In this document: positions 1 through 64,000 of the stretch, in pieces
Position numbering within the stretch: the stretch's first letter is position 1
How the letters are laid out: each line of letters starts with the position of its first letter
Origin: Desulfosarcina sp. BuS5
GTDB lineage: Bacteria > Desulfobacterota > Desulfobacteria > Desulfobacterales > BuS5
DNA: 64,000 nucleotides
NCBI RefSeq assembly: GCF_028752835.1
Contig: NZ_CP087952.1
Location: forward strand, 1,655,041 to 1,719,040
Direction of reading: 5' to 3'
Notes under the pieces: model-generated
What the model was told of the DNA's origin: nothing
The model's database searches: none
What the model saw: only the letters and a program-made list of their open reading frames with translations
Position numbers and translations under genes: made by a program

Positions 1-99
1 GTTATATTTGATAAAAGAAAAGATATAAGTTGGGATAAAAAGATATTTCGGCGTTCAGAAATATATAAAGACAAAGAAATTGTTGTATGGGGTATGTAG
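1..99 (+). CDS. C-terminal end of an unrecognised protein
   Basis: An open frame runs from the window edge to a TAG stop at 97-99 and gives 32 residues ending in IVVWGM. The piece is basic and hydrophilic at first and then becomes beta-like. It loosely recalls the ends of AAA-ATPase/PD-(D/E)XK-nuclease family proteins, but it is too short to assign. The start lies outside the window. Confidence 0.4.
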   Translation, partial: VIFDKRKDISWDKKIFRRSEIYKDKEIVVWGM

Positions 100-108
100 T
101 CCATTATC

Positions 109-276
109 ATGAAAAACAATTTTATCAACCAGGTGAATGTGTTATTAATTTTTTTATTTGCTGATTATAATTCTATTGTCAAAAAGGGAGATATAGTCGC
201 AAAAATAGAACCGGAACTGTATAAAAGTGATTTGGAAGAAGGAAACGCGAGATTAAAGACTGCCCTGGCAAACTAG
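109..276 (+). pseudogene. Remnant of an efflux membrane-fusion protein (HlyD/MacA type)
   Basis: This 55-codon frame starts MKNNFIN and has a short hydrophobic stretch. It then reads VKKGDIVAKIEPELYKSDLEEG, the lipoyl/biotin-like hairpin typical of periplasmic adaptor proteins of RND and MacAB pumps. It stops at TAG 274-276. Full adaptors have about 350-400 residues, so nearly all of the gene is gone. The TetR remnant just downstream and the MacB C-terminus at 4701 suggest a complete efflux locus once stood here. The family call rests on the short hairpin motif only. Confidence 0.5.
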
Positions 277-624
277 GAAAAAACAGGCTTGCGGGTCCTG
301 AGCGACGGCGCCAAATACTGGTGCAAGCCCAGAAATTGTGTGCCAAAAAGGGCTTTGCCGGAACAACTCTGGATGAAATCGCCCGGGAGGCAGGGGTGAG
401 CCGGGCCCTGATTGTTCAGCATTTTGGAGGAATACATCTCAAAAAGAATCGAGGAGGGTGTTTTTATAGAGATTAATCCATACCATGCAGCGGTTGGTTT
501 TGGAGCCATGTTAACCCAACTGCTGCTTCAGGAGGTAACTGTCGAGGATATTCCTGACAGAAATACGTTCATGTCCACCATTGAAACCATGATTCAATTG
601 TTGGTTAATGGTCTTAAAAAATAA
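276..624 (+). pseudogene. TetR-family regulator, internally deleted and frameshifted
   Basis: The frame around 285-431 encodes a typical TetR DNA-binding domain (GPERRRQIL, then KGFAGTTLDEIAREAGVSRA, then HFG). The TetR C-terminal half (EEYISKRIEEG to LLVNGLKK, stop at 622-624) lies in a different frame from about 427. The roughly 80 residues that should lie between are missing, so this is a deletion that also shifted the frame. No functional regulator is expected. TetR proteins commonly control efflux genes, which fits the adaptor remnant immediately upstream. Confidence 0.65.
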
Positions 625-665
625 ATTTTTTATCAGTTCTAATGAACCTTATGGAAGGAGGAAGG

Positions 666-995
666 ATGATCATTTATTCAGAAGACTATAAAAAACTAAT
701 AAGGTTTCATGGGCATTCTTGTCCCGGGCTTGCTATTGGTTATCGGGTAGTCGAGGTAGCAATTGAAAAAGGTGGTTTTAAAAAAGCCAGAAATGAGGAA
801 TTGATTGCCATTGTAGAAAATAACTCCTGTAGTGTCGATGCTATCCAGTTCTTTCTGAGCTGTACATTTGGAAAAGGGAATCTCCTTTTTAAGGATTACG
901 GAAAGCAGGTTTTCACCTTTGTAGAGAGAACCACAGGAAAGGGCCTGAGAGTGAGTTTGCGCCCGGGAATATGGAACAGTTTTTTGAACATTTAA
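666..995 (+). CDS. FmdE-family protein, C-terminally truncated
   Basis: The start is ATG 666, preceded by a strong GGAGGAAGG. The 109-residue product has the FmdE signature [13 protein letters not shown] near residue 15, then [11 protein letters not shown] and TFGKGNL, then the conserved [11 protein letters not shown]. FmdE is named after formylmethanofuran dehydrogenase subunit E, but in bacteria it is a widespread family of uncertain role thought to bind metal or molybdopterin-like ligands. Relatives continue for 60-80 residues with a CxxC zinc ribbon. Here the protein ends after LRPGIW, where sequence of another gene begins in another frame, so the C-terminal ribbon is lost. It may be non-functional. 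Confidence 0.75.
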
Positions 996-1652
996 GGTTT
1001 TCGGTGTTGGGAGAATGGTACATTGTGGGAGAATTTAGAGGGAACGAGGTTCTTTCTACCCAGGGGACATTGGGAGATATCAAGGGAAGGCCTGACGAAA
1101 ATGATCTTTTGAATGTGGAGACAAAAGTAAAAAATCTTCTCCAAAAGATAAAATCGGTTGGGGAGAACAAATATCCATCTGAATTTACACCAAATGCCCT
1201 AAAATTTATGTCAGAAAATACTGATTTTCTCGGCGCGTTTAAAAAGCTAAAGGAAATTCAGGGGAAAACAAGTTCTCTCGAGGATGGAACAAAAGCGCTT
1301 ATAGGGATAGCTCTTTCATCCGCTTATAAGGGCTCGCTCAAAAATAACTTTACATTTTAAGCGCCGATGCATCCCACCTGGCTACGTTCCGAAAACGCAG
1401 AAATATCTTGATATTCCTGCGTTTTCGCGCCTTGCCAGCCAAGCGCCTCAACACTTAAAATTGCTAATTTATTTTTGAGCGAACCCTAAGTGCAGAGATT
1501 GCTTAAAGTTTCATATTTTGGAAGCATTGGAGAGAGGAATGACTGAAGTGGAGATAAAAGACGCTTTATTTGCCGGAGGGATTATTGGAGGCACCCCATT
1601 TTTTTCCTTTGCTTTTGATGTGTTGAAAGAACTTGATCTTATAGAGAATTGA
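966..1652 (+). pseudogene. Flavodoxin-like/AhpD-like fusion remnant, split by a small insertion
   Basis: From about 966 a frame encodes a piece like the end of an iron-sulfur-flavoprotein/FMN-reductase domain (EFRGNEVLSTQGTLGDIKGR). An AhpD/carboxymuconolactone-decarboxylase domain follows (ALIGIALSSAYK). That domain breaks at 1330 and resumes at 1491 with CRDCLKFHILEALERGMTE, ending at TGA 1650-1652. CRDC is the AhpD CxxC pair. Removing 160 bp (the element plus one target copy) restores the frame exactly. The N-terminal flavodoxin core is missing, deleted against the FmdE gene upstream. The flavodoxin assignment is less sure than the AhpD one. Confidence 0.65.
1331..1486. mobile_element. 156-bp miniature inverted-repeat element (MITE)
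   Basis: The ends are 17-bp inverted repeats, GGCTCGCTCAAAAATAA at the left and its complement with one mismatch at the right. The element is flanked by a 4-bp direct repeat TAAG (1327-1330 and 1487-1490). The centre holds an 11-bp stem made of CGAAAACGCAG and CTGCGTTTTCG around 1388-1425. There is no coding capacity. Pieces of the same element occur at 20106-20130 and 20944-20966, and a degraded end lies at about 5004-5025. Confidence 0.8.
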
Positions 1653-1684
1653 AATGGAATATTTAGACAATCAAGGAGGAATTT

Positions 1685-2248
1685 ATGGAACTAAAACCGG
1701 AAATGTTTAAAAGATTTTTGCCGTTGCCCGTTACACTCATCACCACCGTTGACCAGAAAGGTATACCCAATGCTGCTCCTTACAGTTGCGTAATGCCAAT
1801 ACTGAGGCCACTTGATCTTATTGCTCTGGCTTCGGCCCTGCCTCGCGATACGTTGAGAAACATCCGGGAAACAAATGAGTTTGTGGTCAATGTGATAGGA
1901 AATCCTTCTTTTAGAAAAGCGATTAAGTGTGCTAAAAGCTACCCGCCGGAGATCAATGAACTTGAGGAGGTGGATCTCGAAACTATTTCTTCAAAGAAGG
2001 TATCTCCTCCTCGGGTTAAAGACGCTATTGGCTGGATTGAGGCGAGGGTGGAAAAGGAAGTCACTGGAGAGAGATATTCTCTTATCATTGGAAAAGTACT
2101 CTGCTCAGAGATAAACGACCTCTATTTAGATGGGGAAAGACTTATCGACCCCCCCATGGTATTGCTTATCCCCGATTTCAGGTTAATAGGAGAAAGGGTG
2201 GCAAAAAGGGAAGAATTTGAGGAAGAAACCGCTTCGATAAAGTTTTAA
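1685..2248 (+). CDS. Flavin reductase family protein (FMN-binding split barrel)
   Basis: This 187-residue protein has the flavin-reductase/FMN-binding split-barrel fold. LPLPVTLITTVD and PNAAPYSC at the N-terminus match the family pattern for the FMN-binding strand and loop, followed by SALPRDTLRNIRETNEFVVN. The expected role is FMN binding and transfer of electrons from reduced flavin or a ferredoxin. In anaerobes such proteins sit with rubredoxins or iron-sulfur flavoproteins, which fits the flavodoxin/AhpD remnant just upstream. AAGGAGG precedes the ATG. Length is normal and nothing appears broken. The substrate cannot be told. Confidence 0.85.
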   Translation: MELKPEMFKRFLPLPVTLITTVDQKGIPNAAPYSCVMPILRPLDLIALASALPRDTLRNIRETNEFVVNVIGNPSFRKAIKCAKSYPPEINELEEVDLETISSKKVSPPRVKDAIGWIEARVEKEVTGERYSLIIGKVLCSEINDLYLDGERLIDPPMVLLIPDFRLIGERVAKREEFEEETASIKF

Positions 2249-2269
2249 AGGATTCTTTCCATCTTAGCC

Positions 2270-2941
2270 TTGAACATAAACTTGAAACTAATCCAGATAG
2301 ATAAAGCTATAAATATGGTTGAAAAATCTCCTGTATTTGAAAAAATTTATAGAGAATATTTGGCTCAGGTTGCCATGATAGATTTTAAATCTAAAACTGA
2401 AAAACTTGGAGTGCAGATAAATGGAGATGAAGTTATAATCCCTTTTTTTGGCAGACCACACAAAGTCTCTGCAAATGGCATTATTGATCCATACGGAAAT
2501 AAGCCGAATCACTCTGTAATTGTTGTTATTTGTAAATACCTTCTTTTATGCCCGGATGATTACCCAAAGGAGGACGATTGGGTTTCTTATAAAAATTTCA
2601 GAGATGCAGCCCCTTTTGTGGGTGGATTTGTGAATAACGTAGAGGCTCCAATCGCCAGGAATTTTGCATGCAGGCTTGATGAACTTGAGCAAGCGTGTAA
2701 AGGGCTTGGGGGCCGCCCTGCCGGTATTGAGCTTCCCTATCAGCTCTCAATAAAGTTTTCCCCTCTACCGAAAGTTCCAATCCTTTTGCTTTTCAACGAT
2801 GAAGATGACGAATTTCCGGCCCAATGCTCTGTGCTTTTTGAAAGACGTGCAGAAAATTATCTTGATATGGAATGTCTGGCTATCGTTGGAATGCTTCTTT
2901 CTGACTATTTGAAGAAGGTTGGGGAGGATTTATATACTTAA
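2270..2941 (+). CDS. DUF3786 domain protein
   Basis: The 223-residue product matches the DUF3786 pattern: an N-terminal helix, then IPFFGRPHKVSANG, then WVSYKNFRDAAPF and GFVNNVEAPIARNF, with LFNDEDDEFPAQCSVLFERRAE near the C-terminus. The family is common in sulfate reducers and methanogens and is often found near corrinoid or one-carbon genes. Its function is unknown. The start is taken as TTG 2270; an alternative is ATG 2315, and neither has a strong Shine-Dalgarno sequence. It lies 21 bp after the flavin reductase, probably in the same operon. Confidence 0.8.
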   Translation: MNINLKLIQIDKAINMVEKSPVFEKIYREYLAQVAMIDFKSKTEKLGVQINGDEVIIPFFGRPHKVSANGIIDPYGNKPNHSVIVVICKYLLLCPDDYPKEDDWVSYKNFRDAAPFVGGFVNNVEAPIARNFACRLDELEQACKGLGGRPAGIELPYQLSIKFSPLPKVPILLLFNDEDDEFPAQCSVLFERRAENYLDMECLAIVGMLLSDYLKKVGEDLYT

Positions 2942-3048
2942 ACCTAACTGTTTTGATTTGACAACTTGAGCAATTTTCTTTTAACAAAGCAAGCAATCGG
3001 CTGAACTTAAGTGTTAATGCTGAAAGCGACTTTAAAAAGGAGAATAAT

Positions 3049-3639
3049 ATGAGCTTACGCGACAAATTAATCAACCTTTTCTATCAGGGAGCGACAAGCA
3101 GTAGAAAAGCCCGAACTCTCCTTACTCCAATAGGAGGCTTTTTCTTTTTTATTTTTGTGGGGCTATTTATTTTGGTTTCCTTTCAAATAGATAACATTCT
3201 GAAGCTTCCTCAGTTTCTCCATAACCCATTGAATGTAATGATATCTCTTCCTGTTCTTACTGTGGGGCTGTTCCTGGCGCTATGGTCAATTCTTCATTTT
3301 TTTAGGGTAAAAGGAACACCCGTACCTTTCAATCCGCCATCAACGTTAGTTAAAACCGGTCCCTATGCTCATGCTAGAAATCCTATGCTCACTGGTGTAT
3401 TCATCTTACTGCTTGGGCTCGGGACTTTATTGAAATCTATTTCTCTTACTTTTATATTTACTCCACTTTTTATTCTGTTAAGCGTGCTGGAGTTAAAAGC
3501 AATTGAGGAGCCAGAACTCGAAAAGCGTCTTGGTAAAGAATATCTTGAATACAAGAAAGGAACGCCTATGTTTGTCCCATGGCTAAGGGCAAAGAGTAAA
3601 ATGACGGAGGTAACCAAAAAATATTGGTCAAAAAATTGA
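3049..3639 (+). CDS. Isoprenylcysteine carboxyl methyltransferase-like membrane protein
   Basis: The 196-residue membrane protein has about four or five transmembrane segments and the ICMT/PEMT-like C-terminal signature. GPYAHARNPMLTGVFIL carries the R-N-P motif, and the acidic E-E-P..KRLGKEYLEYKKG and VPW follow. In characterised relatives this region binds S-adenosylmethionine at the membrane surface. Bacterial homologues methylate lipids or unknown substrates. AAGGAG lies about 8 nt upstream of the ATG. It stands alone between DUF3786 and the zinc-ribbon gene. Confidence 0.8.
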   Translation: MSLRDKLINLFYQGATSSRKARTLLTPIGGFFFFIFVGLFILVSFQIDNILKLPQFLHNPLNVMISLPVLTVGLFLALWSILHFFRVKGTPVPFNPPSTLVKTGPYAHARNPMLTGVFILLLGLGTLLKSISLTFIFTPLFILLSVLELKAIEEPELEKRLGKEYLEYKKGTPMFVPWLRAKSKMTEVTKKYWSKN

Positions 3640-3710
3640 TTTTTAATTGTTCAAAAAACCTTAAATTACTTATCCAGGTAAAGATTTTCATTGAGCCAGG
3701 AGGTTGAGAA

Positions 3711-4070
3711 ATGGAATGTGAGAGGTGTAAAGCTAAGATAGAAGAGGGAGAAGAAAGGGAATTGCACGGGCAGATCTTATGCGAGGATTGCTACATGGAT
3801 GCCCTTTCCCAGGCGCGCGCCTGTGATCCATGGGCAGTGTACAGTGCCAAGTCCTTATTAAAAAAGGGGGCTGCTGGCCCTGAAATCAATGAGATCCAGG
3901 CGAAGATACTCAAAATATTGGAGGAGACCGGAGGGACAGAGCTAAAGGTCATCTCTGAGAAGCTTCAAATAAAACCATCGGATCTTGAAAGGGAAATTGC
4001 AGCCCTCCGACACATGGAGAAGATAAGAGGTGAACTTAAAGACGGGAAAAGAATCATCCGGCTGTGGTGA
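3711..4070 (+). CDS. Small zinc-ribbon plus winged-helix-like protein
   Basis: This protein has 119 residues. Residues 1-27 contain two cysteine pairs (CERC and CEDC, 20 residues apart) that form a LIM- or zinc-ribbon-like knuckle. From about residue 60 a helical segment (IQAKILKILEETGGTELKVISEKL then DLEREIAALRHMEK) resembles a winged-helix DNA- or protein-binding domain. Proteins of this layout are frequent, uncharacterised small genes in sulfate reducers. GGAGG precedes the ATG. A role in regulation is inference. Confidence 0.65.
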   Translation: MECERCKAKIEEGEERELHGQILCEDCYMDALSQARACDPWAVYSAKSLLKKGAAGPEINEIQAKILKILEETGGTELKVISEKLQIKPSDLEREIAALRHMEKIRGELKDGKRIIRLW

Positions 4071-4234
4071 TGGTCAAACAATTCCGGTTCTCCCGGAAAA
4101 TGAGTGCTTGGGATTTTAAGATTGGAAGTGGATATGAACATGATATTATATGCTATTCAGAATTTGAAAATAAAAACCAGTGGCATGAGCAAATACCAGA
4201 AAGGGGGCAAGAAATGACACGATTGATCCTATTC

Positions 4235-4278
4235 CATACGGGATGGTGTCACATCTCATACGGGATGGTGTCACATCT
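4235..4278. repeat. Two tandem copies of a 22-bp unit
   Basis: The unit beginning CATACGGGATGGTGTC occurs twice with no spacer (4235-4256 and 4257-4278), without mismatch. The second copy contains the start of the left terminal repeat of the transposase element that follows, so the repeat looks like a duplicated element end. Confidence 0.75.
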
Positions 4279-4701
4279 TGCATAGTGAATATATGCGCTT
4301 GTATTTAGCCCGCAAATCATGCTCTTTTTGCATTCTGCCTCGCATGGATTTTAAAATGTGACTTACAGCTGAATAGGTAATACCAAACAACCGACCTGTT
4401 TCTTCGTTGGGCAGCATGCATTCTTTCCAAACCAGATAGACCAGCAAATAGCGGTCGTCCTTTATTGACTTGGATATTCTTCGTGAACGGCGGATCTCAT
4501 CAAGGCCACAATTCAAAATCCCGGCTGCTTTTTCCAACACCTTTTCCGGATGAAAAATGTCCTTTCGTTCATTTCCACGAGATAACACATGATACAATCC
4601 GCCCTCATATTCTATTCGCCATGCTCTTCCCATGAGGACAAATTTATAAGAAATGCAGATCAAAATCAACTATTTTATTCACTATGCAAGATGTGACACC
4701 A
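4266..4701. mobile_element. REP-type transposase element, internally deleted
   Basis: Perfect 26-bp inverted repeats bound the element: 4266-4291 (TGGTGTCACATCTTGCATAG...) and 4676-4701. Inside is a minus-strand transposase gene that keeps both ends and lacks its middle. The right end abuts a MacB fragment, so the element appears to have landed in, or recombined with, a macB gene. Without the catalytic middle it cannot move by itself. Confidence 0.75.
4271..4633 (-). pseudogene. REP-associated tyrosine transposase, catalytic core deleted
   Basis: From ATG 4633 the frame begins MGRAWRIEYEGGLYHVLSRG, the classic N-terminus of the Y1/REP-associated transposases (RAYT). It then jumps directly to the C-terminal DnaA-like helix-turn-helix tail (NCGLDEIRRSRR, then GRLFGITYSAVSHILKSMRG). 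The HxH metal motif (usually NHYHLL) and the catalytic tyrosine region are absent. Full proteins have about 280-340 residues and this frame has 120, still in frame. The stop lies in the left inverted repeat. Confidence 0.75.
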
Positions 4702-4793
4702 GATGCTTATCCTTCTTTTTTTCCATGATGATTGGCGTGATATTCGGTCTGTATCCGGCAGGAAAGGCATCTCTGCTTAATCCGAAAAATTAA
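4701..4793 (+). pseudogene. C-terminal fragment of a MacB-like (FtsX-type) ABC permease
   Basis: The frame reads FFFSMMIGVIFGLYPAGKAS and ends LLNPKN at TAA 4791-4793. The GLYPAxKAxxLNP signature is the conserved cytoplasmic end of MacB/FtsX-type permeases. The rest of the gene is missing and is replaced upstream by the transposase element. It probably belonged with the adaptor remnant at 109-276. Confidence 0.6.
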
Positions 4794-4800
4794 TTTTTTA

Positions 4801-4830
4801 TTGACAAAATAACGATAATATAAGTATATA
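4801..4830 (+). promoter_or_regulatory. Possible sigma-70 promoter for the TonB receptor
   Basis: TTGACA at 4801-4806 and TATATA at 4825-4830 are separated by 18 bp. The surrounding sequence is very AT-rich, so the -10 could be fortuitous. The receptor gene starts about 210 bp downstream. Confidence 0.4.
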
Positions 4831-4946
4831 AATATAAATATATAATATGAAATTATATAATCATATCACATGAAGTGGCGTATTTAAATTTATTCAACTA
4901 AAAGTTATTATTTTTAAATAATCACTTTCAGTATAAGCTGTAAAAT

Positions 4947-5006
4947 AAAAAAGCCAGGAAGGTTTTAAAAGGTACAAATACCTTTAAAATTTTTCTGGCT
5001 TTTTTT
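4947..5006 (+). terminator. Long hairpin followed by a T-run ahead of the TonB receptor
   Basis: The arms AAAAAAGCCAG...GGTA (4947-4974) and TACC...CTGGCTTTTTT (4979-5006) form a stem of about 26 pairs with a 4-nt loop, one bulge and some G-T pairs. A T-rich tract follows. It sits only about 30 bp before the receptor start, so it is either an attenuator in the leader or a mobile-element hairpin. The sequence just after it (5013-5025) resembles the right end of the element at 1331-1486. Confidence 0.6.
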
Positions 5007-5037
5007 ATTTTTAAGTGAGCCCTAAGGAGCAAAAAGA

Positions 5038-7335
5038 ATGAAGCAACGATGCAGTATTAAAAAAAGAAGGTTATCGATTATAATCACAGGGATAGTCTGG
5101 CTGTTTTTTGCATATGCAGGCCATGCGGAAGAAGAAAAGAAGAATGCTTTGATGGCTGGCGATAAAAAAAGTGATGTATATGTATTGGAAGACATTACAG
5201 TTACCGGCAAATTGATCCGTCCAACCAAACAAACGGGGGATTCTCTTTATACAGGAACATCTGTAACCAAAAAAGGAATCGAGCTTATGGGCACACCTGC
5301 CAAAACAAGCGTTTATAATGTGTTGGATATTATCCAGGGTCTTAATGTGGAAAGTAAAGACCCTTACGGGCTAAGCGGCACAGACATACGTATACGGGGG
5401 GCAAAAGGATATTATATCGGCATGACAGTTGAAGGTATTCCGAATTATGGGATCATGCCTATTGGAGCGAGAGAAGATATATATGATATGGAGAATATGG
5501 AAAGCGTCAGCCTTTATAAGGGAGCAAGCCCTGCTGATTTGGGTACAGGCTCCGGTAATAGAGGCGGCTCAATAGAATTGCAATTAAGAAGACCCGAAAA
5601 TAAGGCAGGAATTGAGCTGGGTCAAAGTTTTGGTTCTAAAGACTTTGTCAGAACATTTTTAAGGATTGATTCAGGAGAATTACCAACAAAAACAAAATTT
5701 TTCGGATCATATTCTTATACAGATGCAGATAAATGGAAAGGGAAAGGGGATCTTGGGGGAAGAGATCATGTAACATTGGGACTAAATCAGCAATTTGGTG
5801 ATGCGGTGAATATAGACCTGTTTTACAATTTCAATGAAAGTGAGAGACATTTTTTAAAAAATCTTAGTTACGAGCAGGCTGATCATATAAACCGTGACGA
5901 TAATTTTTATCACCATTACAATAATGAACTTACGTCAGACCCTAAGAAAGATATAAATTATTATGATTACAATCGCGGAAAATTTATAAACAGAGACTTT
6001 ATGTCAATTATTGATATAAATATTTCCGAAAAATTTAATTTGTCTTTGAAACCTTACTATTCCAGTGAAGACGCAAATTTTTGGGAAGGGAGAAAAGGCT
6101 TCCCGGTGATGGGATATACCCAACCAAAGAAGCCTGGTGTATTAAAGAAAATTAGAGAATTAGAACGATATGGCGTCATACCTGAAATAAATTTTGATAT
6201 TTCAGGATTTGGAATAACAGCCGGTTACTGGTTTGAATCTCACGATTTAGAAAAATACGTTAAAAGATATGTCACTACTCCCTCTGGATTGGAATACAAT
6301 GGGTATATGTACTATGCAAAAAATGACGGGCACGGGGAAATTCACAGTCCTTACGCCAAGGTATCTTACGAACTGAACAAATTCAAATTTCAGGCAGGGC
6401 TGAAATATTTTTATTATGAGGAGCCGGCAAGCACCGGATACACTTCAGATGCAGCGCTTAACCTGAAAGAAGACCCTGACATCAGTTTAAAAGAAACAGA
6501 TTACGATGAAGTTTTGCCTACGCTTGGCATCGGCTATGAGTTTACTGAAAACACCAGAATGTATTTTAATTATGGCAGAAATTACATGAGACCTTATGCG
6601 TACGTCCCCACTACAAATCTATACGCTATGAAGAAAAAACTGTTTAAGAAGGCCAATATGACATTGCAGGATATATTTGATGATTGGGAAATGGAGACAT
6701 CCGACAATTTTGACTTGAGTTTTAGATACAGTCATAAATATTTTTCCATAGCTCCTGTCTTTTTCTACAGCAAACATAATGACTTATTGGCCAGCATTGA
6801 TGACCCAAGAATAATTAAAAACAATAAGCCGGTTGCTTATTATCAGAATGTCGGCGATGCCACCTCATATGGATTTGAATTGGAGCTGAATTTTTATCCA
6901 TCAAAAAATTTGATTGTCTATTTTAATCCCAGTTACACGGATATGAGTTTTGACGATGACTTTAAGAGAGATGATAATATCCTGAAAATTGAAGACAACC
7001 AGATTCCCGATACCCCGGAATGGATTGTTAAGTCAGGCTTGATCTACACGATTAACAATTTTGAGATCAGCCCCACAGTCAAATGGATTGGCAGCAGATA
7101 TGGCGATGCCTTGAACAAAGAAAGAATTGATGATTATGCGGTTGTTGACTTGAATTTCGGATATAGAATAGATGATTTTGGGGGATTAAGAGAAGCAAAG
7201 GTTGGCCTTGAACTGAGTAATTTATTTGATGAAAGATACGTTGGCGCAATTGAAGCAAGTGATACCGGAACAGGTGCAGACTACTTTGCCGGATCGCCTT
7301 TTACGGCGATATTCACAGTAAGCGGAAAGTTTTAG
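5038..7335 (+). CDS. TonB-dependent outer-membrane receptor
   Basis: The product has 765 residues. A signal peptide of about 30 residues ends near GHAEE. A TonB-box-like stretch (EDITVTG) follows. The plug domain reads SVYNVLDIIQGLNVESKD, then IRIRGAKGYYIGMTVEGIPN and VSLYKGASPADLGTG, and the C-terminal two thirds are beta-barrel ending in phenylalanine. Such receptors import scarce ligands across the outer membrane using TonB energy. Substrate cannot be read from sequence, but the following genes (DUF4198, exported tetrapyrrole methylase, NikL-like) and the Ni/Co transporter nearby point to a metal complex or tetrapyrrole. AAGGAG lies a few bases before the ATG. Confidence 0.9.
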   Translation: MKQRCSIKKRRLSIIITGIVWLFFAYAGHAEEEKKNALMAGDKKSDVYVLEDITVTGKLIRPTKQTGDSLYTGTSVTKKGIELMGTPAKTSVYNVLDIIQGLNVESKDPYGLSGTDIRIRGAKGYYIGMTVEGIPNYGIMPIGAREDIYDMENMESVSLYKGASPADLGTGSGNRGGSIELQLRRPENKAGIELGQSFGSKDFVRTFLRIDSGELPTKTKFFGSYSYTDADKWKGKGDLGGRDHVTLGLNQQFGDAVNIDLFYNFNESERHFLKNLSYEQADHINRDDNFYHHYNNELTSDPKKDINYYDYNRGKFINRDFMSIIDINISEKFNLSLKPYYSSEDANFWEGRKGFPVMGYTQPKKPGVLKKIRELERYGVIPEINFDISGFGITAGYWFESHDLEKYVKRYVTTPSGLEYNGYMYYAKNDGHGEIHSPYAKVSYELNKFKFQAGLKYFYYEEPASTGYTSDAALNLKEDPDISLKETDYDEVLPTLGIGYEFTENTRMYFNYGRNYMRPYAYVPTTNLYAMKKKLFKKANMTLQDIFDDWEMETSDNFDLSFRYSHKYFSIAPVFFYSKHNDLLASIDDPRIIKNNKPVAYYQNVGDATSYGFELELNFYPSKNLIVYFNPSYTDMSFDDDFKRDDNILKIEDNQIPDTPEWIVKSGLIYTINNFEISPTVKWIGSRYGDALNKERIDDYAVVDLNFGYRIDDFGGLREAKVGLELSNLFDERYVGAIEASDTGTGADYFAGSPFTAIFTVSGKF

Positions 7336-7407
7336 ATGACGTGGTTTTAAAAATTAAATAAAATTTTGACATCCTTCATATCACTTCAAAAGTACTTTAC
7401 ACTTTTT

Positions 7408-7452
7408 TTAACAAATAAACCTATCTGTGTTTATCTGTGTGCATCTATGTTC
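7408..7452. repeat. Dispersed repeat, copy 1
   Basis: This stretch of about 45 bp between the receptor and the DUF4198 gene (containing CCTATCTGTGTTTATCTGTG) recurs in reverse orientation at 34065-34109 with about one mismatch. The surrounding TTTACACTTTTT is shared as well. No coding sequence is seen in 7336-7529. Confidence 0.7.
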
Positions 7453-7529
7453 CATTGTTGTTTCAAAAGTGTCAAGAACAAATAAAGGATGCCAAAATTT
7501 TCATGATTTCTTAAAAAAGGAGAACAAAA

Positions 7530-8336
7530 ATGAAAACAGAAAAAGAGAAAAGAAGATGGTTGCAAGGGTATATATTAATCCTTTCATTGTTAATATTTGC
7601 GCCACAGGCAAACGCGCACGACCTGTGGTTGGGGCTTGATCATTATGATCAAAAGGTTGGAGATACCGCAAAGGTCTTTTTGCATATGGGACACTCCCTT
7701 CCCTTTTCCGATTTTTCAAGGCCTGAAAAAATGAAGGACTTTTTTTATCTGGAGCCGACCGGAAAAAAGAAAAATTTTATATTAAAAAAATATGATCCAG
7801 AATCCTTTTTTAATGAGGTGGGAGTCGATTTGAACATCCGCAAAGAGGGGACTTATCTTGCTGTTGCGGCCATGAAGCCTATATTTGTCAGCAAAACTAC
7901 GGAAGGCAAGAAAAGAAAAAGTAAAAAAGAGCTTTCAAACGCGATATCTTGCCGGCACGTGGAATTTTTTACCAAAGCAATTTTTTATGCGGGAAAGCCG
8001 GGCGGCTCCGCCTATAACAAAGTTTTGGGACATGCCATTGAAATGATTCCGCAAAAAGATCCCTGCCTGCTTAAAGCCGGCGATTATTTTCCGCTAAAAG
8101 TGCTTTTTAAGGGAAAACCCCTGGCAGGGGAGCTTGTTTATGCCACTTATGTCGGGTTTTCAACAAGGGCGGAATACCCGTTCACTGCCAAAACAGACAC
8201 GGATGGAATAGTGAACATCCGTATCACACAGCCGGGTATCTGGTGGGTAAAAATTCCGTTAAAAAAAGTGCGCGAAGAGACATCAGAGTGTGATGTTGAT
8301 CAATATGCCGCCATTTTGACCTTTGAGGTAAAATAA
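7530..8336 (+). CDS. Exported DUF4198 domain protein (NikK/NikM-associated type)
   Basis: The 268-residue protein has a signal peptide ending in ANAHDLWLG. The mature protein begins with the His-Asp that is typical of DUF4198. Beta-rich segments follow, with LKAGDYFPLKVLFKGKPLAG and TDTDGIVNIRITQPGIWWVK, an Ig-like/carboxypeptidase-regulatory fold. DUF4198 proteins commonly accompany nickel and cobalt uptake systems and are thought to bind or pass on the metal in the periplasm. It follows the TonB receptor and precedes the exported methylase by 13 bp. A second family member is at 19023-19799. Metal identity is not shown. Confidence 0.8.
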   Translation: MKTEKEKRRWLQGYILILSLLIFAPQANAHDLWLGLDHYDQKVGDTAKVFLHMGHSLPFSDFSRPEKMKDFFYLEPTGKKKNFILKKYDPESFFNEVGVDLNIRKEGTYLAVAAMKPIFVSKTTEGKKRKSKKELSNAISCRHVEFFTKAIFYAGKPGGSAYNKVLGHAIEMIPQKDPCLLKAGDYFPLKVLFKGKPLAGELVYATYVGFSTRAEYPFTAKTDTDGIVNIRITQPGIWWVKIPLKKVREETSECDVDQYAAILTFEVK

Positions 8337-8349
8337 TTTCAGGAGAAAA

Positions 8350-9201
8350 ATGATTAAGTCAAAATTTATAGCAGTTTTACTTTTTGCGATATTTATCTTT
8401 GTTTATTCTTTGGCGCCTCCGGCTCATGCAAAAGAGGAGGGAAAACTTTACGTAATAGGGATGGGGCCGTCAGGGCCTGATCTCACGGCCCCAAGGGGGC
8501 TGGCGGTTCTTGAAAAGGCGGATATTTTTTTATGTCCGCCTTATATTCAGAAAAATTTTCCACAGTATATCAATCCCGCAAAAGTTGCTTTCGACCCCTG
8601 GAAAGGCATTCATGACGAAGAAGCAATAAAGCTGCGTAAAACCGATCACGGCAAATGGCTGCAAAGGGTGGAAAAACGAAAGAAAAAGGTTTTCAACTTT
8701 GTAATGGATGCCATTAACAAGAAAAAAACCGTGGTTATGCTGGACAGCGGAGACCCTTGTGTTTACGGCCCCTCCCTTTACTGGCTCTTAAAAGGGTTTG
8801 ATTATCAATATCTTGAAGTGATTCCCGGAATAAGCGCATTTAATGCGGCAAGCGCCGCCCTGAAAAAACCGATGATAGGGGAAGGGATTAACTTTGTCAT
8901 GCTTACCGCTCCCCACTCCATATTCGGAAGATCATTTGAAAAGGGCGATGAGCTTTTAAAGGATCTTTCCAAATATAATGTTACCATGGTTTTTTACATG
9001 GCCATTTCATCAATGGACAGGCTTGTGGAAAAATTCAGCAAATATTATCCGGCTGAGCTTCCCATGGCTATTGTCTATTATGCGGGGTATTCGGAAAAAG
9101 AAAAGGTTTTAAAGAGCTCATTGGGCAAGATTTTGGATGATCTGAAAAAGACTGATGAAAAATGGATGGGGCTTTTGATAATCGGCAAGGCCGTTAAATA
9201 A
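8350..9201 (+). CDS. Tetrapyrrole (corrin/porphyrin) methylase with a signal peptide
   Basis: After a clear export signal (residues 1-27, hydrophobic core then PPAHA-KEE), the protein has all main motifs of the SAM-dependent tetrapyrrole methylases. They are VIGMGPSGPDLTAPRG, LDSGDPCVYGPSLYWLL, VIPGISAFNAASAALKKP and a C-terminal GLLIIGKA. Family members (CbiL, CbiF, CobA) methylate precorrins in the cytoplasm with SAM. Export is therefore unexpected, because SAM is not thought to be available outside. The domain may instead bind a tetrapyrrole or a metal. It sits 13 bp after the DUF4198 gene and 14 bp before the hydrolase-FmdE gene. The family call is firm; activity and location are inferred. 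Confidence 0.85.
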   Translation: MIKSKFIAVLLFAIFIFVYSLAPPAHAKEEGKLYVIGMGPSGPDLTAPRGLAVLEKADIFLCPPYIQKNFPQYINPAKVAFDPWKGIHDEEAIKLRKTDHGKWLQRVEKRKKKVFNFVMDAINKKKTVVMLDSGDPCVYGPSLYWLLKGFDYQYLEVIPGISAFNAASAALKKPMIGEGINFVMLTAPHSIFGRSFEKGDELLKDLSKYNVTMVFYMAISSMDRLVEKFSKYYPAELPMAIVYYAGYSEKEKVLKSSLGKILDDLKKTDEKWMGLLIIGKAVK

Positions 9202-9215
9202 AGCAATGGCTTGAA

Positions 9216-10736
9216 ATGTTTAAATTTTTTACGAGAATACAGTTTGTAAAATTTCCAGGAAAACAAGCAGGTCTTTTTATTATCTTGTTTTTTTTCCTCT
9301 TCCCGTGTTTTGCGCATTCACACACTTATAAAATTTCCGTTATTGTTGATACTGACGCTGCTCTTGATGATATTCGGGCGGTTATAATGCTGATTAATTC
9401 CGGTATGGCTGATATCCCGCTGATTGTCACATCCGACGGAGCGGCGTCACCAATGGCAGGAGCCGTAAATTTGCGCCGGCTCCTTGATCAGTTTGAGATA
9501 AATAATACAAAAATCGTTGCGGGACGGATTTTGGAAAAGAGCGCTCCGCAATGGCGCACCTTATCAGAGGATATTTGCCTGCCCGAAAAGACCAGGCGCT
9601 CTGTTTTGAATTCTGTACCGGCCAATGGCGCTCATCAGATTGCAAAATGCTTGAAAGCAGGAAATAGCGATGTGGTTTACCTGTGTCTCGGTCCGTTGAC
9701 AAATCTTGCTGACGCGCTCTTGATAGAGCCTGAGATTAAAAGCAGAATATCGAGGATCATCTATTTTGGCGCTTCTCCTGAAAGCCCATATCTCGGCTGG
9801 AATACAATCAGGGATATGAACTCGGCCAGTGTAGTATTTAATTCAGGTCTGCAAATCTACTGTTTCGGTCTTCAGAATAAAAAATTGCCGCACTTTAACT
9901 CAAAACTTTATAAACAGATTGGGGCATTGAACACACCGGCTTCCAGGCTTGTAACGAGTATTCATAAAACCGCTGCCGCACAAAAGCTGCTGACTGAAAA
10001 TCATTTTTACGTGTGGGACGAATTGGCGGTAATTTTCATGAACCGGCCACCTTTGTTCAAATTTATCCCGGCAGAAAAAAATCCCCTGATAATGTATCTT
10101 TCATCCTATGACAGAAAAGGTGTCCATAGCGCCTATCTGAAGCTTTTGGGATTTGCGGCTGACTCTCATATACTCTCCCGACATCCGGTGCTCTTAAAGG
10201 AGATTCCGTCTGATCCTTCTTTTTTTAGAGAGGATATCCAGCCCTTTGTAAAAAAAATTATAAAAAAACATGGTCTTGAAGAATGGAAAGCCGCTCTTTT
10301 AACAAATGAGTTTCACCGGCATCTGGGGATATATTCAATCATAGGCGCCAAGATGGGAATAAGGGCCAGAGAGATCCTGCATGCGCCTATGGACGGCATC
10401 CATGTTGTTTCAAAGGCTGGCAACAGACCGCCCTTAAGCTGCATGAATGACGGACTCCAGGTTGCAACCGGCGCCAGCCTTGGAAGGGGAGCAATCCGGA
10501 TTTTAGACACAGCAGTTTTCCCTGCTGCCGAGTTTGTATATCAAGGCAGAAAATTGACATTAAAGATAAAAAAAGAAGTATCTGAAATGATAAAAAAGGA
10601 TATTGACTCGGCTGTTTTAGAATTCGGCGGAGTAAATCGGGAATATTTTGTCCATATTCGAAAACTATCCATTGATTACTGGCTGGAGCTCAACCGCAAG
10701 AAGATTTTTGAAGAAATTTTAGTAAGGGATTGGTGA
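9216..10736 (+). CDS. Exported nucleoside hydrolase-like/FmdE fusion protein
   Basis: The protein has 506 residues. A signal peptide (FLFPCFAHSHT) is followed at about residue 40 by an inosine/uridine nucleoside-hydrolase domain: VDTDAALDDIRAV replaces the usual DTDPGxDD, with LCLGPLTNLADAL, then WNTIRDMNSASVVF and VWDELAVIFMNRPP. From about residue 365 comes an FmdE-type domain (HRHLGIYSIIGAKMGIRARE, then SCMNDGLQVATGASLGRG). The FmdE HGHxCPG cysteine is absent here (HRHLG). Nucleoside hydrolases cut N-glycosidic bonds using calcium held by aspartates, most of which remain. The fusion and its export suggest action on a nucleotide-bearing cofactor in the periplasm, which is inference. Confidence 0.8.
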   Translation: MFKFFTRIQFVKFPGKQAGLFIILFFFLFPCFAHSHTYKISVIVDTDAALDDIRAVIMLINSGMADIPLIVTSDGAASPMAGAVNLRRLLDQFEINNTKIVAGRILEKSAPQWRTLSEDICLPEKTRRSVLNSVPANGAHQIAKCLKAGNSDVVYLCLGPLTNLADALLIEPEIKSRISRIIYFGASPESPYLGWNTIRDMNSASVVFNSGLQIYCFGLQNKKLPHFNSKLYKQIGALNTPASRLVTSIHKTAAAQKLLTENHFYVWDELAVIFMNRPPLFKFIPAEKNPLIMYLSSYDRKGVHSAYLKLLGFAADSHILSRHPVLLKEIPSDPSFFREDIQPFVKKIIKKHGLEEWKAALLTNEFHRHLGIYSIIGAKMGIRAREILHAPMDGIHVVSKAGNRPPLSCMNDGLQVATGASLGRGAIRILDTAVFPAAEFVYQGRKLTLKIKKEVSEMIKKDIDSAVLEFGGVNREYFVHIRKLSIDYWLELNRKKIFEEILVRDW

Positions 10737-10751
10737 AGCGAAAAAGGTGTA

Positions 10752-11147
10752 ATGTATGAAAAAAAAATTCTGTTTATTGACGATGATGAATCTCAAAGGC
10801 AAATGATTAATGATATAATTAAAAGGTTTGGATATGCTGTAAAGACTGCCGCTGATTCCGGAGAAGCGATGCAAATCCTGGAAAGTGAAAAATACTCGCT
10901 TATAATAATGGATTTAAATATGCCGGGAGTAGACGGCATGGCGTTGTGTAAACGTATCAGGAAAACCGATTCTAAATCTGTAATCTATGCATTATCAGGA
11001 CATGCTGCTGAATTTAAGCCTGAAAGATTTGAGGAGATCGGGTTTAACGGTTACCTGTTTAAACCTGTAAAAATCAAGGTGCTGAAAATGGCGATAAAGG
11101 GCGCTTTTGAACGGGCAGCTATAAGAAAAGAGGAAGCAACGCTATGA
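10752..11147 (+). CDS. Stand-alone response regulator receiver domain (CheY-like)
   Basis: The 131-residue protein is a single receiver domain. ILFIDDDESQ gives the acidic pocket, IIMDLNMPGVDGM the phospho-acceptor Asp (about residue 54), ALSGHA the Ser/Thr switch and YLFKPV the conserved Lys. There is no output domain and no histidine kinase is nearby. It overlaps the next gene by 4 bp (ATGA), so the two are probably translated together. A receiver inside a metal-uptake operon is unusual, and it may be controlled by a kinase elsewhere. Confidence 0.9.
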   Translation: MYEKKILFIDDDESQRQMINDIIKRFGYAVKTAADSGEAMQILESEKYSLIIMDLNMPGVDGMALCKRIRKTDSKSVIYALSGHAAEFKPERFEEIGFNGYLFKPVKIKVLKMAIKGAFERAAIRKEEATL

Positions 11148-11611
11148 AATATAAAAAATTAACGATTTATTTGTGGGCCATATTTTTTTTGCTCCCGGTT
11201 TTAGCGCGCGCTCACGGCGTAAAAGGAAAAATAAGCTCCGGCGGCATCGTAGTTACGGCCGAATACGACACAGGAGAACCTATGAGCTATGCCACGGTAA
11301 AAATTTCAGCCCCTGCCGCAAAATTAACCTTTCAGTCGGGGAGAACAGATCGAAACGGCCGATTCTGTTTTTTTCCGGATATGCCGGGAGAGTGGAAAGT
11401 CGTGGTGGATGATGAGATGGGACACAGGCTCGATGTCCCTGTTTCTGTGAATGAGGCAATGGAATTGAAAACAAATGAGCAGACAGGAAGATCATCAGGC
11501 AGCTCCTTGTCGAAATATAAAAAGGCTCTTATGGGTATCTGTATCATTTTTGGAATTTCCGGGGTTTTATTTCTATGGAGAGGAAAAAGGGAAAAGAACC
11601 CTTCCGCTTGA
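11144..11611 (+). CDS. NikL-like periplasmic protein with C-terminal membrane anchor
   Basis: The protein has 155 residues. A signal peptide is followed by AHGVKG at the mature N-terminus, then a small Ig/carboxypeptidase-regulatory-like beta domain (GEPMSYATVKISAP and TDRNGRFCFFPDMPGEWKVVVDDEMGH). A serine-rich linker and one C-terminal transmembrane helix (MGICIIFGISGVLFLW) follow. This layout is that of NikL-type accessory proteins of nickel/cobalt ECF transporters. A longer relative is at 17750-18400. It probably helps deliver the metal at the outer face of the membrane. Confidence 0.7.
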   Translation: MKYKKLTIYLWAIFFLLPVLARAHGVKGKISSGGIVVTAEYDTGEPMSYATVKISAPAAKLTFQSGRTDRNGRFCFFPDMPGEWKVVVDDEMGHRLDVPVSVNEAMELKTNEQTGRSSGSSLSKYKKALMGICIIFGISGVLFLWRGKREKNPSA

Positions 11612-11639
11612 TGAGATAGAGTATCATTATCCTCTTATT

Positions 11640-11756
11640 ATGATCAGGAAAATTCATCTTTTAAGACCAAAAAAAGAGGAAAAATTTTATAAATACCCTT
11701 ATCCCCACAGGTATTATCCGCCATGGTATTATTACCCGTATTGCCATCTGTGGTAA
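11640..11756 (+). CDS. Possible 38-residue Tyr/Pro/His-rich peptide
   Basis: A short frame ends in PHRYYPPWYYYPYCHLW after a basic N-terminal half. There is no good ribosome-binding site and no family is recognised. If translated, the cluster of aromatic residues, two histidines and a cysteine could bind metal, but it may equally be a chance frame or debris next to the receptor remnant that follows. Confidence 0.25.
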   Translation: MIRKIHLLRPKKEEKFYKYPYPHRYYPPWYYYPYCHLW

Positions 11757-11802
11757 ACGTGAGAATAGATAAAACGGTTTTCATCTGCTGCTGATAAAGA
11801 CC

Positions 11803-11895
11803 AGGGGGAGTGGCGGATCTTTTAATGAAAAATATTATGAATATTACCGTGCTCCGGGACGTTTCTGGCTGTATAATATAACTCTTTCTTTTTAA
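11803..11895 (+). pseudogene. C-terminal tip of a TonB-dependent receptor
   Basis: The frame reads GSGGSFNEKYYEYYRAPGRF and ends WLYNITLSF before TAA 11893-11895. An alternating aromatic last strand with terminal Phe is the usual end of an outer-membrane receptor. No upstream barrel remains, so it is debris from a deleted receptor gene. Confidence 0.4.
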
Positions 11896-11911
11896 GGAAA
11901 ATATACTCTTT

Positions 11912-12655
11912 ATGGAAAAAATAAAAACTTCGATTAAAAAATACTGGAACTGGAGAAGCCGGAGCTATGGCTTTGATAAGGATAAATCAATTAAAACAGC
12001 AGAAAGCTGGGAATCGGTATTAAAGGGTCTGGTTCCTGGCGATCCGGGAAAACGTGCTATCGACATAGGTACCGGGCGGGGACAGTTTGCGATATATCTT
12101 GCGCGGCTCGGTTTCTGTGTAACAGGAATTGATCTTTCCGAAAATATGATATCCCAGGCAATGGAACATGCAAAAAAGAATGCCCTTGCTATAGATTTTA
12201 AAATTCAGGATGCGGAAGATCTGCAATTTAAGGACAACACTTTTGATGTTGTAGTATCAAGAAATCTTTTGTGGACACTCCCTGATCCGAATAAGGCTGT
12301 CAAAGAATGGCGCAGAATTCTGAAACCCGGAGGCGTTCTTGTAGTATCAGACGGATTCTGGATGAATTATACATGGAAACGGCTCCATCATCTTGTTTTG
12401 AACCTGGCTAAAAATATATTCAGAAACGATAGTATGATTTCCGCGCGTTTTTTCTTAAGTTATGCTGCTTTTCAAAAGCGCCTTCCTTTTTATGAGGGGA
12501 TATGTTTTGAAGATGCTGACTCGCTTTTGCAGGAGGCCCGGTTTAAAGAGATCAAAGTGCATGACACATCCTGCTTTGGCACAAATCCTTATCTTAAAAA
12601 GAAACGGATGAACAATATTGAGCCGTTATTTTTTATTGCATCTGCAAAAGCATAA
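11912..12655 (+). CDS. Class I SAM-dependent methyltransferase
   Basis: The 247-residue protein is a UbiE/type 11-like methyltransferase: AIDIGTGRGQFAIYLARLG is motif I, VTGIDLSENMISQA holds the acidic ribose-binding residue, and DNTFDVVVSRNLLWTLPDP and LKPGGVLVVSDG complete the Rossmann core. There is no signal peptide. The substrate is unknown. Similar enzymes are common beside iron, nickel and cobalt uptake genes in anaerobes, where they are suspected to modify metallophores or cofactors. Its end overlaps the start of the NikA-like fragment. Confidence 0.85.
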   Translation: MEKIKTSIKKYWNWRSRSYGFDKDKSIKTAESWESVLKGLVPGDPGKRAIDIGTGRGQFAIYLARLGFCVTGIDLSENMISQAMEHAKKNALAIDFKIQDAEDLQFKDNTFDVVVSRNLLWTLPDPNKAVKEWRRILKPGGVLVVSDGFWMNYTWKRLHHLVLNLAKNIFRNDSMISARFFLSYAAFQKRLPFYEGICFEDADSLLQEARFKEIKVHDTSCFGTNPYLKKKRMNNIEPLFFIASAKA

Positions 12656-13111
12656 AATTTTATTTTTAGTGGTTTTGTTTGTCTCTTTACCCGTGTATGC
12701 ACAGGATTTAGCGAATGAACTGGTTATAGCCATGCCTTTCGGGCCTTCAGTAAAAGCTGTTGATCCGGCCAAGGGTTATAACGGGTGGTATACCAATGAG
12801 GCGGGAGTTACGGAAACCCTTTTTATTCTCGACTTTGACTTAAACCTGGCGCCGTGGCTGGCCGAGTCATATAAAAACGTAACTCCCCTGGCCTGGGAGA
12901 TTAAATTAAAACAAGGGGTGCGGTTTCACGACAACAGCTCTTTTGATGCAACTGCCGTTAAATGGACTTTTGACAGAATAACGGATAAAAACAGCCCTGT
13001 ATTCAACAAACGGCTGCATGGTTTGCTGGATATCAAAAAAATTACGGTTCTTGGTAAACATACCATCCTGTTTGAAACAAACAGGCCGAATGGATCATTT
13101 TTATATAATTT
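12618..13111 (+). pseudogene. NikA-like substrate-binding protein, truncated by the IS66-like element
   Basis: The start is TTG 12618, overlapping the methyltransferase by 38 bp. After a signal peptide (LFVSLPVYAQ) comes the N-terminal part of an SBP family 5 (nickel/peptide-binding) protein: ELVIAMPFGPSVKAVDPAKG, then GVTETLFILDFDLNLAPWLA, then LKQGVRFHDNSSFDATAVKW. The family has about 500-530 residues; here about 165 remain before the IS end supplies a stop. The expected continuation is not found on the other side of the element, so a deletion accompanied the insertion. Confidence 0.8.
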
Positions 13112-13126
13112 GTAACCGTTCACGGG

Positions 13127-13492
13127 TATAAATGCCCCCTTTAAATATTGGAATGGCAGAAAATGGTCGAGCCTATAAATAAACGGTATATCGTATCGCT
13201 GTCTTCAAGGATGAAAAAATTTTAGAGATATACTACTATGCCTACCGATTCATCTTTAATGAGGATGTTGGATTATAAGGAGACAAAAAAAATTCTTGGA
13301 TTTGATCACTACTTAGGAAATCGCGTTCTCATTTCATGATCAGTGTAAGAATAAGCGCATCACCTATGTCCTCTGCGAAATACACACGAAATATTTGAAT
13401 TCAGTGGCCAGTCGATCACGCAGTGGCGGAATGTCAAATCAACTCCAGGTTTTTTAATAGACTGATTCCGAGGGATTCCTATCGTAAATTCA
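13127..13492. other. Non-coding end region inside the IS66-like element
   Basis: About 365 bp lie between the left inverted repeat and the transposase stop. Short frames are broken by stops and no family is recognised. Confidence 0.4.
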
Positions 13493-14944
13493 CTATGAGG
13501 TATCAGGTATAAGGGATGGGGCGGGATCATTCTTGAAGTACGCCTTAACTGCTTCCAATATAAAATTGAATGCTGATCGGCCTTGTAATGCGCATGTTGC
13601 AATTACAGTCCATAACCGTTCGCAACTTTTTCGTCCTTTGATACTGCGTGTACCGTGAGTTACGTAACGATCTATTACGATAAATCGGATTGCCTGTTCT
13701 GCCACATTGTTGGTAGGGCCTATTTCGGGAGTTGTGATAAATTCAAAATATTCTTTACCATGCTTGCGGAATCGGTTGGCCATATTTTTGGCTTCCCGTT
13801 TTTCTTCTTTACCGTCTTTATTCAGTCGACTCGGAACATCCTCCAAGGCTGCTGTAATAATTCTTGCCTTAGCCTTTTCAAGAGCATTGGTGAAGTCTTC
13901 CGGGATTATATTGTCACGATCATGAATAACCTTGAACATATTTCGGACTTCATCCAGAAGTTTTTCGCCATATGCTTTTGTTTCTTTATCTGGCAAAGTT
14001 GTTAAAAACCGGATGTCCCGAATCAAGTGGGCGATACAAAACTGTATAGTAACGTTAAAATCCTTCATATACTTGCGATACGCCGAAAAATAATCACAAC
14101 CCAGTACTCCGTTGAACTCTTTACCCAAAACATCAATTAAAATTTTTGATCCACGGGACTTGTCGATTTTGAACAGCACATACATTTCAGCCTTGAAAAC
14201 CCATGTCCAAAACTTGTCTTTGTTTTCCTTATGGCCGGTTTCATCGACATTTACTGCTTCCTCGAAAGGTAAACGATTGAGCAATTCACTGTATGGCGCT
14301 TCCAGGGACTGACTTACTTTTTCAATTACTTTTCGCAGATATCCACGGGAAACATTTTCTCCAAGGACGTCTCGGATAAATTTTCTGATTGTGGAAAACG
14401 ATGCATGACAGACATTTTTCATATAGGCAACCAAGGCTGTCAAGCGCTCTTTGAAGAGCCCTTCCTTGACTATATTAGCAGGAAAAGGCATGTAATGAAT
14501 TTGCTGACATTTCTCGCACCATACCGGATACGAACGATGTTCTTCTTTGATTATCGGCAGCTCCGGCAGTTCCATTTGTTGGATAATACGAGGAGGCGCA
14601 TCAATTATATGAACTTCCCCATCGCATACAGGGCAAACAGTTAGTATGTATGGATGAGTTTTGTTTATCTCATCCTCGGTGAAGGGAGTACGAAGATGCC
14701 TCTCATGTCCGGGTTGGCCTCCGATCTTACGATTTCCTTCTTTTTGATTTTTTGGCTTTGTGATCTCATCAGAAGAAGGGCGTTTGCTGGAATTAGATGA
14801 GTTTTTTGAAAGCTTGGCAACCTTGACCTCCAAAGCCTTTATCTGCTCTTCCTGAAATTCAATAGTATTGCTTAAATCACACAGGATTTTGACCGTAACT
14901 TTCAGCCCGGCATTATACAAAGCCAATGCTTCATCATGCGTCAT
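13493..14944 (-). CDS. IS66 family transposase (TnpC type)
   Basis: The 483-residue product has the IS66 layout. It has an N-terminal coiled coil (EFQEEQIKALEVKVAKLSK), then the NSSNSSKRPSSDE linker and a zinc-binding region (CPVCDGEVHIID and CEKC). The DDE core follows, with VNVDETGHKENKDKFWTWVF, then VLGCDYFSAYRKYM, then NVAEQAIRFIVIDR near the C-terminus. It appears intact. It overlaps the DruA-like gene, whose stop lies at 14934, so the two are probably translated together. Confidence 0.9.
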   Translation of the reverse strand: MTHDEALALYNAGLKVTVKILCDLSNTIEFQEEQIKALEVKVAKLSKNSSNSSKRPSSDEITKPKNQKEGNRKIGGQPGHERHLRTPFTEDEINKTHPYILTVCPVCDGEVHIIDAPPRIIQQMELPELPIIKEEHRSYPVWCEKCQQIHYMPFPANIVKEGLFKERLTALVAYMKNVCHASFSTIRKFIRDVLGENVSRGYLRKVIEKVSQSLEAPYSELLNRLPFEEAVNVDETGHKENKDKFWTWVFKAEMYVLFKIDKSRGSKILIDVLGKEFNGVLGCDYFSAYRKYMKDFNVTIQFCIAHLIRDIRFLTTLPDKETKAYGEKLLDEVRNMFKVIHDRDNIIPEDFTNALEKAKARIITAALEDVPSRLNKDGKEEKREAKNMANRFRKHGKEYFEFITTPEIGPTNNVAEQAIRFIVIDRYVTHGTRSIKGRKSCERLWTVIATCALQGRSAFNFILEAVKAYFKNDPAPSLIPDTS

Positions 14945-15821
14945 GACATAACTCCCTGCGAAAGTTTTTAGTCAAGGGATAAACATAAACAGCCTTTTTG
15001 GAAAGTAGTGGTTGCTTTGATTTGCTGAGCTTGCCCTGACCGGTTGTCTGCCCCACACAGATCCAATTATCCGCTTTATAACAGGTACCGCGGTAGCGCT
15101 CTGTGTCAACAAAGGTTTCAAGCAGATAAACCGGATGATGATATAAAGTTTTCCAATCTTGTAACAAGCGATGACGGTTCAATGCCAATAAATATGATGC
15201 CAAACAAGGGACTTGAACCCATGGCAGGATCAAAAAACGGAGATTGTTGGCGATTAGATGAAGATTGTTCTCTCTAATCTTTTTGCTCCAGCCAATGAAA
15301 CGATCTCGTGCTCCAATATACCATGGCGCTGACCCCCATGCCAAACACGCAATAGGGCGATTATGAGAAAATGCAATATATTTGAGATGCTCCCCAACTG
15401 GTTGAGTATAACCAAGATAATGGTACTCACTTACAAGACCATTGAATATCTTCTCAAAAGAAGTTCTGCGAACCTGGTCAAGTTTTATAGGAAACAGGTC
15501 TTCGACAGAACAATGAACAGGAGTTTTATCGACTATTACCCAGGATGTTTTTTTTCGCTTTGCAAGAGGGTTGGGAGGGGTACATTTTCGGGCAGGCAGT
15601 TTAATAAAACCCTTTGATTCCAAAAGAAGCAGCAGGCTTCGGCAGATCATATCTTTAAGAACACCATTAGACTGTCTCCAGTTCCATTCCCTGCAGACTT
15701 CTTGAGAAATGAAGCGTCTGCTTTTGTCAGGATGTGATTCAATAATCCGCCTGACGGTCGCTATATTTTGCCTGGTGACTGATCGCCTCCGATATGTTAT
15801 GACTGATTCCATTCCTGACAC
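14934..15821 (-). CDS. DruA-like DUF4338 protein
   Basis: The 295-residue product matches DUF4338/DruA. The N-terminal helical part contains SQEVCREWNWRQSNGVLKDM and is followed by LVSEYHYLGYTQPVGEHLKY, then CLAWGSAPWYIGARDRFIGW. It continues with NNLRFLILPWVQVPCLASYL, then ETFVDTERYRGTCYKADNW and GQTTGQGK. DruA is a small subunit of the Druantia phage-defence system, but the same domain is also found alone in transposon settings. Here it lies inside the IS66-like inverted repeats and is transcribed ahead of the transposase, so a role in transposition or element maintenance is more likely than Druantia defence. The start is followed by a typical Tnp-like basic N-terminus. Confidence 0.8.
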   Translation of the reverse strand: MSGMESVITYRRRSVTRQNIATVRRIIESHPDKSRRFISQEVCREWNWRQSNGVLKDMICRSLLLLLESKGFIKLPARKCTPPNPLAKRKKTSWVIVDKTPVHCSVEDLFPIKLDQVRRTSFEKIFNGLVSEYHYLGYTQPVGEHLKYIAFSHNRPIACLAWGSAPWYIGARDRFIGWSKKIRENNLHLIANNLRFLILPWVQVPCLASYLLALNRHRLLQDWKTLYHHPVYLLETFVDTERYRGTCYKADNWICVGQTTGQGKLSKSKQPLLSKKAVYVYPLTKNFRRELCHDA

Positions 15822-15922
15822 TATAAACCATCAGGCACTGGAACGCAAAATTTTTCTTAAAAAAATTTGCGGTTAGATATTAAATTTTAAACTCAAAACG
15901 ATTATTGCCCGTGAACGGTTAC

Positions 15923-16267
15923 GACATATTTTCCATGGAAGATGAAATTCCAAAACTCCTTAATCTGAATCTTTTTGACGATGTCCGCCTTAAAGCCATT
16001 TTAAGTCAAATCGAAAGAAGTCCGTCCGGTGGTTTTGCCTGGATCGGATTTCTTGACGGGGTAGGGGAGAGCCAGGTGACAATCGTTGTTGAAGGAGAAA
16101 AGATTTCAGGTACAATAATAATGCTTGGACTTTATTATCAGATACGCCATGCCGAAAATGATTTACATCTTATCCGCGAAATTGATTCATCTGTTTTTTC
16201 CCAGGCGGCCTCAAAACATCTATCTGCAACCGGGCTGCTCTCCATGGAATCCGCCCCTACGGGCTGA
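15923..16267 (+). pseudogene. Fragment resembling a metalloprotease propeptide
   Basis: After the right IS end a frame continues for about 115 codons: FAWIGFLDGVGESQVTIVVE, then GEKISGTIIMLGLYYQIRHA, then LIREIDSSVF, stop at 16265-16267. The GTI...G..Y.IR....G.H.I.E.D pattern recalls propeptides of secreted M12-type zinc metalloproteases. No catalytic domain follows. The start has been removed by the IS insertion. Family assignment is tentative. Confidence 0.4.
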
Positions 16268-16309
16268 TAATCGAATAACTTTTTCATATTGCACCCGTTA
16301 ATAACGTCC

Positions 16310-17020
16310 CTAAAGATGTGAGAGGTGGGGATGGGTATGCTGATGAATATGGAATTCCTTGTCGGTAATGATGCGGCCATTTTCAAGATTAATAATGGAA
16401 TCGGTTATCCTTTCAAGAAGATCGCTTTCATGTGATATCATTATCAGGGAGAGTGGTAGTTTTTCAAGCAGGTCTACAATGCGAGCCTTTGTTGCATCGT
16501 CAAGACCTGTTGTCGGCTCATCCAGGAGCAGGATTTCCGGCTCCATGGCAAGGACGGTGGCCAGGGATACAAGCCTTTTTTCGCCACCGGAGAGTTTGTA
16601 GGTTACCCGATCTTCAAAACCGGATAACCCAAGAAAATTTAAGGTTTTTTTGGCTGTTTCCACAGCTTCTTCTTTGGTTTTTCCCAAGTTTAGGGGGCCG
16701 AAGGCAACATCTTCTAAAACTGTGGGTGAGAACAACTGGTCGTCGGAATCCTGGAAAAGAAGTCCTGTTTTTTGACGTATTTTTTTGAAATCTTTTTCAT
16801 CAACAACCGGTTGGCCGAAAATTTCAATACTGCCTGAGGAAGGCTTCAGCAGACCCATGATAATATGCAACAGGGTTGTTTTGCCTCCTCCGTTCGGCCC
16901 GACCAGTCCCAGTTTCCGGCCTTGGCATAATTCAAGATTAAGATTGTCGAGAACCTTTTTCCCGCCCGGATATGAGTAGCAGATATCGGTAAGATTGATT
17001 ACAAGATTGTTCCGGTCCAC
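16310..17020 (-). CDS. cbiO: Ni/Co ECF transporter ATPase (CbiO)
   Basis: The 236-residue ABC ATPase has Walker A GLVGPNGGGKTTLL, Q-loop TGLLFQDSDDQLFSPTV (the DDQLF signature typical of CbiO/EcfA), LSGGEKRLVSLA, Walker B ILLLDEPT and switch ISHE. It powers cobalt or nickel import with CbiQ and CbiM encoded just upstream on the same strand. The C-terminus ends HIHQHTHPHLSHL, a histidine-rich tail that probably binds metal and could sense it. The gene overlaps cbiQ by 22 bp. Confidence 0.9.
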   Translation of the reverse strand: MDRNNLVINLTDICYSYPGGKKVLDNLNLELCQGRKLGLVGPNGGGKTTLLHIIMGLLKPSSGSIEIFGQPVVDEKDFKKIRQKTGLLFQDSDDQLFSPTVLEDVAFGPLNLGKTKEEAVETAKKTLNFLGLSGFEDRVTYKLSGGEKRLVSLATVLAMEPEILLLDEPTTGLDDATKARIVDLLEKLPLSLIMISHESDLLERITDSIINLENGRIITDKEFHIHQHTHPHLSHL

Positions 17021-17757
17021 TCCATTACACCCAAGATAATAATAAAAGAGATTATTAATAGAAAAGCGAATAAGTCTTTTTTTGTCATGGAAAAAGTGCT
17101 CAAGCTGTAAAAGCGCCCGTTAAAACCGCGACAAAGCATGGCATTGTGAACTCTTTTGGCACGATCCGAGCTTTTTACCAGCAGCATACCCACAAGATAG
17201 GCAAATGTTTTATAAGTATGTAGATTTGTGCGGGGTGCAAATCCACGAATTTTCATGGCATTTACAAGCCGTAAATATTCTCGGTAAATTACGTGAATAT
17301 AGCGGAAAGTAAAAAAAAAGAGCTGCACCAGCTTTGTTGGAACGCCCAGTTTATGCATGGCATGTCCGATAGTAAATATCCTGGTTGAGGCTATAACGGC
17401 TATAAACATGAGCATCATGGCATTAGATTTAATAGTGATCTGCGCGGCATAAAGCACTCCGGCCTTTGTTGCGGCCAGGGGGCCCATGAAAAAAATGGGA
17501 TCACCCTTAACGGTAAAAGGGAGCGTCAGCCATAATAATATAATTAGTATATTTACCGGGATCAGTCTTTTGCAGATCTCCTTCAGGGAAACCCCGGCCG
17601 GCAGTAGAATTATAAGGCTGCCAAACAGTGCTGTAACCAGGGTTGCAAACTTGTATGAGACAGCTACAACAATCGAAAAAACCAATAGACCAATAAACTT
17701 AACACGCGGATCAACACGTTGTAAAAAGGAGTCCGGTATTAGTAATTCTTCAATCAT
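16999..17757 (-). CDS. cbiQ: Ni/Co ECF transporter transmembrane (T) component CbiQ
   Basis: ATG 17757 is chosen over upstream alternatives because its ATGATTGA overlaps the stop of the preceding gene. The 252-residue membrane protein has the CbiQ pattern: SFLQRVDPRVKFIGLLVFSI at the N-terminus, several hydrophobic helices, and VNAMKIRGFAPRTNLHTYKT plus DRAKRVHNAMLCRGFNGRFY, the two Ala-x-x-x-RG coupling helices that contact the ATPase. Confidence 0.9.
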   Translation of the reverse strand: MIEELLIPDSFLQRVDPRVKFIGLLVFSIVVAVSYKFATLVTALFGSLIILLPAGVSLKEICKRLIPVNILIILLWLTLPFTVKGDPIFFMGPLAATKAGVLYAAQITIKSNAMMLMFIAVIASTRIFTIGHAMHKLGVPTKLVQLFFFTFRYIHVIYREYLRLVNAMKIRGFAPRTNLHTYKTFAYLVGMLLVKSSDRAKRVHNAMLCRGFNGRFYSLSTFSMTKKDLFAFLLIISFIIILGVMEWTGTIL

Positions 17758-18400
17758 TTTTATTCTTTTTTCCATTGCTGAAATAGAGTGCAACGCCTGC
17801 AAGCCCAAAGATATAGCCCAGGCCGCCGATTACATCTTTTATTTCCGGTCCCTTTGTATATGAGTCTTCCAGCATTTTAATCACAGGATCAAGCTTACGG
17901 TCTAATGTTTTTTCGATAATATCTCTGATTTCTTCCTTTGTGAAAGATGTAGAGCGGTGTTGCAAATCAGATCCGTTATAAACAAAACTGTCGGCAGAAG
18001 GTTCACCACCTGAATGTTCAGACTTTTTTTGGTCCGGAGCCGGAGCGCCTGTTATTTCATCAGATAATATTTTCCATTCCGCCTTATGTCCCATGGAGGC
18101 ATTTAAGACAATCCGCAGGTCTGTCCGGGCAGGTATCTGAAAAGAGAATTCTCCTTTTTGATCTGTTTTACCCTGCAGGAGCAACTCATTATCCTTGTTA
18201 TAGACCAGGATATCTGCGTTGATTGCTTTTTTGCCGCCGCTGAACTTGCTCCGGGTATGGATTGTGTCTCCATCGACCCACGCAAATACCATAACCTTGT
18301 GCGCAAATACGGTGGCGCTGAAACAGGGCAGCATCAACAGCCCGATGGCAGTAAAGTTAAGGATAAGTTTTTTGTTGAAAAGATTAAAGTTAAAATACAT
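17750..18400 (-). CDS. NikL/CbiL-like accessory protein of the Ni/Co transporter
   Basis: The protein has 216 residues. A signal peptide ends at TVFAHKV, leaving His near the mature N-terminus. A beta domain follows (FSGGKKAINADILVYNKDN, GKTDQKGEFSFQIPARTDLR, LNASMGHKAEWKI), then a flexible linker, a short coiled-coil (TKEEIRDIIEKTLDRKLDP) and a C-terminal transmembrane helix. NikL-type subunits assist the CbiMQO core in handling nickel or cobalt outside the membrane. It sits between cbiM and cbiQ and overlaps both. Confidence 0.8.
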   Translation of the reverse strand: MYFNFNLFNKKLILNFTAIGLLMLPCFSATVFAHKVMVFAWVDGDTIHTRSKFSGGKKAINADILVYNKDNELLLQGKTDQKGEFSFQIPARTDLRIVLNASMGHKAEWKILSDEITGAPAPDQKKSEHSGGEPSADSFVYNGSDLQHRSTSFTKEEIRDIIEKTLDRKLDPVIKMLEDSYTKGPEIKDVIGGLGYIFGLAGVALYFSNGKKNKND

Positions 18401-19007
18401 CAGTCCTACCCTCCAGAAGTTCGGGTTTTACGCTTTTAAGGAATAAAGTACATATGGAGGTTAATCCGCCTTCGATAAACATTACCGGCAGATGAGCGGC
18501 AAGTATCAGTTTCGATGTCGGTAAAAATGCTTCGCCTGTAAGATAAAGAGACAGGGCTACGAGTATAGCGGAAAAGAAAACAGCGAAAAAACCTGACCCG
18601 AATGAAGCCATAATAAATAAAGTCCTGTTTCTGTTACTTTTGATACACCATCCGAACATATAAAAACAGACTATCGCAGGAAAAGCCATATTAAAAGTAT
18701 TCACTCCGAGAGATGTGATTCCTCCAAATTGAAAAAGGAGGGCCTGGAGCAGTAAACCTGTCATAATGGCCGGGAAGGCCTGCCATCCGAGAATAAGACC
18801 CAGCAGTCCGTTCAGGATTAAGTGCACAGAAGCAGGTCCTATGGGAACATGTACCAGGGATGCTACAAAAAAAGCGGCGGACATGATTCCAACTGAAGGA
18901 ATCTCCTGGGTATCAATTTTTTTTAACCCGATAATCACACCGACGGCAGTAAGTACAGCTCCTGCCGCCAGTATGCCGGGGGATAATACGCCTTCTGAAA
19001 TATGCAT
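18390..19007 (-). CDS. cbiM: Ni/Co ECF transporter substrate-binding membrane protein CbiM
   Basis: The start MHISEGVLSPG carries the conserved N-terminal Met-His that binds Ni2+ or Co2+ in CbiM/NikM; the initiating Met is part of the site, which fixes the start. The 205-residue protein has about six or seven helices, with HVPIGPASVHLILNGLLGLI (second His-loop) and GGITSLGVNTFNMA. Sequence alone does not separate nickel from cobalt. It lies between the DUF4198 gene and the NikL-like gene. Confidence 0.92.
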   Translation of the reverse strand: MHISEGVLSPGILAAGAVLTAVGVIIGLKKIDTQEIPSVGIMSAAFFVASLVHVPIGPASVHLILNGLLGLILGWQAFPAIMTGLLLQALLFQFGGITSLGVNTFNMAFPAIVCFYMFGWCIKSNRNRTLFIMASFGSGFFAVFFSAILVALSLYLTGEAFLPTSKLILAAHLPVMFIEGGLTSICTLFLKSVKPELLEGRTDVF

Positions 19008-19022
19008 TGAGTTACTTTACCA

Positions 19023-19799
19023 TTATTTCATATCGTGAAATTTGACCCAGATAACAGCGCCTATCTCGACATCCTTTTCAACACCCTTGAATAACATCTT
19101 TTTATCCGAGGTGTTTAACGCGGCAAAACCCCACCATCCCCCTTTTGGAGCAGCATAGGTGAAGACTCCGTTTTTATCGGCCTTGATAGTCTGGGTTACC
19201 ATATAATCCGTTGGGGCTGTTATTTTGCCGTCTTTATTATAATATTCTACTTCTACTTCTGCATACGGCACAGGTTTCCCGTCTAATTTTACTATGCCCT
19301 GAAAGATATTGCCGGTATAAAGTCCGAAAGGTTTTGAAAGGGGTATAATCTCCGTTTTAAGGCCAATCTCTTCGTCCCAGCCCTCATCATCGCCGAATGC
19401 GGTTACTACAGTCTTGGTGTAATGGATGATATAGCAATCCTCAGCCGGTTCCCAGTAAGGCTTGGGCGTCATGTAAAACATGTAGACCCCCGGCATTTTT
19501 ACACTATAATCAATAATCCAGGCGGTATGGCCCATCACCTCGGTTTTTTTAAGTTCGTTTATTAGATCAATCTTTTTTCCATTAGCCATTACCTTGCAGA
19601 TATCCGGCTTAACCAGTTCCATACCGGATAATTCAAAAGGATGCGAAAAAGAAAGTCTGATTTTTATATTTTTATTATCATCCTGCATTACCATTGAGTC
19701 GGAAGGAATAATCATTCCGAAATGAGCAAGGCCGGTTCCTGCAAAAAAGAAAGATAATGCGCAAAAAATAGTAATCAAAGCCACCTGTTTTTTTATCAT
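19023..19799 (-). CDS. DUF4198 protein (NikK-like periplasmic accessory)
   Basis: ATG 19799 follows a good GGGAGG Shine-Dalgarno sequence and is preferred to upstream codons. The 258-residue product has a signal peptide ending at GLAHFGMIIP, with a His at the start of the mature protein. Two beta domains follow (LSFSHPFELSGMELVKPD; AWIIDYSVKMPGVYMFYMTP; GIVKLDGKPVPYAEVEVEYY). NikK-type DUF4198 proteins head nickel ECF operons, and this gene is the first in the minus-strand operon. Confidence 0.85.
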   Translation of the reverse strand: MIKKQVALITIFCALSFFFAGTGLAHFGMIIPSDSMVMQDDNKNIKIRLSFSHPFELSGMELVKPDICKVMANGKKIDLINELKKTEVMGHTAWIIDYSVKMPGVYMFYMTPKPYWEPAEDCYIIHYTKTVVTAFGDDEGWDEEIGLKTEIIPLSKPFGLYTGNIFQGIVKLDGKPVPYAEVEVEYYNKDGKITAPTDYMVTQTIKADKNGVFTYAAPKGGWWGFAALNTSDKKMLFKGVEKDVEIGAVIWVKFHDMK

Positions 19800-19827
19800 A
19801 AGAGCCTCCCTATAGAGCAAAAAAGAG

Positions 19828-19880
19828 CAAAAAAAAACCACGAGCCTGTGGCATCTTTGTGATACCCATTCCTTCGTGGT
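19828..19880 (-). terminator. Terminator-like hairpin in the leader of the Ni/Co operon
   Basis: Read on the minus strand, ACCACGA (19880-19874) and TCGTGGT (19843-19837) pair, followed by a run of nine T. It lies between the promoter candidate and the first gene of the operon, so it could be an attenuator. The 30-nt region inside the loop might hold further structure. Confidence 0.5.
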
Positions 19881-19945
19881 CTGGTTTTATTTATTGTAAA
19901 AAATATTGAAAACTAAAACAGGCTTCAGCCAGTCATTATTTTTTT

Positions 19946-19973
19946 AATATACTAAATAAGGCAGACAAGTCAA
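19946..19973 (-). promoter_or_regulatory. Promoter candidate of the Ni/Co transporter operon
   Basis: On the minus strand TTGACT (19973-19968) and TATATT (19951-19946) are 16 bp apart. Transcription would start near 19938, giving a leader of about 140 nt that contains the hairpin at 19828-19880. The rest of 19842-20194 shows no gene. Confidence 0.5.
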
Positions 19974-20049
19974 CGAATTTAAAAATTTTTATCCGGACAA
20001 TAATAAACTTCATTCGCTATCAATGAATTATATCAGACCGTTAAAAGCC

Positions 20050-20080
20050 TTGACATGGCTATGCTGGATATGTGTATACT
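20050..20080 (+). promoter_or_regulatory. Promoter candidate for the DUF4197 gene
   Basis: TTGACA at 20050-20055 and TATACT at 20075-20080 are 19 bp apart; TGTATA at 20073 would give 17 bp. The gene starts about 115 bp downstream. Confidence 0.4.
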
Positions 20081-20105
20081 AAACACGGGTAGTGAGTAAT
20101 AATAT

Positions 20106-20130
20106 GAGGCACTTGGCTGGCAAGGCGCGA
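20106..20130. repeat. Internal fragment of the small inverted-repeat element
   Basis: GAGGCACTTGGCTGGCAAGG and the following CGCGA are the reverse complement, with one mismatch, of the segment at 1429-1453 inside the element at 1331-1486. GAGCCCTTAAG follows immediately, which recalls the element end. Confidence 0.55.
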
Positions 20131-20194
20131 GCCCTTAAGTTGTTTTAAATAATCAAAAAAGATTTGAGATTAATAAGTTATGAGGGAGTAGAAA

Positions 20195-20947
20195 ATGAAA
20201 AAAATTTATATTTTTACGATTGTGGTTATACTATCCTTTGCCGGCATTGCCCAAGCCGGATTGTTTGATTTTATTTTTAAAGGAGTAGTGGGCAAATCCA
20301 GTCAGGAAACAGATACAAATACCACTCCAATAGATAATAGCAAAATAATTCCGGGCTTAAAAGAAGCTCTTACAATAGGAACACGCAACGCAATCGATAC
20401 TGTTTCAAAAACAGACGGTTATTTCGGCAACAAGGATATTGAGATTCTGATGCCCGAAAAGATTCAGATGGTAGCTAATATTTTAAAACAAGCCGGATTT
20501 AAGGACCATGTCGACAATTTCATACTCAGCATGAACCGGGCCGCAGAAAAGGCAGGTCCAAAGGCAGCCCCTTTGTTTGTTGATGCCATAAAAGAGATGT
20601 CCGTTAAAGATGCCGGGAATATCCTTAACGGAGGAGATACCGCAGCGACAGACTATTTTAAAAATAAAACCTCGGACAAACTTTATGAGGCATTTAAACC
20701 AACAGTTTCATCCAGCATGAATACAGTTGGTGTGACACGCTCATACAAAGAGATGATGAATAAGTATCAATCCATCATCACCACCACCATGCCTTTTATC
20801 AAAAAAGACTCTCTTGACCTGGATGACTATGTAACCGACAAGGCCATAAGCGGGCTTTTCTACATGGTAGGCCAGGAAGAAAAGAAAATCAGGACCGATC
20901 CTGCTGCACGGGTCACTGATCTGCTTAAGACAGTCTTTGCCAAATAA
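20195..20947 (+). CDS. Exported DUF4197 domain protein
   Basis: The 250-residue product has a signal peptide (IAQAGLFDF) and the DUF4197 pattern: IIPGLKEALTIGTRNAIDTV, then GYFGNKDIEILMPEKIQ, then FILSMNRAAEKAGPKAAPLF, GDTAATDYFKNKTSDKLYEA, and a C-terminal YVTDKAISGLFYMVGQEEKK. The family is a helical periplasmic protein of unknown function in Proteobacteria and Desulfobacterota. It is a single gene, and its TAA stop lies in the TAAG that borders an element end. Confidence 0.88.
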   Translation: MKKIYIFTIVVILSFAGIAQAGLFDFIFKGVVGKSSQETDTNTTPIDNSKIIPGLKEALTIGTRNAIDTVSKTDGYFGNKDIEILMPEKIQMVANILKQAGFKDHVDNFILSMNRAAEKAGPKAAPLFVDAIKEMSVKDAGNILNGGDTAATDYFKNKTSDKLYEAFKPTVSSSMNTVGVTRSYKEMMNKYQSIITTTMPFIKKDSLDLDDYVTDKAISGLFYMVGQEEKKIRTDPAARVTDLLKTVFAK

Positions 20948-20966
20948 GGGCTCGCGCAAAAATAAC
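20944..20966. repeat. Left-end copy of the small inverted-repeat element
   Basis: TAAGGGCTCGCGCAAAAATA matches the left target site plus terminal repeat at 1327-1347 with one mismatch. It overlaps the stop codon of the DUF4197 gene. The right part of the element is missing, replaced by another repeat pair at 20985. Confidence 0.6.
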
Positions 20967-20984
20967 TCCAACGCTACAAAAAAT

Positions 20985-21150
20985 GGGGTCAAGTCTATGT
21001 TTGACCCTTGATGATAAAAGAGAAGGATTAAACATTGATTTTGTCTTATCAAAAGAGAGTTTCGAGGCTTAAAAATATAACTGGAAAACTAAAACCATAC
21101 ATGTAAAAAGCAGATCAATATTAATAAGGGTCAAAAGTAGACTTGACCCC
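20985..21150. repeat. 166-bp inverted-repeat pair around non-coding DNA
   Basis: GGGGTCAAGTCTATGTTTGA plus CCCTT at 20985-21009 is repeated inverted at 21126-21150 with two mismatches. The 116 bp between them code for nothing recognisable. The ends resemble those that border REP-type transposase genes in related bacteria, so this is probably a non-autonomous relic. Confidence 0.6.
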
Positions 21151-21163
21151 TTTCGTCCTCCAC

Positions 21164-22102
21164 TTATACCGTTTTTATCTCTGTGCCGGCATCACCGGCA
21201 ACGGCGGCGTCAATCTCTTGAACGGAACATATAACAGCCCTCTTCCCCTGATTAATGATAAACTGCACGGCCGCCTCAATTTTAGGCCCCATTGAGCCGG
21301 CAGGGAAATGTCCCTCCTGCATATATTTATCCGCTTTTTCCGGGGTTAGTTTGCGAAGAAATTTTTCATTGGCCCGGCCGTAATTCAGCGCTGCGCCTCT
21401 GACATCAGTGGCAATTATAAAAATATCCACTCCCACCTCATCGGCAAGTTTGGCGCTGGCCAGGTCTTTATCGATAACTGCGTCAACACCACAAAAAGTG
21501 CGGCCTTCACGTATCACCGGGATACCCCCGCCCCCGCAGCAGATAACGATGAAACCCATTTGAATAAGTTTTTTTATTTCATTTTTTTCTACTATGCTTA
21601 CCGGCCTGGGTGAGACAACAACCCGGCGGTACCCTTTTGCTGTTTTGCGAGTAGTATAAGGGGTTGAGGCCGCCTCCTCCCTGGAGTATACCGGGCCGAT
21701 CGGCTTGGATGGATTCTGAAAAGCAGGATCTTTCTCGTCAACCACCACATAACTGATCAGACTGACCAGGGGCTGAGCATGAATACCCAGTTTCATAAGC
21801 TGACTGTCGAGGGTCGATTCTATCATATAACCGAGCTGGCCCTGGGTTTGTGCAACCAGGATTTCCAAAGGCAAAGGCCGGACTTCTGCACAAGATTCCT
21901 GCTGTAACAACAGATTGCCGACCTGGGGACCGTTCCCGTGGGTTATTATGATCCTGAACTTTTTTGAAAGCCCGGCAATCTGGCGCACAGGTATCTTTAA
22001 ATTATCAAACTGCTGTTCTATGCTGCCTTCCTGACCTTTGCCTATCAAGGCGTTGCCGCCAAGTGCAATCAGCAGAATTTTTTGTTTGTTTTTAATATTC
22101 AT
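21164..22102 (-). CDS. arcC: Carbamate kinase
   Basis: The 312-residue enzyme has the amino-acid-kinase fold: LLIALGGNALIGKG at the N-terminus, ITHGNGPQVGNLLLQQE, VAQTQGQLGYMIES, ICCGGGGIPVI, GVDAVIDKDLASAKLA and GSMGPKIEAAVQFI. It transfers phosphate between ATP and carbamate (carbamoyl phosphate + ADP = ATP + CO2 + NH3). Length is normal. It overlaps the upstream GTPase gene by 4 bp. The pair is often kept together, but no arginine deiminase genes are near, so the source of carbamoyl phosphate is unclear. Confidence 0.93.
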   Translation of the reverse strand: MNIKNKQKILLIALGGNALIGKGQEGSIEQQFDNLKIPVRQIAGLSKKFRIIITHGNGPQVGNLLLQQESCAEVRPLPLEILVAQTQGQLGYMIESTLDSQLMKLGIHAQPLVSLISYVVVDEKDPAFQNPSKPIGPVYSREEAASTPYTTRKTAKGYRRVVVSPRPVSIVEKNEIKKLIQMGFIVICCGGGGIPVIREGRTFCGVDAVIDKDLASAKLADEVGVDIFIIATDVRGAALNYGRANEKFLRKLTPEKADKYMQEGHFPAGSMGPKIEAAVQFIINQGKRAVICSVQEIDAAVAGDAGTEIKTV

Positions 22103-23430
22103 GGCAATCTCATCATGATATTCAGTTGACCGATAAGCGCCTCTTCCAGGGTTGGAAAACCATGATCCCTGTATTCATAACGGACACGCAGAGCAGGCTT
22201 TTTTATATCCAGGATCCGGCGCAGGTGGATCGGTGTGGCAAAAATAACAAGATCGCACTCAGCCTTGTCAATGGTACGTTCCAGGTCGTGAATCTGTTCC
22301 GGATTGTATCCCATGGCCGGCAGGACGGAATCAATATGCGGATATTTTTTGAAAGTATCTTTAATAGTGCCGACGGCATAAGGCCTGGGATCAACAATTT
22401 TTGAAGCTTTATGCATTTTGGCGGCAATATAGCCTGCTCCGAATTTCATTTCACCATGGGTCAGGGTTGGACCGTCTTCCACTACCAGAACCTTTTTATC
22501 ACGGATCATTTCGGGCCGCTTAACCAGTACTGGTGATTCAGCCAGGACTATTTCAGCTTCCGGCGCATGAATCTTGATGTTTTTCATAACCTGCCGCACC
22601 CCTTCCTCGGGGGCGGTGTCCACTTTGTTTATTATTGCTATATCGGCCATGATCATGTTGGTCTCACCAGGGTAATATAGAAGTTCGTGGCCGGCCCGGT
22701 GAGGGTCAAAGAGTACAATATGCACAGCGGGTGCGTAAAAGGGGGTATCATTGTTCCCTCCGTCCCATACAATTATATCAGCCTCTTTTTCCGCAGCTTT
22801 GAGAATTTTTTCGTAATCTATACCTGAATAAACCACAATTCCCTGTTCCACCAGGGGTTCATACTCTTCTCTTTCTTCAATTGTGCATCTATGTTTTTCA
22901 AAATCGCTGTATTCGGAAAATCGCTGAACTTCCTGGAGCCTTAAATCTCCATACGGCATGGGATGCCTGACGGTTACAACATTTTTGCCCTTTCTTTGCA
23001 GTATTTCGCAGACTTTGCGCGAGGTCTGTGATTTACCGCATCCGGTTCTCACAGCGCAAACCGACACAACCGGTCTGTTTGATTTAAGCATGGTGTAGGC
23101 GGCCCCGATCATGGTGAAATCAGCGCCTTCAGCCATAACAATAGAAGCCTTGTGCATTACATCCTCATGCGTAACATCGGAATAGGAAAATACAACCAGA
23201 TCTACTTTATGTTTCCGTATCAGCCCGGCCAGCTTTTCTTCAGGATATATCGGAATCCCTTTGGGATATAAGTCGCCTGCCAGTTCCGGAGGATAAAGTC
23301 TTCCTTCAATATCCGGAATCTGGGCTGCTGTGAAACATATGACCCTGTAGCGGGGATTATCCCTGAAATATACATTAAAATTGTGGAAATCTCTGCCGGC
23401 CGCTCCCATGATGATCGCTTTTTCTATCAT
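22099..23430 (-). CDS. Cyclic 2,3-diphosphoglycerate synthetase-like GTPase
   Basis: The 443-residue product starts with a Rossmann-like domain (IIMGAAGRDFHNFNVYFRDN) and has a P-loop VRTGCGKSQTSRKV near residue 130. ADIIVWDGGNNDTPF, then IINKVDTAPEEG (GTPase NKxD) and VVEDGPTLTHGEMKFGAGYI follow. It matches the COG2403 family related to archaeal cyclic-2,3-diphosphoglycerate synthetase. In bacteria the product is not established. Translational coupling with carbamate kinase is conserved in many anaerobes, suggesting a shared nitrogen- or phosphate-linked function. Confidence 0.82.
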   Translation of the reverse strand: MIEKAIIMGAAGRDFHNFNVYFRDNPRYRVICFTAAQIPDIEGRLYPPELAGDLYPKGIPIYPEEKLAGLIRKHKVDLVVFSYSDVTHEDVMHKASIVMAEGADFTMIGAAYTMLKSNRPVVSVCAVRTGCGKSQTSRKVCEILQRKGKNVVTVRHPMPYGDLRLQEVQRFSEYSDFEKHRCTIEEREEYEPLVEQGIVVYSGIDYEKILKAAEKEADIIVWDGGNNDTPFYAPAVHIVLFDPHRAGHELLYYPGETNMIMADIAIINKVDTAPEEGVRQVMKNIKIHAPEAEIVLAESPVLVKRPEMIRDKKVLVVEDGPTLTHGEMKFGAGYIAAKMHKASKIVDPRPYAVGTIKDTFKKYPHIDSVLPAMGYNPEQIHDLERTIDKAECDLVIFATPIHLRRILDIKKPALRVRYEYRDHGFPTLEEALIGQLNIMMRLP

Positions 23431-23647
23431 ATTTATCCCTTTCCGGATATCCTTTACAAAACTGAATTTTCTGTTATCTTTAATGTTATCATAATGAAAC
23501 TACACTTTCAATATACCCGGATTTGATTTTTTTTGGGAATCAATATAGATTTCTACATTATCCATAGCGCATTGAAATTATATTCATAAGATTAAAGAAA
23601 CAATGTTTTTGAATTTATAAATTCCTGATTAACAGGAGGTCAAAATA

Positions 23648-25819
23648 ATGGGAGCAAATATAGGTGATAACTTATTTTCAATTTTCAATTCTATGACCGA
23701 ATATATGATTGACGCAGGTCAACGGTCGGTTTTGTACTGGGATATAATGCGCCGGCGTGGGAACCAGTATTTGGAGCACATGGCGAAAAATATTCCGGAT
23801 GTGCTGAAATTTGACTATGAACTGCTTATTAACGGACGATCACTACCTGAACCGGTTAACTACGGTTTGCTTAAAATACTTCCTCCCAAGGGCGTCGCTA
23901 TCGACAATCGTAAGCGTCCGTTTGTGGTGATTGATCCGCGCGCCGGCCACGGTCCCGGTATTGCCGGCTTTAAGGCGGATAGCGAAATAGGTGTGGCTTT
24001 ATCGGAAGGGTATCCCTGTTATTTTATAGGGTTTACACCGATGCCTGAACCGAATCAGACCATTGAAGCGGTTATACGCGGCGAGGCCCATTTTTTAGCG
24101 CATGTGAACGAACTGCACCCTAAAGCGGATGGCAAACCGGTTGTTATAGGCAACTGTCAGGCGGGCTGGGCGGTTATGCTGCTGGCGGCGACGCGGCCGG
24201 AGCTTTGCGGCCCGATAATTGTGGCCGGGGCTCCGCTTTCTTATTGGGAAGGCGTGCACGGTCAAAATCCCATGCGGTACACCGGCGGCATGATGGGCGG
24301 AAGCTGGATGGCTGCATTATTAAGTGATCTGGGACATGGCAATTTCGACGGCGCCTGGCTAGTGCAAAATTTTGAGGGGCTGAATCCGGCCAACACGCTC
24401 TGGAAAAAACAATATAATCTTTATTCCCGGATCGACACCGAAGCAAAGCGCTACCTGGAATTTGAGTGCTGGTGGGGCGACCACGTCTTTTTGAGCGCTG
24501 CGGAGATCCAGTATATAGTTGACAATCTTTTTCTGGGCAACAAACTCAGCGGTTCTGAGATCGTCACTTCCGATAACATAAGCGTCGATCTGCGCAAAAT
24601 TAGTTCGCCAATCGTTTGTTTTTGCTCTAAAGGCGACGATATAACCCCGCCCCAACAAGCTCTCGGATGGATTTTAGACCTGTATCAGAGTGTTGATGAT
24701 ATTTACGCCTCCAATCAGACCATCGTCTACTGCGTGCATGAACATACCGGCCATCTGGGCATCTTCGTATCCAGCAACGTAGCTCGCAAGGAATATTTTG
24801 AGTTTGCCTCCAATATTGATCTCATCGACTGTTTGCCACCCGGTCTGTACGAGGCGGTGATCGAAAAAATAAACTATGACACCGTCAATCCGGATCTGGT
24901 GACAGGCAACTACATCTCACGCTTTGAAAAACGAACGTTGGACGATATTCACTCTTTGGGTTGCAACACTTTGGAAGATAATCGTTGTTTCGCCACAGTT
25001 AAGCGGCTCTCGGATGTCAATTATGGTCTGTACCGAATAATGGTACAGCCGATGGTGCGTGCAATGACCACTGAAGAAAATGCCAAACTGATGCGTCGTC
25101 TGCATCCGCTGCGTCTGGGATATGAACTACTATCAGATCATAATCCTATGATGAAACCGCTGGAATGGGCTGCAAAGTGGGTGAGTGAGCATCGTCAGCC
25201 GGTTAAACCGGATAACCACTTTCTTCAGTGGCAGACGCTATATTCCGATCTTTTGGCGACAAGTCTCAACATTTTTCGGGACTGGCGTGATATGATGACT
25301 GAACAGATGTTTTTTGGCATCTACAGCCAAGACTGGCTGCAAGCCCTCATGGGGTTGCGCGCATCGGACGCTCCGCCCCGCAAACATCCAGGACACGATC
25401 CGGTTCATCTGGCGTTTATTGAGCAGCGCAAAAAAGAGATTTTGGCCGGTATGGACAAGGGAGGTCCGCGAGAGGCTTTGATTCGCGGATTTATTTATGT
25501 GCGTATACCGGAGGGCGCATGCGACGAACGCGGTTTTGAAATGATCCGCCGCATCCGCGCCGAGCATCATGATAACCATCTGTCCGAATTCAAAAAAACC
25601 TGCCGTGAACAGTTTTTTATGATCCTGCTGGATGCACGTCGTGCTGTTGAAGCCATCCCGCAACTGCTTGTGGGAAGAGAAGAAGCGGGGCAGAAATTTT
25701 TTGAAATTATCCGTAAAGTCGCCACTGCCCCCGGCCCTTTGGGTAAAGAGGCGGATATGCGCCTGGCGGAGATAAAAGCATTATTTATTCCTGTAAGGCC
25801 TGAACAAGATGAAAAATAG
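23648..25819 (+). CDS. DUF3141 alpha/beta-hydrolase-like protein
   Basis: The 723-residue protein is of DUF3141 type, related to polyhydroxyalkanoate synthases. The N-terminal helices (AGQRSVLYWDIMRRRGNQYL) are followed by a hydrolase core with VVIDPRAGHGPGIAGFKADS, CYFIGFTPMPEPNQTIE and the nucleophile elbow VIGNCQAGWAVMLLAATRPE, where Cys replaces the usual Ser as in PHA synthases. VCFCSKGDDITPPQQALGWI and HEHTGHLGIF could give the Asp and His of a triad. The C-terminal 300 residues are helical. The product is unknown. AGGAGG lies before the ATG. It stands alone. Confidence 0.85.
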   Translation: MGANIGDNLFSIFNSMTEYMIDAGQRSVLYWDIMRRRGNQYLEHMAKNIPDVLKFDYELLINGRSLPEPVNYGLLKILPPKGVAIDNRKRPFVVIDPRAGHGPGIAGFKADSEIGVALSEGYPCYFIGFTPMPEPNQTIEAVIRGEAHFLAHVNELHPKADGKPVVIGNCQAGWAVMLLAATRPELCGPIIVAGAPLSYWEGVHGQNPMRYTGGMMGGSWMAALLSDLGHGNFDGAWLVQNFEGLNPANTLWKKQYNLYSRIDTEAKRYLEFECWWGDHVFLSAAEIQYIVDNLFLGNKLSGSEIVTSDNISVDLRKISSPIVCFCSKGDDITPPQQALGWILDLYQSVDDIYASNQTIVYCVHEHTGHLGIFVSSNVARKEYFEFASNIDLIDCLPPGLYEAVIEKINYDTVNPDLVTGNYISRFEKRTLDDIHSLGCNTLEDNRCFATVKRLSDVNYGLYRIMVQPMVRAMTTEENAKLMRRLHPLRLGYELLSDHNPMMKPLEWAAKWVSEHRQPVKPDNHFLQWQTLYSDLLATSLNIFRDWRDMMTEQMFFGIYSQDWLQALMGLRASDAPPRKHPGHDPVHLAFIEQRKKEILAGMDKGGPREALIRGFIYVRIPEGACDERGFEMIRRIRAEHHDNHLSEFKKTCREQFFMILLDARRAVEAIPQLLVGREEAGQKFFEIIRKVATAPGPLGKEADMRLAEIKALFIPVRPEQDEK

Positions 25820-25923
25820 CTATAGATGTTCACATAAGTAATTTCAAGAACAAGGCAAGGGGTATATATATCTCATCCGGCAGGAAATTGCAGCCATGAA
25901 TTGGGGTGGTATAAATTGTTTTC

Positions 25924-25954
25924 TTGACATTTTATTTTAATTTCGGTATATAAT
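25924..25954 (+). promoter_or_regulatory. Promoter of the cobalamin-riboswitch operon
   Basis: TTGACA at 25924-25929 and a perfect TATAAT at 25949-25954 are 19 bp apart (TATATA at 25947 gives 17 bp). The riboswitch begins within 15 bp downstream. Confidence 0.6.
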
Positions 25955-25965
25955 TTTTTATAATT

Positions 25966-26121
25966 CAGGTGCTTTTTTAAAGATTAAAAGGGAACTCCGT
26001 TAAAGTCGGAGACGAGCCCGTCGCTGTAATCGGGGACGAACACCGTATTAATGCCACTGTCGCAATTTGATGGGAAGGCGCGGTTAGTAGGATGATCCGT
26101 AAGTCAGAAGACCTGCCTGGT
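25966..26121 (+). promoter_or_regulatory. Cobalamin (adenosylcobalamin-type) riboswitch
   Basis: The conserved elements occur in order: AGGTGC at 25967, GGGAACTCCG, GAGCCCGTCGCTGTAATCGG at about 26015, ATGCCACTG at 26051, GGGAAGGCGCG, GTAGGATGATCCGTAAGTCA and AGAAGACCTGCC. The last is the B12 box. Binding of adenosylcobalamin is known to switch off downstream expression in this class. A terminator follows at 26186, giving a transcriptional expression platform. Confidence 0.92.
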
Positions 26122-26185
26122 AATATACGCCAAACTTCGTGGACAGAAGTGCCTGGCAGGATCTATAAGGATAAAAAAGGGAATC

Positions 26186-26221
26186 CCCGGATCGATATTA
26201 TATCGGTTCGGGTTTTTTTTT
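26186..26221 (+). terminator. Riboswitch terminator
   Basis: CCCGGATCGATA and TATCGGTTCGGG form a 12-pair stem (two G-U pairs) with a three-base loop, followed by nine T. It ends 12 bp before the first gene, so ligand-bound riboswitch would stop transcription here. Confidence 0.85.
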
Positions 26222-26233
26222 GCATTATTAACA

Positions 26234-27016
26234 TTGTTTATTTCACAAAACATTTTTCAAATCGCAGTATTTTTTTATGCCGCAAGTTCTTTTCCGGCAA
26301 TAATGCAGCAAAAAAAATCTGCTCTATTTCTTTTAGGGGTTGGACTTGCAGCGAATTTATCAGCCTGCCTTGGCAAGTATTACCATGCCTGGCCCATGCT
26401 TCCCCTAAATACCGGCATGTATCTGCTTCCGCTCTGTCTGGGTGTGATATTGTTTTTGACAAAGCTCAAGAATGAGCAGTGGTCAGCCATGCTGCCTGTT
26501 CTGATCTGTCTGATGTCACTTGCGGCGCTCTTTTTCCCCAAGGACTACTACCTTCCTTTTATCATGTCCAAGACCATTTTTTCGTATATTTTTTTTGTCA
26601 GCGGAGTTATCGGCCGGAGTTTTTTTTTTATCGCTGCCCTGAAAGCATTGCAGGCGCTGATCTCTGCCAACAAGCAGGCAAAGGAGAATGGCCCGGGACG
26701 CGATGCCGGAACGGTAGAGTTTGTAGTTTGGGGCTTTGTATTCTGGACAATTTCCATGTTTGCGGGCGGAATCTGGTCATATCTGGGATGGGGCAGCCCC
26801 GTGGTTTGGGAAGATCCCGCAATTACTACTACTATGGCCACCTGGTTTTATTATACCTGCTTTCTGCATCTCTACCTGCGCCGGGTCTGGAATCTGAACA
26901 AGAGGCTTATCTTTGCTGCTGCCGGCGGAATTTTAGTTTTTATTCTTAATTGTTACCCTGAAATGGGGATATTCAGGATGCCCGATTTAAAATGGCTAAG
27001 ATGGTTAATTTTTTAA
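26234..27016 (+). CDS. CcsA/CcsB-like haem-handling membrane protein in a B12-regulated operon
   Basis: The 260-residue protein has about eight transmembrane helices and belongs to the CcsA (ResC/CcmC/CcmF) haem-handling superfamily. Its WWD-type segment is WGFVFWTISMFAGGIWSYLG, then WGSPVVWEDPAITTTMATWF with LHLYLR, near residues 166-216. In cytochrome c maturation this motif holds haem for attachment. Here the motif reads WEDP where most have WDPKE. The start TTG 26234 preserves the first helix; no strong Shine-Dalgarno sequence is seen and the next ATG is 26303. The gene is directly behind the cobalamin riboswitch and overlaps the ResB-like gene. Handling of a corrinoid or other tetrapyrrole instead of haem is inference. 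Confidence 0.8.
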   Translation: MFISQNIFQIAVFFYAASSFPAIMQQKKSALFLLGVGLAANLSACLGKYYHAWPMLPLNTGMYLLPLCLGVILFLTKLKNEQWSAMLPVLICLMSLAALFFPKDYYLPFIMSKTIFSYIFFVSGVIGRSFFFIAALKALQALISANKQAKENGPGRDAGTVEFVVWGFVFWTISMFAGGIWSYLGWGSPVVWEDPAITTTMATWFYYTCFLHLYLRRVWNLNKRLIFAAAGGILVFILNCYPEMGIFRMPDLKWLRWLIF

Positions 27017-27801
27017 AAGCAGTATGGAAGCTGGCTGGTGGCATTAATCTGACAATCGCCTTGCTTATACTCCTCGTTGTTGATTTGTCGGCCGGTTTTA
27101 TCTGTCTGGAATCTAATATCAGCATCTTTATTCCGCTCAACGATGTAGGGCTGATAGCATGGCTCGATACTTACGGAATAAATTATTTGCAATATACAGC
27201 CTGGTTTTTTTTGCTTCTATTTTTGCTGTTTTTACTGGCAGTCAATACTTTTGTGTGTACTACCGATAAAGTTATAACCCTTTTTGGAAACAGATCCTGT
27301 TATCGAAGCCAAATCAAGTTTATATTGAATTTTGCGCCCCACATTATTCATTATTCTTTTGTCGTTATCCTGGCAGGTTATCTTGTGAGCTATATCTTTG
27401 CCGTTAATCTGCCCGCCAATATCCTGTTGCCCGAAAAAAGCATACCTATTCCCGGTACGGGATATAAAATAAAACTGAATAAATTAAATATAGAATATTA
27501 TAAAGGGCAGCGGCTCGATTTTTTTCAGGATCGCGCAATCAATCCTGAAGCTGAAATATTACTGACGGATAAAAATGGAATTACCATTAAAAAAACTGTT
27601 TCTGTTAACAGGCCGGCACGGTTTAAAGGTTACAGTATCCATTTAGATGATTTTGCCCCTAAATCACGTACAGGTATGCAAAAACAGGAATATGTAAACC
27701 TTATTATTCATAGCGATCCAGGCATCCATCTTTACTTTTGCGGGATGATTATGTTTGCGGTTGGTATGCTGATGTATCTTTACCGTTTATATAGACCTTA
27801 A
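26992..27801 (+). CDS. ResB-like membrane protein (Ccs1/ResB family)
   Basis: The 269-residue product has the ResB pattern: two N-terminal helices (GGINLTIALLILLVVDLSAG and YTAWFFLLLFLLFLLAVNTF), a third (HIIHYSFVVILAGYLVSYIF), a periplasmic beta domain (GTGYKIKLNKLNIEYYKGQR; ITIKKTVSVNRPARFKGYSI) and a last helix. ResB partners CcsA in system II cytochrome c biogenesis. It overlaps the CcsA-like gene by 25 bp. No apocytochrome or thioredoxin-like partner gene is near, and it is followed by a BtuFCD set, so its use in tetrapyrrole uptake is suspected. Confidence 0.82.
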   Translation: MAKMVNFLKAVWKLAGGINLTIALLILLVVDLSAGFICLESNISIFIPLNDVGLIAWLDTYGINYLQYTAWFFLLLFLLFLLAVNTFVCTTDKVITLFGNRSCYRSQIKFILNFAPHIIHYSFVVILAGYLVSYIFAVNLPANILLPEKSIPIPGTGYKIKLNKLNIEYYKGQRLDFFQDRAINPEAEILLTDKNGITIKKTVSVNRPARFKGYSIHLDDFAPKSRTGMQKQEYVNLIIHSDPGIHLYFCGMIMFAVGMLMYLYRLYRP

Positions 27802-27831
27802 GTCTATATAAAACTTGAATGGAAAATAATA

Positions 27832-28932
27832 ATGAAAATACTACTAATTTATAAAAATATTGCGGCAGCCTTTTTGGCCTTGGTGACGATTATCCTTTTT
27901 TCAGGATGCAGCCCTTCGTTTCAATCTTTTGGTGAATTTTCAGTAAAAGAAACAGGTGAAGGTATCCATGAAATAAGAGACGGAGACGGGAGCATATTTG
28001 TGCTGGTCAGAAGAGGTAAAAAAGCTCCTGCGGGTTATAATAAAAACCGGATTATCCAGGTGCCGGTAAGACGGGTAATAGCTTATTCCACCTATAATAT
28101 TGCCATGCTGAAGGTCCTGGGTGTTCTGGATGATACACTTGTCGGGGTTACCAGGGAATATAAGGACTGGGTAATGCCTGAAGTCAGAGAAGGGTTCGAA
28201 GCCGGTAGAATCACTTATGTGGGGGAAGCCGGCGCGGTTGATTATGAAAAAATCAAGGAAATATCACCGGAGCTTGTCCTGACCTGGGACAGAGCTGCAA
28301 TTCCGATGCTTAATGAACTGGAAATTCCAGCTATTATAACCACATCCGGCACTGCCATGAATCTTGAGACCCGTTTAGGCTTTACAAGGTTTTTGGCCTA
28401 TCTGTTTGGCCGGGAAAAAGAAGCGGATGCATTCATTGCACGGGTTAATAAAACAGTGGATCAGATAAGTCAAATAACGGCTTCGGTCAGCCGGCGCCCC
28501 AAAGTTATCTGGGGCGATATTTATGAAAAAAGGGTTTTGATTGAACCTGGAAATTCATGGGTGGCGGAAATTATTCGGCATGCCGGCGGTGAATATATTT
28601 TTGATGATGTTTCAGGGGCGGCCTGAATTGAGATTACACTGGAAAAGTTTATTTCCAGCGGAATGGATGCGGATTGCCTTATCACCTACCGTTCTCCGGA
28701 AGCAGGCGCAACCTCCAAGGCTGCCATTGCACGGATAAATCCCCTTGTCGGCAAGATCAGGCCTTTAAACTCCGGGAAAGTATTTTCTCCATTGAAAAAT
28801 TATTCCCAGTCAGCCGACCGGCTGGATGAAATTATAATGGAAGTGGCGGCCATGCTCCATCCTGAACTTTTTAGGGGTTTTGACTATAAATTTTTTAAAA
28901 AACTGCCGCAAGATGCTGAAACAAATGGATAA
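27832..28932 (+). CDS. btuF: BtuF-type corrinoid/siderophore-binding lipoprotein with in-frame TGA
   Basis: The lipobox ILFSGCSPS puts the lipid-anchored Cys at residue 26. The binding-protein fold follows: VRRVIAYSTYNIAMLKVLGV, KEISPELVLTWDRAAIP, and GFTRFLAYLFGREKEADAFI. At codon 265 (28624-28626) there is a TGA, after which the same frame continues for 101 codons with good homology (ITLEKFISSGMDADCLITYR; RLDEIIMEVAAMLHPELF), giving the normal length of 366. A 7-bp hairpin follows the TGA. Either the gene carries a nonsense mutation, or the TGA is read as selenocysteine. The flanking genes are intact. Confidence 0.8.
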
Positions 28933-28933
28933 T

Positions 28934-29965
28934 ATGACACGGGAAATAATTTTTTATAACAGGAAGAGACTCTATCTCTTTTTTTCTCTCCTGCTTTTTT
29001 TCTTGATTGCTGCCGGTGGAATTAACATGACAACCGGTTCAATGAATATAAGCCTGCCTGATTTTTTTAATATTATTTTTAAACATTTTACAGGGACAAC
29101 AGAGGGGTTCATTGTCTGGAAAATAAGAATTCCAAGGGCCCTGGCATCAATCCTGGGCGGCGCTTACCTCGCTGTTGCCGGGTTGCTGCTCCAGGTTTTT
29201 TTCCGTAATCCGATTGTCGGGCCGTTTATCCTGGGGATATCATCCGGTGCGACCCTGGTTGTGTCACTTGTAATGCTGACGGCACTGGGATTTGGTATAC
29301 CGGGGTTGAACCCGTTTCTTATTACCATGGCGGCCTTTATCGGCGCAGGAGGCGCAATGCTTATTATTATGAGCATCGCCTCCAAAGTAAAAAGCGGGGT
29401 GACTTTGCTCATCGCAGGTTTGATGATCGGGTATCTTTGCCATGCTGTTACAAGTGTAATTATCGCCTTTGCGGAGGCTGAAAACGTTAAAGGCTTTACT
29501 CTGTGGCAGCTCGGCAGCTTTTCAGGATTCAAAGGATCGGAACTTAATATTATGATCTTTGCCGGAGGGATACTGCTGATTTTAGCCTTTGGATTAAGCA
29601 AGCCTTTAAACGCTTTTCTTCTGGGTGAAGAGTATGCTTGCTCCATGGGCGTTAATATAAAGCTGTTTCGGATTTTAATCCTGTTATGCTCCTGCGGGCT
29701 GGCTGGCCTTGTAACATCCTTTGCCGGACCGGTTGCATTTATCGGACTGGCGGTTCCGCATATAACCCGCCTGATTTTTTCCACTTCCGATAACAGGATT
29801 CTTATTCCGGGCGCAGTACTATTGGGAGGGGCCATAACCTGCTTCTGTGATCTGATAGCCAGATCTCTTTTTGCTCCGGTTGAACTTCCAATAAGCGCAA
29901 TTACATCTTTTTTCGGGGCGCCTATTGTCATTATCCTGCTCTTGAAAAGGAGTTCCTCCCTATGA
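28934..29965 (+). CDS. btuC: BtuC-type FecCD permease
   Basis: ATG 28934 begins one base after the btuF stop; further starts lie inside btuF. The 343-residue permease has the FecCD pattern: IRIPRALASILGGAYLAVAG near the N-terminus, FFRNPIVGPFILGISSGATL, LIAGLMIGYLCHAVTSVIIA, LWQLGSFSGF, ACSMGVNIKLFRILILLCSC, and VAFIGLAVPHITRLIF with the coupling loop. It forms the membrane channel for corrinoids or ferric complexes. It lies in the B12-riboswitch operon. Confidence 0.9.
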   Translation: MTREIIFYNRKRLYLFFSLLLFFLIAAGGINMTTGSMNISLPDFFNIIFKHFTGTTEGFIVWKIRIPRALASILGGAYLAVAGLLLQVFFRNPIVGPFILGISSGATLVVSLVMLTALGFGIPGLNPFLITMAAFIGAGGAMLIIMSIASKVKSGVTLLIAGLMIGYLCHAVTSVIIAFAEAENVKGFTLWQLGSFSGFKGSELNIMIFAGGILLILAFGLSKPLNAFLLGEEYACSMGVNIKLFRILILLCSCGLAGLVTSFAGPVAFIGLAVPHITRLIFSTSDNRILIPGAVLLGGAITCFCDLIARSLFAPVELPISAITSFFGAPIVIILLLKRSSSL

Positions 29966-31170
29966 AGAATAGCGCCCCTGTCCTTGATATTCAGAATCTG
30001 TCTGTTGGTTATAAAAATATTCCGGTTCTTAATTCGGTCAACCTGTCTTTTGGGAAAGGCATCTTTATTTCCCTTTTGGGACCTAATGGAGCCGGCAAGA
30101 CCACCCTGCTTAAAACTCTGGCCGGCTTATTGGCCCCGGTGAGAGGAAGAGTCCTGGTAAACGGAAAAGATATTGCCGACTTCAAGAGAACCGAGCTGGC
30201 CGGAATCATAGCCGTGGTTCTGACGGAAAAAGTCTCACCCGGGCTTTTCAGTGTTGTTGAATTCGTTGCTCAGGGACGCTACCCGCATACGGATTTTTTC
30301 GGGAGGCTGCAAAAAAAAGATCTGGACGTGGTCAGTTCCGCCCTGGAGATGGTTAACGCCGCAGATCTTGCTGATCGGCAGTTGGGCAGCTTAAGTGACG
30401 GTGAGCGCCAAAAAACATATCTTGCCAGGGCGCTGGCCCAGGAGCCTGAGGTGATAATTCTCGATGAACCGACCATGCATCTCGATTTAAAGCACCGTAT
30501 GGATGTGATGAGTATCCTGCGAAGAATGTGCCAAAAAAAAGGGATTACGATTATTGCCTCACTGCATGATGTCGATATTGCTTCCAAGATTTCGGATTGT
30601 GTGGCCCTGGTAAAAAACGGAGCTGTAACAGGCTGGGGTCCCCCTGAAAAGATGCTTAGCGGCAATGCCGTAGCAGATCTGTATGATTTTGACGATGCTG
30701 ATTTTAATCCTGCTTTGGGGAGTATCGAAATCCGCGGCAACGGCCGGCGGGGCAAAGTCTTTGTGGCTGCCGGCATGGGAACCGGAGCAGTATTGTACAG
30801 GCTGCTGGCCAAAAAAGGTTTCAGGATTGCAACCGGGGTCCTGCATACCAATGATCTTGATTATTACGTGGCCGGATCATTAGGAGCGGAATGTGTGGTC
30901 CAGGCCCCCATGGAACCGGTCTCCGAAGATCAGTTTAATATGGCCGCAGCATTGGTAAAGCAGGCTGATTTTATAATTGATACAGGATTCGCGGCCGGAG
31001 ATTTGAATCAAAGGAATATAGAACTTTTTAAATATGCCCTGGTGCAGAGTAAAAGGGTTATTACAATGCGCCGGCAAAGCAATGGTTTGTTTGAGGGCTT
31101 TAATTGCGAAGAATTGATTAAATGCTTCGGTGAAACTGAAATTTTGGAAAAGATGGAGCTTTTATTGTAA
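29962..31170 (+). CDS. btuD: BtuD-type ABC ATPase with extra C-terminal domain
   Basis: The 402-residue protein has a normal BtuD/FecE ATPase (residues 1-250): LLGPNGAGKTTLLKTLAGLL, LGSLSDGERQKTYLARALAQ, VIILDEPTMHLDL and ASLHDV. The signature Gly-Gly is SDGE. A second domain of about 150 residues follows: VFVAAGMGTGAVLYRLLAKK, ATGVLHTNDLDYYVAGSLGA and FIIDTGFAAGDLNQRN. This tail occurs on ATPases of some anaerobes and archaea and looks like a small nucleotide- or substrate-binding Rossmann fold of unknown function. It overlaps btuC by 4 bp. Confidence 0.88.
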   Translation: MKNSAPVLDIQNLSVGYKNIPVLNSVNLSFGKGIFISLLGPNGAGKTTLLKTLAGLLAPVRGRVLVNGKDIADFKRTELAGIIAVVLTEKVSPGLFSVVEFVAQGRYPHTDFFGRLQKKDLDVVSSALEMVNAADLADRQLGSLSDGERQKTYLARALAQEPEVIILDEPTMHLDLKHRMDVMSILRRMCQKKGITIIASLHDVDIASKISDCVALVKNGAVTGWGPPEKMLSGNAVADLYDFDDADFNPALGSIEIRGNGRRGKVFVAAGMGTGAVLYRLLAKKGFRIATGVLHTNDLDYYVAGSLGAECVVQAPMEPVSEDQFNMAAALVKQADFIIDTGFAAGDLNQRNIELFKYALVQSKRVITMRRQSNGLFEGFNCEELIKCFGETEILEKMELLL

Positions 31171-31210
31171 GAAATTATTTCGTCCCCGTTCCTAAGGAGA
31201 AAAAAGTATT

Positions 31211-33310
31211 ATGGAAAAGTATTATAATAAAATTTTAGTATTAATGTTCAGTCTTTTATTTGTATTGATATTTAACTGCTCTTTGTATGCCGAAGATCAA
31301 ACAGGAAGGCAGGATACAGAAACTGTAAAAATGGAAGAAATGGTTGTCACATCCACCCGTACCGAACATAGCATGCTCGATACACCATCCAATATATCCG
31401 TTATTACCTCAAAGGATATTGCATCCATGGACGCCAAAACACTTCCTGAAGTAATAAAAAAACTCCCGGGCGCTTTTTATTCAAATGCATCCGGTCTTGA
31501 GCCCCACTTGTCCCTGCGCGGCACACGAATAGGGATGAGCGGAGGCGCTATGGTGATCCTTAACGGCATTCCGGTATCCATGGGTAAATTCGGTTATACC
31601 GACTGGGAAAGCATTCCTGTGGAAAATATCGAGCGGGTTGAAGTTGTGAAAGGACCGCTCTCGTCCCTGTATGGCGGTGATTCGGCTCGCGGTGTTATAA
31701 ACATCGTAACCAAAAAAAGTGATAAATCTGTTGCCGGAAAGGTAAGCTTTGCTGCCGGAGATTTCCATGACAGGCGTTATAATGCTTTGATCTACGGCAG
31801 CCGGGACAAATTTTTTTATAATCTTAACGCTAAAACAAGAAGATCACGCGCATACTCCAATAAATCTCAGGTGGACAATGATTACTATAATGGTGAGTTC
31901 GGTGTTTATCTGGCGGATACTGTCAGTCTTGCGTTTAATTTCAACGTGGCTGACAAGGAGCGAACCCTTGCCAGGAGACTGACTGAAGCTGAAGTAAAGG
32001 AGGATCGCAATCAGGCCACGGATTACAGTTATACTGAAAATACTGATGTTATCACAGGTCTGAATCTTAAGGTAAACCAGGATATTTTTGATTTAACCAC
32101 AACCCTTTATTACAAAAATAGGGATAAAGATTACGAAAACTATAAAATGGCAACAAAGACTCCTTACAAGGAAGAGCTGGATGAAGATGTTTTTGGCGCC
32201 AAATTTATATTTACCTTAAAACAACCCGTTGCAGGCAAACCAAACCTGCTATCCGCAGGATTTGATTATGATAATGATCAGATAGACATTGAAAATAAAA
32301 AAGCGGCTTCAAAAACTGTCGGGTTGCCATATACAATCGCTGATCCAAAAAAATCGGGTGATTTTAAAAGGGAAGAATTCGGAATCTTTTTACAGAATGA
32401 GTTTTCCGTTATTGAAAATTTAACCTTAACGGCCGGCATCCGTTATGATTATTTTGAGTATGATAATGATTCGGATTATGATTTTAGTAAAGGTGGCGCC
32501 CTGAATTATGAGGATACTCCGCATTATGACAAATGGAATCCGAGATTCGCAATAAATTACAGACCGTTAAATAATTTTAGTATTTATGGAAGCTATAATA
32601 AATCCTATCGCGCTCCCAATGTATATGATTATTATTACAGTGCGTCATATTCAGCAAAAAGCGCCTATACATTAAAGCCCGAGAAATTTGCTCAATATGA
32701 AATCGGATATAGATGGTTTTTCACAGAATGGTTCAATCTGGATATGAGTCTTTTCAGAATCGAAATTGATGACATGCTTGATACGGTTTATGATCAGGGC
32801 GGCACATATCAGGGTAAACAGAATATCAGTGAAGTCACTATCAAAGGTTTTGAAGCGGCAATTACAGGAGCGCCCTTAAAATGGCTCAGTTACAAGCTTG
32901 CCTATACCTATACGGATGCGCGTTATAAAAGTGATACTCTTGTGAAAGATGCCAATAAAAATGTGGTTTCCATTCGTGATAACAGGCTTACAAAAATCCC
33001 GTTTAATAGAGTGAGCGCTGATCTGGATACAACTTTATTTAATATTAACGGTTACAAGTTGCTCTGGAATGTCAACATGCAGTACCAGGACAAGTATAAA
33101 ATGGATAAAGCCAATGATTCGGAATATAAGGACTATACATTGTTTAATTCCAAATTAAATTTGAGCCATAAGCATTTTGATATTTTTGTTGCTGCTGAAA
33201 ATTTGTTTGACTATCAATATGACAATTATTCATATGCCAGCTATGGCAAGGATTATTTCTATCCTGCCGCCGGAGTAACCTGGTTTTGGGGAGTGGCGTA
33301 CAAGTTTTAG
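31211..33310 (+). CDS. TonB-dependent receptor, BtuB-like, end of the B12 operon
   Basis: The 699-residue receptor has a signal peptide ending LYAEDQ, a TonB box (EEMVVTSTRTE), the plug (TLPEVIKKLPGAFYSN; LRGTRIGMSGGAMVILNGIP; IERVEVVKGPLSSLYGGDSA RGVINIVTKK in two parts), and a barrel ending WGVAYKF. It follows the ATPase gene by 40 bp and has AAGGAG. Being last in the riboswitch operon, it is probably a corrinoid receptor. The leader at 31175-31193 shares 19 bases with 52505-52523 (inverted). Confidence 0.9.
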   Translation: MEKYYNKILVLMFSLLFVLIFNCSLYAEDQTGRQDTETVKMEEMVVTSTRTEHSMLDTPSNISVITSKDIASMDAKTLPEVIKKLPGAFYSNASGLEPHLSLRGTRIGMSGGAMVILNGIPVSMGKFGYTDWESIPVENIERVEVVKGPLSSLYGGDSARGVINIVTKKSDKSVAGKVSFAAGDFHDRRYNALIYGSRDKFFYNLNAKTRRSRAYSNKSQVDNDYYNGEFGVYLADTVSLAFNFNVADKERTLARRLTEAEVKEDRNQATDYSYTENTDVITGLNLKVNQDIFDLTTTLYYKNRDKDYENYKMATKTPYKEELDEDVFGAKFIFTLKQPVAGKPNLLSAGFDYDNDQIDIENKKAASKTVGLPYTIADPKKSGDFKREEFGIFLQNEFSVIENLTLTAGIRYDYFEYDNDSDYDFSKGGALNYEDTPHYDKWNPRFAINYRPLNNFSIYGSYNKSYRAPNVYDYYYSASYSAKSAYTLKPEKFAQYEIGYRWFFTEWFNLDMSLFRIEIDDMLDTVYDQGGTYQGKQNISEVTIKGFEAAITGAPLKWLSYKLAYTYTDARYKSDTLVKDANKNVVSIRDNRLTKIPFNRVSADLDTTLFNINGYKLLWNVNMQYQDKYKMDKANDSEYKDYTLFNSKLNLSHKHFDIFVAAENLFDYQYDNYSYASYGKDYFYPAAGVTWFWGVAYKF

Positions 33311-33314
33311 TTGC

Positions 33315-33740
33315 TCATGAGATGGTAGTCAGTCCAAGAGTTTTAAAATCTTTATCAAAAGAGATGGCAGGGATGTCTGCGAGTTTAGCCTTTATAAGGA
33401 TATATGAAAGGGCATCTACAAAAGAAATTTTTTTATCACCGGCAAAGAGATCGAATAATGCAATGGCCTTATGATGCTGACTTTCACTTGAGTTGAGTAT
33501 TCTGTAAAGATCAATCGACTGGTTGAACGTCAGGGCTTCAGTGTAACCGTATCTATAAAGAAGAACGGTCATGGTCTCTGAAATAATAAACCATGACGTA
33601 TAGATCAGTATTCGATATTCTTTGATCTCTTTAAAAAGTTCTAAAGCGCGTTTGTGTTTTGAGTCTTTTTTTGAAAACAGTGCAACAAAGAAGCTGGCGT
33701 CACAAAAGACAGAGTTAAAACCTTGTAATGTTTTCATCAT
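33315..33740 (-). CDS. PIN-domain toxin (VapC-like)
   Basis: With start MMKTLQGF at 33740 the protein has 141 residues and a PIN fold. VFCDASFFVALFSKKDSKHK contains the first Asp, and YTSWFIISETMTVLLYRYG holds the conserved Glu. FVDALSYILIKAKLADIPAI, then SFDKDFKTLGL give the later acidic residues. PIN toxins cleave RNA. It overlaps the antitoxin gene by 26 bp, and the module runs toward the TonB receptor from the opposite strand. Confidence 0.82.
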   Translation of the reverse strand: MMKTLQGFNSVFCDASFFVALFSKKDSKHKRALELFKEIKEYRILIYTSWFIISETMTVLLYRYGYTEALTFNQSIDLYRILNSSESQHHKAIALFDLFAGDKKISFVDALSYILIKAKLADIPAISFDKDFKTLGLTTIS

Positions 33741-33987
33741 TGTTTCCATAGAGGAGGGATTTATAATTTTCAGCAACTGATTGTGTTTTTTCTTCCGGCT
33801 CCGGCAGAGCATCAATGGATTTTAAAACAGAATCGAAATGGTCTGTGTCACCCACCAATTCGATGTTGGCGTACGGTTTGCCCCTTTTGGTAATTTGCAA
33901 AATCTGGCCGGGCTCAAGCAGATTGTGCAACCGGGTCAGTTTGGAGCGAGTCTCGCTCATACTAAGTTTTATTAAAGACTGTTTCAT
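33715..33987 (-). CDS. Phd/YefM- or VapB-type antitoxin
   Basis: The 90-residue product begins IKLSMSETRSKLTRLHNLLE and then has GQILQITKRGKPYANIELVG, the Phd/YefM-type pattern in which the N-terminal dimer binds DNA and the C-terminal tail wraps the toxin. GGAGGTT precedes the ATG at 33987. The promoter and repeated TGTACA sites lie just upstream. Confidence 0.8.
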   Translation of the reverse strand: MKQSLIKLSMSETRSKLTRLHNLLEPGQILQITKRGKPYANIELVGDTDHFDSVLKSIDALPEPEEKTQSVAENYKSLLYGNNDENITRF

Positions 33988-34004
33988 TGGAACCTCCTTT
34001 ATGA

Positions 34005-34050
34005 TGTACAGATTTTAATAAAAAATATTTTGTTTTGTACATATTGTCAA
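34005..34050 (-). promoter_or_regulatory. Promoter and likely operator of the TA module
   Basis: On the minus strand TTGACA (34050-34045) and TATTTT (34027-34022) are 17 bp apart. Two TGTACA palindromes (34036-34041 and 34005-34010) bracket the -10 region, which suits autoregulation by the antitoxin. Confidence 0.55.
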
Positions 34051-34064
34051 GAAAAAAAGAAGAA

Positions 34065-34109
34065 GGAACACAGATGCACACAGATAAACACAGATAGGTT
34101 TATTTGTTA
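34065..34109. repeat. Dispersed repeat, copy 2 (inverted)
   Basis: GCACACAGATAAACACAGAT and its flanks are the reverse complement of 7408-7452 with about one mismatch. In the rest of 34051-34235 no gene is seen; a short palindrome CCAGGCAGAGCCTGG lies at 34211-34225. Confidence 0.65.
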
Positions 34110-34235
34110 ATGAGAAAAAGTGTAAAGCGGCCGTGACTATATCGGGTTAAAAGGATTGGTGGCAGTAAAACCGCTGATCTAAAAAAGGCAGAGCCTTGTG
34201 GTATGCATTCCCAGGCAGAGCCTGGAAACGAGGGA

Positions 34236-34343
34236 AACGGCACGATTGATCCGTGCAAACAAACAGTGGGTGATCCTTGTTTTGCTTGTGGAACCGTTGA
34301 TCTGCTGAATAAAGAAAGGTTTGATGTCTACGTATACCTGGGG
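34236..34343 (+). pseudogene. Remnant of a second radical SAM/SPASM gene
   Basis: The frame GTIDPCKQTVGDPCFACG, then TVDLLNKERFDV, matches residues about 260-290 of the complete gene that starts at 34324 (GTIYPCAQTVGDPCFACGTV EAPNKESFDV in two parts). DNA identity is about 80 percent, with many third-position changes, so it is an old paralogue and not a recent copy. Its end overlaps the start of the intact gene. Confidence 0.75.
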
Positions 34344-35358
34344 TAAATATCCCCGATATCTTGTGCTTTTGCTGACAACGGAATGTAATCTTCACTGTGT
34401 ATATTGCTACAGGGAAGAACGCGGCCCTGTTCAGAGCATGACCCGGGAGGTCGCTGAAAAAGGTTTGCGTCTTGCCGCTGCAACCGGACATACTTTTCAT
34501 GTGCAGTTGACAGGCGGTGAGCCCACCCTTGAACCGGAATTAATCGAATGGATTGCATCGTTTATCCGAAAAAAGAGCCTGCCCGCCACCATCGGAATCC
34601 AAACCAATGGAACCATTCTGGATGCCTCGCTGATAAGAATGTTCAAGCGTTACGACATTCAGGTGGGAGTCAGTCTGGACGGGCCCCCGGATTTTCATGA
34701 AAAACTCCGGGGGAAATCAGGCCCAACCATAAAGGGATTAAAACTTTTGTCGGATCATGATCTCCCCTTTCGGGTGACGTGCGTAGTAACAGGGCAAAAT
34801 GTAGCTGTAATGGATCGACTGGCGCTGCTTCTCGGTTTTTTTCCTACTGCCAGGGGCATTGCGTTAGATCTTCTGGTTTGCAAAGGGCATGCACTTAAAG
34901 GTGATTGTGTAAGCCCTCCGTCTCCCGCAGAACTGAAAAACGGATTAAAAAAACTGGTGCAAACATTGGGCTGGATCAATGTAAACCGTTCCCATCAGAT
35001 CAAGCTGCGGGAACTGGAATCACTAAAGCAGGCTGCCCATAAAGATAATCAGTTCCATTTCTGTCATGCGTCTAAAGGAGAAGCAATGGCAGTTCATCCG
35101 GACGGCACGATTTATCCGTGCGCGCAGACAGTGGGTGATCCCTGTTTTGCCTGCGGAACCGTTGAGGCGCCGAATAAAGAAAGTTTTGATGTATTGGGAA
35201 AATACAGCTTGCGGAGCGAACAATGTAATGATTGTTCTGTTTCCGGATTTTGTCCCGGTGATTGCCTCAGCAGGCTTTATTATAATGACGAGCAAACCCG
35301 GGGTCTGGCATGTGTTATGTATCAGACCCTATGGAAAAAATGTATCACCTGGGATTAG
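34324..35358 (+). CDS. Radical SAM protein with SPASM-like cysteine domain
   Basis: The 344-residue protein has CNLHCVYC (the CxxxCxxC 4Fe-4S motif near residue 23), TGGEPTLEPELIEW for SAM binding, IGIQTNGTIL, VGVSLDGPPDFHEK, and a C-terminal cysteine-rich part (CHASKGEAMAVHPDGTIYPC; CFACG; CNDCSVSGFCPGDC) that binds auxiliary clusters. Family members modify peptides or cofactors by radical chemistry. Close neighbours on the same strand are cobN and TonB receptors, so a cofactor or tetrapyrrole-linked role, such as radical opening or modification of a ligand, is possible. The target is not known. The start ATG 34324 is the only clear one, and it lies in the remnant of the paralogue. Confidence 0.85.
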   Translation: MSTYTWGKYPRYLVLLLTTECNLHCVYCYREERGPVQSMTREVAEKGLRLAAATGHTFHVQLTGGEPTLEPELIEWIASFIRKKSLPATIGIQTNGTILDASLIRMFKRYDIQVGVSLDGPPDFHEKLRGKSGPTIKGLKLLSDHDLPFRVTCVVTGQNVAVMDRLALLLGFFPTARGIALDLLVCKGHALKGDCVSPPSPAELKNGLKKLVQTLGWINVNRSHQIKLRELESLKQAAHKDNQFHFCHASKGEAMAVHPDGTIYPCAQTVGDPCFACGTVEAPNKESFDVLGKYSLRSEQCNDCSVSGFCPGDCLSRLYYNDEQTRGLACVMYQTLWKKCITWD

Positions 35359-35484
35359 CTTTTAGCCATTAGCGTTTAGCCGTTAGCATTGAAAAGTGGT
35401 GGAAATGAAACATATATAGAACTTAATCAACAGGTCAATAAGGCTAACTGCTAATAGCTCAATTTAGGCATCAAGGAGTTTTAA

Positions 35485-38400
35485 ATGAAACCTTTTACCC
35501 TTTGTTATTTTACGGCTCATTCCATGGAGATTCCATCTTTGAGCGCCGGTGTGCGGCAATATGAAAAACAGTGCGGCAAAATCAGGGTTATTGCCAGGAC
35601 AGGCCGGCAGCTTTTTGATGAATCGCGCATAAAAGCCTTTGTAAAAGATGCCCTTGCGTCCGACGTTGTTCTGATCATTCTTCATGGCGGCAAGGCATCC
35701 TGCCCTGCTTTTGATCCTTTGATGGAAGCTGTTTTGAAAAAGAAAAATAACGGCGAGAAAATACCTTATTTTCATATTTATCCCCAGGGAAGTGATGAAG
35801 ACGGCCTTATTGCTGCAAAAGAGTATGACCATGATTTCGGCACAGACAGATGGGATACCTTGAACCGTTACCTGATGCACGGCGGGCGGATGAACTTTTA
35901 TAACCTCTTTTGCTATCTTTATAATTTACTGTTCCAGGATAAAGCTCCTTGTAATCCTCCGGAAACTCTTCCTCAGGAGGGGATTTATCATCCTGATTTC
36001 CAGGAAATTCCGGATCTGAAAGAGTATCTTAAAGAGAAAATAGATCCAAAAAAGATCACGGTCGGTCTCTGGTTTTATCAATCCTACTGGCTTAATGATA
36101 ACCTGCGCTACATAGACGCTGTTATCCGTGAGGTAGAACGCTGCGGAGCCAACGTTATATGCGTGTTTCATCTCAGGTATAAGGATGCTGATCGTGGTAA
36201 TCGGGGAGCTGACTATGTTGTGGAACAATTTTTTATGGAAAACGGAAAATCTGTTATAGATGTTCTGATCAGTCCCATGATGTTTTCCCTGACCCTGTCT
36301 GCGCCCGAGTATAAAGACCTGCTGCCGTGGCTGAATGTTCCTTTTATCCAGGCCATAACCACCATGAATCCTTATGCGGAATGGAAAGAGAGCCTGCAAG
36401 GGATATCCACCATGGATGTTTCCTATTCAGTGGCCCAGCCTGAATTTGACGGAGCGCTTATTACCGTGCCCGTTGCCACGCGTGAAGAAGAAGAGATTGA
36501 TCCGCTCACCGGCGCTCTTCTGTCGAAAAATATGCCGATACCCGACCGTGTTGAAAAGATGGTTTCTCTTTCTTTGAACTGGGCAAAATTACGTAAAATA
36601 AAAAATCAGGATAAGCGGATTGCCATAATTTTTCATCATTATCCACCAAGGAACGACAGGATCGGCTGCGCCGCGGGTCTGGACAGTTTTGAGAGTGTAA
36701 AGCTTCTTTTGGACAGGATGAAAAAAGAAGGCTTTCAGGTCGATCAAACCTATGAAACCGGCGATGAGCTGGCAAAGGATCTGCTCGACAGGATGACCTG
36801 TGATCAGCGCTGGCTGACATCCGACCGTATGGCAGAAAAGGCTGAAGCCCACGCGGGAAGAGATTTGTTTTTGCCATGGCACGAGGCTCTGCCTCCATCC
36901 ATAAGAAAAAAAATGACGGCAGACTGGGGCGAAATTCCCGGAGATCTTTTTGTGCATGAAGAAAAGATGCATTTTGCAGGTTTGATCAACGGCAATCTTT
37001 TTATTACCATCCAGCCACCCCGCGGTTATTTTGAAAATATAGAAAAGATTTATCATGATATGTATCTTTCCACGCCCCATCATTACCTTGCCCAATATCG
37101 GTGGATCAAGGATGTTTTTAGAGCGGATGCCGTAATGCACGTGGGCAAACACGGCTCCCTGGAATGGCTTCCCGGAAAGGCGCTGGGGCTTTCCGATGAG
37201 TGTTATCCTGATCTTGCCATCATGGATCTGCCGAATATTTATCCTTATATCATCAACGACCCGAGTGAAGGAACCCAGGCCAAACGCCGGTCTTATTGCT
37301 GCATAATCGATCATCTTACCCCTGTCTTTACCAATGCCGATCTTTATGAAGATCTGGCAAAGGTGGAAAATGTCTTGAAAGAATATGCCGACGCAAAAAT
37401 AGAGGATCCGGGGAAAATATCGATTCTTCGTTCCATGATCTGGGAGGCGGTCTGCCAGGCGGATCTTGATAAAGATCTGGAACTGGATGAAAAAGAGGCA
37501 TTTTCAGATTTTGACCTGTTTCTGGAAAAACTTCACTCTTACCTGTCTGAACTTGGGGACACCATGATCAACGATGGCCTGCATATTATGGGTAAGGCTC
37601 CGGAAAATGACCGGCTGGTGGAGTTTCTTGTGCAGCTCACCCGTCTTTCCAGCGGAGACGTCCCTTCTTTACGTGAATCTGTTCTGGGCGCTTTGGGGTA
37701 TGACTATGATGAACTTCTGGTCAATAAGGGCAGGGTACTTCCCCATTTTAAAGAACAAACCGGAGGCCGGATTATACAGAGCGCCCATGAAGCATGCCTG
37801 GAGATGGTAAAAAAGCTGGAAGAAAACCGGTTTGACACTGCCTTTATTGATACGATTGTTGAATCCTGCCTGGGCCGCAGTAATATAAATGTGGCCGCAT
37901 CTTTGAGCTACATTTGTGAAGTATTGACGCCCAATATCAGGCTGGTTACCGAGGAAATTGATTCAAGCCTTACCGGGTTTAACGGCGGGTTTGTTTTACC
38001 TGGACCATCAGGAGCGCCTACCCGTGGTCAGGCCGACATTCTGCCGACCGGGAGAAATTTTTATTCTGTCGATCCCAACAAGATTCCCACACCTGGAGCA
38101 TGGGATGTGGGTAAAAGACTTGGCAACGCCCTGATTGAAAGGTGTCTAAAAGAGACCGGAAAATATCCGGAAAACATCGGGATCATTGTCTGGGGCGGTT
38201 CCACCATGCGGAGCAAAGGTGATGATATTGCAGAAATTTACTACCTCATGGGAGTAAAGCCTGTCTGGGCCGGGGGAAGCGGAAATGTAACCGGTCTTGA
38301 GGTGATCCCCTTATCTGAACTGGGCCGCCCCCGCCTTGATGTGACGCCAAGGATCTCGGGATTTTTCCGGGATTCGTTTCCAAACCTCGTGGAGCGGATT

Positions 38401-39258
38401 GATGAGGCTGTCAGAATGGTGGCCGCGTTAAAGGAATCGCCGGAGTCGAATATTCTGCGGCGCAATGTTTTGCGGGATGTTAACAGCTATATAAAAGAGG
38501 GAATGACGGAAAAAGAGGCTATGCGAGAGGCCACATTCAGGGTATTCGGCTGTCCGCCGGGCACATACGGAGCAGGAGTCTCAGAGCTGGTTGAATCCAA
38601 AAACTGGAAGACCCGGGAAGATCTGGGGAATAACTACATCCGCTATACAGCCCACGCATACGGCAAGGGGAGCTACGGCAAGCAGAAACCGGCTGCGTTC
38701 CGCAACCTCCTTTCCCGTATGGATCTGACTGTTAAAAACGAGGATTCCCGGGAATACGACATGATGTCATGCACCGATTTTTACAACTACTACGGCGGTC
38801 TTATCGTGGCGTCAAAAACCGTGCGCGGCAAACTCCCCTTTGCCATGGTGGGCGACAGCGCCGACCCCAAAAGGGTAAAGATGCGCACCACATTTGAAGA
38901 GGCAAAGCATGTTCTGCGCTCCCGCCTTGTCAATCCCAAGTGGCTGGAGGGAATGAAACGCCACGGTTACAAAGGCGCCGGGGATATTTCCCATATGATG
39001 GATGTGGTTCTCGGCTGGGATGCCACAGCAGAAGTAATAGACGACTGGATGTACAAGAAAATTGCGGAAAAATATGCCCTTGATCCGGAAATGCAGGAAT
39101 GGATGAAGGAAGTAAATCCGTATGCTTTGCAAAACATACTGGACAAACTCCTGGAGGCGATCAGCCGGGGCATGTGGGATGCTGACAAGGAGATGGAAAA
39201 CGAGCTGCGGGAGGCATACCTGGAGATGGAAGGGGAGATTGAAGAACTTACGGAATAA
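35485..39258 (+). CDS. cobN: CobN/BchH-type metal chelatase large subunit
   Basis: The 1257-residue product has family length and pattern: IAIIFHHYPPRNDRIGCAAG LDS near residue 375, FITIQPPRGYFEN, then MHVGKHGSLEWLPGKALGLS near 553, with NDPSEGTQAKRRSY, and TRGQADILPTGRNFYSVDPN near 850. CobN inserts cobalt into hydrogenobyrinate a,c-diamide with the ATPase subunits; relatives (BchH, HmuS) insert magnesium or remove metal from haem. ChlI/ChlD-type ATPases lie downstream at 48565 and 50622. Since TonB receptors and a BtuFCD set follow directly, it may act on imported tetrapyrroles. AAGGAG precedes the start. There are remnant copies of its 3' end at 40035 and 41504. Confidence 0.9.
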   Translation: MKPFTLCYFTAHSMEIPSLSAGVRQYEKQCGKIRVIARTGRQLFDESRIKAFVKDALASDVVLIILHGGKASCPAFDPLMEAVLKKKNNGEKIPYFHIYPQGSDEDGLIAAKEYDHDFGTDRWDTLNRYLMHGGRMNFYNLFCYLYNLLFQDKAPCNPPETLPQEGIYHPDFQEIPDLKEYLKEKIDPKKITVGLWFYQSYWLNDNLRYIDAVIREVERCGANVICVFHLRYKDADRGNRGADYVVEQFFMENGKSVIDVLISPMMFSLTLSAPEYKDLLPWLNVPFIQAITTMNPYAEWKESLQGISTMDVSYSVAQPEFDGALITVPVATREEEEIDPLTGALLSKNMPIPDRVEKMVSLSLNWAKLRKIKNQDKRIAIIFHHYPPRNDRIGCAAGLDSFESVKLLLDRMKKEGFQVDQTYETGDELAKDLLDRMTCDQRWLTSDRMAEKAEAHAGRDLFLPWHEALPPSIRKKMTADWGEIPGDLFVHEEKMHFAGLINGNLFITIQPPRGYFENIEKIYHDMYLSTPHHYLAQYRWIKDVFRADAVMHVGKHGSLEWLPGKALGLSDECYPDLAIMDLPNIYPYIINDPSEGTQAKRRSYCCIIDHLTPVFTNADLYEDLAKVENVLKEYADAKIEDPGKISILRSMIWEAVCQADLDKDLELDEKEAFSDFDLFLEKLHSYLSELGDTMINDGLHIMGKAPENDRLVEFLVQLTRLSSGDVPSLRESVLGALGYDYDELLVNKGRVLPHFKEQTGGRIIQSAHEACLEMVKKLEENRFDTAFIDTIVESCLGRSNINVAASLSYICEVLTPNIRLVTEEIDSSLTGFNGGFVLPGPSGAPTRGQADILPTGRNFYSVDPNKIPTPGAWDVGKRLGNALIERCLKETGKYPENIGIIVWGGSTMRSKGDDIAEIYYLMGVKPVWAGGSGNVTGLEVIPLSELGRPRLDVTPRISGFFRDSFPNLVERIDEAVRMVAALKESPESNILRRNVLRDVNSYIKEGMTEKEAMREATFRVFGCPPGTYGAGVSELVESKNWKTREDLGNNYIRYTAHAYGKGSYGKQKPAAFRNLLSRMDLTVKNEDSREYDMMSCTDFYNYYGGLIVASKTVRGKLPFAMVGDSADPKRVKMRTTFEEAKHVLRSRLVNPKWLEGMKRHGYKGAGDISHMMDVVLGWDATAEVIDDWMYKKIAEKYALDPEMQEWMKEVNPYALQNILDKLLEAISRGMWDADKEMENELREAYLEMEGEIEELTE

Positions 39259-39282
39259 AACAGGAAAAAGGGGACAGGCGAA

Positions 39283-39690
39283 TTATACCTGTTCCTTCCA
39301 GATAGTCCGGACATGTTGGTAATCAAGAATTTTATCATCCCTGGTGACAAGAGGCAATCCCATAGTCATCGCGGTTGCTGTGATAATGCGATCCGCGGGG
39401 TCGGTATGGAATTGGCCCGGCAGAGTTACGGAACGCAGGCTTATAGTGTTGTCAACCGGTATGAAATTAACGAAAGGCAGGCCCTCTGTTTTGCGCACCC
39501 AATCACGGACATCAATCGAAAGTTCTAATCTTCCCTTATCAACCAGGAGGGCAACCTCCCATGTTGATATGGATGATATGATAATGCCTTTTTCTGTAAC
39601 GGCCTTATCAATAGCTTGACTAGCACAGGTTGAAAGATTTTCCGGGTTGCTGATCCACCAGAGCCAAACATGGGTGTCCAGCACAATCAT
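39283..39690 (-). CDS. vapC: PIN-domain toxin (VapC-like)
   Basis: The 135-residue protein has the PIN pattern MIVLDTHVWLWW (first Asp), ISTWEVALLVDKGR (Glu), FHTDPADRIITATAMTMGLP (Asp pair) and LVTRDDKIL. It overlaps the antitoxin gene by 4 bp and its stop is 25 bp from the end of cobN on the opposite strand. It is expected to cleave RNA when free of its antitoxin. Confidence 0.9.
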   Translation of the reverse strand: MIVLDTHVWLWWISNPENLSTCASQAIDKAVTEKGIIISSISTWEVALLVDKGRLELSIDVRDWVRKTEGLPFVNFIPVDNTISLRSVTLPGQFHTDPADRIITATAMTMGLPLVTRDDKILDYQHVRTIWKEQV

Positions 39691-39920
39691 TTCAGGGCCT
39701 CCCAGTCATCCTGGCCGACTGGTTTGAATGGATCATCATAACGTATTATGGAATTTCGTAATTCCTTTAAAATGACATGTGGTTCTTCCCTGAAAGGAAT
39801 TATTTTAATCACTGGTTTTGCATGGTCAGTGATGATTAATTCCCGGCCATCTTCTTGAATTTGACGAAAATATTTAAGAGCCTGGGGTTTGAAAGAAGAT
39901 TTAGAAATAAAATTTGCCAT
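39687..39920 (-). CDS. Phd/YefM-type antitoxin
   Basis: The 77-residue product starts ANFISKSSFKPQALKYFRQI and then has GRELIITDHAKPVIKIIPFR, the Phd/YefM pattern. The C-terminal half (HVILKELRNSIIRYDDPFKP) would neutralise the PIN toxin. The two genes overlap by 4 bp. A promoter with a palindromic operator lies just upstream at 39968-40005. Confidence 0.85.
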   Translation of the reverse strand: MANFISKSSFKPQALKYFRQIQEDGRELIITDHAKPVIKIIPFREEPHVILKELRNSIIRYDDPFKPVGQDDWEALK

Positions 39921-39967
39921 AATTTCTCCTGTTTTATTTGTGTCATTTTATCTGTGTCAAATTGAAA

Positions 39968-40005
39968 TTATGACCATAATATCATAGTCATAAATAACGT
40001 GTCAA
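39968..40005 (-). promoter_or_regulatory. Promoter and operator of the TA module
   Basis: On the minus strand TTGACA (40005-40000) and TATTAT (39981-39976) are 18 bp apart. TTATGAC (39968-39974) and GTCATAA (39987-39993) form a perfect 7-bp inverted repeat covering the -10 box, as expected for antitoxin autoregulation. The rest of 39921-40256 holds the cobN tail copy and AT-rich DNA. Confidence 0.6.
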
Positions 40006-40034
40006 AGAAAAGTTTTACCCAATAGGGCATGATA

Positions 40035-40116
40035 GATGCTGATAAAGGAGATGGAAAACGAGCTGCGTGAGGCATATCTAGAGATGGAAGGTGAAATTGA
40101 AGAGCTTACCGAATGA
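40035..40116 (+). pseudogene. Copy B of the cobN 3' end
   Basis: About 82 bp match the last 82 bp of cobN (39177-39258): they encode ENELREAYLEMEGEIEELTE and a stop, as cobN does. Differences are mostly synonymous third-position changes (CGG to CGT, TAC to TAT, GAG to GAA) plus one added base near the start. This shows descent from a separate functional cobN gene. Confidence 0.8.
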
Positions 40117-40256
40117 CAGTATATGAAAGATAAATTAAAAACGTATTGCATTACATTAATTATAGGGTAATAATAGTACTGTGTTACTATTATTTTTTAT
40201 TTATTATAGTATGATAGTCCTATTGATCGGTTTAGGAAAAACTTCAGGACCCAAAA

Positions 40257-41492
40257 ATGTTAGATGATGTTTTCAAACTTAGCAGAAATTTTTTAAAAAT
40301 TTTCAACAAGCCTTACAAACGGTATTTTATTGAAAAATATCCGCTTGCGAGCAGGTTTTCCATTATTATCGGACAGAGAGGCGTCGGCAAAACCACAGCA
40401 ATGATTCAAAAAATATTATCAGCAAATAATGATGATATTTTTACCAAAAATGCGCTTTATGTTCCTGTCGATCATTTTATTGTAGGAGGCAGAAGTCTTT
40501 ATGAAATTGCTGAAGAGTTTTATAACCTTGGCGGTAAAATGATATGTTTTGATGAAATTCATAAATATGCAGGCTGGTCAGGTGAATTGAAAAGTGTTTA
40601 TGACAGCTTTCAAAAATTGATTATTCTTGCTTCAGGAAGTTCCGCCATGGAAATTCAGAAGGGCAGCCACGATTTGAGCAGAAGAGCCGTAGTTTATTCA
40701 ATGACAGGGCTTTCCTTCAGAGAATACATAGACCTGGCAACAGGCATTAAAATTGAAGCGTTTGTTTTAAAAAGCATATTAGAAGAGCATGAAAAATTTT
40801 CATACGATATTATTGAAGCAGTGGAAAGCAAAAAGAAAAAAATTTTAGCGCTTTTCAAAGAGTATCTTCAGTTTGGATATTTTCCCTATTTCACGGAATT
40901 TGACGATATTTCGCTATATTATATAACTTTGGAACAAAGTATCCGCACAACAATAGAAAGCGATCTTTTATCCATATACCCGACATTAAATGGAAGCAGT
41001 ATAAAAAAAATCAAAAGACTCCTTGCCGTTATCGCAGAATCCGTTCCATTTACACCTGATTTAAAACGACTCAAAAGAATCGTCGAAATTGGAGATGAAC
41101 GTACTCTCAAAAATTATCTTAAGTACCTTGAAGACGGAGGAGTAATTTTATCTCTTACAAAAAAAGGGACTAGACTTGGAGCGTTGGAAAAACCGGAAAA
41201 AATATATCTTAACAACCCGAATCAGATATATGCAATAAGCGGCAAAGATAAAGAAAACAGGGGAACCATACGCGAAACATTTTTTATCAATATGCTTTCA
41301 GTTATGCATAAAGTTTCAATGCCCCCAAAGGGAGATTTTTATATTGACAATAAATATACCTTTGAAATCGGGGGCAAAAATAAAAGCTTTAAGCAGATAA
41401 AAAATATAAACGATTCTTTTCTTGCAATTGATGACATAGAAGCAGGAATCGGCAATAAAATTCCGTTATGGTTGTTTGGTTTTTTGTATTAG
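40257..41492 (+). CDS. AAA-family ATPase (AAA_14/DUF4143 type)
   Basis: The 411-residue protein has Walker A IIGQRGVGKTTAMIQ near residue 40, Walker B-like KMICFDEIHKYAGWSGELKS, and a sensor region LIILASGSSAMEIQKGSHDL SRRA. The C-terminal part (NYLKYLEDGGVILSLTKKG, then RETFFINML and FEIGGKNKSFKQI) resembles DUF4143/PD-(D/E)XK-like. Such ATPases are widespread accessory genes, often in mobile or defence-associated places. The function is unknown. The gene is AT-rich compared with cobN and lies between two copies of the cobN tail, which suggests acquisition by transfer. Confidence 0.78.
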   Translation: MLDDVFKLSRNFLKIFNKPYKRYFIEKYPLASRFSIIIGQRGVGKTTAMIQKILSANNDDIFTKNALYVPVDHFIVGGRSLYEIAEEFYNLGGKMICFDEIHKYAGWSGELKSVYDSFQKLIILASGSSAMEIQKGSHDLSRRAVVYSMTGLSFREYIDLATGIKIEAFVLKSILEEHEKFSYDIIEAVESKKKKILALFKEYLQFGYFPYFTEFDDISLYYITLEQSIRTTIESDLLSIYPTLNGSSIKKIKRLLAVIAESVPFTPDLKRLKRIVEIGDERTLKNYLKYLEDGGVILSLTKKGTRLGALEKPEKIYLNNPNQIYAISGKDKENRGTIRETFFINMLSVMHKVSMPPKGDFYIDNKYTFEIGGKNKSFKQIKNINDSFLAIDDIEAGIGNKIPLWLFGFLY

Positions 41493-41503
41493 GACAATAA
41501 AGG

Positions 41504-41552
41504 TGCGAGGCATATCTAAAGATGGAAGGGGAGATTGAAGAACTTGCGGAAC
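41504..41552 (+). repeat. Copy C of the cobN 3' end
   Basis: GCGAGGCATATCTAAAGATG and the next 29 bases match the last part of cobN, coding for EAYLKMEGEIEELAE in the cobN frame. Unlike copies A and B the frame has no stop here and runs on (QEMELSARP). It overlaps the start of the TonB receptor gene in another frame. Confidence 0.75.
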
Positions 41553-43310
41553 AGGAGATGGAACTATCAGCCCGGCCGTGTGTCATGTGCGTTTGCAGTT
41601 GTTTTTTTTGGGATTTTTTCATGGAGTTGCATGCCGGTTTTTGCGCTTGAGCATACGGACTCTATTGTCATAACTGCCGATGAGATAAAAAAAATGAATG
41701 TACGCAAGATTTCCGACGTACTCAACCAGGTTTCCGGGTTAAAGGCCGGGGATACTTCCGTGTCGATCCGCGGTTCCTATAAAGTAAAGGTTATGCTTGA
41801 CGGCAGGCCGATTAATGACCCCACTTCCAGTCACGGCTCTGTTAAATTCGACCTTGTATCTATTGAAACCATAGAAAAAATTGAAATTCACAAAGGAAAA
41901 GGCGCTTTAAAATATGGTGATGATGCAAGCGGCGGCGTTATTTTGATTACTACAGGAAAAATTGATACCCTCCATGGAAATGTAAAGTCATACCGGGGGA
42001 ATTATGACACCTCCAGCTACAGTGGTAATTGCCGGGCAAGGAAGGGCGCTTTCGGAGTTGCCCTATCCTCGGGATATGATTACACCAAAGGATATCAGGA
42101 TAATGGTGATCGGAAAAAAAAACGGGCCGGCGGCAAACTTGAATATACCCCGGGAAATGAATTCAGCCTGGCGCTTTCAGCCGATTATCTGAAAGATGAC
42201 CGCGGCCTGAGCGGCCGTCCTGAATACCCTACCCCCCATTCACGAAAAAAAAGTAAAATGTTCTCTTATGCCTTGATTGCAAAAGTAAAAGAGATAGCGA
42301 GCGAAACTTTTTATAATAAGGCTGAAAACAAAAACCGGGATCCGGACAGGGCAGTTGACAACACCATAACCGTTAAAAAATTTGGTGAAGATATTTCCAC
42401 TTCGATTCGGTTCGACAAACTGGGAACTGTAAATTACGGCGCTGCTTTTAGATGGGGAGAAGCGGAAAGCAGCCGTTTTGCCACCACAAATGAGCATTCG
42501 GCTTCCCTGTTTGCCACAGATGCTGTTTCATTTGAAACGCTGCCGGTAACCTTTTCTTTCGGACTTCGGGGAAGCGTCTATTCGGAATTTGATAATACCG
42601 TCAATCCGGAAGCAAAAATTTCATATAAAAAAGATAAATGGTCTCTTTCATTTATCTACAGCCGGACCAATAACATCCCTTCTTTTTACCAGCGCTATGA
42701 TAAAACCGCCACCAAGGAACCTAATCCGGGTCTTGACATGGAAATCGCCGACAATTTCAGCCTTTCGTTTTTTACCGAAATATCACCCCGCCTCTCCTTC
42801 GGAACGTCTTTGTTTAATAACCGGATTACAGATCGAATCGCCTATGTGCTGGGAGACGACGGCATCGGCAGGTATGAAAATTTCGGGGAGGTGACTTACA
42901 AGGGCGGAGATATTTTTTTGAATGTAAAGATTATGGAGAATCTGTATTTAAAAACGACATATACATATCTTAAAGCCATAAACGAGGATACCGGGCTTTG
43001 GATGCCCTGTAAGCCAAGACACCGGGTGTATACAGACTTGTCTTATAGACCGGTAAAGGAACTCTCCATAATTTTTAACCTGAAGTATGAAACAAAACAG
43101 TACACCCGCACTGACAATAAAAATTCGGTGCCGGAACGGACTATCGGAAACATCAGGATTGAGTACAGCCCGGTCAGGGCTGCGGGCAGGTACGGTCAGG
43201 TGGAATTTTTTGGAGAGGTCAGGAATATCGGGGACAAAACATACCTTTACGGCGACGGCTGGCTTGCGCCGCCCCTAACCTGGATTTGCGGTCTTAATTA
43301 TAGGTTTTAA
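41535..43310 (+). CDS. TonB-dependent receptor (short barrel)
   Basis: The 591-residue product has a signal region (AFAVVFFGIFSWSCMPVFAL E) and a short plug: DSIVITADEIKKMNVRKISD, VSGLKAGDTSVSIRGSYKVK, VMLDGRPINDPTSSHGSVKF, IEKIEIHKGKGALKYGDDA SGGVILI. The barrel ends CGLNYRF. A longer TonB-box region is missing or short. The start is TTG 41535 or GTG 41580; the former lies in the cobN tail copy, so the true start may have been changed by rearrangement. It probably imports the substrate of the neighbouring transport and chelatase genes. Confidence 0.8.
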   Translation: MKNLRNRRWNYQPGRVSCAFAVVFFGIFSWSCMPVFALEHTDSIVITADEIKKMNVRKISDVLNQVSGLKAGDTSVSIRGSYKVKVMLDGRPINDPTSSHGSVKFDLVSIETIEKIEIHKGKGALKYGDDASGGVILITTGKIDTLHGNVKSYRGNYDTSSYSGNCRARKGAFGVALSSGYDYTKGYQDNGDRKKKRAGGKLEYTPGNEFSLALSADYLKDDRGLSGRPEYPTPHSRKKSKMFSYALIAKVKEIASETFYNKAENKNRDPDRAVDNTITVKKFGEDISTSIRFDKLGTVNYGAAFRWGEAESSRFATTNEHSASLFATDAVSFETLPVTFSFGLRGSVYSEFDNTVNPEAKISYKKDKWSLSFIYSRTNNIPSFYQRYDKTATKEPNPGLDMEIADNFSLSFFTEISPRLSFGTSLFNNRITDRIAYVLGDDGIGRYENFGEVTYKGGDIFLNVKIMENLYLKTTYTYLKAINEDTGLWMPCKPRHRVYTDLSYRPVKELSIIFNLKYETKQYTRTDNKNSVPERTIGNIRIEYSPVRAAGRYGQVEFFGEVRNIGDKTYLYGDGWLAPPLTWICGLNYRF

Positions 43311-43496
43311 ATGTTAAAGGAAAAATAGAACATTTTTAGAGCTAATATCTAACGCATAAAAGCTAATCGCTTTAAATCTTCGTTTAGAAAAAAAGCTGGA
43401 AATAGTTATTTTATCAACGTGATAGATAGTTTTCCTTCAGGCAATAGTTAAGAGAAGGGATTGCTGAATTAATCAATTATTAAAAGGAGAAAAGAA

Positions 43497-45611
43497 ATGT
43501 GTGGTAACTGGTTGAAAAAAAGTTTTTTGGTAAATGTTTTTGTCATATTTGTGCTATTTTCATTTTTGGGTGTCAACGGGTTGTTTGGAGGGGAAACAAC
43601 ACTGGATGAGATTGTGGTGACTGCAACCCGGATAAAAGAAAAAAGCTTTGATGTATCAGCCCCGGTGGAAGTAGTGACACCCCGGACATTGGAGATTAAC
43701 AACCCGGCAACGGCAGCTCAACCTCTTGAAGATCTGCCTGGCGTATCCCTTTCCAGTGCCGGAATGTGGGAGGTGGTTCCGGTAATCCGGGGGCTGGGTG
43801 GTAATCGGGTTTTGGTTTTAATTGATGGTGACCGGGAAAATAATCTTTGGGCCGGCCGTGCTCCATTAACACCTTTCGTTGATGTTGGCAATATTGAACG
43901 GATCGAGGTTATTAAAGGCCCGGCATCGGTGCTTTACGGCACAGATGCTCTGGGTGGAGTAATCAATATTATTACCAAAATACCAGATTTTGCTCAAGAA
44001 GATAAATGGACTTTTCTGAATTCTACGGAAGGCCGTTATTCATCTGTTGATGATGGCCGGTTTGGCCGTTACAGCCTCAGTGGGGGTGGTTATGGTTTTG
44101 ATTTTGGACTGGCTGTATCAGGGCGGGACGCCGATGACTATGAGAATGGTGACGGTCACGATATTGATAACAGTCAATATGAAGCCGTTAACATAGATTT
44201 CAAGGGCCGTTATTTTATTAACGATAATAACGACTTAAGCTTTTCCGTAAGGAGTAATAATATAGATGATATGGGAGTGCCGTTCAAACAAGGGGCTGAG
44301 TATTCACACTTTACCCAATTTGACACAGATACTTACAAATTGGCTTATCATGGTCGTAATCTGGGCTTGATTGATGATTTGCAGTTGCGTACCTGGTATG
44401 TTGATCAGAAACGAAAATATAAGGGTAAAATGTTTAGCTCAAGCAAACCCATGCATACCTTAAAAAGCAATGATATTGATTCATCCGCTCTGGGTTCGAG
44501 TTTACAGACACGTATTGATTTGGGGAAAAATAATCGTTTGATCACTGGAGTCGAGTATGTCCATGAAGACTGTGATGGTGATGAAGAGCAGATCAAGAAA
44601 AAAAATAACAAAGATATTACCGCTAAAATTTTAACTTTTAAGCCCTTGCCCGATGCCAAGCGTGACCATTTTGGTGTTTTTGCCCAGGATGAGCTGGATT
44701 TGGGTGATTCATTTACAATTCTGGCCGGTTTGCGTTATGATTATTTTTCCGCTGATGCTGATGATGTAATTTTTAAAACCGAATCGTATAATCCGACTGG
44801 GCAAACCGTTAAAAAAGTCAAAAGTGATCCCAACCATTTTAAGAGTAAAAGCGATGATGCTGTCACTTTCAATCTGGGTATGCTCTATGCTTTGAACGAA
44901 AATATTCATTTGACTACGAATTTTTCCTCAGGTTTCCGGGCCCCCGATATTTTTGAACTCTATTCTACCAGGGGAGGATCTTATATCTTGTTGGGAGATC
45001 CGAATTTGGATCCGGAATACTCCTATAATGTCGATACAGGGTTTAAACTGAATTATCTCCGTTTGCGGGGTTCTTTCAGCGCTTTTTACAACCGCGTCAA
45101 TGACTATATTGATTTGGTAAATCGGGGGGCAACATTTGCCGGCCTGGAAGCTCATGAATATGTCAATATTTCTGATGCCGAACTTTATGGCGCCGACGGT
45201 TCCCTTGAGTTCGATATTCTGAAACAACTAACTCTTTTCGGCAATCTGGCTTATGTTGAAGGTCGGGAACGTCATACCCATAGCCGTCTCAACAAGATTC
45301 CTCCGCTGAACGGACTTTTGGGACTCCGCTGGAAGGGTGTATCCAGGGGACTGAAATACTGGTTTGAATTCAGCAGCAATATGTATGATTCCCAAGATCA
45401 TCCAGCAGATGGTGAAGAAAAAACCCCGGGTTATACCCTTTTTAATCTGCGTAGTGGAATCAAATTTGATTATGCCGGTATGAAAGATATTACTTTGTCA
45501 CTGAATGTGGAAAATTTTTTCGATAAAAAATATCGCAGTCATTTAAACTATAAGGACTTTCTTACTGAACCGGGACTTAATGTAATCACTTCGTTAAAAA
45601 TATATTTTTAA
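43497..45611 (+). CDS. TonB-dependent receptor, MCGNWLK family, copy 1
   Basis: The 704-residue receptor starts MCGNWLKK, has a signal sequence, a TonB box (DEIVVTATRIKEK) and a plug (PLEDLPGVSLSSAGMWEVVP; VIRGLGGNRVLVLIDGDREN; IERIEVIKGPASVLYGTDAL). The barrel ends TSLKIYF. Its N-terminal residues, plug and barrel closely match the receptor at 56337, which is behind a cobalamin riboswitch. The ABC genes follow 33 bp later, so it probably brings in a corrinoid or related tetrapyrrole. AAAGGAG precedes the ATG. Confidence 0.9.
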   Translation: MCGNWLKKSFLVNVFVIFVLFSFLGVNGLFGGETTLDEIVVTATRIKEKSFDVSAPVEVVTPRTLEINNPATAAQPLEDLPGVSLSSAGMWEVVPVIRGLGGNRVLVLIDGDRENNLWAGRAPLTPFVDVGNIERIEVIKGPASVLYGTDALGGVINIITKIPDFAQEDKWTFLNSTEGRYSSVDDGRFGRYSLSGGGYGFDFGLAVSGRDADDYENGDGHDIDNSQYEAVNIDFKGRYFINDNNDLSFSVRSNNIDDMGVPFKQGAEYSHFTQFDTDTYKLAYHGRNLGLIDDLQLRTWYVDQKRKYKGKMFSSSKPMHTLKSNDIDSSALGSSLQTRIDLGKNNRLITGVEYVHEDCDGDEEQIKKKNNKDITAKILTFKPLPDAKRDHFGVFAQDELDLGDSFTILAGLRYDYFSADADDVIFKTESYNPTGQTVKKVKSDPNHFKSKSDDAVTFNLGMLYALNENIHLTTNFSSGFRAPDIFELYSTRGGSYILLGDPNLDPEYSYNVDTGFKLNYLRLRGSFSAFYNRVNDYIDLVNRGATFAGLEAHEYVNISDAELYGADGSLEFDILKQLTLFGNLAYVEGRERHTHSRLNKIPPLNGLLGLRWKGVSRGLKYWFEFSSNMYDSQDHPADGEEKTPGYTLFNLRSGIKFDYAGMKDITLSLNVENFFDKKYRSHLNYKDFLTEPGLNVITSLKIYF

Positions 45612-45644
45612 ATCAAATAAAATCGAATAATGGAGGTTTTTTAA

Positions 45645-46742
45645 ATGTTGATATCCAGGTTTAAATCTGTCTGGTTCAGTGTTTTGCTGATATGGGCAAT
45701 GATGATAATTTTTTCTGTGGTACCTGTTATGGCTAAGACCGTTACGGATCTTGCTGGAAGAACCATTAAGGTTCCGGACAACGTGGGGCAGATTATCGCC
45801 CTGCGTGGAGCTTTGAGTATTGTATGCTATCTTGATCTGGTCGACCGGGTTGTCGGGGTTGAACATCATGAAGCGGTCTCTAACCGGTGGGTTGGATCCC
45901 AGGGCCGTCCTTACCGCATGGCCAACCCGCAACTGGGGAATCTCCCGGTTATCGGCTCCCGTAATAAACCCCAACCCGAGAAGATAATCAAGCTGCATCC
46001 TGATATAATTTTTATCGGCAGCGGGGCGGTGCGAATGGCGAAACAATTGCAGCGTCAGACTGGAATTCCTGTGGTTGTGCTTGATCTTGGTGATTTGGGC
46101 GCGGGTCGTAAACGATTTCTCAAATCATTGCAACTGGTTGGAGAGCTTTGCGGAAAAGAGAAGCGCGCTAACTCCTTGACAGGAAAAATTAAGGAATGTC
46201 TGGTTGATCTTGAACAGCGGACTGGTGGTATTGCTCTGGGAAAGAGAAAGAAGGTTTATCTTGGGGGTATCCAGTTTAAGGTGGCGCACGGCATTCTGGG
46301 CACCAGCCGGGAGTATCCTCCTTTTCAACTGATCCATGCCGATAATGTTGTTGATGCTCTACCGATTACAAAAAAACTGGTTAAAGGACGTTTGTCAATC
46401 AAACGAGAGATTTTTATCAACCTCGCTCCCGAGGTGGTTTTTATCTGTGAAAGCGGCATTGAGCTTGTTTCCCGGGAGTTGAAAGAGCCTTTATACCGGG
46501 AACTTCCTGCGATCAGGGCCGGAAAGGTCTACGGTCTCATGCCCCATTATTATGCTACCGCTCCGGCCACTGTATTGGCAGAAACCTACTATATCGGCAA
46601 GACCTTATACCCTGATCGTTTTCAGGATATCGGGATCCCGGCGTTGTCTGATGCACTCTATACTTTTTTTGTCGGATGTCCGCTTTACAAAAAAATGGCA
46701 AAGATCTTTGGCGGATTTAAACCTCTGGCGGAACTTCAATGA
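45645..46742 (+). CDS. BtuF/FhuD-type periplasmic binding protein
   Basis: The 365-residue protein has a signal peptide ending PVMAKTV, then the class III binding-protein pattern: VTDLAGRTIKVPDNVGQIIA, DRVVGVEHHEAVSNRWVG, QPEKIIKLHPDIIFIG, ELPAIRAGKVYGLMP. It would carry a corrinoid or metal-tetrapyrrole to the permease encoded next. It overlaps the permease gene by 4 bp and follows a receptor by 33 bp. There is no lipobox, unlike the BtuF at 27832. Confidence 0.85.
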   Translation: MLISRFKSVWFSVLLIWAMMIIFSVVPVMAKTVTDLAGRTIKVPDNVGQIIALRGALSIVCYLDLVDRVVGVEHHEAVSNRWVGSQGRPYRMANPQLGNLPVIGSRNKPQPEKIIKLHPDIIFIGSGAVRMAKQLQRQTGIPVVVLDLGDLGAGRKRFLKSLQLVGELCGKEKRANSLTGKIKECLVDLEQRTGGIALGKRKKVYLGGIQFKVAHGILGTSREYPPFQLIHADNVVDALPITKKLVKGRLSIKREIFINLAPEVVFICESGIELVSRELKEPLYRELPAIRAGKVYGLMPHYYATAPATVLAETYYIGKTLYPDRFQDIGIPALSDALYTFFVGCPLYKKMAKIFGGFKPLAELQ

Positions 46743-47788
46743 ACTCGATAAGAATTGCCTATCATTCTAACCGTCGGCGCCTTGTAATGATTGTAGTGGC
46801 TGGTGCAGTGCTTTTGCTGCCTGCTTTTGCTATGGTAATCTTGAGCGGAACTACCGATATTTCTGTAAATAGAATTTTCAATATTCTGTTTTTTGAAGAT
46901 TCCGGCTCGGCCTTTTTGGTTGTCTGGCAGATCCGTCTGCCTCGTCTAATAGGGGCGTTGCTGGGGGGAACCGGTCTGGCCTTGGCCGGGGCCGTGCTCC
47001 AGGCGGTTCTGCATAATCCACTGGCTGCACCAACGACTTTAGGGATTGCCCAGGGGGCAGCTTTCGGGGCATCTCTGGGCATTACTTTAATAGGTACTGT
47101 TTCCGGATTACCGGGTTATCTCAATTTTCTGGATTCTACGACATTTATCAACCTGTCGGCTTTTGTTTTTTCCCTGCTGACAACCTTTGCCATTATCCTG
47201 CTGGCCCGGCTCCGCCGGGCCGGGCCGGAATCAATTATCCTGGCCGGGGTGGCTTTAAGCTCTCTGTTCATGGCCTGTACTACTTTCCTTCAATATTTTG
47301 CCGATGAAACCCAATTGGCTTTAATTGTTCATTGGACCTTTGGTGACCTGGCCCGGGCTTCCTGGTCCGATCTGCGATTGATGGCTGGTGTAATTTTTCT
47401 AACCTCTATCTATTTTTTCTTTAACCGCCATAATTATAATGCTTTGCTGGCTGGTGGTGATGTCGCCCGGAGTCTTGGGGTCAATGTTAACCGGCTGCGA
47501 CTGATCAGCATGTTTATGGCTTCCCTGACAACTGCGGTAATCGTTACGTTTTTCGGCATCCTGGGTTTTGTCGGTCTGGTTGCTCCTCATATTGGACGCC
47601 GCCTGATCGGTTCTGATAATCGTTTGCTTTTTCCTCTGGCCGCCGTTTCAGGGGTTGTAATGTTGCTGGCCGCCGACCTGCTCGGCCAGTTTGTTCTTGA
47701 CCCTGTGGCGCTGCCGGCCGGGGTTGTAACTTCCTTTTTTGGAACGCCTGTTTTTCTCTTTCTGCTTTTTGGCAAAGGGAATAACTGA
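46739..47788 (+). CDS. FecCD-family permease
   Basis: The 349-residue product has the FecCD pattern: VWQIRLPRLIGALLGGTGLA, VLHNPLAAPTTLGIAQGAAF, IILAGVALSSLFMACTTFLQ, LALIVHWTFGDLA, DVARSLGVNVNRLRLISMFM and LGFVGLVAPHIGRRLIGSDN. It forms the inner-membrane channel of the second BtuFCD-like transporter. Its stop overlaps the ATPase start at one base (TGATG). Confidence 0.9.
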   Translation: MNSIRIAYHSNRRRLVMIVVAGAVLLLPAFAMVILSGTTDISVNRIFNILFFEDSGSAFLVVWQIRLPRLIGALLGGTGLALAGAVLQAVLHNPLAAPTTLGIAQGAAFGASLGITLIGTVSGLPGYLNFLDSTTFINLSAFVFSLLTTFAIILLARLRRAGPESIILAGVALSSLFMACTTFLQYFADETQLALIVHWTFGDLARASWSDLRLMAGVIFLTSIYFFFNRHNYNALLAGGDVARSLGVNVNRLRLISMFMASLTTAVIVTFFGILGFVGLVAPHIGRRLIGSDNRLLFPLAAVSGVVMLLAADLLGQFVLDPVALPAGVVTSFFGTPVFLFLLFGKGNN

Positions 47789-48540
47789 TGAGAATTGAAA
47801 TCGATAGTCTTGCTTATAGATATGAGCAGAAGGTAGTTTTGGAAGATTTGACCTGTTGCTTAAATGCAGGTCAGGTACATATTATCCTGGGGGTCAATGG
47901 AGCAGGAAAATCGACTTTGATGAAATTGTTAAACCGTTTATTGAAACCCCGATCCGGTAGCATTCTGATGGCAGGTAAAGACTTGGCCGATCTAACTTTG
48001 AATCAGATTGCCAAGCGCATAAGCTATGTCGCGCAGCAACAGCAAAGATGTGAATTAACGGTTACGGATTATGTTTTGCTTGGCCGTAAACCCCATCTGA
48101 AATGGAACTTCGGAATTAAGGATGAAAAAATTGTCTTTGCCGTTATGAAAAAACTGGATCTTGGGGACCTGGCCCTTCGGCCTCTGGCTCACTTGAGTGG
48201 TGGAGAACTGCAGAAAACGATTATTGCCCGGGCATTGGTCCAAAAGCCGGAGATTCTGCTCCTGGACGAACCCACCAGTAATCTGGATCTGAAAAATCAA
48301 ATTGAAGTTATGGAGATTATACGGCAGGAAACCGCCGAGTACGCACTGACCACTGTCATTGCTATGCATGATATCAATCTGGCCCTGCGCTATGCTTCCA
48401 GTTTTACCTTATTGAAGGGCAACCGGGTCATGGCTTCCGGCGGGATGGAGGTGATTACCCCGGATAACTTGTCAGCCCTTTTTGGTATCCGGATCAAACT
48501 TTACAGGCTAGATGGATATGTAACGGCAATTCCGGAATAA
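47788..48540 (+). CDS. BtuD/FecE-type ABC ATPase
   Basis: The 250-residue ATPase has Walker A LGVNGAGKSTLMKLLNRLLK, Q-loop ISYVAQQQ, LAHLSGGELQKTIIARALVQ, ILLLDEPTSNLDL and IAMHDINLALRY. No extra domain is present, unlike the first BtuD. It completes the binding-protein, permease and ATPase set and is followed after 24 bp by the chelatase genes. Confidence 0.92.
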   Translation: MRIEIDSLAYRYEQKVVLEDLTCCLNAGQVHIILGVNGAGKSTLMKLLNRLLKPRSGSILMAGKDLADLTLNQIAKRISYVAQQQQRCELTVTDYVLLGRKPHLKWNFGIKDEKIVFAVMKKLDLGDLALRPLAHLSGGELQKTIIARALVQKPEILLLDEPTSNLDLKNQIEVMEIIRQETAEYALTTVIAMHDINLALRYASSFTLLKGNRVMASGGMEVITPDNLSALFGIRIKLYRLDGYVTAIPE

Positions 48541-48564
48541 AAACTGTTAGGGACACGGAAAAAA

Positions 48565-50622
48565 ATGATTATGAGATCGAAAGTTAAAAAAACATATCCA
48601 TTTGCAGCCATTGTCGGACAGGAAGATTTAAAGCTTGCGTTGCTGCTGAATGCGATTAACCCGAAGATTGGCGGTCTACTGATCCGTGGAGAAAAGGGTA
48701 CTGCAAAGTCGACTGCGGTCCGGGCGCTGGCAGCGTTGCTGCCCGATATCAGGGTGGTTGCGGGATGCCCCTGTTTTTGCGATCCGGATGACCGGGACAA
48801 AATGTGTGAAAAATGCAGGGAACAAGAATCCGAACATAAAATTCAACACCGTAAAGTCAGGGTGGTAACCCTGCCCCTTAATGCCACGGAAGACAGGGTT
48901 GTCGGTGGAATTGATTTCAGCCTGGCGGTCAGGAAAGGGAAACGTTCTGTTCTTCCTGGACTTCTGGCTGAAGCCAATCGGTCGATCCTTTACGTGGATG
49001 AGGTAAATCTTTTAGACGATCATATCGTGGACATCATTCTGGATGCGGCTGCTTCCGGAGAAAACCGGATTGAGCGGGAAGGAATCTCATTTAAACATCC
49101 GTCTTCATTTGTTCTGATAGGAACGATGAATCCTGAAGAGGGAGATCTGCGGCCCCAGCTTCTCGACAGATTCGGCCTTTGCGTTGATGTTGCAGGGGAA
49201 CCGGAAATTGAAAAACGGGTTGAGCTGATCCAGAGGCGTGAGAGCTTTGATCTTGATTTTAAAGGGTTTATGAATCGGTTTAAAAAAGAAAATCATCAGG
49301 TCGCAAAGCAGATCGCAACGGCGATGGAATCTCTTGCCGGAGTCAGGTGTCCTAAACACTTAAGAACTTTTATTTCCGAGCTGTGCACAAAAAATATGGT
49401 GGCAGGCCATAGGGCAGATCTTGTCATGGAGCAGGCGGCCAGGGCCTATGCCGCATTGCAGGGGCATTTTGAAATCACCACGGATGATATTGTAAAGATT
49501 GCCCCTTTTGTGCTTGTCCATCGGACACGGGATGCGCAACAGTCTCCTCCTCCGCCGCCTCCACCGGATCAGTCTGAAGAAAAATCGTCTGAAGAGACGA
49601 ATGCCGATACTGATGAAAATGAACGGAAACAGGATCAGATGCCTGAAACTGACGAATCGGATAGCGAACAGAATGAGCAGTCTGAAACAGGAAGAAATGA
49701 AGAACTGCAATCTTCCGGCGAACAGCCGGACGACCCGGATAAAACAGATGATCATGAGCAGCCTGGAGAAACAACATCTCCAGAGCAGATATTTGAAGTA
49801 GGCTCTACCTTTGCGGTAAAAAAAATTGTATCCCCAAGGGACAGGGTTTCCCGCCGTGGGTCAGGACGACGATCCCGTACCCGTGTTTCCTTAAAACAGG
49901 GGCGTTACATCAAGAGTGTATCCGGAAACAGGAACGATGATATTGCTCTCGATGCCACGCTGCGCGCTGCTGCTCCGCATCAGCTTGCAAGAAAAAAGGA
50001 AAACGGATTGGCAGTAGTTTTAAAAAAAGAGGATATCCAGGAAAAGGTCAGAGAAAAGCGGATCGGAAATTTTCTTCTTTTTGCCGTGGATGCCAGCGGT
50101 TCCATGGGGGCAAGGGGAAGGATGGCGGCCTCTAAGGGCGCAATTATGTCTTTGCTTCTCGATGCCTACCAGAAACGGGACAAGGTGGCAATGATCTCTT
50201 TTCGTAAAAACGAGGCTTTTGTCAATTTACCGCCCACTTCTTCCGTGGAGCTTGCAGGAAAACTTCTGGCGGAAATGCCCGTGGGCGGCAGGACGCCACT
50301 TTCAGCGGGATTGGCCGCAGCCCATGAACAGGTCAGGAACTATCTTTTACGGGATCCTTCTGCCCGGCCGATTGTAATTATCATCACAGACGGCAAAAGC
50401 AATGCGGCCATAGGGGATCAAAAACCGGTTGAAGAGACCTTTGACTTTGCCGTTAAAATGGCCGCGGATAAGCGTGTGGTCTATATTGTAGTCGATACCG
50501 AGGAACCCGGACTCGTTAATTTTGGTTTGGCCGGTCGTCTTGCCGGAGCGCTGGGGGCACGGTATTTTAGAATCGAAGAGCTTAAGGCTGACCAACTGGT
50601 TAATATTATCAAGGAGAAATAA
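48565..50622 (+). CDS. ChlI-ChlD (BchI-BchD) fusion chelatase ATPase with VWA domain
   Basis: The 685-residue protein combines an AAA+ domain ([80 protein letters not shown]) with a proline- and acid-rich linker ([20 protein letters not shown], about residues 325-410). A VWA domain follows ([34 protein letters not shown]). In Mg- and Co-chelatases such subunits couple ATP hydrolysis to metal insertion by the CobN/BchH subunit. CAGGCACCxxx cysteines ([17 protein letters not shown]) near residue 65 may bind zinc. It is next to the smaller ChlI gene (1-bp overlap). Confidence 0.9.
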
Positions 50623-51659
50623 TGGGAAAAAACAAACTGGTTTATCCATTTGCAGCGATTGTCGGACAGGAAAACATGAAACTTGCCCTGATTTTAAATG
50701 TTATAAATCCAACCCTTTCAGGAGTTTTGATCCGTGGAGAAAAGGGGACTGCAAAGTCGACTGCGGTGCGGGCGCTGGCAGATGTTTTGCCGGAGATCGA
50801 GGTCTTTGAAAATGATCCGTTCCAATTTGCCCCAGAGGATGAATCCGATCTATACAGGGAATGTATGCTGGCCGCGTACGGCAAAAATATTTCTTCGCTG
50901 GAATCGATAAAAAAAGTGAAACGCAAAGTGCGCGTGGTGGAGCTGCCGGTTGGCGCCACCGAAGACAGGGTCGTAGGGACCCTGGATCTGGAGCAGGCCC
51001 TTAAAAAAGGTGAAAAACAGATTGAACCGGGTATTCTCGCAGCAGCCCACAGGGGAATCCTCTATGTGGATGAAGTAAACCTTCTGGATGATCACGTGGT
51101 GGATGTGCTGTTAGATTCTGCGGCCATGGGGGTCAACACCATTGAACGGGAGGGGGTCTCATTTTCTCATCCCGCACGCTTTACCTTGGTGGGAACCATG
51201 AATCCTGAAGAAGGAGAGCTGCGGCCCCAGCTTCTGGACCGGTTCGGGCTGTGCGTATTGATCGAAGGAGCCAGGGAACCCGAAGACCGGGTGGCTATTA
51301 TGGAGAGGCGGGCGGCCTTTGATGAAGAACCTGCTGCTTTTTGTAAAGAGTGGGAGACCGCTTCAAAAGAACTGACCAAAAAGATTGAGCAGGCAATTAC
51401 ACTCTATCCAAAGGTAACCATTGAACGCCGGCTTTTGTTTGAAATCACTTCTTTTTGCCTTGACGTGGGTGTCGACGGTCATCGGGGAGACATCATCATG
51501 CTGAAAACAGCCAAGACACTTTCCGCCTGGAATGGCCGAAGGGAAGTAGTTTCCGCAGACATCGAGCTTGCAGCGGAACTGGTTTTGCCGCACAGGGTGC
51601 GGCGTCAGCCGCTCCAGGAGATTGGAGAAAATGTGAAAAACCTGCGGGGAACAAAATGA
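50622..51659 (+). CDS. ChlI/BchI-type chelatase ATPase
   Basis: The 345-residue AAA+ protein has [80 protein letters not shown] and [17 protein letters not shown]. It would assemble with the ChlI-ChlD fusion into the hexameric ATPase of the chelatase. GGAGAAATAATG is the joined start/stop with the previous gene. The gene overlaps the ABC ATPase gene that follows by 4 bp. Confidence 0.92.
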
Positions 51660-52448
51660 TCCGGATAGAAAATTTGAAAAAATCATACAAAAATATTCAT
51701 GCTTTAAAAGGGGTTAGCTTCAGGGTTCCTCCAGGTGAACTATTTGCATATCTTGGTCCTAACGGGGCCGGCAAAACAACAACCATCCGGATTTTAAGCG
51801 GACTTACCAGGCGCTCTGGAGGCGATGCCTGGCTGGGCGGTTTTCATATTGAAAAAGAAAGCCTCAAGGCCAAAAAACATTTCGGTATGGTCATGCAGTC
51901 GATTAATTTGGACCAGGAACTCACGATTTTTGAAAACCTGGATATTCACGGTCGGCTTTTTAATATGTCTTCTGCTAAACGGAGAAAAAAAATAGACGAA
52001 CTCCTGGCCTATGTAGACCTTATTGACCGTAAAAAGAGTCTTGTAAAACAGCTTTCCGGAGGTATGAAGCGGCGCTTGATGATTGCAAGAGCGATGGTTC
52101 ATTCCCCACGGATTCTTTTTTTAGATGAGCCTACAGTAGGATTGGATGCCGAAATCCGCAGGCGGATCTGGGGATTGATAAAAAAAATTCAAAATAGAGG
52201 TACCACCATCCTTTTAACGACCCATCAGCAATTCCCGACCAAAAGTAAGATAATATATTTAAATTATTAGTATTTTCTGATTAGGACTCGCAAAAATTTT
52301 TTTGAAAAAAAGCAATAATATCAAGTAGCTATGACCTCATCGGGAATTGCTGACGACCCATTATATTGAAGAGGCGGAATTTTTAGCAGATAGGGTCGCT
52401 TTTCTTGAACCAGGCAAGGGATTGAGAGCCGATAAGAAAAGGAGGTGA
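51656..52448 (+). pseudogene. ABC-2-type exporter ATPase split by a small insertion
   Basis: The frame encodes Walker A YLGPNGAGKTTTIRILSGLT, LSGGMKRRLMIARAMVHSPR, LFLDEPTVGLDAEIRRRIWG and LLTTH, as in CcmA/DrrA-like ATPases. At 52226 a 127-bp element interrupts after TTH. The frame resumes at 52362 with YIEEAEFLADRVAFLEPGKG and stops at 52446-52448. Removing 136 bp restores the frame. The remaining C-terminal part ends early compared with the 300-residue family, and no permease follows, so the gene is dead at least now. Confidence 0.75.
52226..52352. mobile_element. 127-bp miniature inverted-repeat element
   Basis: The ends CAGCAATTCCCGA and TCGGGAATTGCTG are perfect 13-bp inverted repeats. 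Flanking 9-bp direct repeats ACGACCCAT (52217-52225 and 52353-52361) are the target duplication. There is no coding capacity. The remaining DNA at 52449-52627 has no clear gene; it includes a 19-bp match to 31175-31193 in reverse. Confidence 0.82.
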
Positions 52449-52627
52449 TAAACAGGGTAGTATAAAAAAATATCATTATATCAGAAAAGATGCCGGCGCC
52501 GTTAAGGAACGGGGACGAAATAACTTCCACAAGTAGGCGCACAGATTTAGGTTAGGTTTGTTCGATCTAAAAGTATAAAAGTTGCAGGAATAGCAAGCTA
52601 TTTCAAGATTTTTATACTTTATACGAA

Positions 52628-53449
52628 ATGGAGGGTAAATTTGAGTCAGCGGGTCTAGAGGCAAAAGAGCCATGCGGCACAATTAACACTATTCTCTGCA
52701 TAAATATGGAACTAACCCCAGGCGCCATGGTTCGGTCTGTTATGATGGCCACCGAAGCCAAAACTGCGGCACTTCAGGATCTTAATGTTAATTCCTGCTA
52801 TTCGGACGGTCTTGCCACCGGTACCGGCACAGATCAGATAGCGGTGGCCTCCCGGCTGACCGGAAAAACACCTCTTACCGGAGCCGGCAAACATACAAAA
52901 CTGGGTGAATTGATCGGAAGAACTGTAAAAATGGCGGTGGCCGGCGCCCTGGAGCTTCAAAATGGAATTACTCCTTTAAACCGTAGATCAGTACTGGTAC
53001 ATATTGAGAGGTTCGGCGCTGATGAAAAAGGTATAAAAGAAGGGATGTCCGTATTTCTTTCCAAAGAGCAGGCTGCGCTTTTAATGAATAATTTTGATTG
53101 CATTAATTCTGATCCCATAACCGTAGCGGCTGCGGCCGCTCTCGTGCATATGCGGGACAAGTTTATCCAGCGGATTCTGCCGGTAACCTGCCTTGTGGAA
53201 ATATTTACCACTTACGGAGCACACCTGGCAGCAGCGGTATCAGGAAAATACGACCGGTTCATCTTGTATAAAAACAGGTTGCCTAACAAAAAAATAAGGC
53301 TGGAAAAGTCGGCTTTCCTGGAGTTTATTTATTGCTGCATGGCTATGGGGTTTGAGGAAAAATGGAAAAAAAATGAGAAACCATCCGGATTTAGACAAGT
53401 GCGCCGGTCAGGCAATTCGGGAGGCATCATAGATATTCCTTTGAATTAA
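52628..53449 (+). CDS. cbiZ: Adenosylcobinamide amidohydrolase CbiZ, N-terminally truncated
   Basis: The 273-residue product matches the CbiZ core: CGTINTILCINMELTPGAMV, RSVMMATEAKTAALQDLNVN, SDGLATGTGTDQIAVAS. CbiZ removes the aminopropanol side chain of adenosyl-pseudo-B12-type corrinoids and makes cobyric acid for remodelling. The usual N-terminal half, about 100 residues before GTIN, is missing. The start ATG 52628 lies in DNA with no family similarity, so activity is doubtful. It fits a corrinoid salvage function for the region. Confidence 0.75.
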   Translation: MEGKFESAGLEAKEPCGTINTILCINMELTPGAMVRSVMMATEAKTAALQDLNVNSCYSDGLATGTGTDQIAVASRLTGKTPLTGAGKHTKLGELIGRTVKMAVAGALELQNGITPLNRRSVLVHIERFGADEKGIKEGMSVFLSKEQAALLMNNFDCINSDPITVAAAAALVHMRDKFIQRILPVTCLVEIFTTYGAHLAAAVSGKYDRFILYKNRLPNKKIRLEKSAFLEFIYCCMAMGFEEKWKKNEKPSGFRQVRRSGNSGGIIDIPLN

Positions 53450-53539
53450 TCCATTTTTTCTTGACTTAAATAGACTTTTCTTTCATGATGAACGTATCTA
53501 TACAATGTAGCGTACGTACCTTTCGTAAGGAGGATAGCG

Positions 53540-53776
53540 ATGAAAACAATTACAGCAACTGAATTAAGAGGAAATATATACAATCTGCTTGATGAAGTAT
53601 TAAACACGGGCATCCCGATTGAAATTAATAAGGGAGGCAGAAAACTGAGAATCGTGCCCGCAGGCAAGACAAACAAACTGCAAAATTTAGTTTCAAGGCC
53701 AAATGTGATTAAAGGAAATCCGAACGATCTTGTAAGTATTAGTTGGGAAAAGGAGATAAATCTTGATTTACCTTGA
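53540..53776 (+). CDS. Phd/YefM-type antitoxin
   Basis: The 78-residue product MKTITATELRGNIYNLLDEV, then TGIPIEINKGGRKLRIVPAG shows the Phd/YefM pattern. AAGGAGG precedes the ATG. It overlaps the PIN toxin gene by 14 bp. A GTACGTAC palindrome at 53512-53519 just upstream may be the operator. Confidence 0.85.
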   Translation: MKTITATELRGNIYNLLDEVLNTGIPIEINKGGRKLRIVPAGKTNKLQNLVSRPNVIKGNPNDLVSISWEKEINLDLP

Positions 53777-54137
53777 TACTCACATAGTCGTATGGCTGTA
53801 TGCAGGAAAAGTAGAAAAGTTAAGTGAACCGGCCAAGGAACTGATAAATGACCATGAAGTCTTTATTTCATCTGTAGTACGTTTGGAGTTACAATATTTG
53901 TTTGAAATTCAACGTATCACAGATGAGGCCAATGAAATCGTATTTGATCTATCAGATCGAATCGGACTTAAAATATGCGACAAAAGCTTTAATACCATTG
54001 TAAGCAGCGCTTTAAATTTTTCCTGGACCCGTGATCCATTTGACCGCATTATTGTTGCTAATGCAATGATAAATCAAAATATTTTGGTGACAAAAGATCA
54101 AAATATTTTAAAAAATTATGAAAAAGCAATATGGTAA
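53763..54137 (+). CDS. vapC: PIN-domain toxin (VapC-like)
   Basis: The 124-residue protein has MIYLDTHIVVWLYAGK (first Asp), FISSVVRLELQYLFEIQRIT (Glu), SWTRDPFDRIIVANAMINQN (Asp pair) and LVTKDQNILKNY. It is in the same family as 39283-39690. It overlaps the next gene by 7 bp, though translation of the lipoprotein does not need it. Confidence 0.9.
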   Translation: MIYLDTHIVVWLYAGKVEKLSEPAKELINDHEVFISSVVRLELQYLFEIQRITDEANEIVFDLSDRIGLKICDKSFNTIVSSALNFSWTRDPFDRIIVANAMINQNILVTKDQNILKNYEKAIW

Positions 54138-55777
54138 GCCTTTTGACCCCTATTTCAAAAATAAAGTTGGTAATATTTATAATTTTTATTCTTGCCGGTG
54201 GCTGCATGCAAAGCAAGTCCAAGGTTGAGGCTATTGATCATGATTCGAAAAAACAACGGACTGAAAATAAGTTGAAAATTGCCTTTATCCATTTGAATGT
54301 CCGGCACAAGAATTTGGAGGCAAACCGCCAAAATATTATTGAGTTGAATCGGAAAGCAGCCAACCGGGGCGCTGATCTGATTTTAAATCCTGAACTGGCG
54401 GTTTCCGGATATTCTTTTTCATCCAGGGATGATATTGCCGAATATGCAATATCAAAAGACGATTGCCTGCTGACCTCTTTATCTGAGATAGCAAAGGCGC
54501 ATAGCGCCTATATTATAATCGGCCTGGCAGAACGTGATGACGCAACATGGATTTATTACAACAGCGCCATTGTTATTGATCCGGCCGGCCGCCGGATATG
54601 CACCTATAGAAAGATAAATGCTGAATCACGCTGGTCATGTCCTGGCCGCGCGGACCAGAAGGGTTTTTTTGATACACGCTGGGGCAGGGTAGGGCTGCTG
54701 ATTTGCTCTGATACTTATTATGGCCTGTTGCCCCGTTCCATGGCTTTAAAAGGTGTTGACCTGCTGCTGGTACCTGCTAACTGGCCGCCGGGTGATCTTG
54801 ATCCCGGAGATTTATGGCGTGCCAGAGCTATGGAAAACGGATTTTTCCTGGCTGCATGCAACCGCACCGGGCAAGATCTTGTAATGGATTGCCGTAAATC
54901 GGCCTCATATCTTTTTGATCCGGCAGGTGATCTTCTTTTTGAAGGGAGGCATGAAGATTCCCGTTTATTTATGGCTGAAATTCCTCTTGATAAAAACGGA
55001 AAACTTGCAGGAATTAAACGGCAAACTATTCTGGCAAAGCGGAACCTATTGTTTTACCGGTCAATCTATCTTGACCGCCGGCTTGTCAGTGATCTGACGG
55101 ATTATTATGAACTTCCGCAGCCCGGAACCTTGAATCTTGAACTTGTTGTGCCTGAAGATGGAAAATTTGACGCGGCATCGATTGAAAAGAATATGGTAAA
55201 ATATAGAAATAAAGGCCCGATTTTTTATCTGCTGCCGGAAATGAACGCCGGTGATTTTAATTTGAGCAAAGTGAAAAGACTGGCTGAAAAATATCAAACC
55301 GGCTTTGCAGTTGCAGTAAAACGCAGCAAGGGTTTGGTAGATTATATCCTGGTTACCTATGATGAAATCCTGAAATATACTATTGGAGATTCCGGGCAGA
55401 ATACCGAAATTCCTTTTCCTGTTATTAAATCCGGAACAGCCAAAATTGCAATAGTCCCTTTTGAATATTTTAAACATCCGGAGCTTGCCCTTGCGCTGGC
55501 CAAGACCGGGTGTGATCTGGTTCTCTTGCCCCTGGATCAGCTTGATTTTAAAAAGAGACTTTCAGCAAGAATTAAAACCACCGAAAATATTGCCGTGGCT
55601 GTTTGCGCCAATAACGGGGCAGCGTTTTATATGCCGCCAGAGGGGCACCTGCTATGGAAAAAAAAATTATTCAAGGGTACTGGAATATTTTCATGCGAAA
55701 TTGATACGGTCAAAACCAGGAAAAAAAGTTTTCAGGACAGGGTCGATTTTGAGCTGATTTTAGGCGCCGGCGGGTGA
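54131..55777 (+). CDS. Carbon-nitrogen hydrolase (nitrilase-like) lipoprotein with a degenerate second domain
   Basis: The 548-residue protein has a membrane/lipobox-like leader (IIFILAGGCMQ; Cys 25). Domain 1 (about 45-310) has the nitrilase triad: Glu 88 (ILNPELAVSGY), Lys 161 (YRKINAES) and Cys 192 (GLLICSDTYY). Domain 2 (about 330-545) repeats the fold: LLPEMNAGDF keeps the Glu, but the position of the Cys is Pro (IAIVPFEYF), so it is likely inactive. Enzymes of this family hydrolyse amides or nitriles. Its place outside the membrane between CbiZ and a cobalamin riboswitch suggests an amide of a corrinoid or another cofactor, which is inference. Confidence 0.8.
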   Translation: MVSLLTPISKIKLVIFIIFILAGGCMQSKSKVEAIDHDSKKQRTENKLKIAFIHLNVRHKNLEANRQNIIELNRKAANRGADLILNPELAVSGYSFSSRDDIAEYAISKDDCLLTSLSEIAKAHSAYIIIGLAERDDATWIYYNSAIVIDPAGRRICTYRKINAESRWSCPGRADQKGFFDTRWGRVGLLICSDTYYGLLPRSMALKGVDLLLVPANWPPGDLDPGDLWRARAMENGFFLAACNRTGQDLVMDCRKSASYLFDPAGDLLFEGRHEDSRLFMAEIPLDKNGKLAGIKRQTILAKRNLLFYRSIYLDRRLVSDLTDYYELPQPGTLNLELVVPEDGKFDAASIEKNMVKYRNKGPIFYLLPEMNAGDFNLSKVKRLAEKYQTGFAVAVKRSKGLVDYILVTYDEILKYTIGDSGQNTEIPFPVIKSGTAKIAIVPFEYFKHPELALALAKTGCDLVLLPLDQLDFKKRLSARIKTTENIAVAVCANNGAAFYMPPEGHLLWKKKLFKGTGIFSCEIDTVKTRKKSFQDRVDFELILGAGG

Positions 55778-56029
55778 AGTTGGGATGCAAAGATGCAAAA
55801 ATGCCAAGTTATTTTTTATCGAGCCCTATGGGAGATTCCTTAAATCGCGCCTGGCTGATAAACTTGACTTAAGTTAAGGACTTAATTTAATTTTGATGCA
55901 CTCGTAAAAAGCTGCTTTATGCCGCTTAGCCGCATCCTATTAAATTATTTTACAAAATTACAGATATTTGTTATAAAAATATTGTAAAATATATAGCCTA
56001 TAATATTTGGGCGTTTTTTTATCTTGAGT

Positions 56030-56175
56030 TTCGTGTTGAATTAATAGGGAACCTCGTGTGAATCGGGGACGGACCCACCTCTGTAACCGGGAACGAAACC
56101 TGCAATCGGCCACTGGATAAATTCCGGGAAGGCGCAGGAAGTAGGATGATCCGGAAGTCAGAAGACCTGCTCATG
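56030..56175 (+). promoter_or_regulatory. Second cobalamin riboswitch
   Basis: Conserved parts in order: AGGGAACCTCGTGTGAATCG, GGGACGGACCCACCTCTGTA ACC, GCCACTGG at 56109, GGGAAGGCGCAGG, AGTAGGATGATCCGGAAGTC and AGAAGACCTGC. The B12 box is clear. A TATAAT-like -10 (55999-56004) precedes it. The leader lies before the TonB receptor at 56337. In 55778-56029 no gene is seen; a stretch at 55818-55880 resembles the end of the element at 1331-1486. Confidence 0.92.
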
Positions 56176-56247
56176 ATATACAGAATATAGGTTTGGTTTT
56201 TAAGGGGAATAGTAAGAACCGAACATAAGCTATCGGGTAAAGATGGG

Positions 56248-56289
56248 AATCCCGAAGCCTGGTTTATTAACCGGACTTCGGGATTTTTT
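56248..56289 (+). terminator. Terminator of the second cobalamin riboswitch
   Basis: AATCCCGAAG with CTGGTT pairs with AACCGG and CTTCGGGATT around a 4-nt loop, followed by TTTTTT. It ends about 50 bp before the TonB receptor start. Confidence 0.85.
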
Positions 56290-56336
56290 GTTTCAGGGTA
56301 CAGGTTTAATTTTTCACAATTATTAAGGAGGCAAGT

Positions 56337-58442
56337 ATGTGTGGTAATTGGTTGAAAATTTTATATTTCAGCGGAGTCATCAGTACCATGATAATTGCTG
56401 ACGTCTTTGCGGGTGAGCAGGCTTATGTCATGGACGAAATGGTGGTAAGCGCCACCAAAGATGAAAAAAAAGTATTTGATGTGGCAGCGCCTATGGAGGT
56501 GGTTACATCAGGGGAAATTGAGAAAAACACACCAACAACTCCGGGACAGGTTTTACAAAGACTGCCAGGTGTTTCCATGTCAACATCGGGGATATGGACA
56601 ACCATTCCCACCGTCAGGGGATTAGGTCTGAGCCGGACACTTGTTTTGATTGATGGAGTTCGGGAAAGCAATAATATCTGGAGGCAATCAGATCCGATGG
56701 CTCCTATTATTGATATGGGAGAAATTGAAAGAATAGAAGTAATAAAAGGCCCTGCTTCGGTCTTGTATGGCACCGATGCTTTAGGGGGCGTGATAAATAT
56801 CATTACCAAAAAGCCCTCTTTTGCGCTTAAGGATGAATGGACTTTCAGCAATTCAGCGGAAGGCCTCTATTCTTCAGTTAACGAAGGCTGGTACGGCAGA
56901 TACCGCTTGAGCGGAGGCGGATACGGATTTGATTTTATGCTGAGCGCTGCGGGCCGGGACAATGATAATTATGAGGATGGCAATAGAGATGATGTAAATA
57001 ATTCACAATTTAAAAACCAGTCTTTTGATTTGAAATCCCATTATTATTTTAATCCGGATCATTTTGTAACCTTGACCATAAGGGATAATGAGATTGATGA
57101 TATGGGAGTTACGTTTAAACCGGATTCTCCTTATTTCCGTTATACCGAATATGATAACCAGACCTATAAATTAGCCTATGATGGAAAAAATATAGGTTTT
57201 TTTGATTCCATCCATTTTGATGCTTTCCATACAGAGCAGGAAAGAAGAGTTGAGGGAAAGGCCTTTTCAGATGCCAAGCCGATGTATTCTTTGAAAACAA
57301 GCCATGTTAATACACACTCAAGCGGTGTCAACATGCATAACTTTATTAATATAAAGGGAAACCAAAGGCTGCTTACAGGTTTTACTTATTCACATGAAAC
57401 ATCAAACTCAGACGAAACCTTAAAGAGCTTTAAAATTGCAAATGATGCGCAAGCACTAAATCTGGATTTTGAACCGATACCCGATGCAGAAACTGATTTG
57501 TATGGCATTTTTGCCCAGGATGAAATTTTCATTGGTGATAAAACCACCCTGACCCTTGCAGTTAGATATGATCATATTGAAACGTCCAGCAAGGACTTGC
57601 CGTTTAAAGTTGTAAAATATACCCCGGGAGGGCCTGTAGAAACATTGGATAATATTGAGGTGTCGGATGAAAAATTCGATGCATTTACTTATAATCTTGG
57701 GCTGTTATACGCATTGACCCCCAATATTCATCTTACGGCCAATGCCAACTCAGGATTCAGGGCGCCTACGATTATGGAGCTGTATGCCATCCGCTGGGGA
57801 GCAACAACGGCTTATTATGGAAACCCGGAGCTTGATCCGGAACAATCATATAATTTTGACCTTGGCGTTAAACTGAATTATCAGAGATTCAGAGGCATGT
57901 TTAATATTTATTACAATCAGGTCAAAGACCTTATAAGTGCAAAAATATTTCCCAATGACTTCTGGATGGGCAAGAAAAAAGAAATCTATATCAATATAGC
58001 CGATGCGGAACTCTATGGTTTTGAAGCTTCCTCCGAATATGATCTTCTCGAATGGATGACGCTTTTCGGCAACCTGGCCTACGTTACAGGTGAAGATACT
58101 GAGAACGATGACTATTTAATAGATATTCCGCCTTTAAATGGTTTGGCAGGTGTAAGGTTTCATTTGGAGAATGGCAAGAAAAAATACTGGCTGGAACTGG
58201 AAGCACAGATTTTTGACAAGCAGGATCACACGGCTCCCTGGGAGGATGATACAGCAGGCTATTCCGTTTTCAATATAAGAAGCGGAATGAAACTCCCTGC
58301 CGGTTATTTTGAAAATATTACCCTTACCTTAAATGTTGAAAATCTTTTTAATAAACAATATCATGAGCATCTGAAAGTGAAAGATAACCATAGTCCTTGC
58401 CCCGGCCTGAATATCCTGGCCGGCCTCAAGATTGAATTTTAA
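56337..58442 (+). CDS. TonB-dependent receptor, MCGNWLK family, copy 2, B12-regulated
   Basis: The 701-residue receptor has the start MCGNWLK, a signal sequence, TonB box (DEMVVSATKDEKK), and plug (VLQRLPGVSMSTSGIWTTIP; TVRGLGLSRTLVLIDGVRES; IERIEVIKGPASVLYGTDAL). The barrel ends AGLKIEF. It is directly behind a cobalamin riboswitch and its terminator, so it is probably a corrinoid receptor. GGAGG lies before the ATG. An FmdE-like exported protein follows 11 bp after the stop. Confidence 0.92.
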   Translation: MCGNWLKILYFSGVISTMIIADVFAGEQAYVMDEMVVSATKDEKKVFDVAAPMEVVTSGEIEKNTPTTPGQVLQRLPGVSMSTSGIWTTIPTVRGLGLSRTLVLIDGVRESNNIWRQSDPMAPIIDMGEIERIEVIKGPASVLYGTDALGGVINIITKKPSFALKDEWTFSNSAEGLYSSVNEGWYGRYRLSGGGYGFDFMLSAAGRDNDNYEDGNRDDVNNSQFKNQSFDLKSHYYFNPDHFVTLTIRDNEIDDMGVTFKPDSPYFRYTEYDNQTYKLAYDGKNIGFFDSIHFDAFHTEQERRVEGKAFSDAKPMYSLKTSHVNTHSSGVNMHNFINIKGNQRLLTGFTYSHETSNSDETLKSFKIANDAQALNLDFEPIPDAETDLYGIFAQDEIFIGDKTTLTLAVRYDHIETSSKDLPFKVVKYTPGGPVETLDNIEVSDEKFDAFTYNLGLLYALTPNIHLTANANSGFRAPTIMELYAIRWGATTAYYGNPELDPEQSYNFDLGVKLNYQRFRGMFNIYYNQVKDLISAKIFPNDFWMGKKKEIYINIADAELYGFEASSEYDLLEWMTLFGNLAYVTGEDTENDDYLIDIPPLNGLAGVRFHLENGKKKYWLELEAQIFDKQDHTAPWEDDTAGYSVFNIRSGMKLPAGYFENITLTLNVENLFNKQYHEHLKVKDNHSPCPGLNILAGLKIEF

Positions 58443-58453
58443 AAGGATTTATT

Positions 58454-59170
58454 ATGTTAAAAAAATGTCTATTAACAATAATTGCAATTGCGTTATCAGC
58501 AATATCAACAACTGTTTATTCCATGGCTGCCAATCCATGGCCTGAATTTTACAGTCAGGCGCCTGAAATTCTGATCATTGATCCCATGGCCGTGATGGCA
58601 GGTTCAATGCCCGAAGGGGCAAACATGCTTACCATTAAATTGACAGATGTGGCTCTTTACAGTGGTCGTATCTGTCCCAGCATGGCTGCCGGATATATGC
58701 TTACAAAAAAGGCCATGGATGCTCTTTATCCGAACAGCATCCCTCAACGTGGGCAAATCCGTGTTTCCGCAACGGCTGCTGCCACTGAGCTTATGGAGGT
58801 TACCTCATACATCACAGGAGTACGTCCGCTTTACGGCCGTGGTGAAATCAATGCTTGCGACCTGGTGATTGATCCTTCTTTAAAACCAAAAAAATACGGT
58901 CAATATGTAATGGTGTTTCAACGCAAAGATACAGGAAAAGCAGTAAAAGGAGTTTATAATAAATTTAAACTCATTCCTGAAAAAAAAATAAAAAAAATAA
59001 AAAAAATTTCAAAAAAAATATTACAAGGCAATGCTTCACCCCGGGAAAAAGAAAAAAACTGGAGCATACTTAATACCATGGTAGAAAAAGTCCTGATGGA
59101 AACTCCTGAGGGCGTAATAGAAATTATACCCATGGAAGGGTACCAATTCCCTGAGTCTCCTGAAAAATGA
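58454..59170 (+). CDS. Exported FmdE-like protein
   Basis: The 238-residue protein has a signal peptide (STTVYSMAANPW). The part LTDVALYSGRICPSMAAGYM, then LTKKAMDALYP, follows the FmdE plan around its Cys-containing loop (HGHxCPG replaced by SGRICPS), and ATELMEVTSYITGVRPLYGR G recalls the second FmdE motif. A lysine-rich tail (KKIKKIKKISKK) and a C-terminal helix follow. It lies directly behind the riboswitch-controlled receptor. A role as a periplasmic corrinoid- or metal-binding protein is inferred from context; no activity is known. Confidence 0.65.
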   Translation: MLKKCLLTIIAIALSAISTTVYSMAANPWPEFYSQAPEILIIDPMAVMAGSMPEGANMLTIKLTDVALYSGRICPSMAAGYMLTKKAMDALYPNSIPQRGQIRVSATAAATELMEVTSYITGVRPLYGRGEINACDLVIDPSLKPKKYGQYVMVFQRKDTGKAVKGVYNKFKLIPEKKIKKIKKISKKILQGNASPREKEKNWSILNTMVEKVLMETPEGVIEIIPMEGYQFPESPEK

Positions 59171-59199
59171 CACAATTGAGGTAAAAAAAATAGAACATA

Positions 59200-59685
59200 A
59201 TGAAAAAAAGAGATTGTTATTTAACAAACACTAGAGCCAAGGCATGCCTTGTCTTTAAGGTGATTTTTTTATTTTTGTTTTTCTTAAATCCTGCCGGGAT
59301 ATCTAAATTTGCCATGGCTTCTTCCTTGCAGGCTCCATTACACCTGAAAATTGCCGCAGTTGACGGACACAGCACCATAAGCATGATCAAAATGTTTGTG
59401 GAACACCCAACGTTGGGAAAAAATGTTGTTGCTGAATATGAATCTGTCAGATCCCCGGACCTGATCGCGGCCAAAGCCATCTCGGGCGAGGTTGATTTTA
59501 TAATTATGCCCACCAATATGGGGGCAAAATTATATAATAAAGGGGTTCCTTGATGCAGTTTGAGATTTGTTCCAACCCTGGCTGCCAAAAAGGATTTGGA
59601 GACCTTTTTTCAGATTCTATTTGAATTTTCTCCGGAAACCATCGGCGGCAGGATACCTGATGCGGATTTCTATTTACAAAAATAA
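59200..59685 (+). pseudogene. Periplasmic binding protein of SsuA/TauA type, internally deleted
   Basis: After a signal sequence (GISKFAMASS), the N-terminal part reads LHLKIAAVDGHSTISMIKMF, VEHPTLGKNV, DLIAAKAISGEVDFIIMPTN MGAKLYNKG. At 59551-59553 a TGA stops it. The same frame continues with SLRFVPTLAAKKDLETFFQI, then LFEFSPETIGGRIPDADFYL QK, the typical C-terminus. About 150-180 residues are missing between, so this is an internal deletion. The transporter's permease and ATPase follow, but without a working binding protein unless another one serves. Confidence 0.75.
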
Positions 59686-60427
59686 TCTTACTGTTGCTTT
59701 TTCTCTGCTGGTTTTACTTGCGCTATGGAAAATACTCTCTTTATTGGTGGATGCAGCGATTATCATACCCTCACCGGAAGAGACACTTAAAGCCTGTTTT
59801 ACGCTGCTGGTTCAACCCGATTTTCTTACCAGGGTTTGGCATACGGTTGCAAGAAGCCTGACCGGATTTTTTGTTGCTCTTTTTTCAGCGCTCTTTCTGG
59901 GAATTATCGGGGGTGCTTGCAGACCCGCGTTTATTCTTTTCAAGCCGCTGGTGAGTATCACCAAGGCTACGCCGACCATGTCGATTATTCTCCTGGCACT
60001 GATCTGGCTGCATACTGAAATTGCGCCGATCCTGGTGGGCTTTTTGGTTATTTTCCCCCTGCTCTATACCAACATTGTGGAGGGTATCAGAAACGTGGAT
60101 GGTAAATTACTTGAAATGGCAAGGATGTATCAGGTTAAAAAGAAAAGAATTATAGCTGAACTTTACCTGCCCTCGCTTTCATCCTATCTGACTGCGGGTG
60201 CGGCTACGGCTCTTGGATTGAATCTTAAAGTCATTATCGCAGCGGAAGTATTAAGCCAGCCCAAAAACTGTATCGGAACCAGCCTGCATATGGAGCAGAT
60301 CAACCTGAATACGGCCGGAGTATTTGCCTGGACGATTATTGCTATTCTGATATCCTCCTTTTTTGATTACTCGTTAAATTTTTTGCGACAAAAAATCAGT
60401 AGTGTCCGGTTAAGTTTTTGCATATAG
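59660..60427 (+). CDS. SsuC/TauC-type ABC permease, 3' end changed by an IS
   Basis: The start ATG 59660 overlaps the binding-protein remnant by 26 bp. The product of about 255 residues has the BPD-transp-1 pattern: SPEETLKACFTLLVQPDFLT, RVWHTVARSLTGFFVALFSA, ITKATPTMSIILLALIWLHT, LLEMARMYQVKKKRIIAELY (EAA-type loop), LPSLSSYLTAGAATALGLNL. The insertion at 60397 replaced the last five codons (IEKWK, stop at 61727-61729) with nine others, so the protein should still fold. It is part of the second riboswitch operon. Confidence 0.85.
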   Translation: MRISIYKNNLTVAFSLLVLLALWKILSLLVDAAIIIPSPEETLKACFTLLVQPDFLTRVWHTVARSLTGFFVALFSALFLGIIGGACRPAFILFKPLVSITKATPTMSIILLALIWLHTEIAPILVGFLVIFPLLYTNIVEGIRNVDGKLLEMARMYQVKKKRIIAELYLPSLSSYLTAGAATALGLNLKVIIAAEVLSQPKNCIGTSLHMEQINLNTAGVFAWTIIAILISSFFDYSLNFLRQKISSVRLSFCI

Positions 60428-61704
60428 CATTTGCTCTTTGATAATCAGATTATTAGACCATACGTTTTTTTCGTCAGTACGTAATTCGTTCTGGATGGTA
60501 TTTCTAAGCTGACGAATCCTCTTTATTGATACAGGTTCATTAAACTGTTCATGGCAGTATATGGCCATAAGCAGGTAGGTTATTAACCCCGCAAGGATTT
60601 GAACCATCAGGCCATATCTACTGTGAGCAATCAAGTGGTACACTTTTAAATGTTTCTTCCACCATTTGAAAAAAGTTTCGATATCCCATCTAAGCTTATA
60701 AACGGTTGCAACCTGCTCGGCTGTAAGATCATAACGATCAGTTGCCACAAAATATTTGACACCGGCAATTTTATAACCAACCAGTCGAACCGGCTTTCTG
60801 GTCTGGTTTACCCCAGGAGTGCCAAGAAGAACCACAGCATCATAAAAAATATAGCTGTCGGGATCAACAGGCTGCTCTTTGATAATAGTTCTTGTTGTTT
60901 TCGCTTTGATGCGGCAAACAAAATGTTTTTTTTCATCCTGAAGAAGATCAAAATCCTTATGTGATTGATACCCCCGATCCATGATTCCTGTTTGGCCTTT
61001 TGTAAGGATAGACCTGACAAAGGGGCGTTCAGCGCCATTTCCATTTGTCAGATGAATTTTTATAGGAATCTTGCGATTGACATCAAAGCCGAAATGGCCT
61101 TTTGCTTTTTTAGCGCCTTTTCTGTAATCAGCCCAGTACATGGACAGAACTGCATCAATTAAAGATCCATCAATGGAAACGAGTTCACCGAGATCTGAAT
61201 AATTTGATGGTAAAGCATTTTGTGCCTGGCTGCAAAGAGCTTGAAAAACATATTCAAGCTGTTCAAGCCCTCGAGAATTGATAATTTCGGAAAAACTGCT
61301 ACGACTGATCCCTCCATCTGGAGCGACACATTCTTTGGCAAAATCGTCTTCTTTAAGGTGTTGAATAAGATCACGAGCTGATTCATGTTCTTGTAGATGG
61401 AAAAATATCAGTGCGTGAAGCTGATCTTCAAAAGTCATTTTCAATGGCCTGTGACCTCGGGATTTAAGCTGTGGCGTGTCAGGAAAAATCTTTTGCAAAG
61501 GTTTGAGAAATCGAGCATGAGATTGGGGATTAAAATTCTTTTTTGGGATATTGAATATGTCCATTTTTGTCTTAACTCCTTGTTATAATTATATTTTATA
61601 ACAAAACGATAAAAAATTTTTATTTGGTTTGTCAAGTAAAAAATGAACATTTTTCTAATTTTTTTATCCCATATAACATGCAAAAACCTAACCGGACACT
61701 ACTG
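60397..61704. mobile_element. IS4-family insertion sequence (1308 bp)
   Basis: The ends CAGTAGTGTCCGGTTAAGTT and the right end's complement (CAGTAGTGTCCGGTTAGGTT) match with one mismatch. ACAAAAAAT is directly repeated at 60388-60396 and 61705-61713 as a 9-bp target duplication. It contains one complete minus-strand transposase gene and looks young. Confidence 0.88.
60410..61564 (-). CDS. IS4-family transposase (DDE)
   Basis: The 384-residue product starts MDIFNIPKKNFNPQSHARFL and has a DUF4372-like N-terminal part (LHALIFFHLQEHESARDLIQ). The DDE residues lie in ELVSIDGSLIDAVLSMYWAD, GIMDRGYQSHKDF and YKLRWDIETFFKWWKKHLKV YHL (the YREK-like region). It appears intact and ends near the left inverted repeat. 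Confidence 0.92.
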   Translation of the reverse strand: MDIFNIPKKNFNPQSHARFLKPLQKIFPDTPQLKSRGHRPLKMTFEDQLHALIFFHLQEHESARDLIQHLKEDDFAKECVAPDGGISRSSFSEIINSRGLEQLEYVFQALCSQAQNALPSNYSDLGELVSIDGSLIDAVLSMYWADYRKGAKKAKGHFGFDVNRKIPIKIHLTNGNGAERPFVRSILTKGQTGIMDRGYQSHKDFDLLQDEKKHFVCRIKAKTTRTIIKEQPVDPDSYIFYDAVVLLGTPGVNQTRKPVRLVGYKIAGVKYFVATDRYDLTAEQVATVYKLRWDIETFFKWWKKHLKVYHLIAHSRYGLMVQILAGLITYLLMAIYCHEQFNEPVSIKRIRQLRNTIQNELRTDEKNVWSNNLIIKEQMLYAKT

Positions 61705-61745
61705 ACAAAAAATAGAAAAATGGAAATAATCAGGACAAATCAATA

Positions 61746-62462
61746 ATGCCTTTTACTGTAAATAAAATAAGCAAGCGTTATGACGAGCTTGAAGTGCTGG
61801 CAGATATTTCATTTGATGTAGACGATAACAAAATTGTCTGTTTGCTGGGGCCGTCAGGCTGCGGCAAGACCACCCTGCTCAATATTTTTTCAGGAATTAC
61901 AACACCAGATGCCGGCAGCCTGACCGGGTTTACGCCGGATAATACCTGCTATCTTTTTCAGGAACCGCGGCTCTTGAAATGGAAGACCGTTGAGGAAAAT
62001 ATTGATTTTGTATTAAAGGATAAAATGACACCGGAACAAAGAAGGGATGTTATCAGAAAAAACCTTGAAATTGTAGGACTATGGGAGTACCGGGATTTTT
62101 ATATTTCCAAATTAAGCGGCGGCATGAAACAAAGGGTTGCAATTGCGCGGGCATTTGCCTTTCCTGCCGGAATAATGTTGATGGATGAGCCTTTCAAGTC
62201 CCTGGACCTTGATCTGAAAGCATCCCTGATTAAATCTTTTACCGCACTTTGGGGCATAAACCAGCGCTCTGTTTTTTTTGTAACCCATGACATCCACGCT
62301 GCCTTGATACTGGGAGATGACATTTTTGTTTTAAGTGAAAAGCCGGCCCGGATTCAAAAATATATTCAAAACAGGGTGCCCCTCGGCGAACGTAATTTGC
62401 GTAACCCCGATATCCTGGAAATAGAAAAACAATTATACGATCATTTTTCATACTTCAGGTAA
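61746..62462 (+). CDS. SsuB/TauB-type ABC ATPase
   Basis: The 238-residue ATPase has Walker A GPSGCGKTTLLNIFSG, Q-loop CYLFQEPRLLKWKTVEENID, KLSGGMKQRVAIARAFAFPA, LMDEPFKSLDLDLKASLIKS and FFVTHDIHAALILGDDIFVL. It energises the permease encoded before the IS. Before the IS came in, it lay only 16 bp after the permease stop, so they formed one operon. Confidence 0.9.
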   Translation: MPFTVNKISKRYDELEVLADISFDVDDNKIVCLLGPSGCGKTTLLNIFSGITTPDAGSLTGFTPDNTCYLFQEPRLLKWKTVEENIDFVLKDKMTPEQRRDVIRKNLEIVGLWEYRDFYISKLSGGMKQRVAIARAFAFPAGIMLMDEPFKSLDLDLKASLIKSFTALWGINQRSVFFVTHDIHAALILGDDIFVLSEKPARIQKYIQNRVPLGERNLRNPDILEIEKQLYDHFSYFR

Positions 62463-62495
62463 TACTGAAAAATAGAAAAAATTGTTGATACTTGC

Positions 62496-62566
62496 AGGGG
62501 CAACCCTTGTGGTTGCCCCTTATCGCATGATTAATTTATAAAGGGCAACCACAAGGGTTGCCCCTA
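62496..62566. repeat. Inverted repeat of a palindromic 24-bp unit
   Basis: GGGGCAACCCTTGTGGTTGC at 62497 and the complementary unit at 62541-62565 form an inverted pair with 21 bp between them. Each arm is itself nearly palindromic (GGGCAACC...GGTTGCCC). Such units are scattered in genomes of sulfate reducers and probably derive from an element. It may act as a terminator for the preceding operon. Confidence 0.6.
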
Positions 62567-62593
62567 CTGACCATACAAGGTGGTAAATAAAAT

Positions 62594-63583
62594 ATGGATA
62601 ATTTTATCAAGATGGCAAACAAATCAATTATGGAGGCTCTTGACAAACTGGGATCGAAAAAAGGCGATTCCGGAATGCTTGTTATTACCAATGCAGTATA
62701 TGGACAGATTGATAATAATCGATCTGTTCCGTTAATAGATACAGTCTCGGAGTTAACCGGCTGCACCCCGGGCAGAGGCTCTCTGCTGGGGGCATTGACT
62801 GACTGTGATACACCGGTCTGGTTTTCCATCCGAAAGAATACCGGCAACACGATTTTTATCAAATGGGAAAATACGGAATTCAAAAGCCAGATTTTTGATG
62901 CCTCTCCGGCCGCACTTCTGGAGTACGAAAACTGGAAAAACATTGCCAAAGGACTGATCGGCCCCAAGACTTTAAACCAGGTCGGCAGCATTGGTTCTCT
63001 CTGGTTCCGGAAGGTGCCCTGGTATGTGCTGAAAGGAGCCGAACTGCACGGCGGCGCCTGTCCCGGAAATTTTGCAGGTTTTTTTGTTCATCAATATCTG
63101 GAACAAAATTTACCGCTGGGCAATAGTGATCATTACCTCTTTGTTTTTGCTCCTCCCACATGCGGGATGGATATCCTCCAACTGATCTATGCCTCATCTG
63201 CCGGACAAAAACAGATGTTTTCCATGCAGTTCGGGGCAGATAAACTTGCAGATTATATCTCTGAAGATGTTGTCACTTTTGCCACCGTAATTCGCGTTAA
63301 CCAGGTTCAGGATACCTGTGAAGGGGTCATTTTGGGATTTGATATAAAAAAAGCATCCAGGGATGCCGGGGTCGATTTTGAAACATTCTTTCCAATGGGA
63401 CTCAAATCCAGTCCTCTTTTCGGTTTTTCCAGAACCAAAGTTTCTCATTATCTGGCCGGCCTCGGTTTTGATGAACAGATGAGCTACATCTCGGAACTTA
63501 AAAAGTTTGCAGGCAAATCATCCATGGCGCAGCAAATTACAGGAGCGGGAAGTGATCCATACAAAGTGATATTTTCTATCTGA
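62594..63583 (+). CDS. FmdE-like protein with two FmdE-type halves
   Basis: This 329-residue cytoplasmic-looking protein (no signal peptide) has in its N-terminal half VPLIDTVSELTGCTPGRGSL, the second FmdE motif. In the C-terminal half it has KGAELHGGACPGNFAGFFVH (the HGHxCPG-like loop), then FAPPTCGMDILQLIYASSAG. That suggests a tandem or circularly shifted FmdE arrangement. Related proteins are found with corrinoid or metal transport genes. It follows the ABC ATPase, separated by the repeat. A tetrapyrrole or metal-binding role is inference. Confidence 0.65.
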   Translation: MDNFIKMANKSIMEALDKLGSKKGDSGMLVITNAVYGQIDNNRSVPLIDTVSELTGCTPGRGSLLGALTDCDTPVWFSIRKNTGNTIFIKWENTEFKSQIFDASPAALLEYENWKNIAKGLIGPKTLNQVGSIGSLWFRKVPWYVLKGAELHGGACPGNFAGFFVHQYLEQNLPLGNSDHYLFVFAPPTCGMDILQLIYASSAGQKQMFSMQFGADKLADYISEDVVTFATVIRVNQVQDTCEGVILGFDIKKASRDAGVDFETFFPMGLKSSPLFGFSRTKVSHYLAGLGFDEQMSYISELKKFAGKSSMAQQITGAGSDPYKVIFSI

Positions 63584-63667
63584 TATATCAAAAGGATCAT
63601 GCCCCATTTCATCCCCTGTTTAAAATTTTATGGAGGCAGCCCCTATAGTAAGGGGCAGGGAGATTCA

Positions 63668-64000
63668 ATGAACAAAGACATCTTAATGGTCATTACTATA
63701 ATGTGCGGTTTTCTGTTGTCTGTTTTTGCACAGGATGTCGCGTGGGCAGGCATTGCTGACAAAATAGAAAAGCCGGTTAAAAAATCGATAGAGATAAGGC
63801 AGAAAACTCAAAAAAAAGAAGATCAATGGGCAGACAAAAAGGCGGAACTTATAACTGAATATAAAAATCTTTGCCTGGAAAACGAAAACCTGATTATTGA
63901 AAACGGAAACCTTAAAAAAGAGTTCAAGGCCTGCCAGGAGGATATCGCCTCCCTTAAAGCAAAGATAGCGGCTATAGAGGTAATCTCGAATGAACTTGAA
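63668..64000 (+). CDS. DUF3450-like periplasmic coiled-coil protein (partial)
   Basis: The frame runs off the window. It has a signal peptide (CGFLLSVFAQDVAWAG), then a long coiled coil (EIRQKTQKKEDQWADKKAEL; LCLENENLIIENGNLKKEFK). Proteins of this form stand first in operons with ExbB/TolQ- and ExbD-like proteins and energise TonB-dependent receptors. The call is therefore DUF3450 or a close relative, and the neighbours would confirm it. Confidence 0.6.
   Translation, partial: MNKDILMVITIMCGFLLSVFAQDVAWAGIADKIEKPVKKSIEIRQKTQKKEDQWADKKAELITEYKNLCLENENLIIENGNLKKEFKACQEDIASLKAKIAAIEVISNELE

Follow-up and report, generated by a model that had tools for sequence, protein, structure and literature searches.

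A CcsA/ResB-like membrane pair in a cobalamin riboswitch operon of Desulfosarcina sp. BuS5: candidate partner of a putative selenoprotein BtuF

Why do genes for a CcsA-like and a ResB-like membrane protein stand between a cobalamin riboswitch and a BtuFCD-type importer in Desulfosarcina sp. BuS5? In a 64-kb stretch of this genome (64,000 nucleotides, here called the window), a preliminary description had listed a riboswitch, a terminator, a CcsA-like gene, an overlapping ResB-like gene, BtuF, BtuC and BtuD, and this layout proved real in our Rfam, Pfam and open reading frame analyses. All genes and elements for which coordinates are given below lie on the plus strand. The cobalamin riboswitch aptamer (25951-26134) was recovered with RF00174 at 110.6 bits (E 7.8e-27, gathering score 31.5), and a terminator-like hairpin with a T run (26186-26221) lies between the aptamer and the CcsA-like gene. 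The hairpin itself (26186-26212) involves 12 pairs, six of which are G-C, it is followed by nine T and it was also recovered by single-strand folding. A terminator scan of the region 25820-26300 returned two sites, one per strand, and shuffled sequences gave a mean of 0.6. The promoter claimed for this operon could not be confirmed. Its two hexamers (TTGACA, 25924-25929; TATAAT, 25949-25954) are separated by a spacing of 19 and our promoter scan, which accepts 16-18, listed no plus-strand promoter in the riboswitch region. Moreover, TATAAT extends into the first bases of the aptamer matched by Rfam.

The CcsA-like membrane protein (26234-27016, 260 amino acids, TTG start) matched PF01578 with 47.1 bits (cut-off 29.9) and the short ResB-like (CcsB-like) membrane protein (26992-27801, 269 amino acids) matched PF05140 with 52.9 bits (cut-off 24.6). 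The two reading frames share 25 bases. According to structural modeling, the CcsA-like protein should most closely resemble CcsBA (7s9y, Z 19.2 over 244 residues), and CcmF (6zmq, Z 18.6) was the second-best match of the model. However, the NCBIfam equivalog TIGR03144 yielded only 33.5 bits (cut-off 187.6), and in our tree the CcsA-like proteins form a branch apart from canonical CcsA and HemX (83/91). We assigned the heme-ligand histidines of CcsA and ResB on the basis of sequence motifs in an alignment to one canonical CcsA/ResB pair. Here, we found that TM-His1 (CcsA His212) is a histidine in all 52 aligned CcsA-like proteins and TM-His2 (ResB His122) in all 55 ResB-like proteins. In contrast, the P-His2 column carries glycine in 52/52 CcsA-like rows but histidine in 13/13 canonical rows. 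The P-His1 column of the 52 CcsA-like proteins involves histidine (40), glutamine (9), tyrosine (2, including the window protein) and phenylalanine (1). In the WWD motif, the middle tryptophan is replaced by valine, isoleucine or methionine in every one of the 52 sequences, and the two outer tryptophans are each kept in 51. The WEDP motif described before is present in the window gene, but its second letter is mostly D in the wider family (D at the aligned column in 40/52, E in 5/52). Because of the exchange of P-His2 for glycine and the altered WWD motif, we conclude that the CcsA-like family does not consist of ordinary cytochrome c synthases. What has certainly been retained are the two membrane histidines, which the alignment suggests as heme ligands, and the altered periplasmic site could be occupied by heme or by a corrinoid. 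Compared with the System II synthase CcsB-CcsA (ResB-CcsA; 7s9y/7s9z), the BuS5 pair shares the CcsA fold, both membrane histidines and the two-gene layout, but it lacks P-His2, has an altered WWD motif, falls on a separate branch and has different gene neighbours. Its ResB-like protein (269 amino acids) contrasts with the 463-amino acid frame of the canonical copy in the same genome.

To define the degree of conservation, 63 named loci were collected via BtuF, and 52 of them offered sufficient upstream sequence (>1.9 kb). The CcsA-like/ResB-like pair was located immediately 5' of BtuF in 50 of these 52 loci. The other two (L103, L144) carry the riboswitch and BtuF without the pair, and thus the pair is not always needed. 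A riboswitch was found upstream in 44/52 named loci and in each of the 14 complete order-set loci; eight of the 52 had none within the upstream DNA covered. The counts for the named loci were obtained with a model (R1) built from 19 Rfam matches, one of which (L052) was odd, and this model superseded a regular-expression search that had overlooked several Rfam matches. When we started from the pair, an adjoining BtuF was present for 17 of 18 close ResB relatives (291 genomes), and among 37 CcsA places from 395 genomes, 14 were linked to BtuF, including all 13 that scored at least 171 bits. Carriers of the operon are sulfate-reducing bacteria plus some others, and they include the culturable, non-pathogenic strains Desulfobulbus rhabdoformis DSM 8777 (L106) and Desulfocicer vacuolatum DSM 3385 (L133). 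The BuS5 genome contains a second ccsBA copy, a separate and complete canonical ResB-CcsA pair, and canonical CcsA was present in 12 of 13 other genomes with the operon. We also scanned all stop-to-stop frames of at least 90 codons in the entire 64-kb window. CxxCH occurred in one frame, the sequence of which in our view does not read like a cytochrome, and [WF]CxxC[KR] occurred in none, in line with the previous statement that no apocytochrome or thioredoxin gene is near. The expectation that ccsA/resB genes behind cobalamin riboswitches form a clade of their own was also borne out, with the pair falling outside the canonical CcsA/HemX rows. The separate branch, the canonical pair elsewhere in the genome and the conserved riboswitch operon with BtuFCD uphold the idea of a repurposed pair, and we consider it highly probable that the two proteins constitute a dedicated uptake component. 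We read the pair as a repurposed CcsB-CcsA branch that serves one corrinoid-type, cobalamin-repressed import system (TonB receptor, BtuF, BtuCD, CobN).

The BtuF-type, lipoprotein-like binding protein (27832-28932, alignment A1) matched Peripla_BP_2 with 63.7 bits and comprises 366 amino acids if an in-frame TGA (28624-28626) is read as selenocysteine (Sec265). The gene is not one plain open reading frame, and the preliminary description had overlooked the TGA, which changes the likely mechanism. In all 63 named loci, this column holds either TGA (9) or a cysteine codon (54), a count to be read with the fact that the cysteine itself was part of one of the two locus search patterns. TGA was also found at this column in L190 and L194. 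A pseudogene was rejected because the stop recurs at one codon in distant relatives, is always TGA and is followed by a conserved frame. On the 3' side of the TGA, a hairpin (28639-28658; 7/8 pairs in the window) has the general shape of bacterial SECIS elements. Such a hairpin forms 7-8 of 8 pairs in 10/10 TGA genes vs a mean of 4.3 in the 54 Cys genes. However, single-sequence z-scores were only -0.25 to -2.39, two loci (L100, L154) fold differently and pair changes on both sides were not clearly above shuffles (39/500 equally high). SelB was detected in the BuS5 genome (65.8 bits) and in five of six TGA-type genomes; it was absent in G284, which is 77% complete. Of the 54 Cys-type proteins, 49 carry a second cysteine, which is lacking in all nine Sec-type proteins. 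Glycine occupies position -3 of the Sec/Cys residue in 63/63 named BtuF sequences, and the CxxU motif is not matched.

Structural modeling predicts a FecB/CeuE-like fold for BtuF (Z up to 21.9). Among the best 50 matches, the nearest neighbours of the model would be metal-chelate binders (YiuA, Z 21.9; a molybdate binder, Z 21.1); CeuE (Z about 19.5) and the Ni-bound CeuE of H. pylori (Z 19.4) were also close, and E. coli BtuF was not among these 50 matches of the model. When solved structures were searched with a profile, five weak matches emerged, the best of which was 4ovk (E 3.5e-10). Sec265 aligned weakly (probability 16.6) with Trp196 of E. coli BtuF, a protein in which residues with ligand roles are known. 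The best NCBIfam names for the window BtuF were heme/iron, far under the cut-off, and the Cys-type BtuF of L040 had no NCBIfam name among the matches listed. The BtuC-type permease (28880-29965), the true start of which is uncertain and may be internal, matched FecCD with 252.9 bits and NCBIfam BtuC, its best model there, with 195.3 (cut-off 334). For the BtuD-type ATPase with its C-terminal extension (29962-31170), we obtained 102 bits with ABC_tran and at best 232.4 with an NCBIfam corrinoid ABC ATPase (cut-off 537). Thus, all NCBIfam matches listed for BtuF, BtuC and BtuD stayed below the respective cut-off.

Downstream, a TonB-dependent receptor (31211-33310; PF00593, 176.9 bits) probably belongs to the BtuFCD operon. 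Its NCBIfam scores for siderophore (193.6), heme (190.7) and B12 (163.9) receptors were all under the cut-off. A radical SAM protein (34321-35358; PF04055, 76 bits) has the PapB maturase as nearest model (112.2, cut-off 340). Its gene is present in some relatives of the operon but not in all, and we dropped it as an essential part because it is missing from operons that are complete in all other respects, for example those of L040 and L044-L047. The CobN-type chelatase subunit (35485-39258) exceeded the cut-off of TIGR02257 (971.7 vs 822.05) and fell just short of that of BchH TIGR02025 (827.9 vs 829); elsewhere, its gene is often within the operon. Of 17 operon genomes, 14 have CbiD and 15 a CbiK match (14 above cut-off), and the BuS5 genome has both. 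Therefore, a role of CobN as chelatase of de novo synthesis was judged unlikely.

As mechanistic basis we prefer an electron conduit based on heme b that serves a corrinoid binder of the Sec/Cys type, and we assign a probability of roughly 0.35 to this mechanism as a whole. A b-heme would be held between the two membrane histidines of the CcsA-ResB pair, which by analogy to the proposal for CcmF would act as transmembrane electron conduit. What the pair then reduces at the periplasmic BtuF may be a Co(III) corrinoid or else the selenol/thiol, and BtuF would grip the cobalt via Sec265 or cysteine. Reduction to Co(II) would weaken the Sec/Cys-cobalt bond and release the cargo to BtuCD, and CobN might act on the imported ring afterwards. 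CcmF is alike in fold, and its membrane heme is the model for the conduit idea; it is a single 589-residue protein of System I cytochrome c maturation, and no gene links it to the window. For CcmF, it has been proposed that the membrane heme reduces periplasmic heme (PMC10663686).

Alternatively, the WWD-like site of the CcsA-like protein may itself hold the corrinoid between P-His1 and the Sec/Cys of BtuF, which would replace P-His2, and the corrinoid would pass between BtuF and the pair en route to BtuC. The retained outer tryptophans, the prevailing P-His1, the loss of exactly the second ligand in 52/52 proteins and the strict gene order with BtuF are in line with such a hand-over, and at locus L139 ResB and BtuF form a single unbroken frame. 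On the other hand, P-His1 is replaced by Gln, Tyr or Phe in 12 proteins including that of the window, and BtuCD is already present for transport so that a second translocator is not required. We also know of no member of the CcsA/WWD superfamily that binds a corrinoid, and we regard this alternative as doubtful. A cargo of cobalt or another metal chelate appears unlikely, although the modeled BtuF fold points to siderophore/metal-chelate binders, Sec/Cys would fit a soft metal and CobN scored above its cobaltochelatase cut-off. Here, the operon would be a cobalamin-repressed cobalt supply in which CobN would act as cobaltochelatase and the CcsA-ResB pair would reduce the metal for release. However, BtuC and BtuD matched B12/corrinoid models best, albeit under cut-off, and CbiK (early-pathway cobalt insertion) in the same genome would make CobN redundant for de novo synthesis. 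It is quite improbable that the electrons of the pair only keep the cysteine pair or the selenocysteine of BtuF reduced and leave the cargo untouched. The distribution of the second cysteine is the one expected for a redox pair vs a single selenol, and Cys91 of ResB is invariant (55/55), but this is no special sign since canonical ResB has it as well, and the window lacks a thioredoxin-like [WF]CxxC[KR] gene. Finally, an ordinary System II cytochrome c synthase located here by chance, for which the Pfam matches above cut-off and the CcsBA-like fold might speak, was rejected as hardly credible on the tree, the lost P-His2 with the altered motif, the low TIGR03144 score, the canonical pair elsewhere in the genome and the lack of a nearby cytochrome.

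With BtuFCD corrinoid importers the operon has the FecCD permease, the ATPase, the Peripla_BP_2 protein and the cobalamin riboswitch in common, but its BtuF carries Sec/Cys at one fixed column. Tables of two papers list a selenoprotein "Cobalamin-binding protein BtuF, CxxU" (PMC9312934, PMC13188914); this protein is also predicted to contain selenocysteine, but going by the description in these tables its motif differs and sets it apart. As far as the covered parts of the sources describe them, hmu operons combine HmuS/CobN with tetrapyrrole uptake genes (PMC12583661), and Dehalobacter operon-2 combines a corrinoid-type ABC importer with CbiZ, CobN and Mg-chelatase subunits (PMC4285132). Both resemble BuS5 in having tetrapyrrole uptake beside a CobN-type chelatase, but these parts mention neither a CcsA/ResB pair nor a Sec-type BtuF. 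Among the matches listed in our search of titles and abstract openings, from which most subscription journals were out of scope, no paper tied CcsA/ResB to B12 uptake.

Put more broadly, a CcsB-CcsA-type complex may have been rebuilt to act within the membrane as partner to a corrinoid importer of the selenoprotein type. BtuF would hold the cobalt by a selenolate or thiolate, and the corrinoid would be reduced or taken over by the CcsA-ResB heme, or by a corrinoid in the periplasmic site of the pair. We offer this tentatively, with the odds against it. If true, it would be, as far as our searches and recall go, the first case in which a member of the WWD/CcsA superfamily works on a corrinoid rather than in cytochrome synthesis, and the first direct Co-Se contact in a transporter. 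A membrane machine of cytochrome maturation would gain a second job in metal-cofactor uptake, selenium chemistry would be placed on the B12 import path and annotated ccsA/resB genes without a nearby cytochrome would be accounted for. Since the membrane heme site has been kept here in the absence of the site for cytochrome attachment, its role as electron conduit becomes testable. At the level of annotation, gene callers split BtuF into two genes at the TGA.

The preliminary description had placed an overlapping CcsA-like/ResB-like gene pair behind a promoter, a cobalamin riboswitch and a terminator and ahead of BtuF, BtuC and BtuD. This gene order was confirmed by an RF00174 match (cobalamin riboswitch, 25951-26134, forward strand), a terminator scan (terminator-like hairpin followed by a T run, 26186-26212, forward strand) and domain matches. 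The CcsA-like (26234-27016) and ResB-like (26992-27801) frames overlap by 25 bases and are followed by BtuF (27832-28932), BtuC (28880-29965) and BtuD (29962-31170). As for the promoter, both named hexamers are present, but they are spaced by 19 bases and were not scored by the promoter scan. Downstream of BtuFCD, a TonB receptor gene starts at 31211 (forward strand), and a radical SAM gene and CobN follow, separated from the receptor gene by two small opposite-strand ORFs. This overlapping minus-strand pair (33315-33987), which is toxin-antitoxin-like by eye, may interrupt the operon at this point.

The arrangement recurs across genomes. When 291 genomes of the order were searched with ResB, 44 matched at E ≤ 1e-4. 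Close ResB relatives (35-100% identity) occupied 18 places in these genomes, and BtuF adjoined in 17; the remaining place (L054) carries a ResB-like fragment and gave no BtuF match. All 14 loci with a complete CcsA (the window and L038-L050) have an RF00174 match upstream on the same strand, at a distance of at most 0.3 kb in nine and of about 3.8-6.1 kb in L040, L041, L042, L045 and L046. The interval from the distant riboswitch to CcsA contains, in L041 and L042, a second CobN or TonB receptors; the second CobN-like gene of L041 occupies 3990-7715, and another one was seen near the operon of L106 (3601-7398, minus strand).

A BtuF-anchored search of GTDB genomes yielded 63 named loci, several of which are contigs already in the order set. 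By record title, they are mostly of Desulfobacter type, Desulfobulbus type and 'Deltaproteobacteria', and the others include Desulfohalobiaceae (1), Candidatus Adiutrix (1), alphaproteobacterial (4), Accumulibacter (4) and Spirochaetes (2) loci. Gene order and riboswitches were counted in the 52 loci with more than 1.9 kb of upstream sequence; among the other 11, ResB was visible in 8 and 3 had no sequence in that region. CcsA and ResB stand immediately ahead of BtuF in 50 of the 52 (49 by script, L139 by reading), and neither precedes BtuF in L103 and L144. With model R1, built from 19 riboswitch matches, an upstream riboswitch on the same strand was found in 44/52 loci (in 28 at most 0.4 kb from the CcsA frame, in 14 farther away, the other two being L103 and L144). 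The remaining eight gave no upstream match with R1, Rfam concurring over the sequence covered, and L145 and L150 have a downstream riboswitch only. With CcsA as the anchor, 395 genomes of the phylum gave 37 places, spread over 36 genomes, at E ≤ 1e-20. BtuF adjoins all 13 places scoring at least 171 bits and one at 100 bits; no BtuF was found in the stretches, some ending at a contig edge, around the others (8 with 93-146 bits, 15 with 76-88 bits). Among the 11 BtuF-linked loci L190-L200, 5 have an upstream riboswitch. Two oddities were seen: one unbroken frame of L139 (3588-5615) holds ResB-like and BtuF-like sequence, possibly a natural fusion, and L127 (5140-7745) encodes two tandem BtuF-type proteins, each carrying Cys at the Sec/Cys column described below.

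Lack of a further ccsBA copy, which the preliminary description had regarded as speaking against a role outside cytochrome c maturation, does not apply to this organism. Its genome contains PF01578 in three places and ResB at two loci, the window pair being counted in both, and the window pair is a paralogue beside a canonical pair (contig C1, 1908478-1910606; ResB frame of 463 aa, then CcsA frame of 287 aa). The third PF01578 frame (273 aa, at 1258539) was placed with HemX-type rows in the tree. A CcsA scoring at least 186 bits was found in 12 of the 13 other operon genomes, the exception (G284) being 77% complete. A CcsA tree was built from 84 rows, leaving out repeated loci and rows that covered fewer than 200 model positions. 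In it, a branch with support of 83/91, present in 82% of 200 bootstrap trees, divides the 52 operon proteins from canonical CcsA, the outcome that the preliminary description had named as support for its idea. Canonical CcsA and HemX share a branch of length 2.74, supported at 100/100. The deep order of this tree is unsure because the bootstrap is unsettled and long branches meet.

A second CcsA/ResB type forms its own group (100/99). It adjoins TonB receptors and, in several loci, proteins with a molybdopterin-binding domain; no cobalamin riboswitch was found in any of the eight loci L055-L062, and BtuC-like and BtuD-like genes are also present in L055, L062 and L209. The partner protein combines a molybdopterin-binding (SUOX-like) domain with an N-terminal hydrophobic stretch; related cases are L056, L057, L060, L206, L207 and L209. 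In L202 (2103-3890) and L205 (2112-3908), it runs on into a tetrapyrrole-methylase domain, which looks odd in a seemingly exported protein. For Bacteroides thetaiotaomicron, the accessible part of PMC10434189 describes a locus with two 'CcsA' genes that is up under iron limitation. CcsA/ResB pairs may have been recruited repeatedly for metal-complex uptake.

Residue columns were taken from alignments to the own-genome canonical CcsA and ResB, and we assigned the histidine roles ourselves; heme-ligand roles are treated in the accessible part of PMC10663686. The membrane heme ligands TM-His1 (CcsA, 52/52) and TM-His2 (ResB, 55/55) are kept. ResB has an additional His three residues N-terminal of TM-His2 (55/55), where the own canonical protein has Tyr and the second type Ser (5/5), and Cys91 (55/55), which canonical ResB shares. 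At the periplasmic P-His1 column, the 52 operon CcsA proteins carry His (40), Gln (9), Tyr (2) or Phe (1), and at P-His2 all carry Gly. Asp of an FPxDxYLP loop is invariant (52/52). The predicted CcsA model (pLDDT 87.0) best matched CcsBA 7s9y (Z 19.2, 244 residues, rmsd 3.6), followed by CcmF 6zmq (Z 18.6), 7s9z (10.3) and rows of at most 8.5. The pair has a retained membrane core and a lost cytochrome-attachment site.

The window BtuF looks like a selenoprotein. Its gene contains an in-frame TGA (28624-28626, Sec265). Across the 63 named loci, this column reads TGA (9), TGC (37) or TGT (17), the lack of other residues being partly built in because one of the two search patterns contained Cys; L190 and L194 add two more TGA-type genes. 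With the T of TGA taken as base 1, a hairpin starts at base 16. It forms 7-8 of 8 pairs in 10/10 TGA genes; the 54 Cys genes average 4.3, and three of them reach 7. In the alignment used for pairing (A3), 96.3% of cells are paired vs 92.6% in shuffles, two-sided pair changes were not clearly above shuffles, and folds of single sequences beat shuffles by a small margin only, with L100 and L154 favouring a different fold. SelB is encoded in the own genome and in 5/6 TGA-type genomes. A second Cys shortly ahead of the helix that begins at residue 178 occurs in 49/54 Cys-type proteins (24 by pattern, 25 by eye), where Sec-type proteins have Asp or Asn (9/9). According to the accessible parts of PMC9312934 and PMC13188914, the tabulated motif of the known selenoprotein 'BtuF CxxU' differs from ours. 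Sec265 lies opposite Trp196 of E. coli BtuF in a weak alignment.

The interpretation in the preliminary description, a repurposed pair that would bind or flip a corrinoid, is partly supported. We favour, at a probability of roughly one in three, that the pair would provide a heme electron path loosening the bond between Co(III) and the selenolate/thiolate of BtuF. Somewhat less probable is a hand-over at the WWD-like site, a motif in which the outer Trp residues are retained (51/52 each) and the middle one is substituted (52/52). A metal-chelate cargo is slightly less probable again. In its favour, the predicted BtuF model (pLDDT 88.2) is, among the matches listed, closest to YiuA, CeuE and other metal-chelate binders; against it, the permease and the ATPase have their highest scores, still under the cut-offs, against B12/corrinoid models of NCBIfam. 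The operon itself is under cobalamin control. A cytochrome-maturation complex is in conserved use alongside a Sec/Cys B12-type binder, a combination that permits clear experiments. A literature search by title and abstract start, with few subscription journals, gave no link of CcsA/ResB to B12 uptake among the matches listed.

CobN scored above one cobaltochelatase cut-off and just below that of BchH. It probably does not serve de novo synthesis, since the own genome encodes both CbiD and CbiK. Its relative HmuS removes iron from heme (accessible part of PMC12583661), and a Dehalobacter operon combines a corrinoid-type ABC importer, CbiZ, CobN and Mg-chelatase genes (PMC4285132, as far as accessible). 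Elsewhere in the window, 43497-51659 holds a second TonB receptor, a Peripla_BP_2 gene, permease-like and ATPase-like ORFs (both named by reading) and, further along, an AAA+VWA ChlD-like and a ChlI-like gene, the latter two being possible partners of CobN. A second cobalamin riboswitch (56009-56188, 107.7 bits) precedes a TonB receptor, two FmdE-domain proteins and ABC-like ORFs (56337-63583), among which a transposase-like ORF was recognized by reading (60410-61564).
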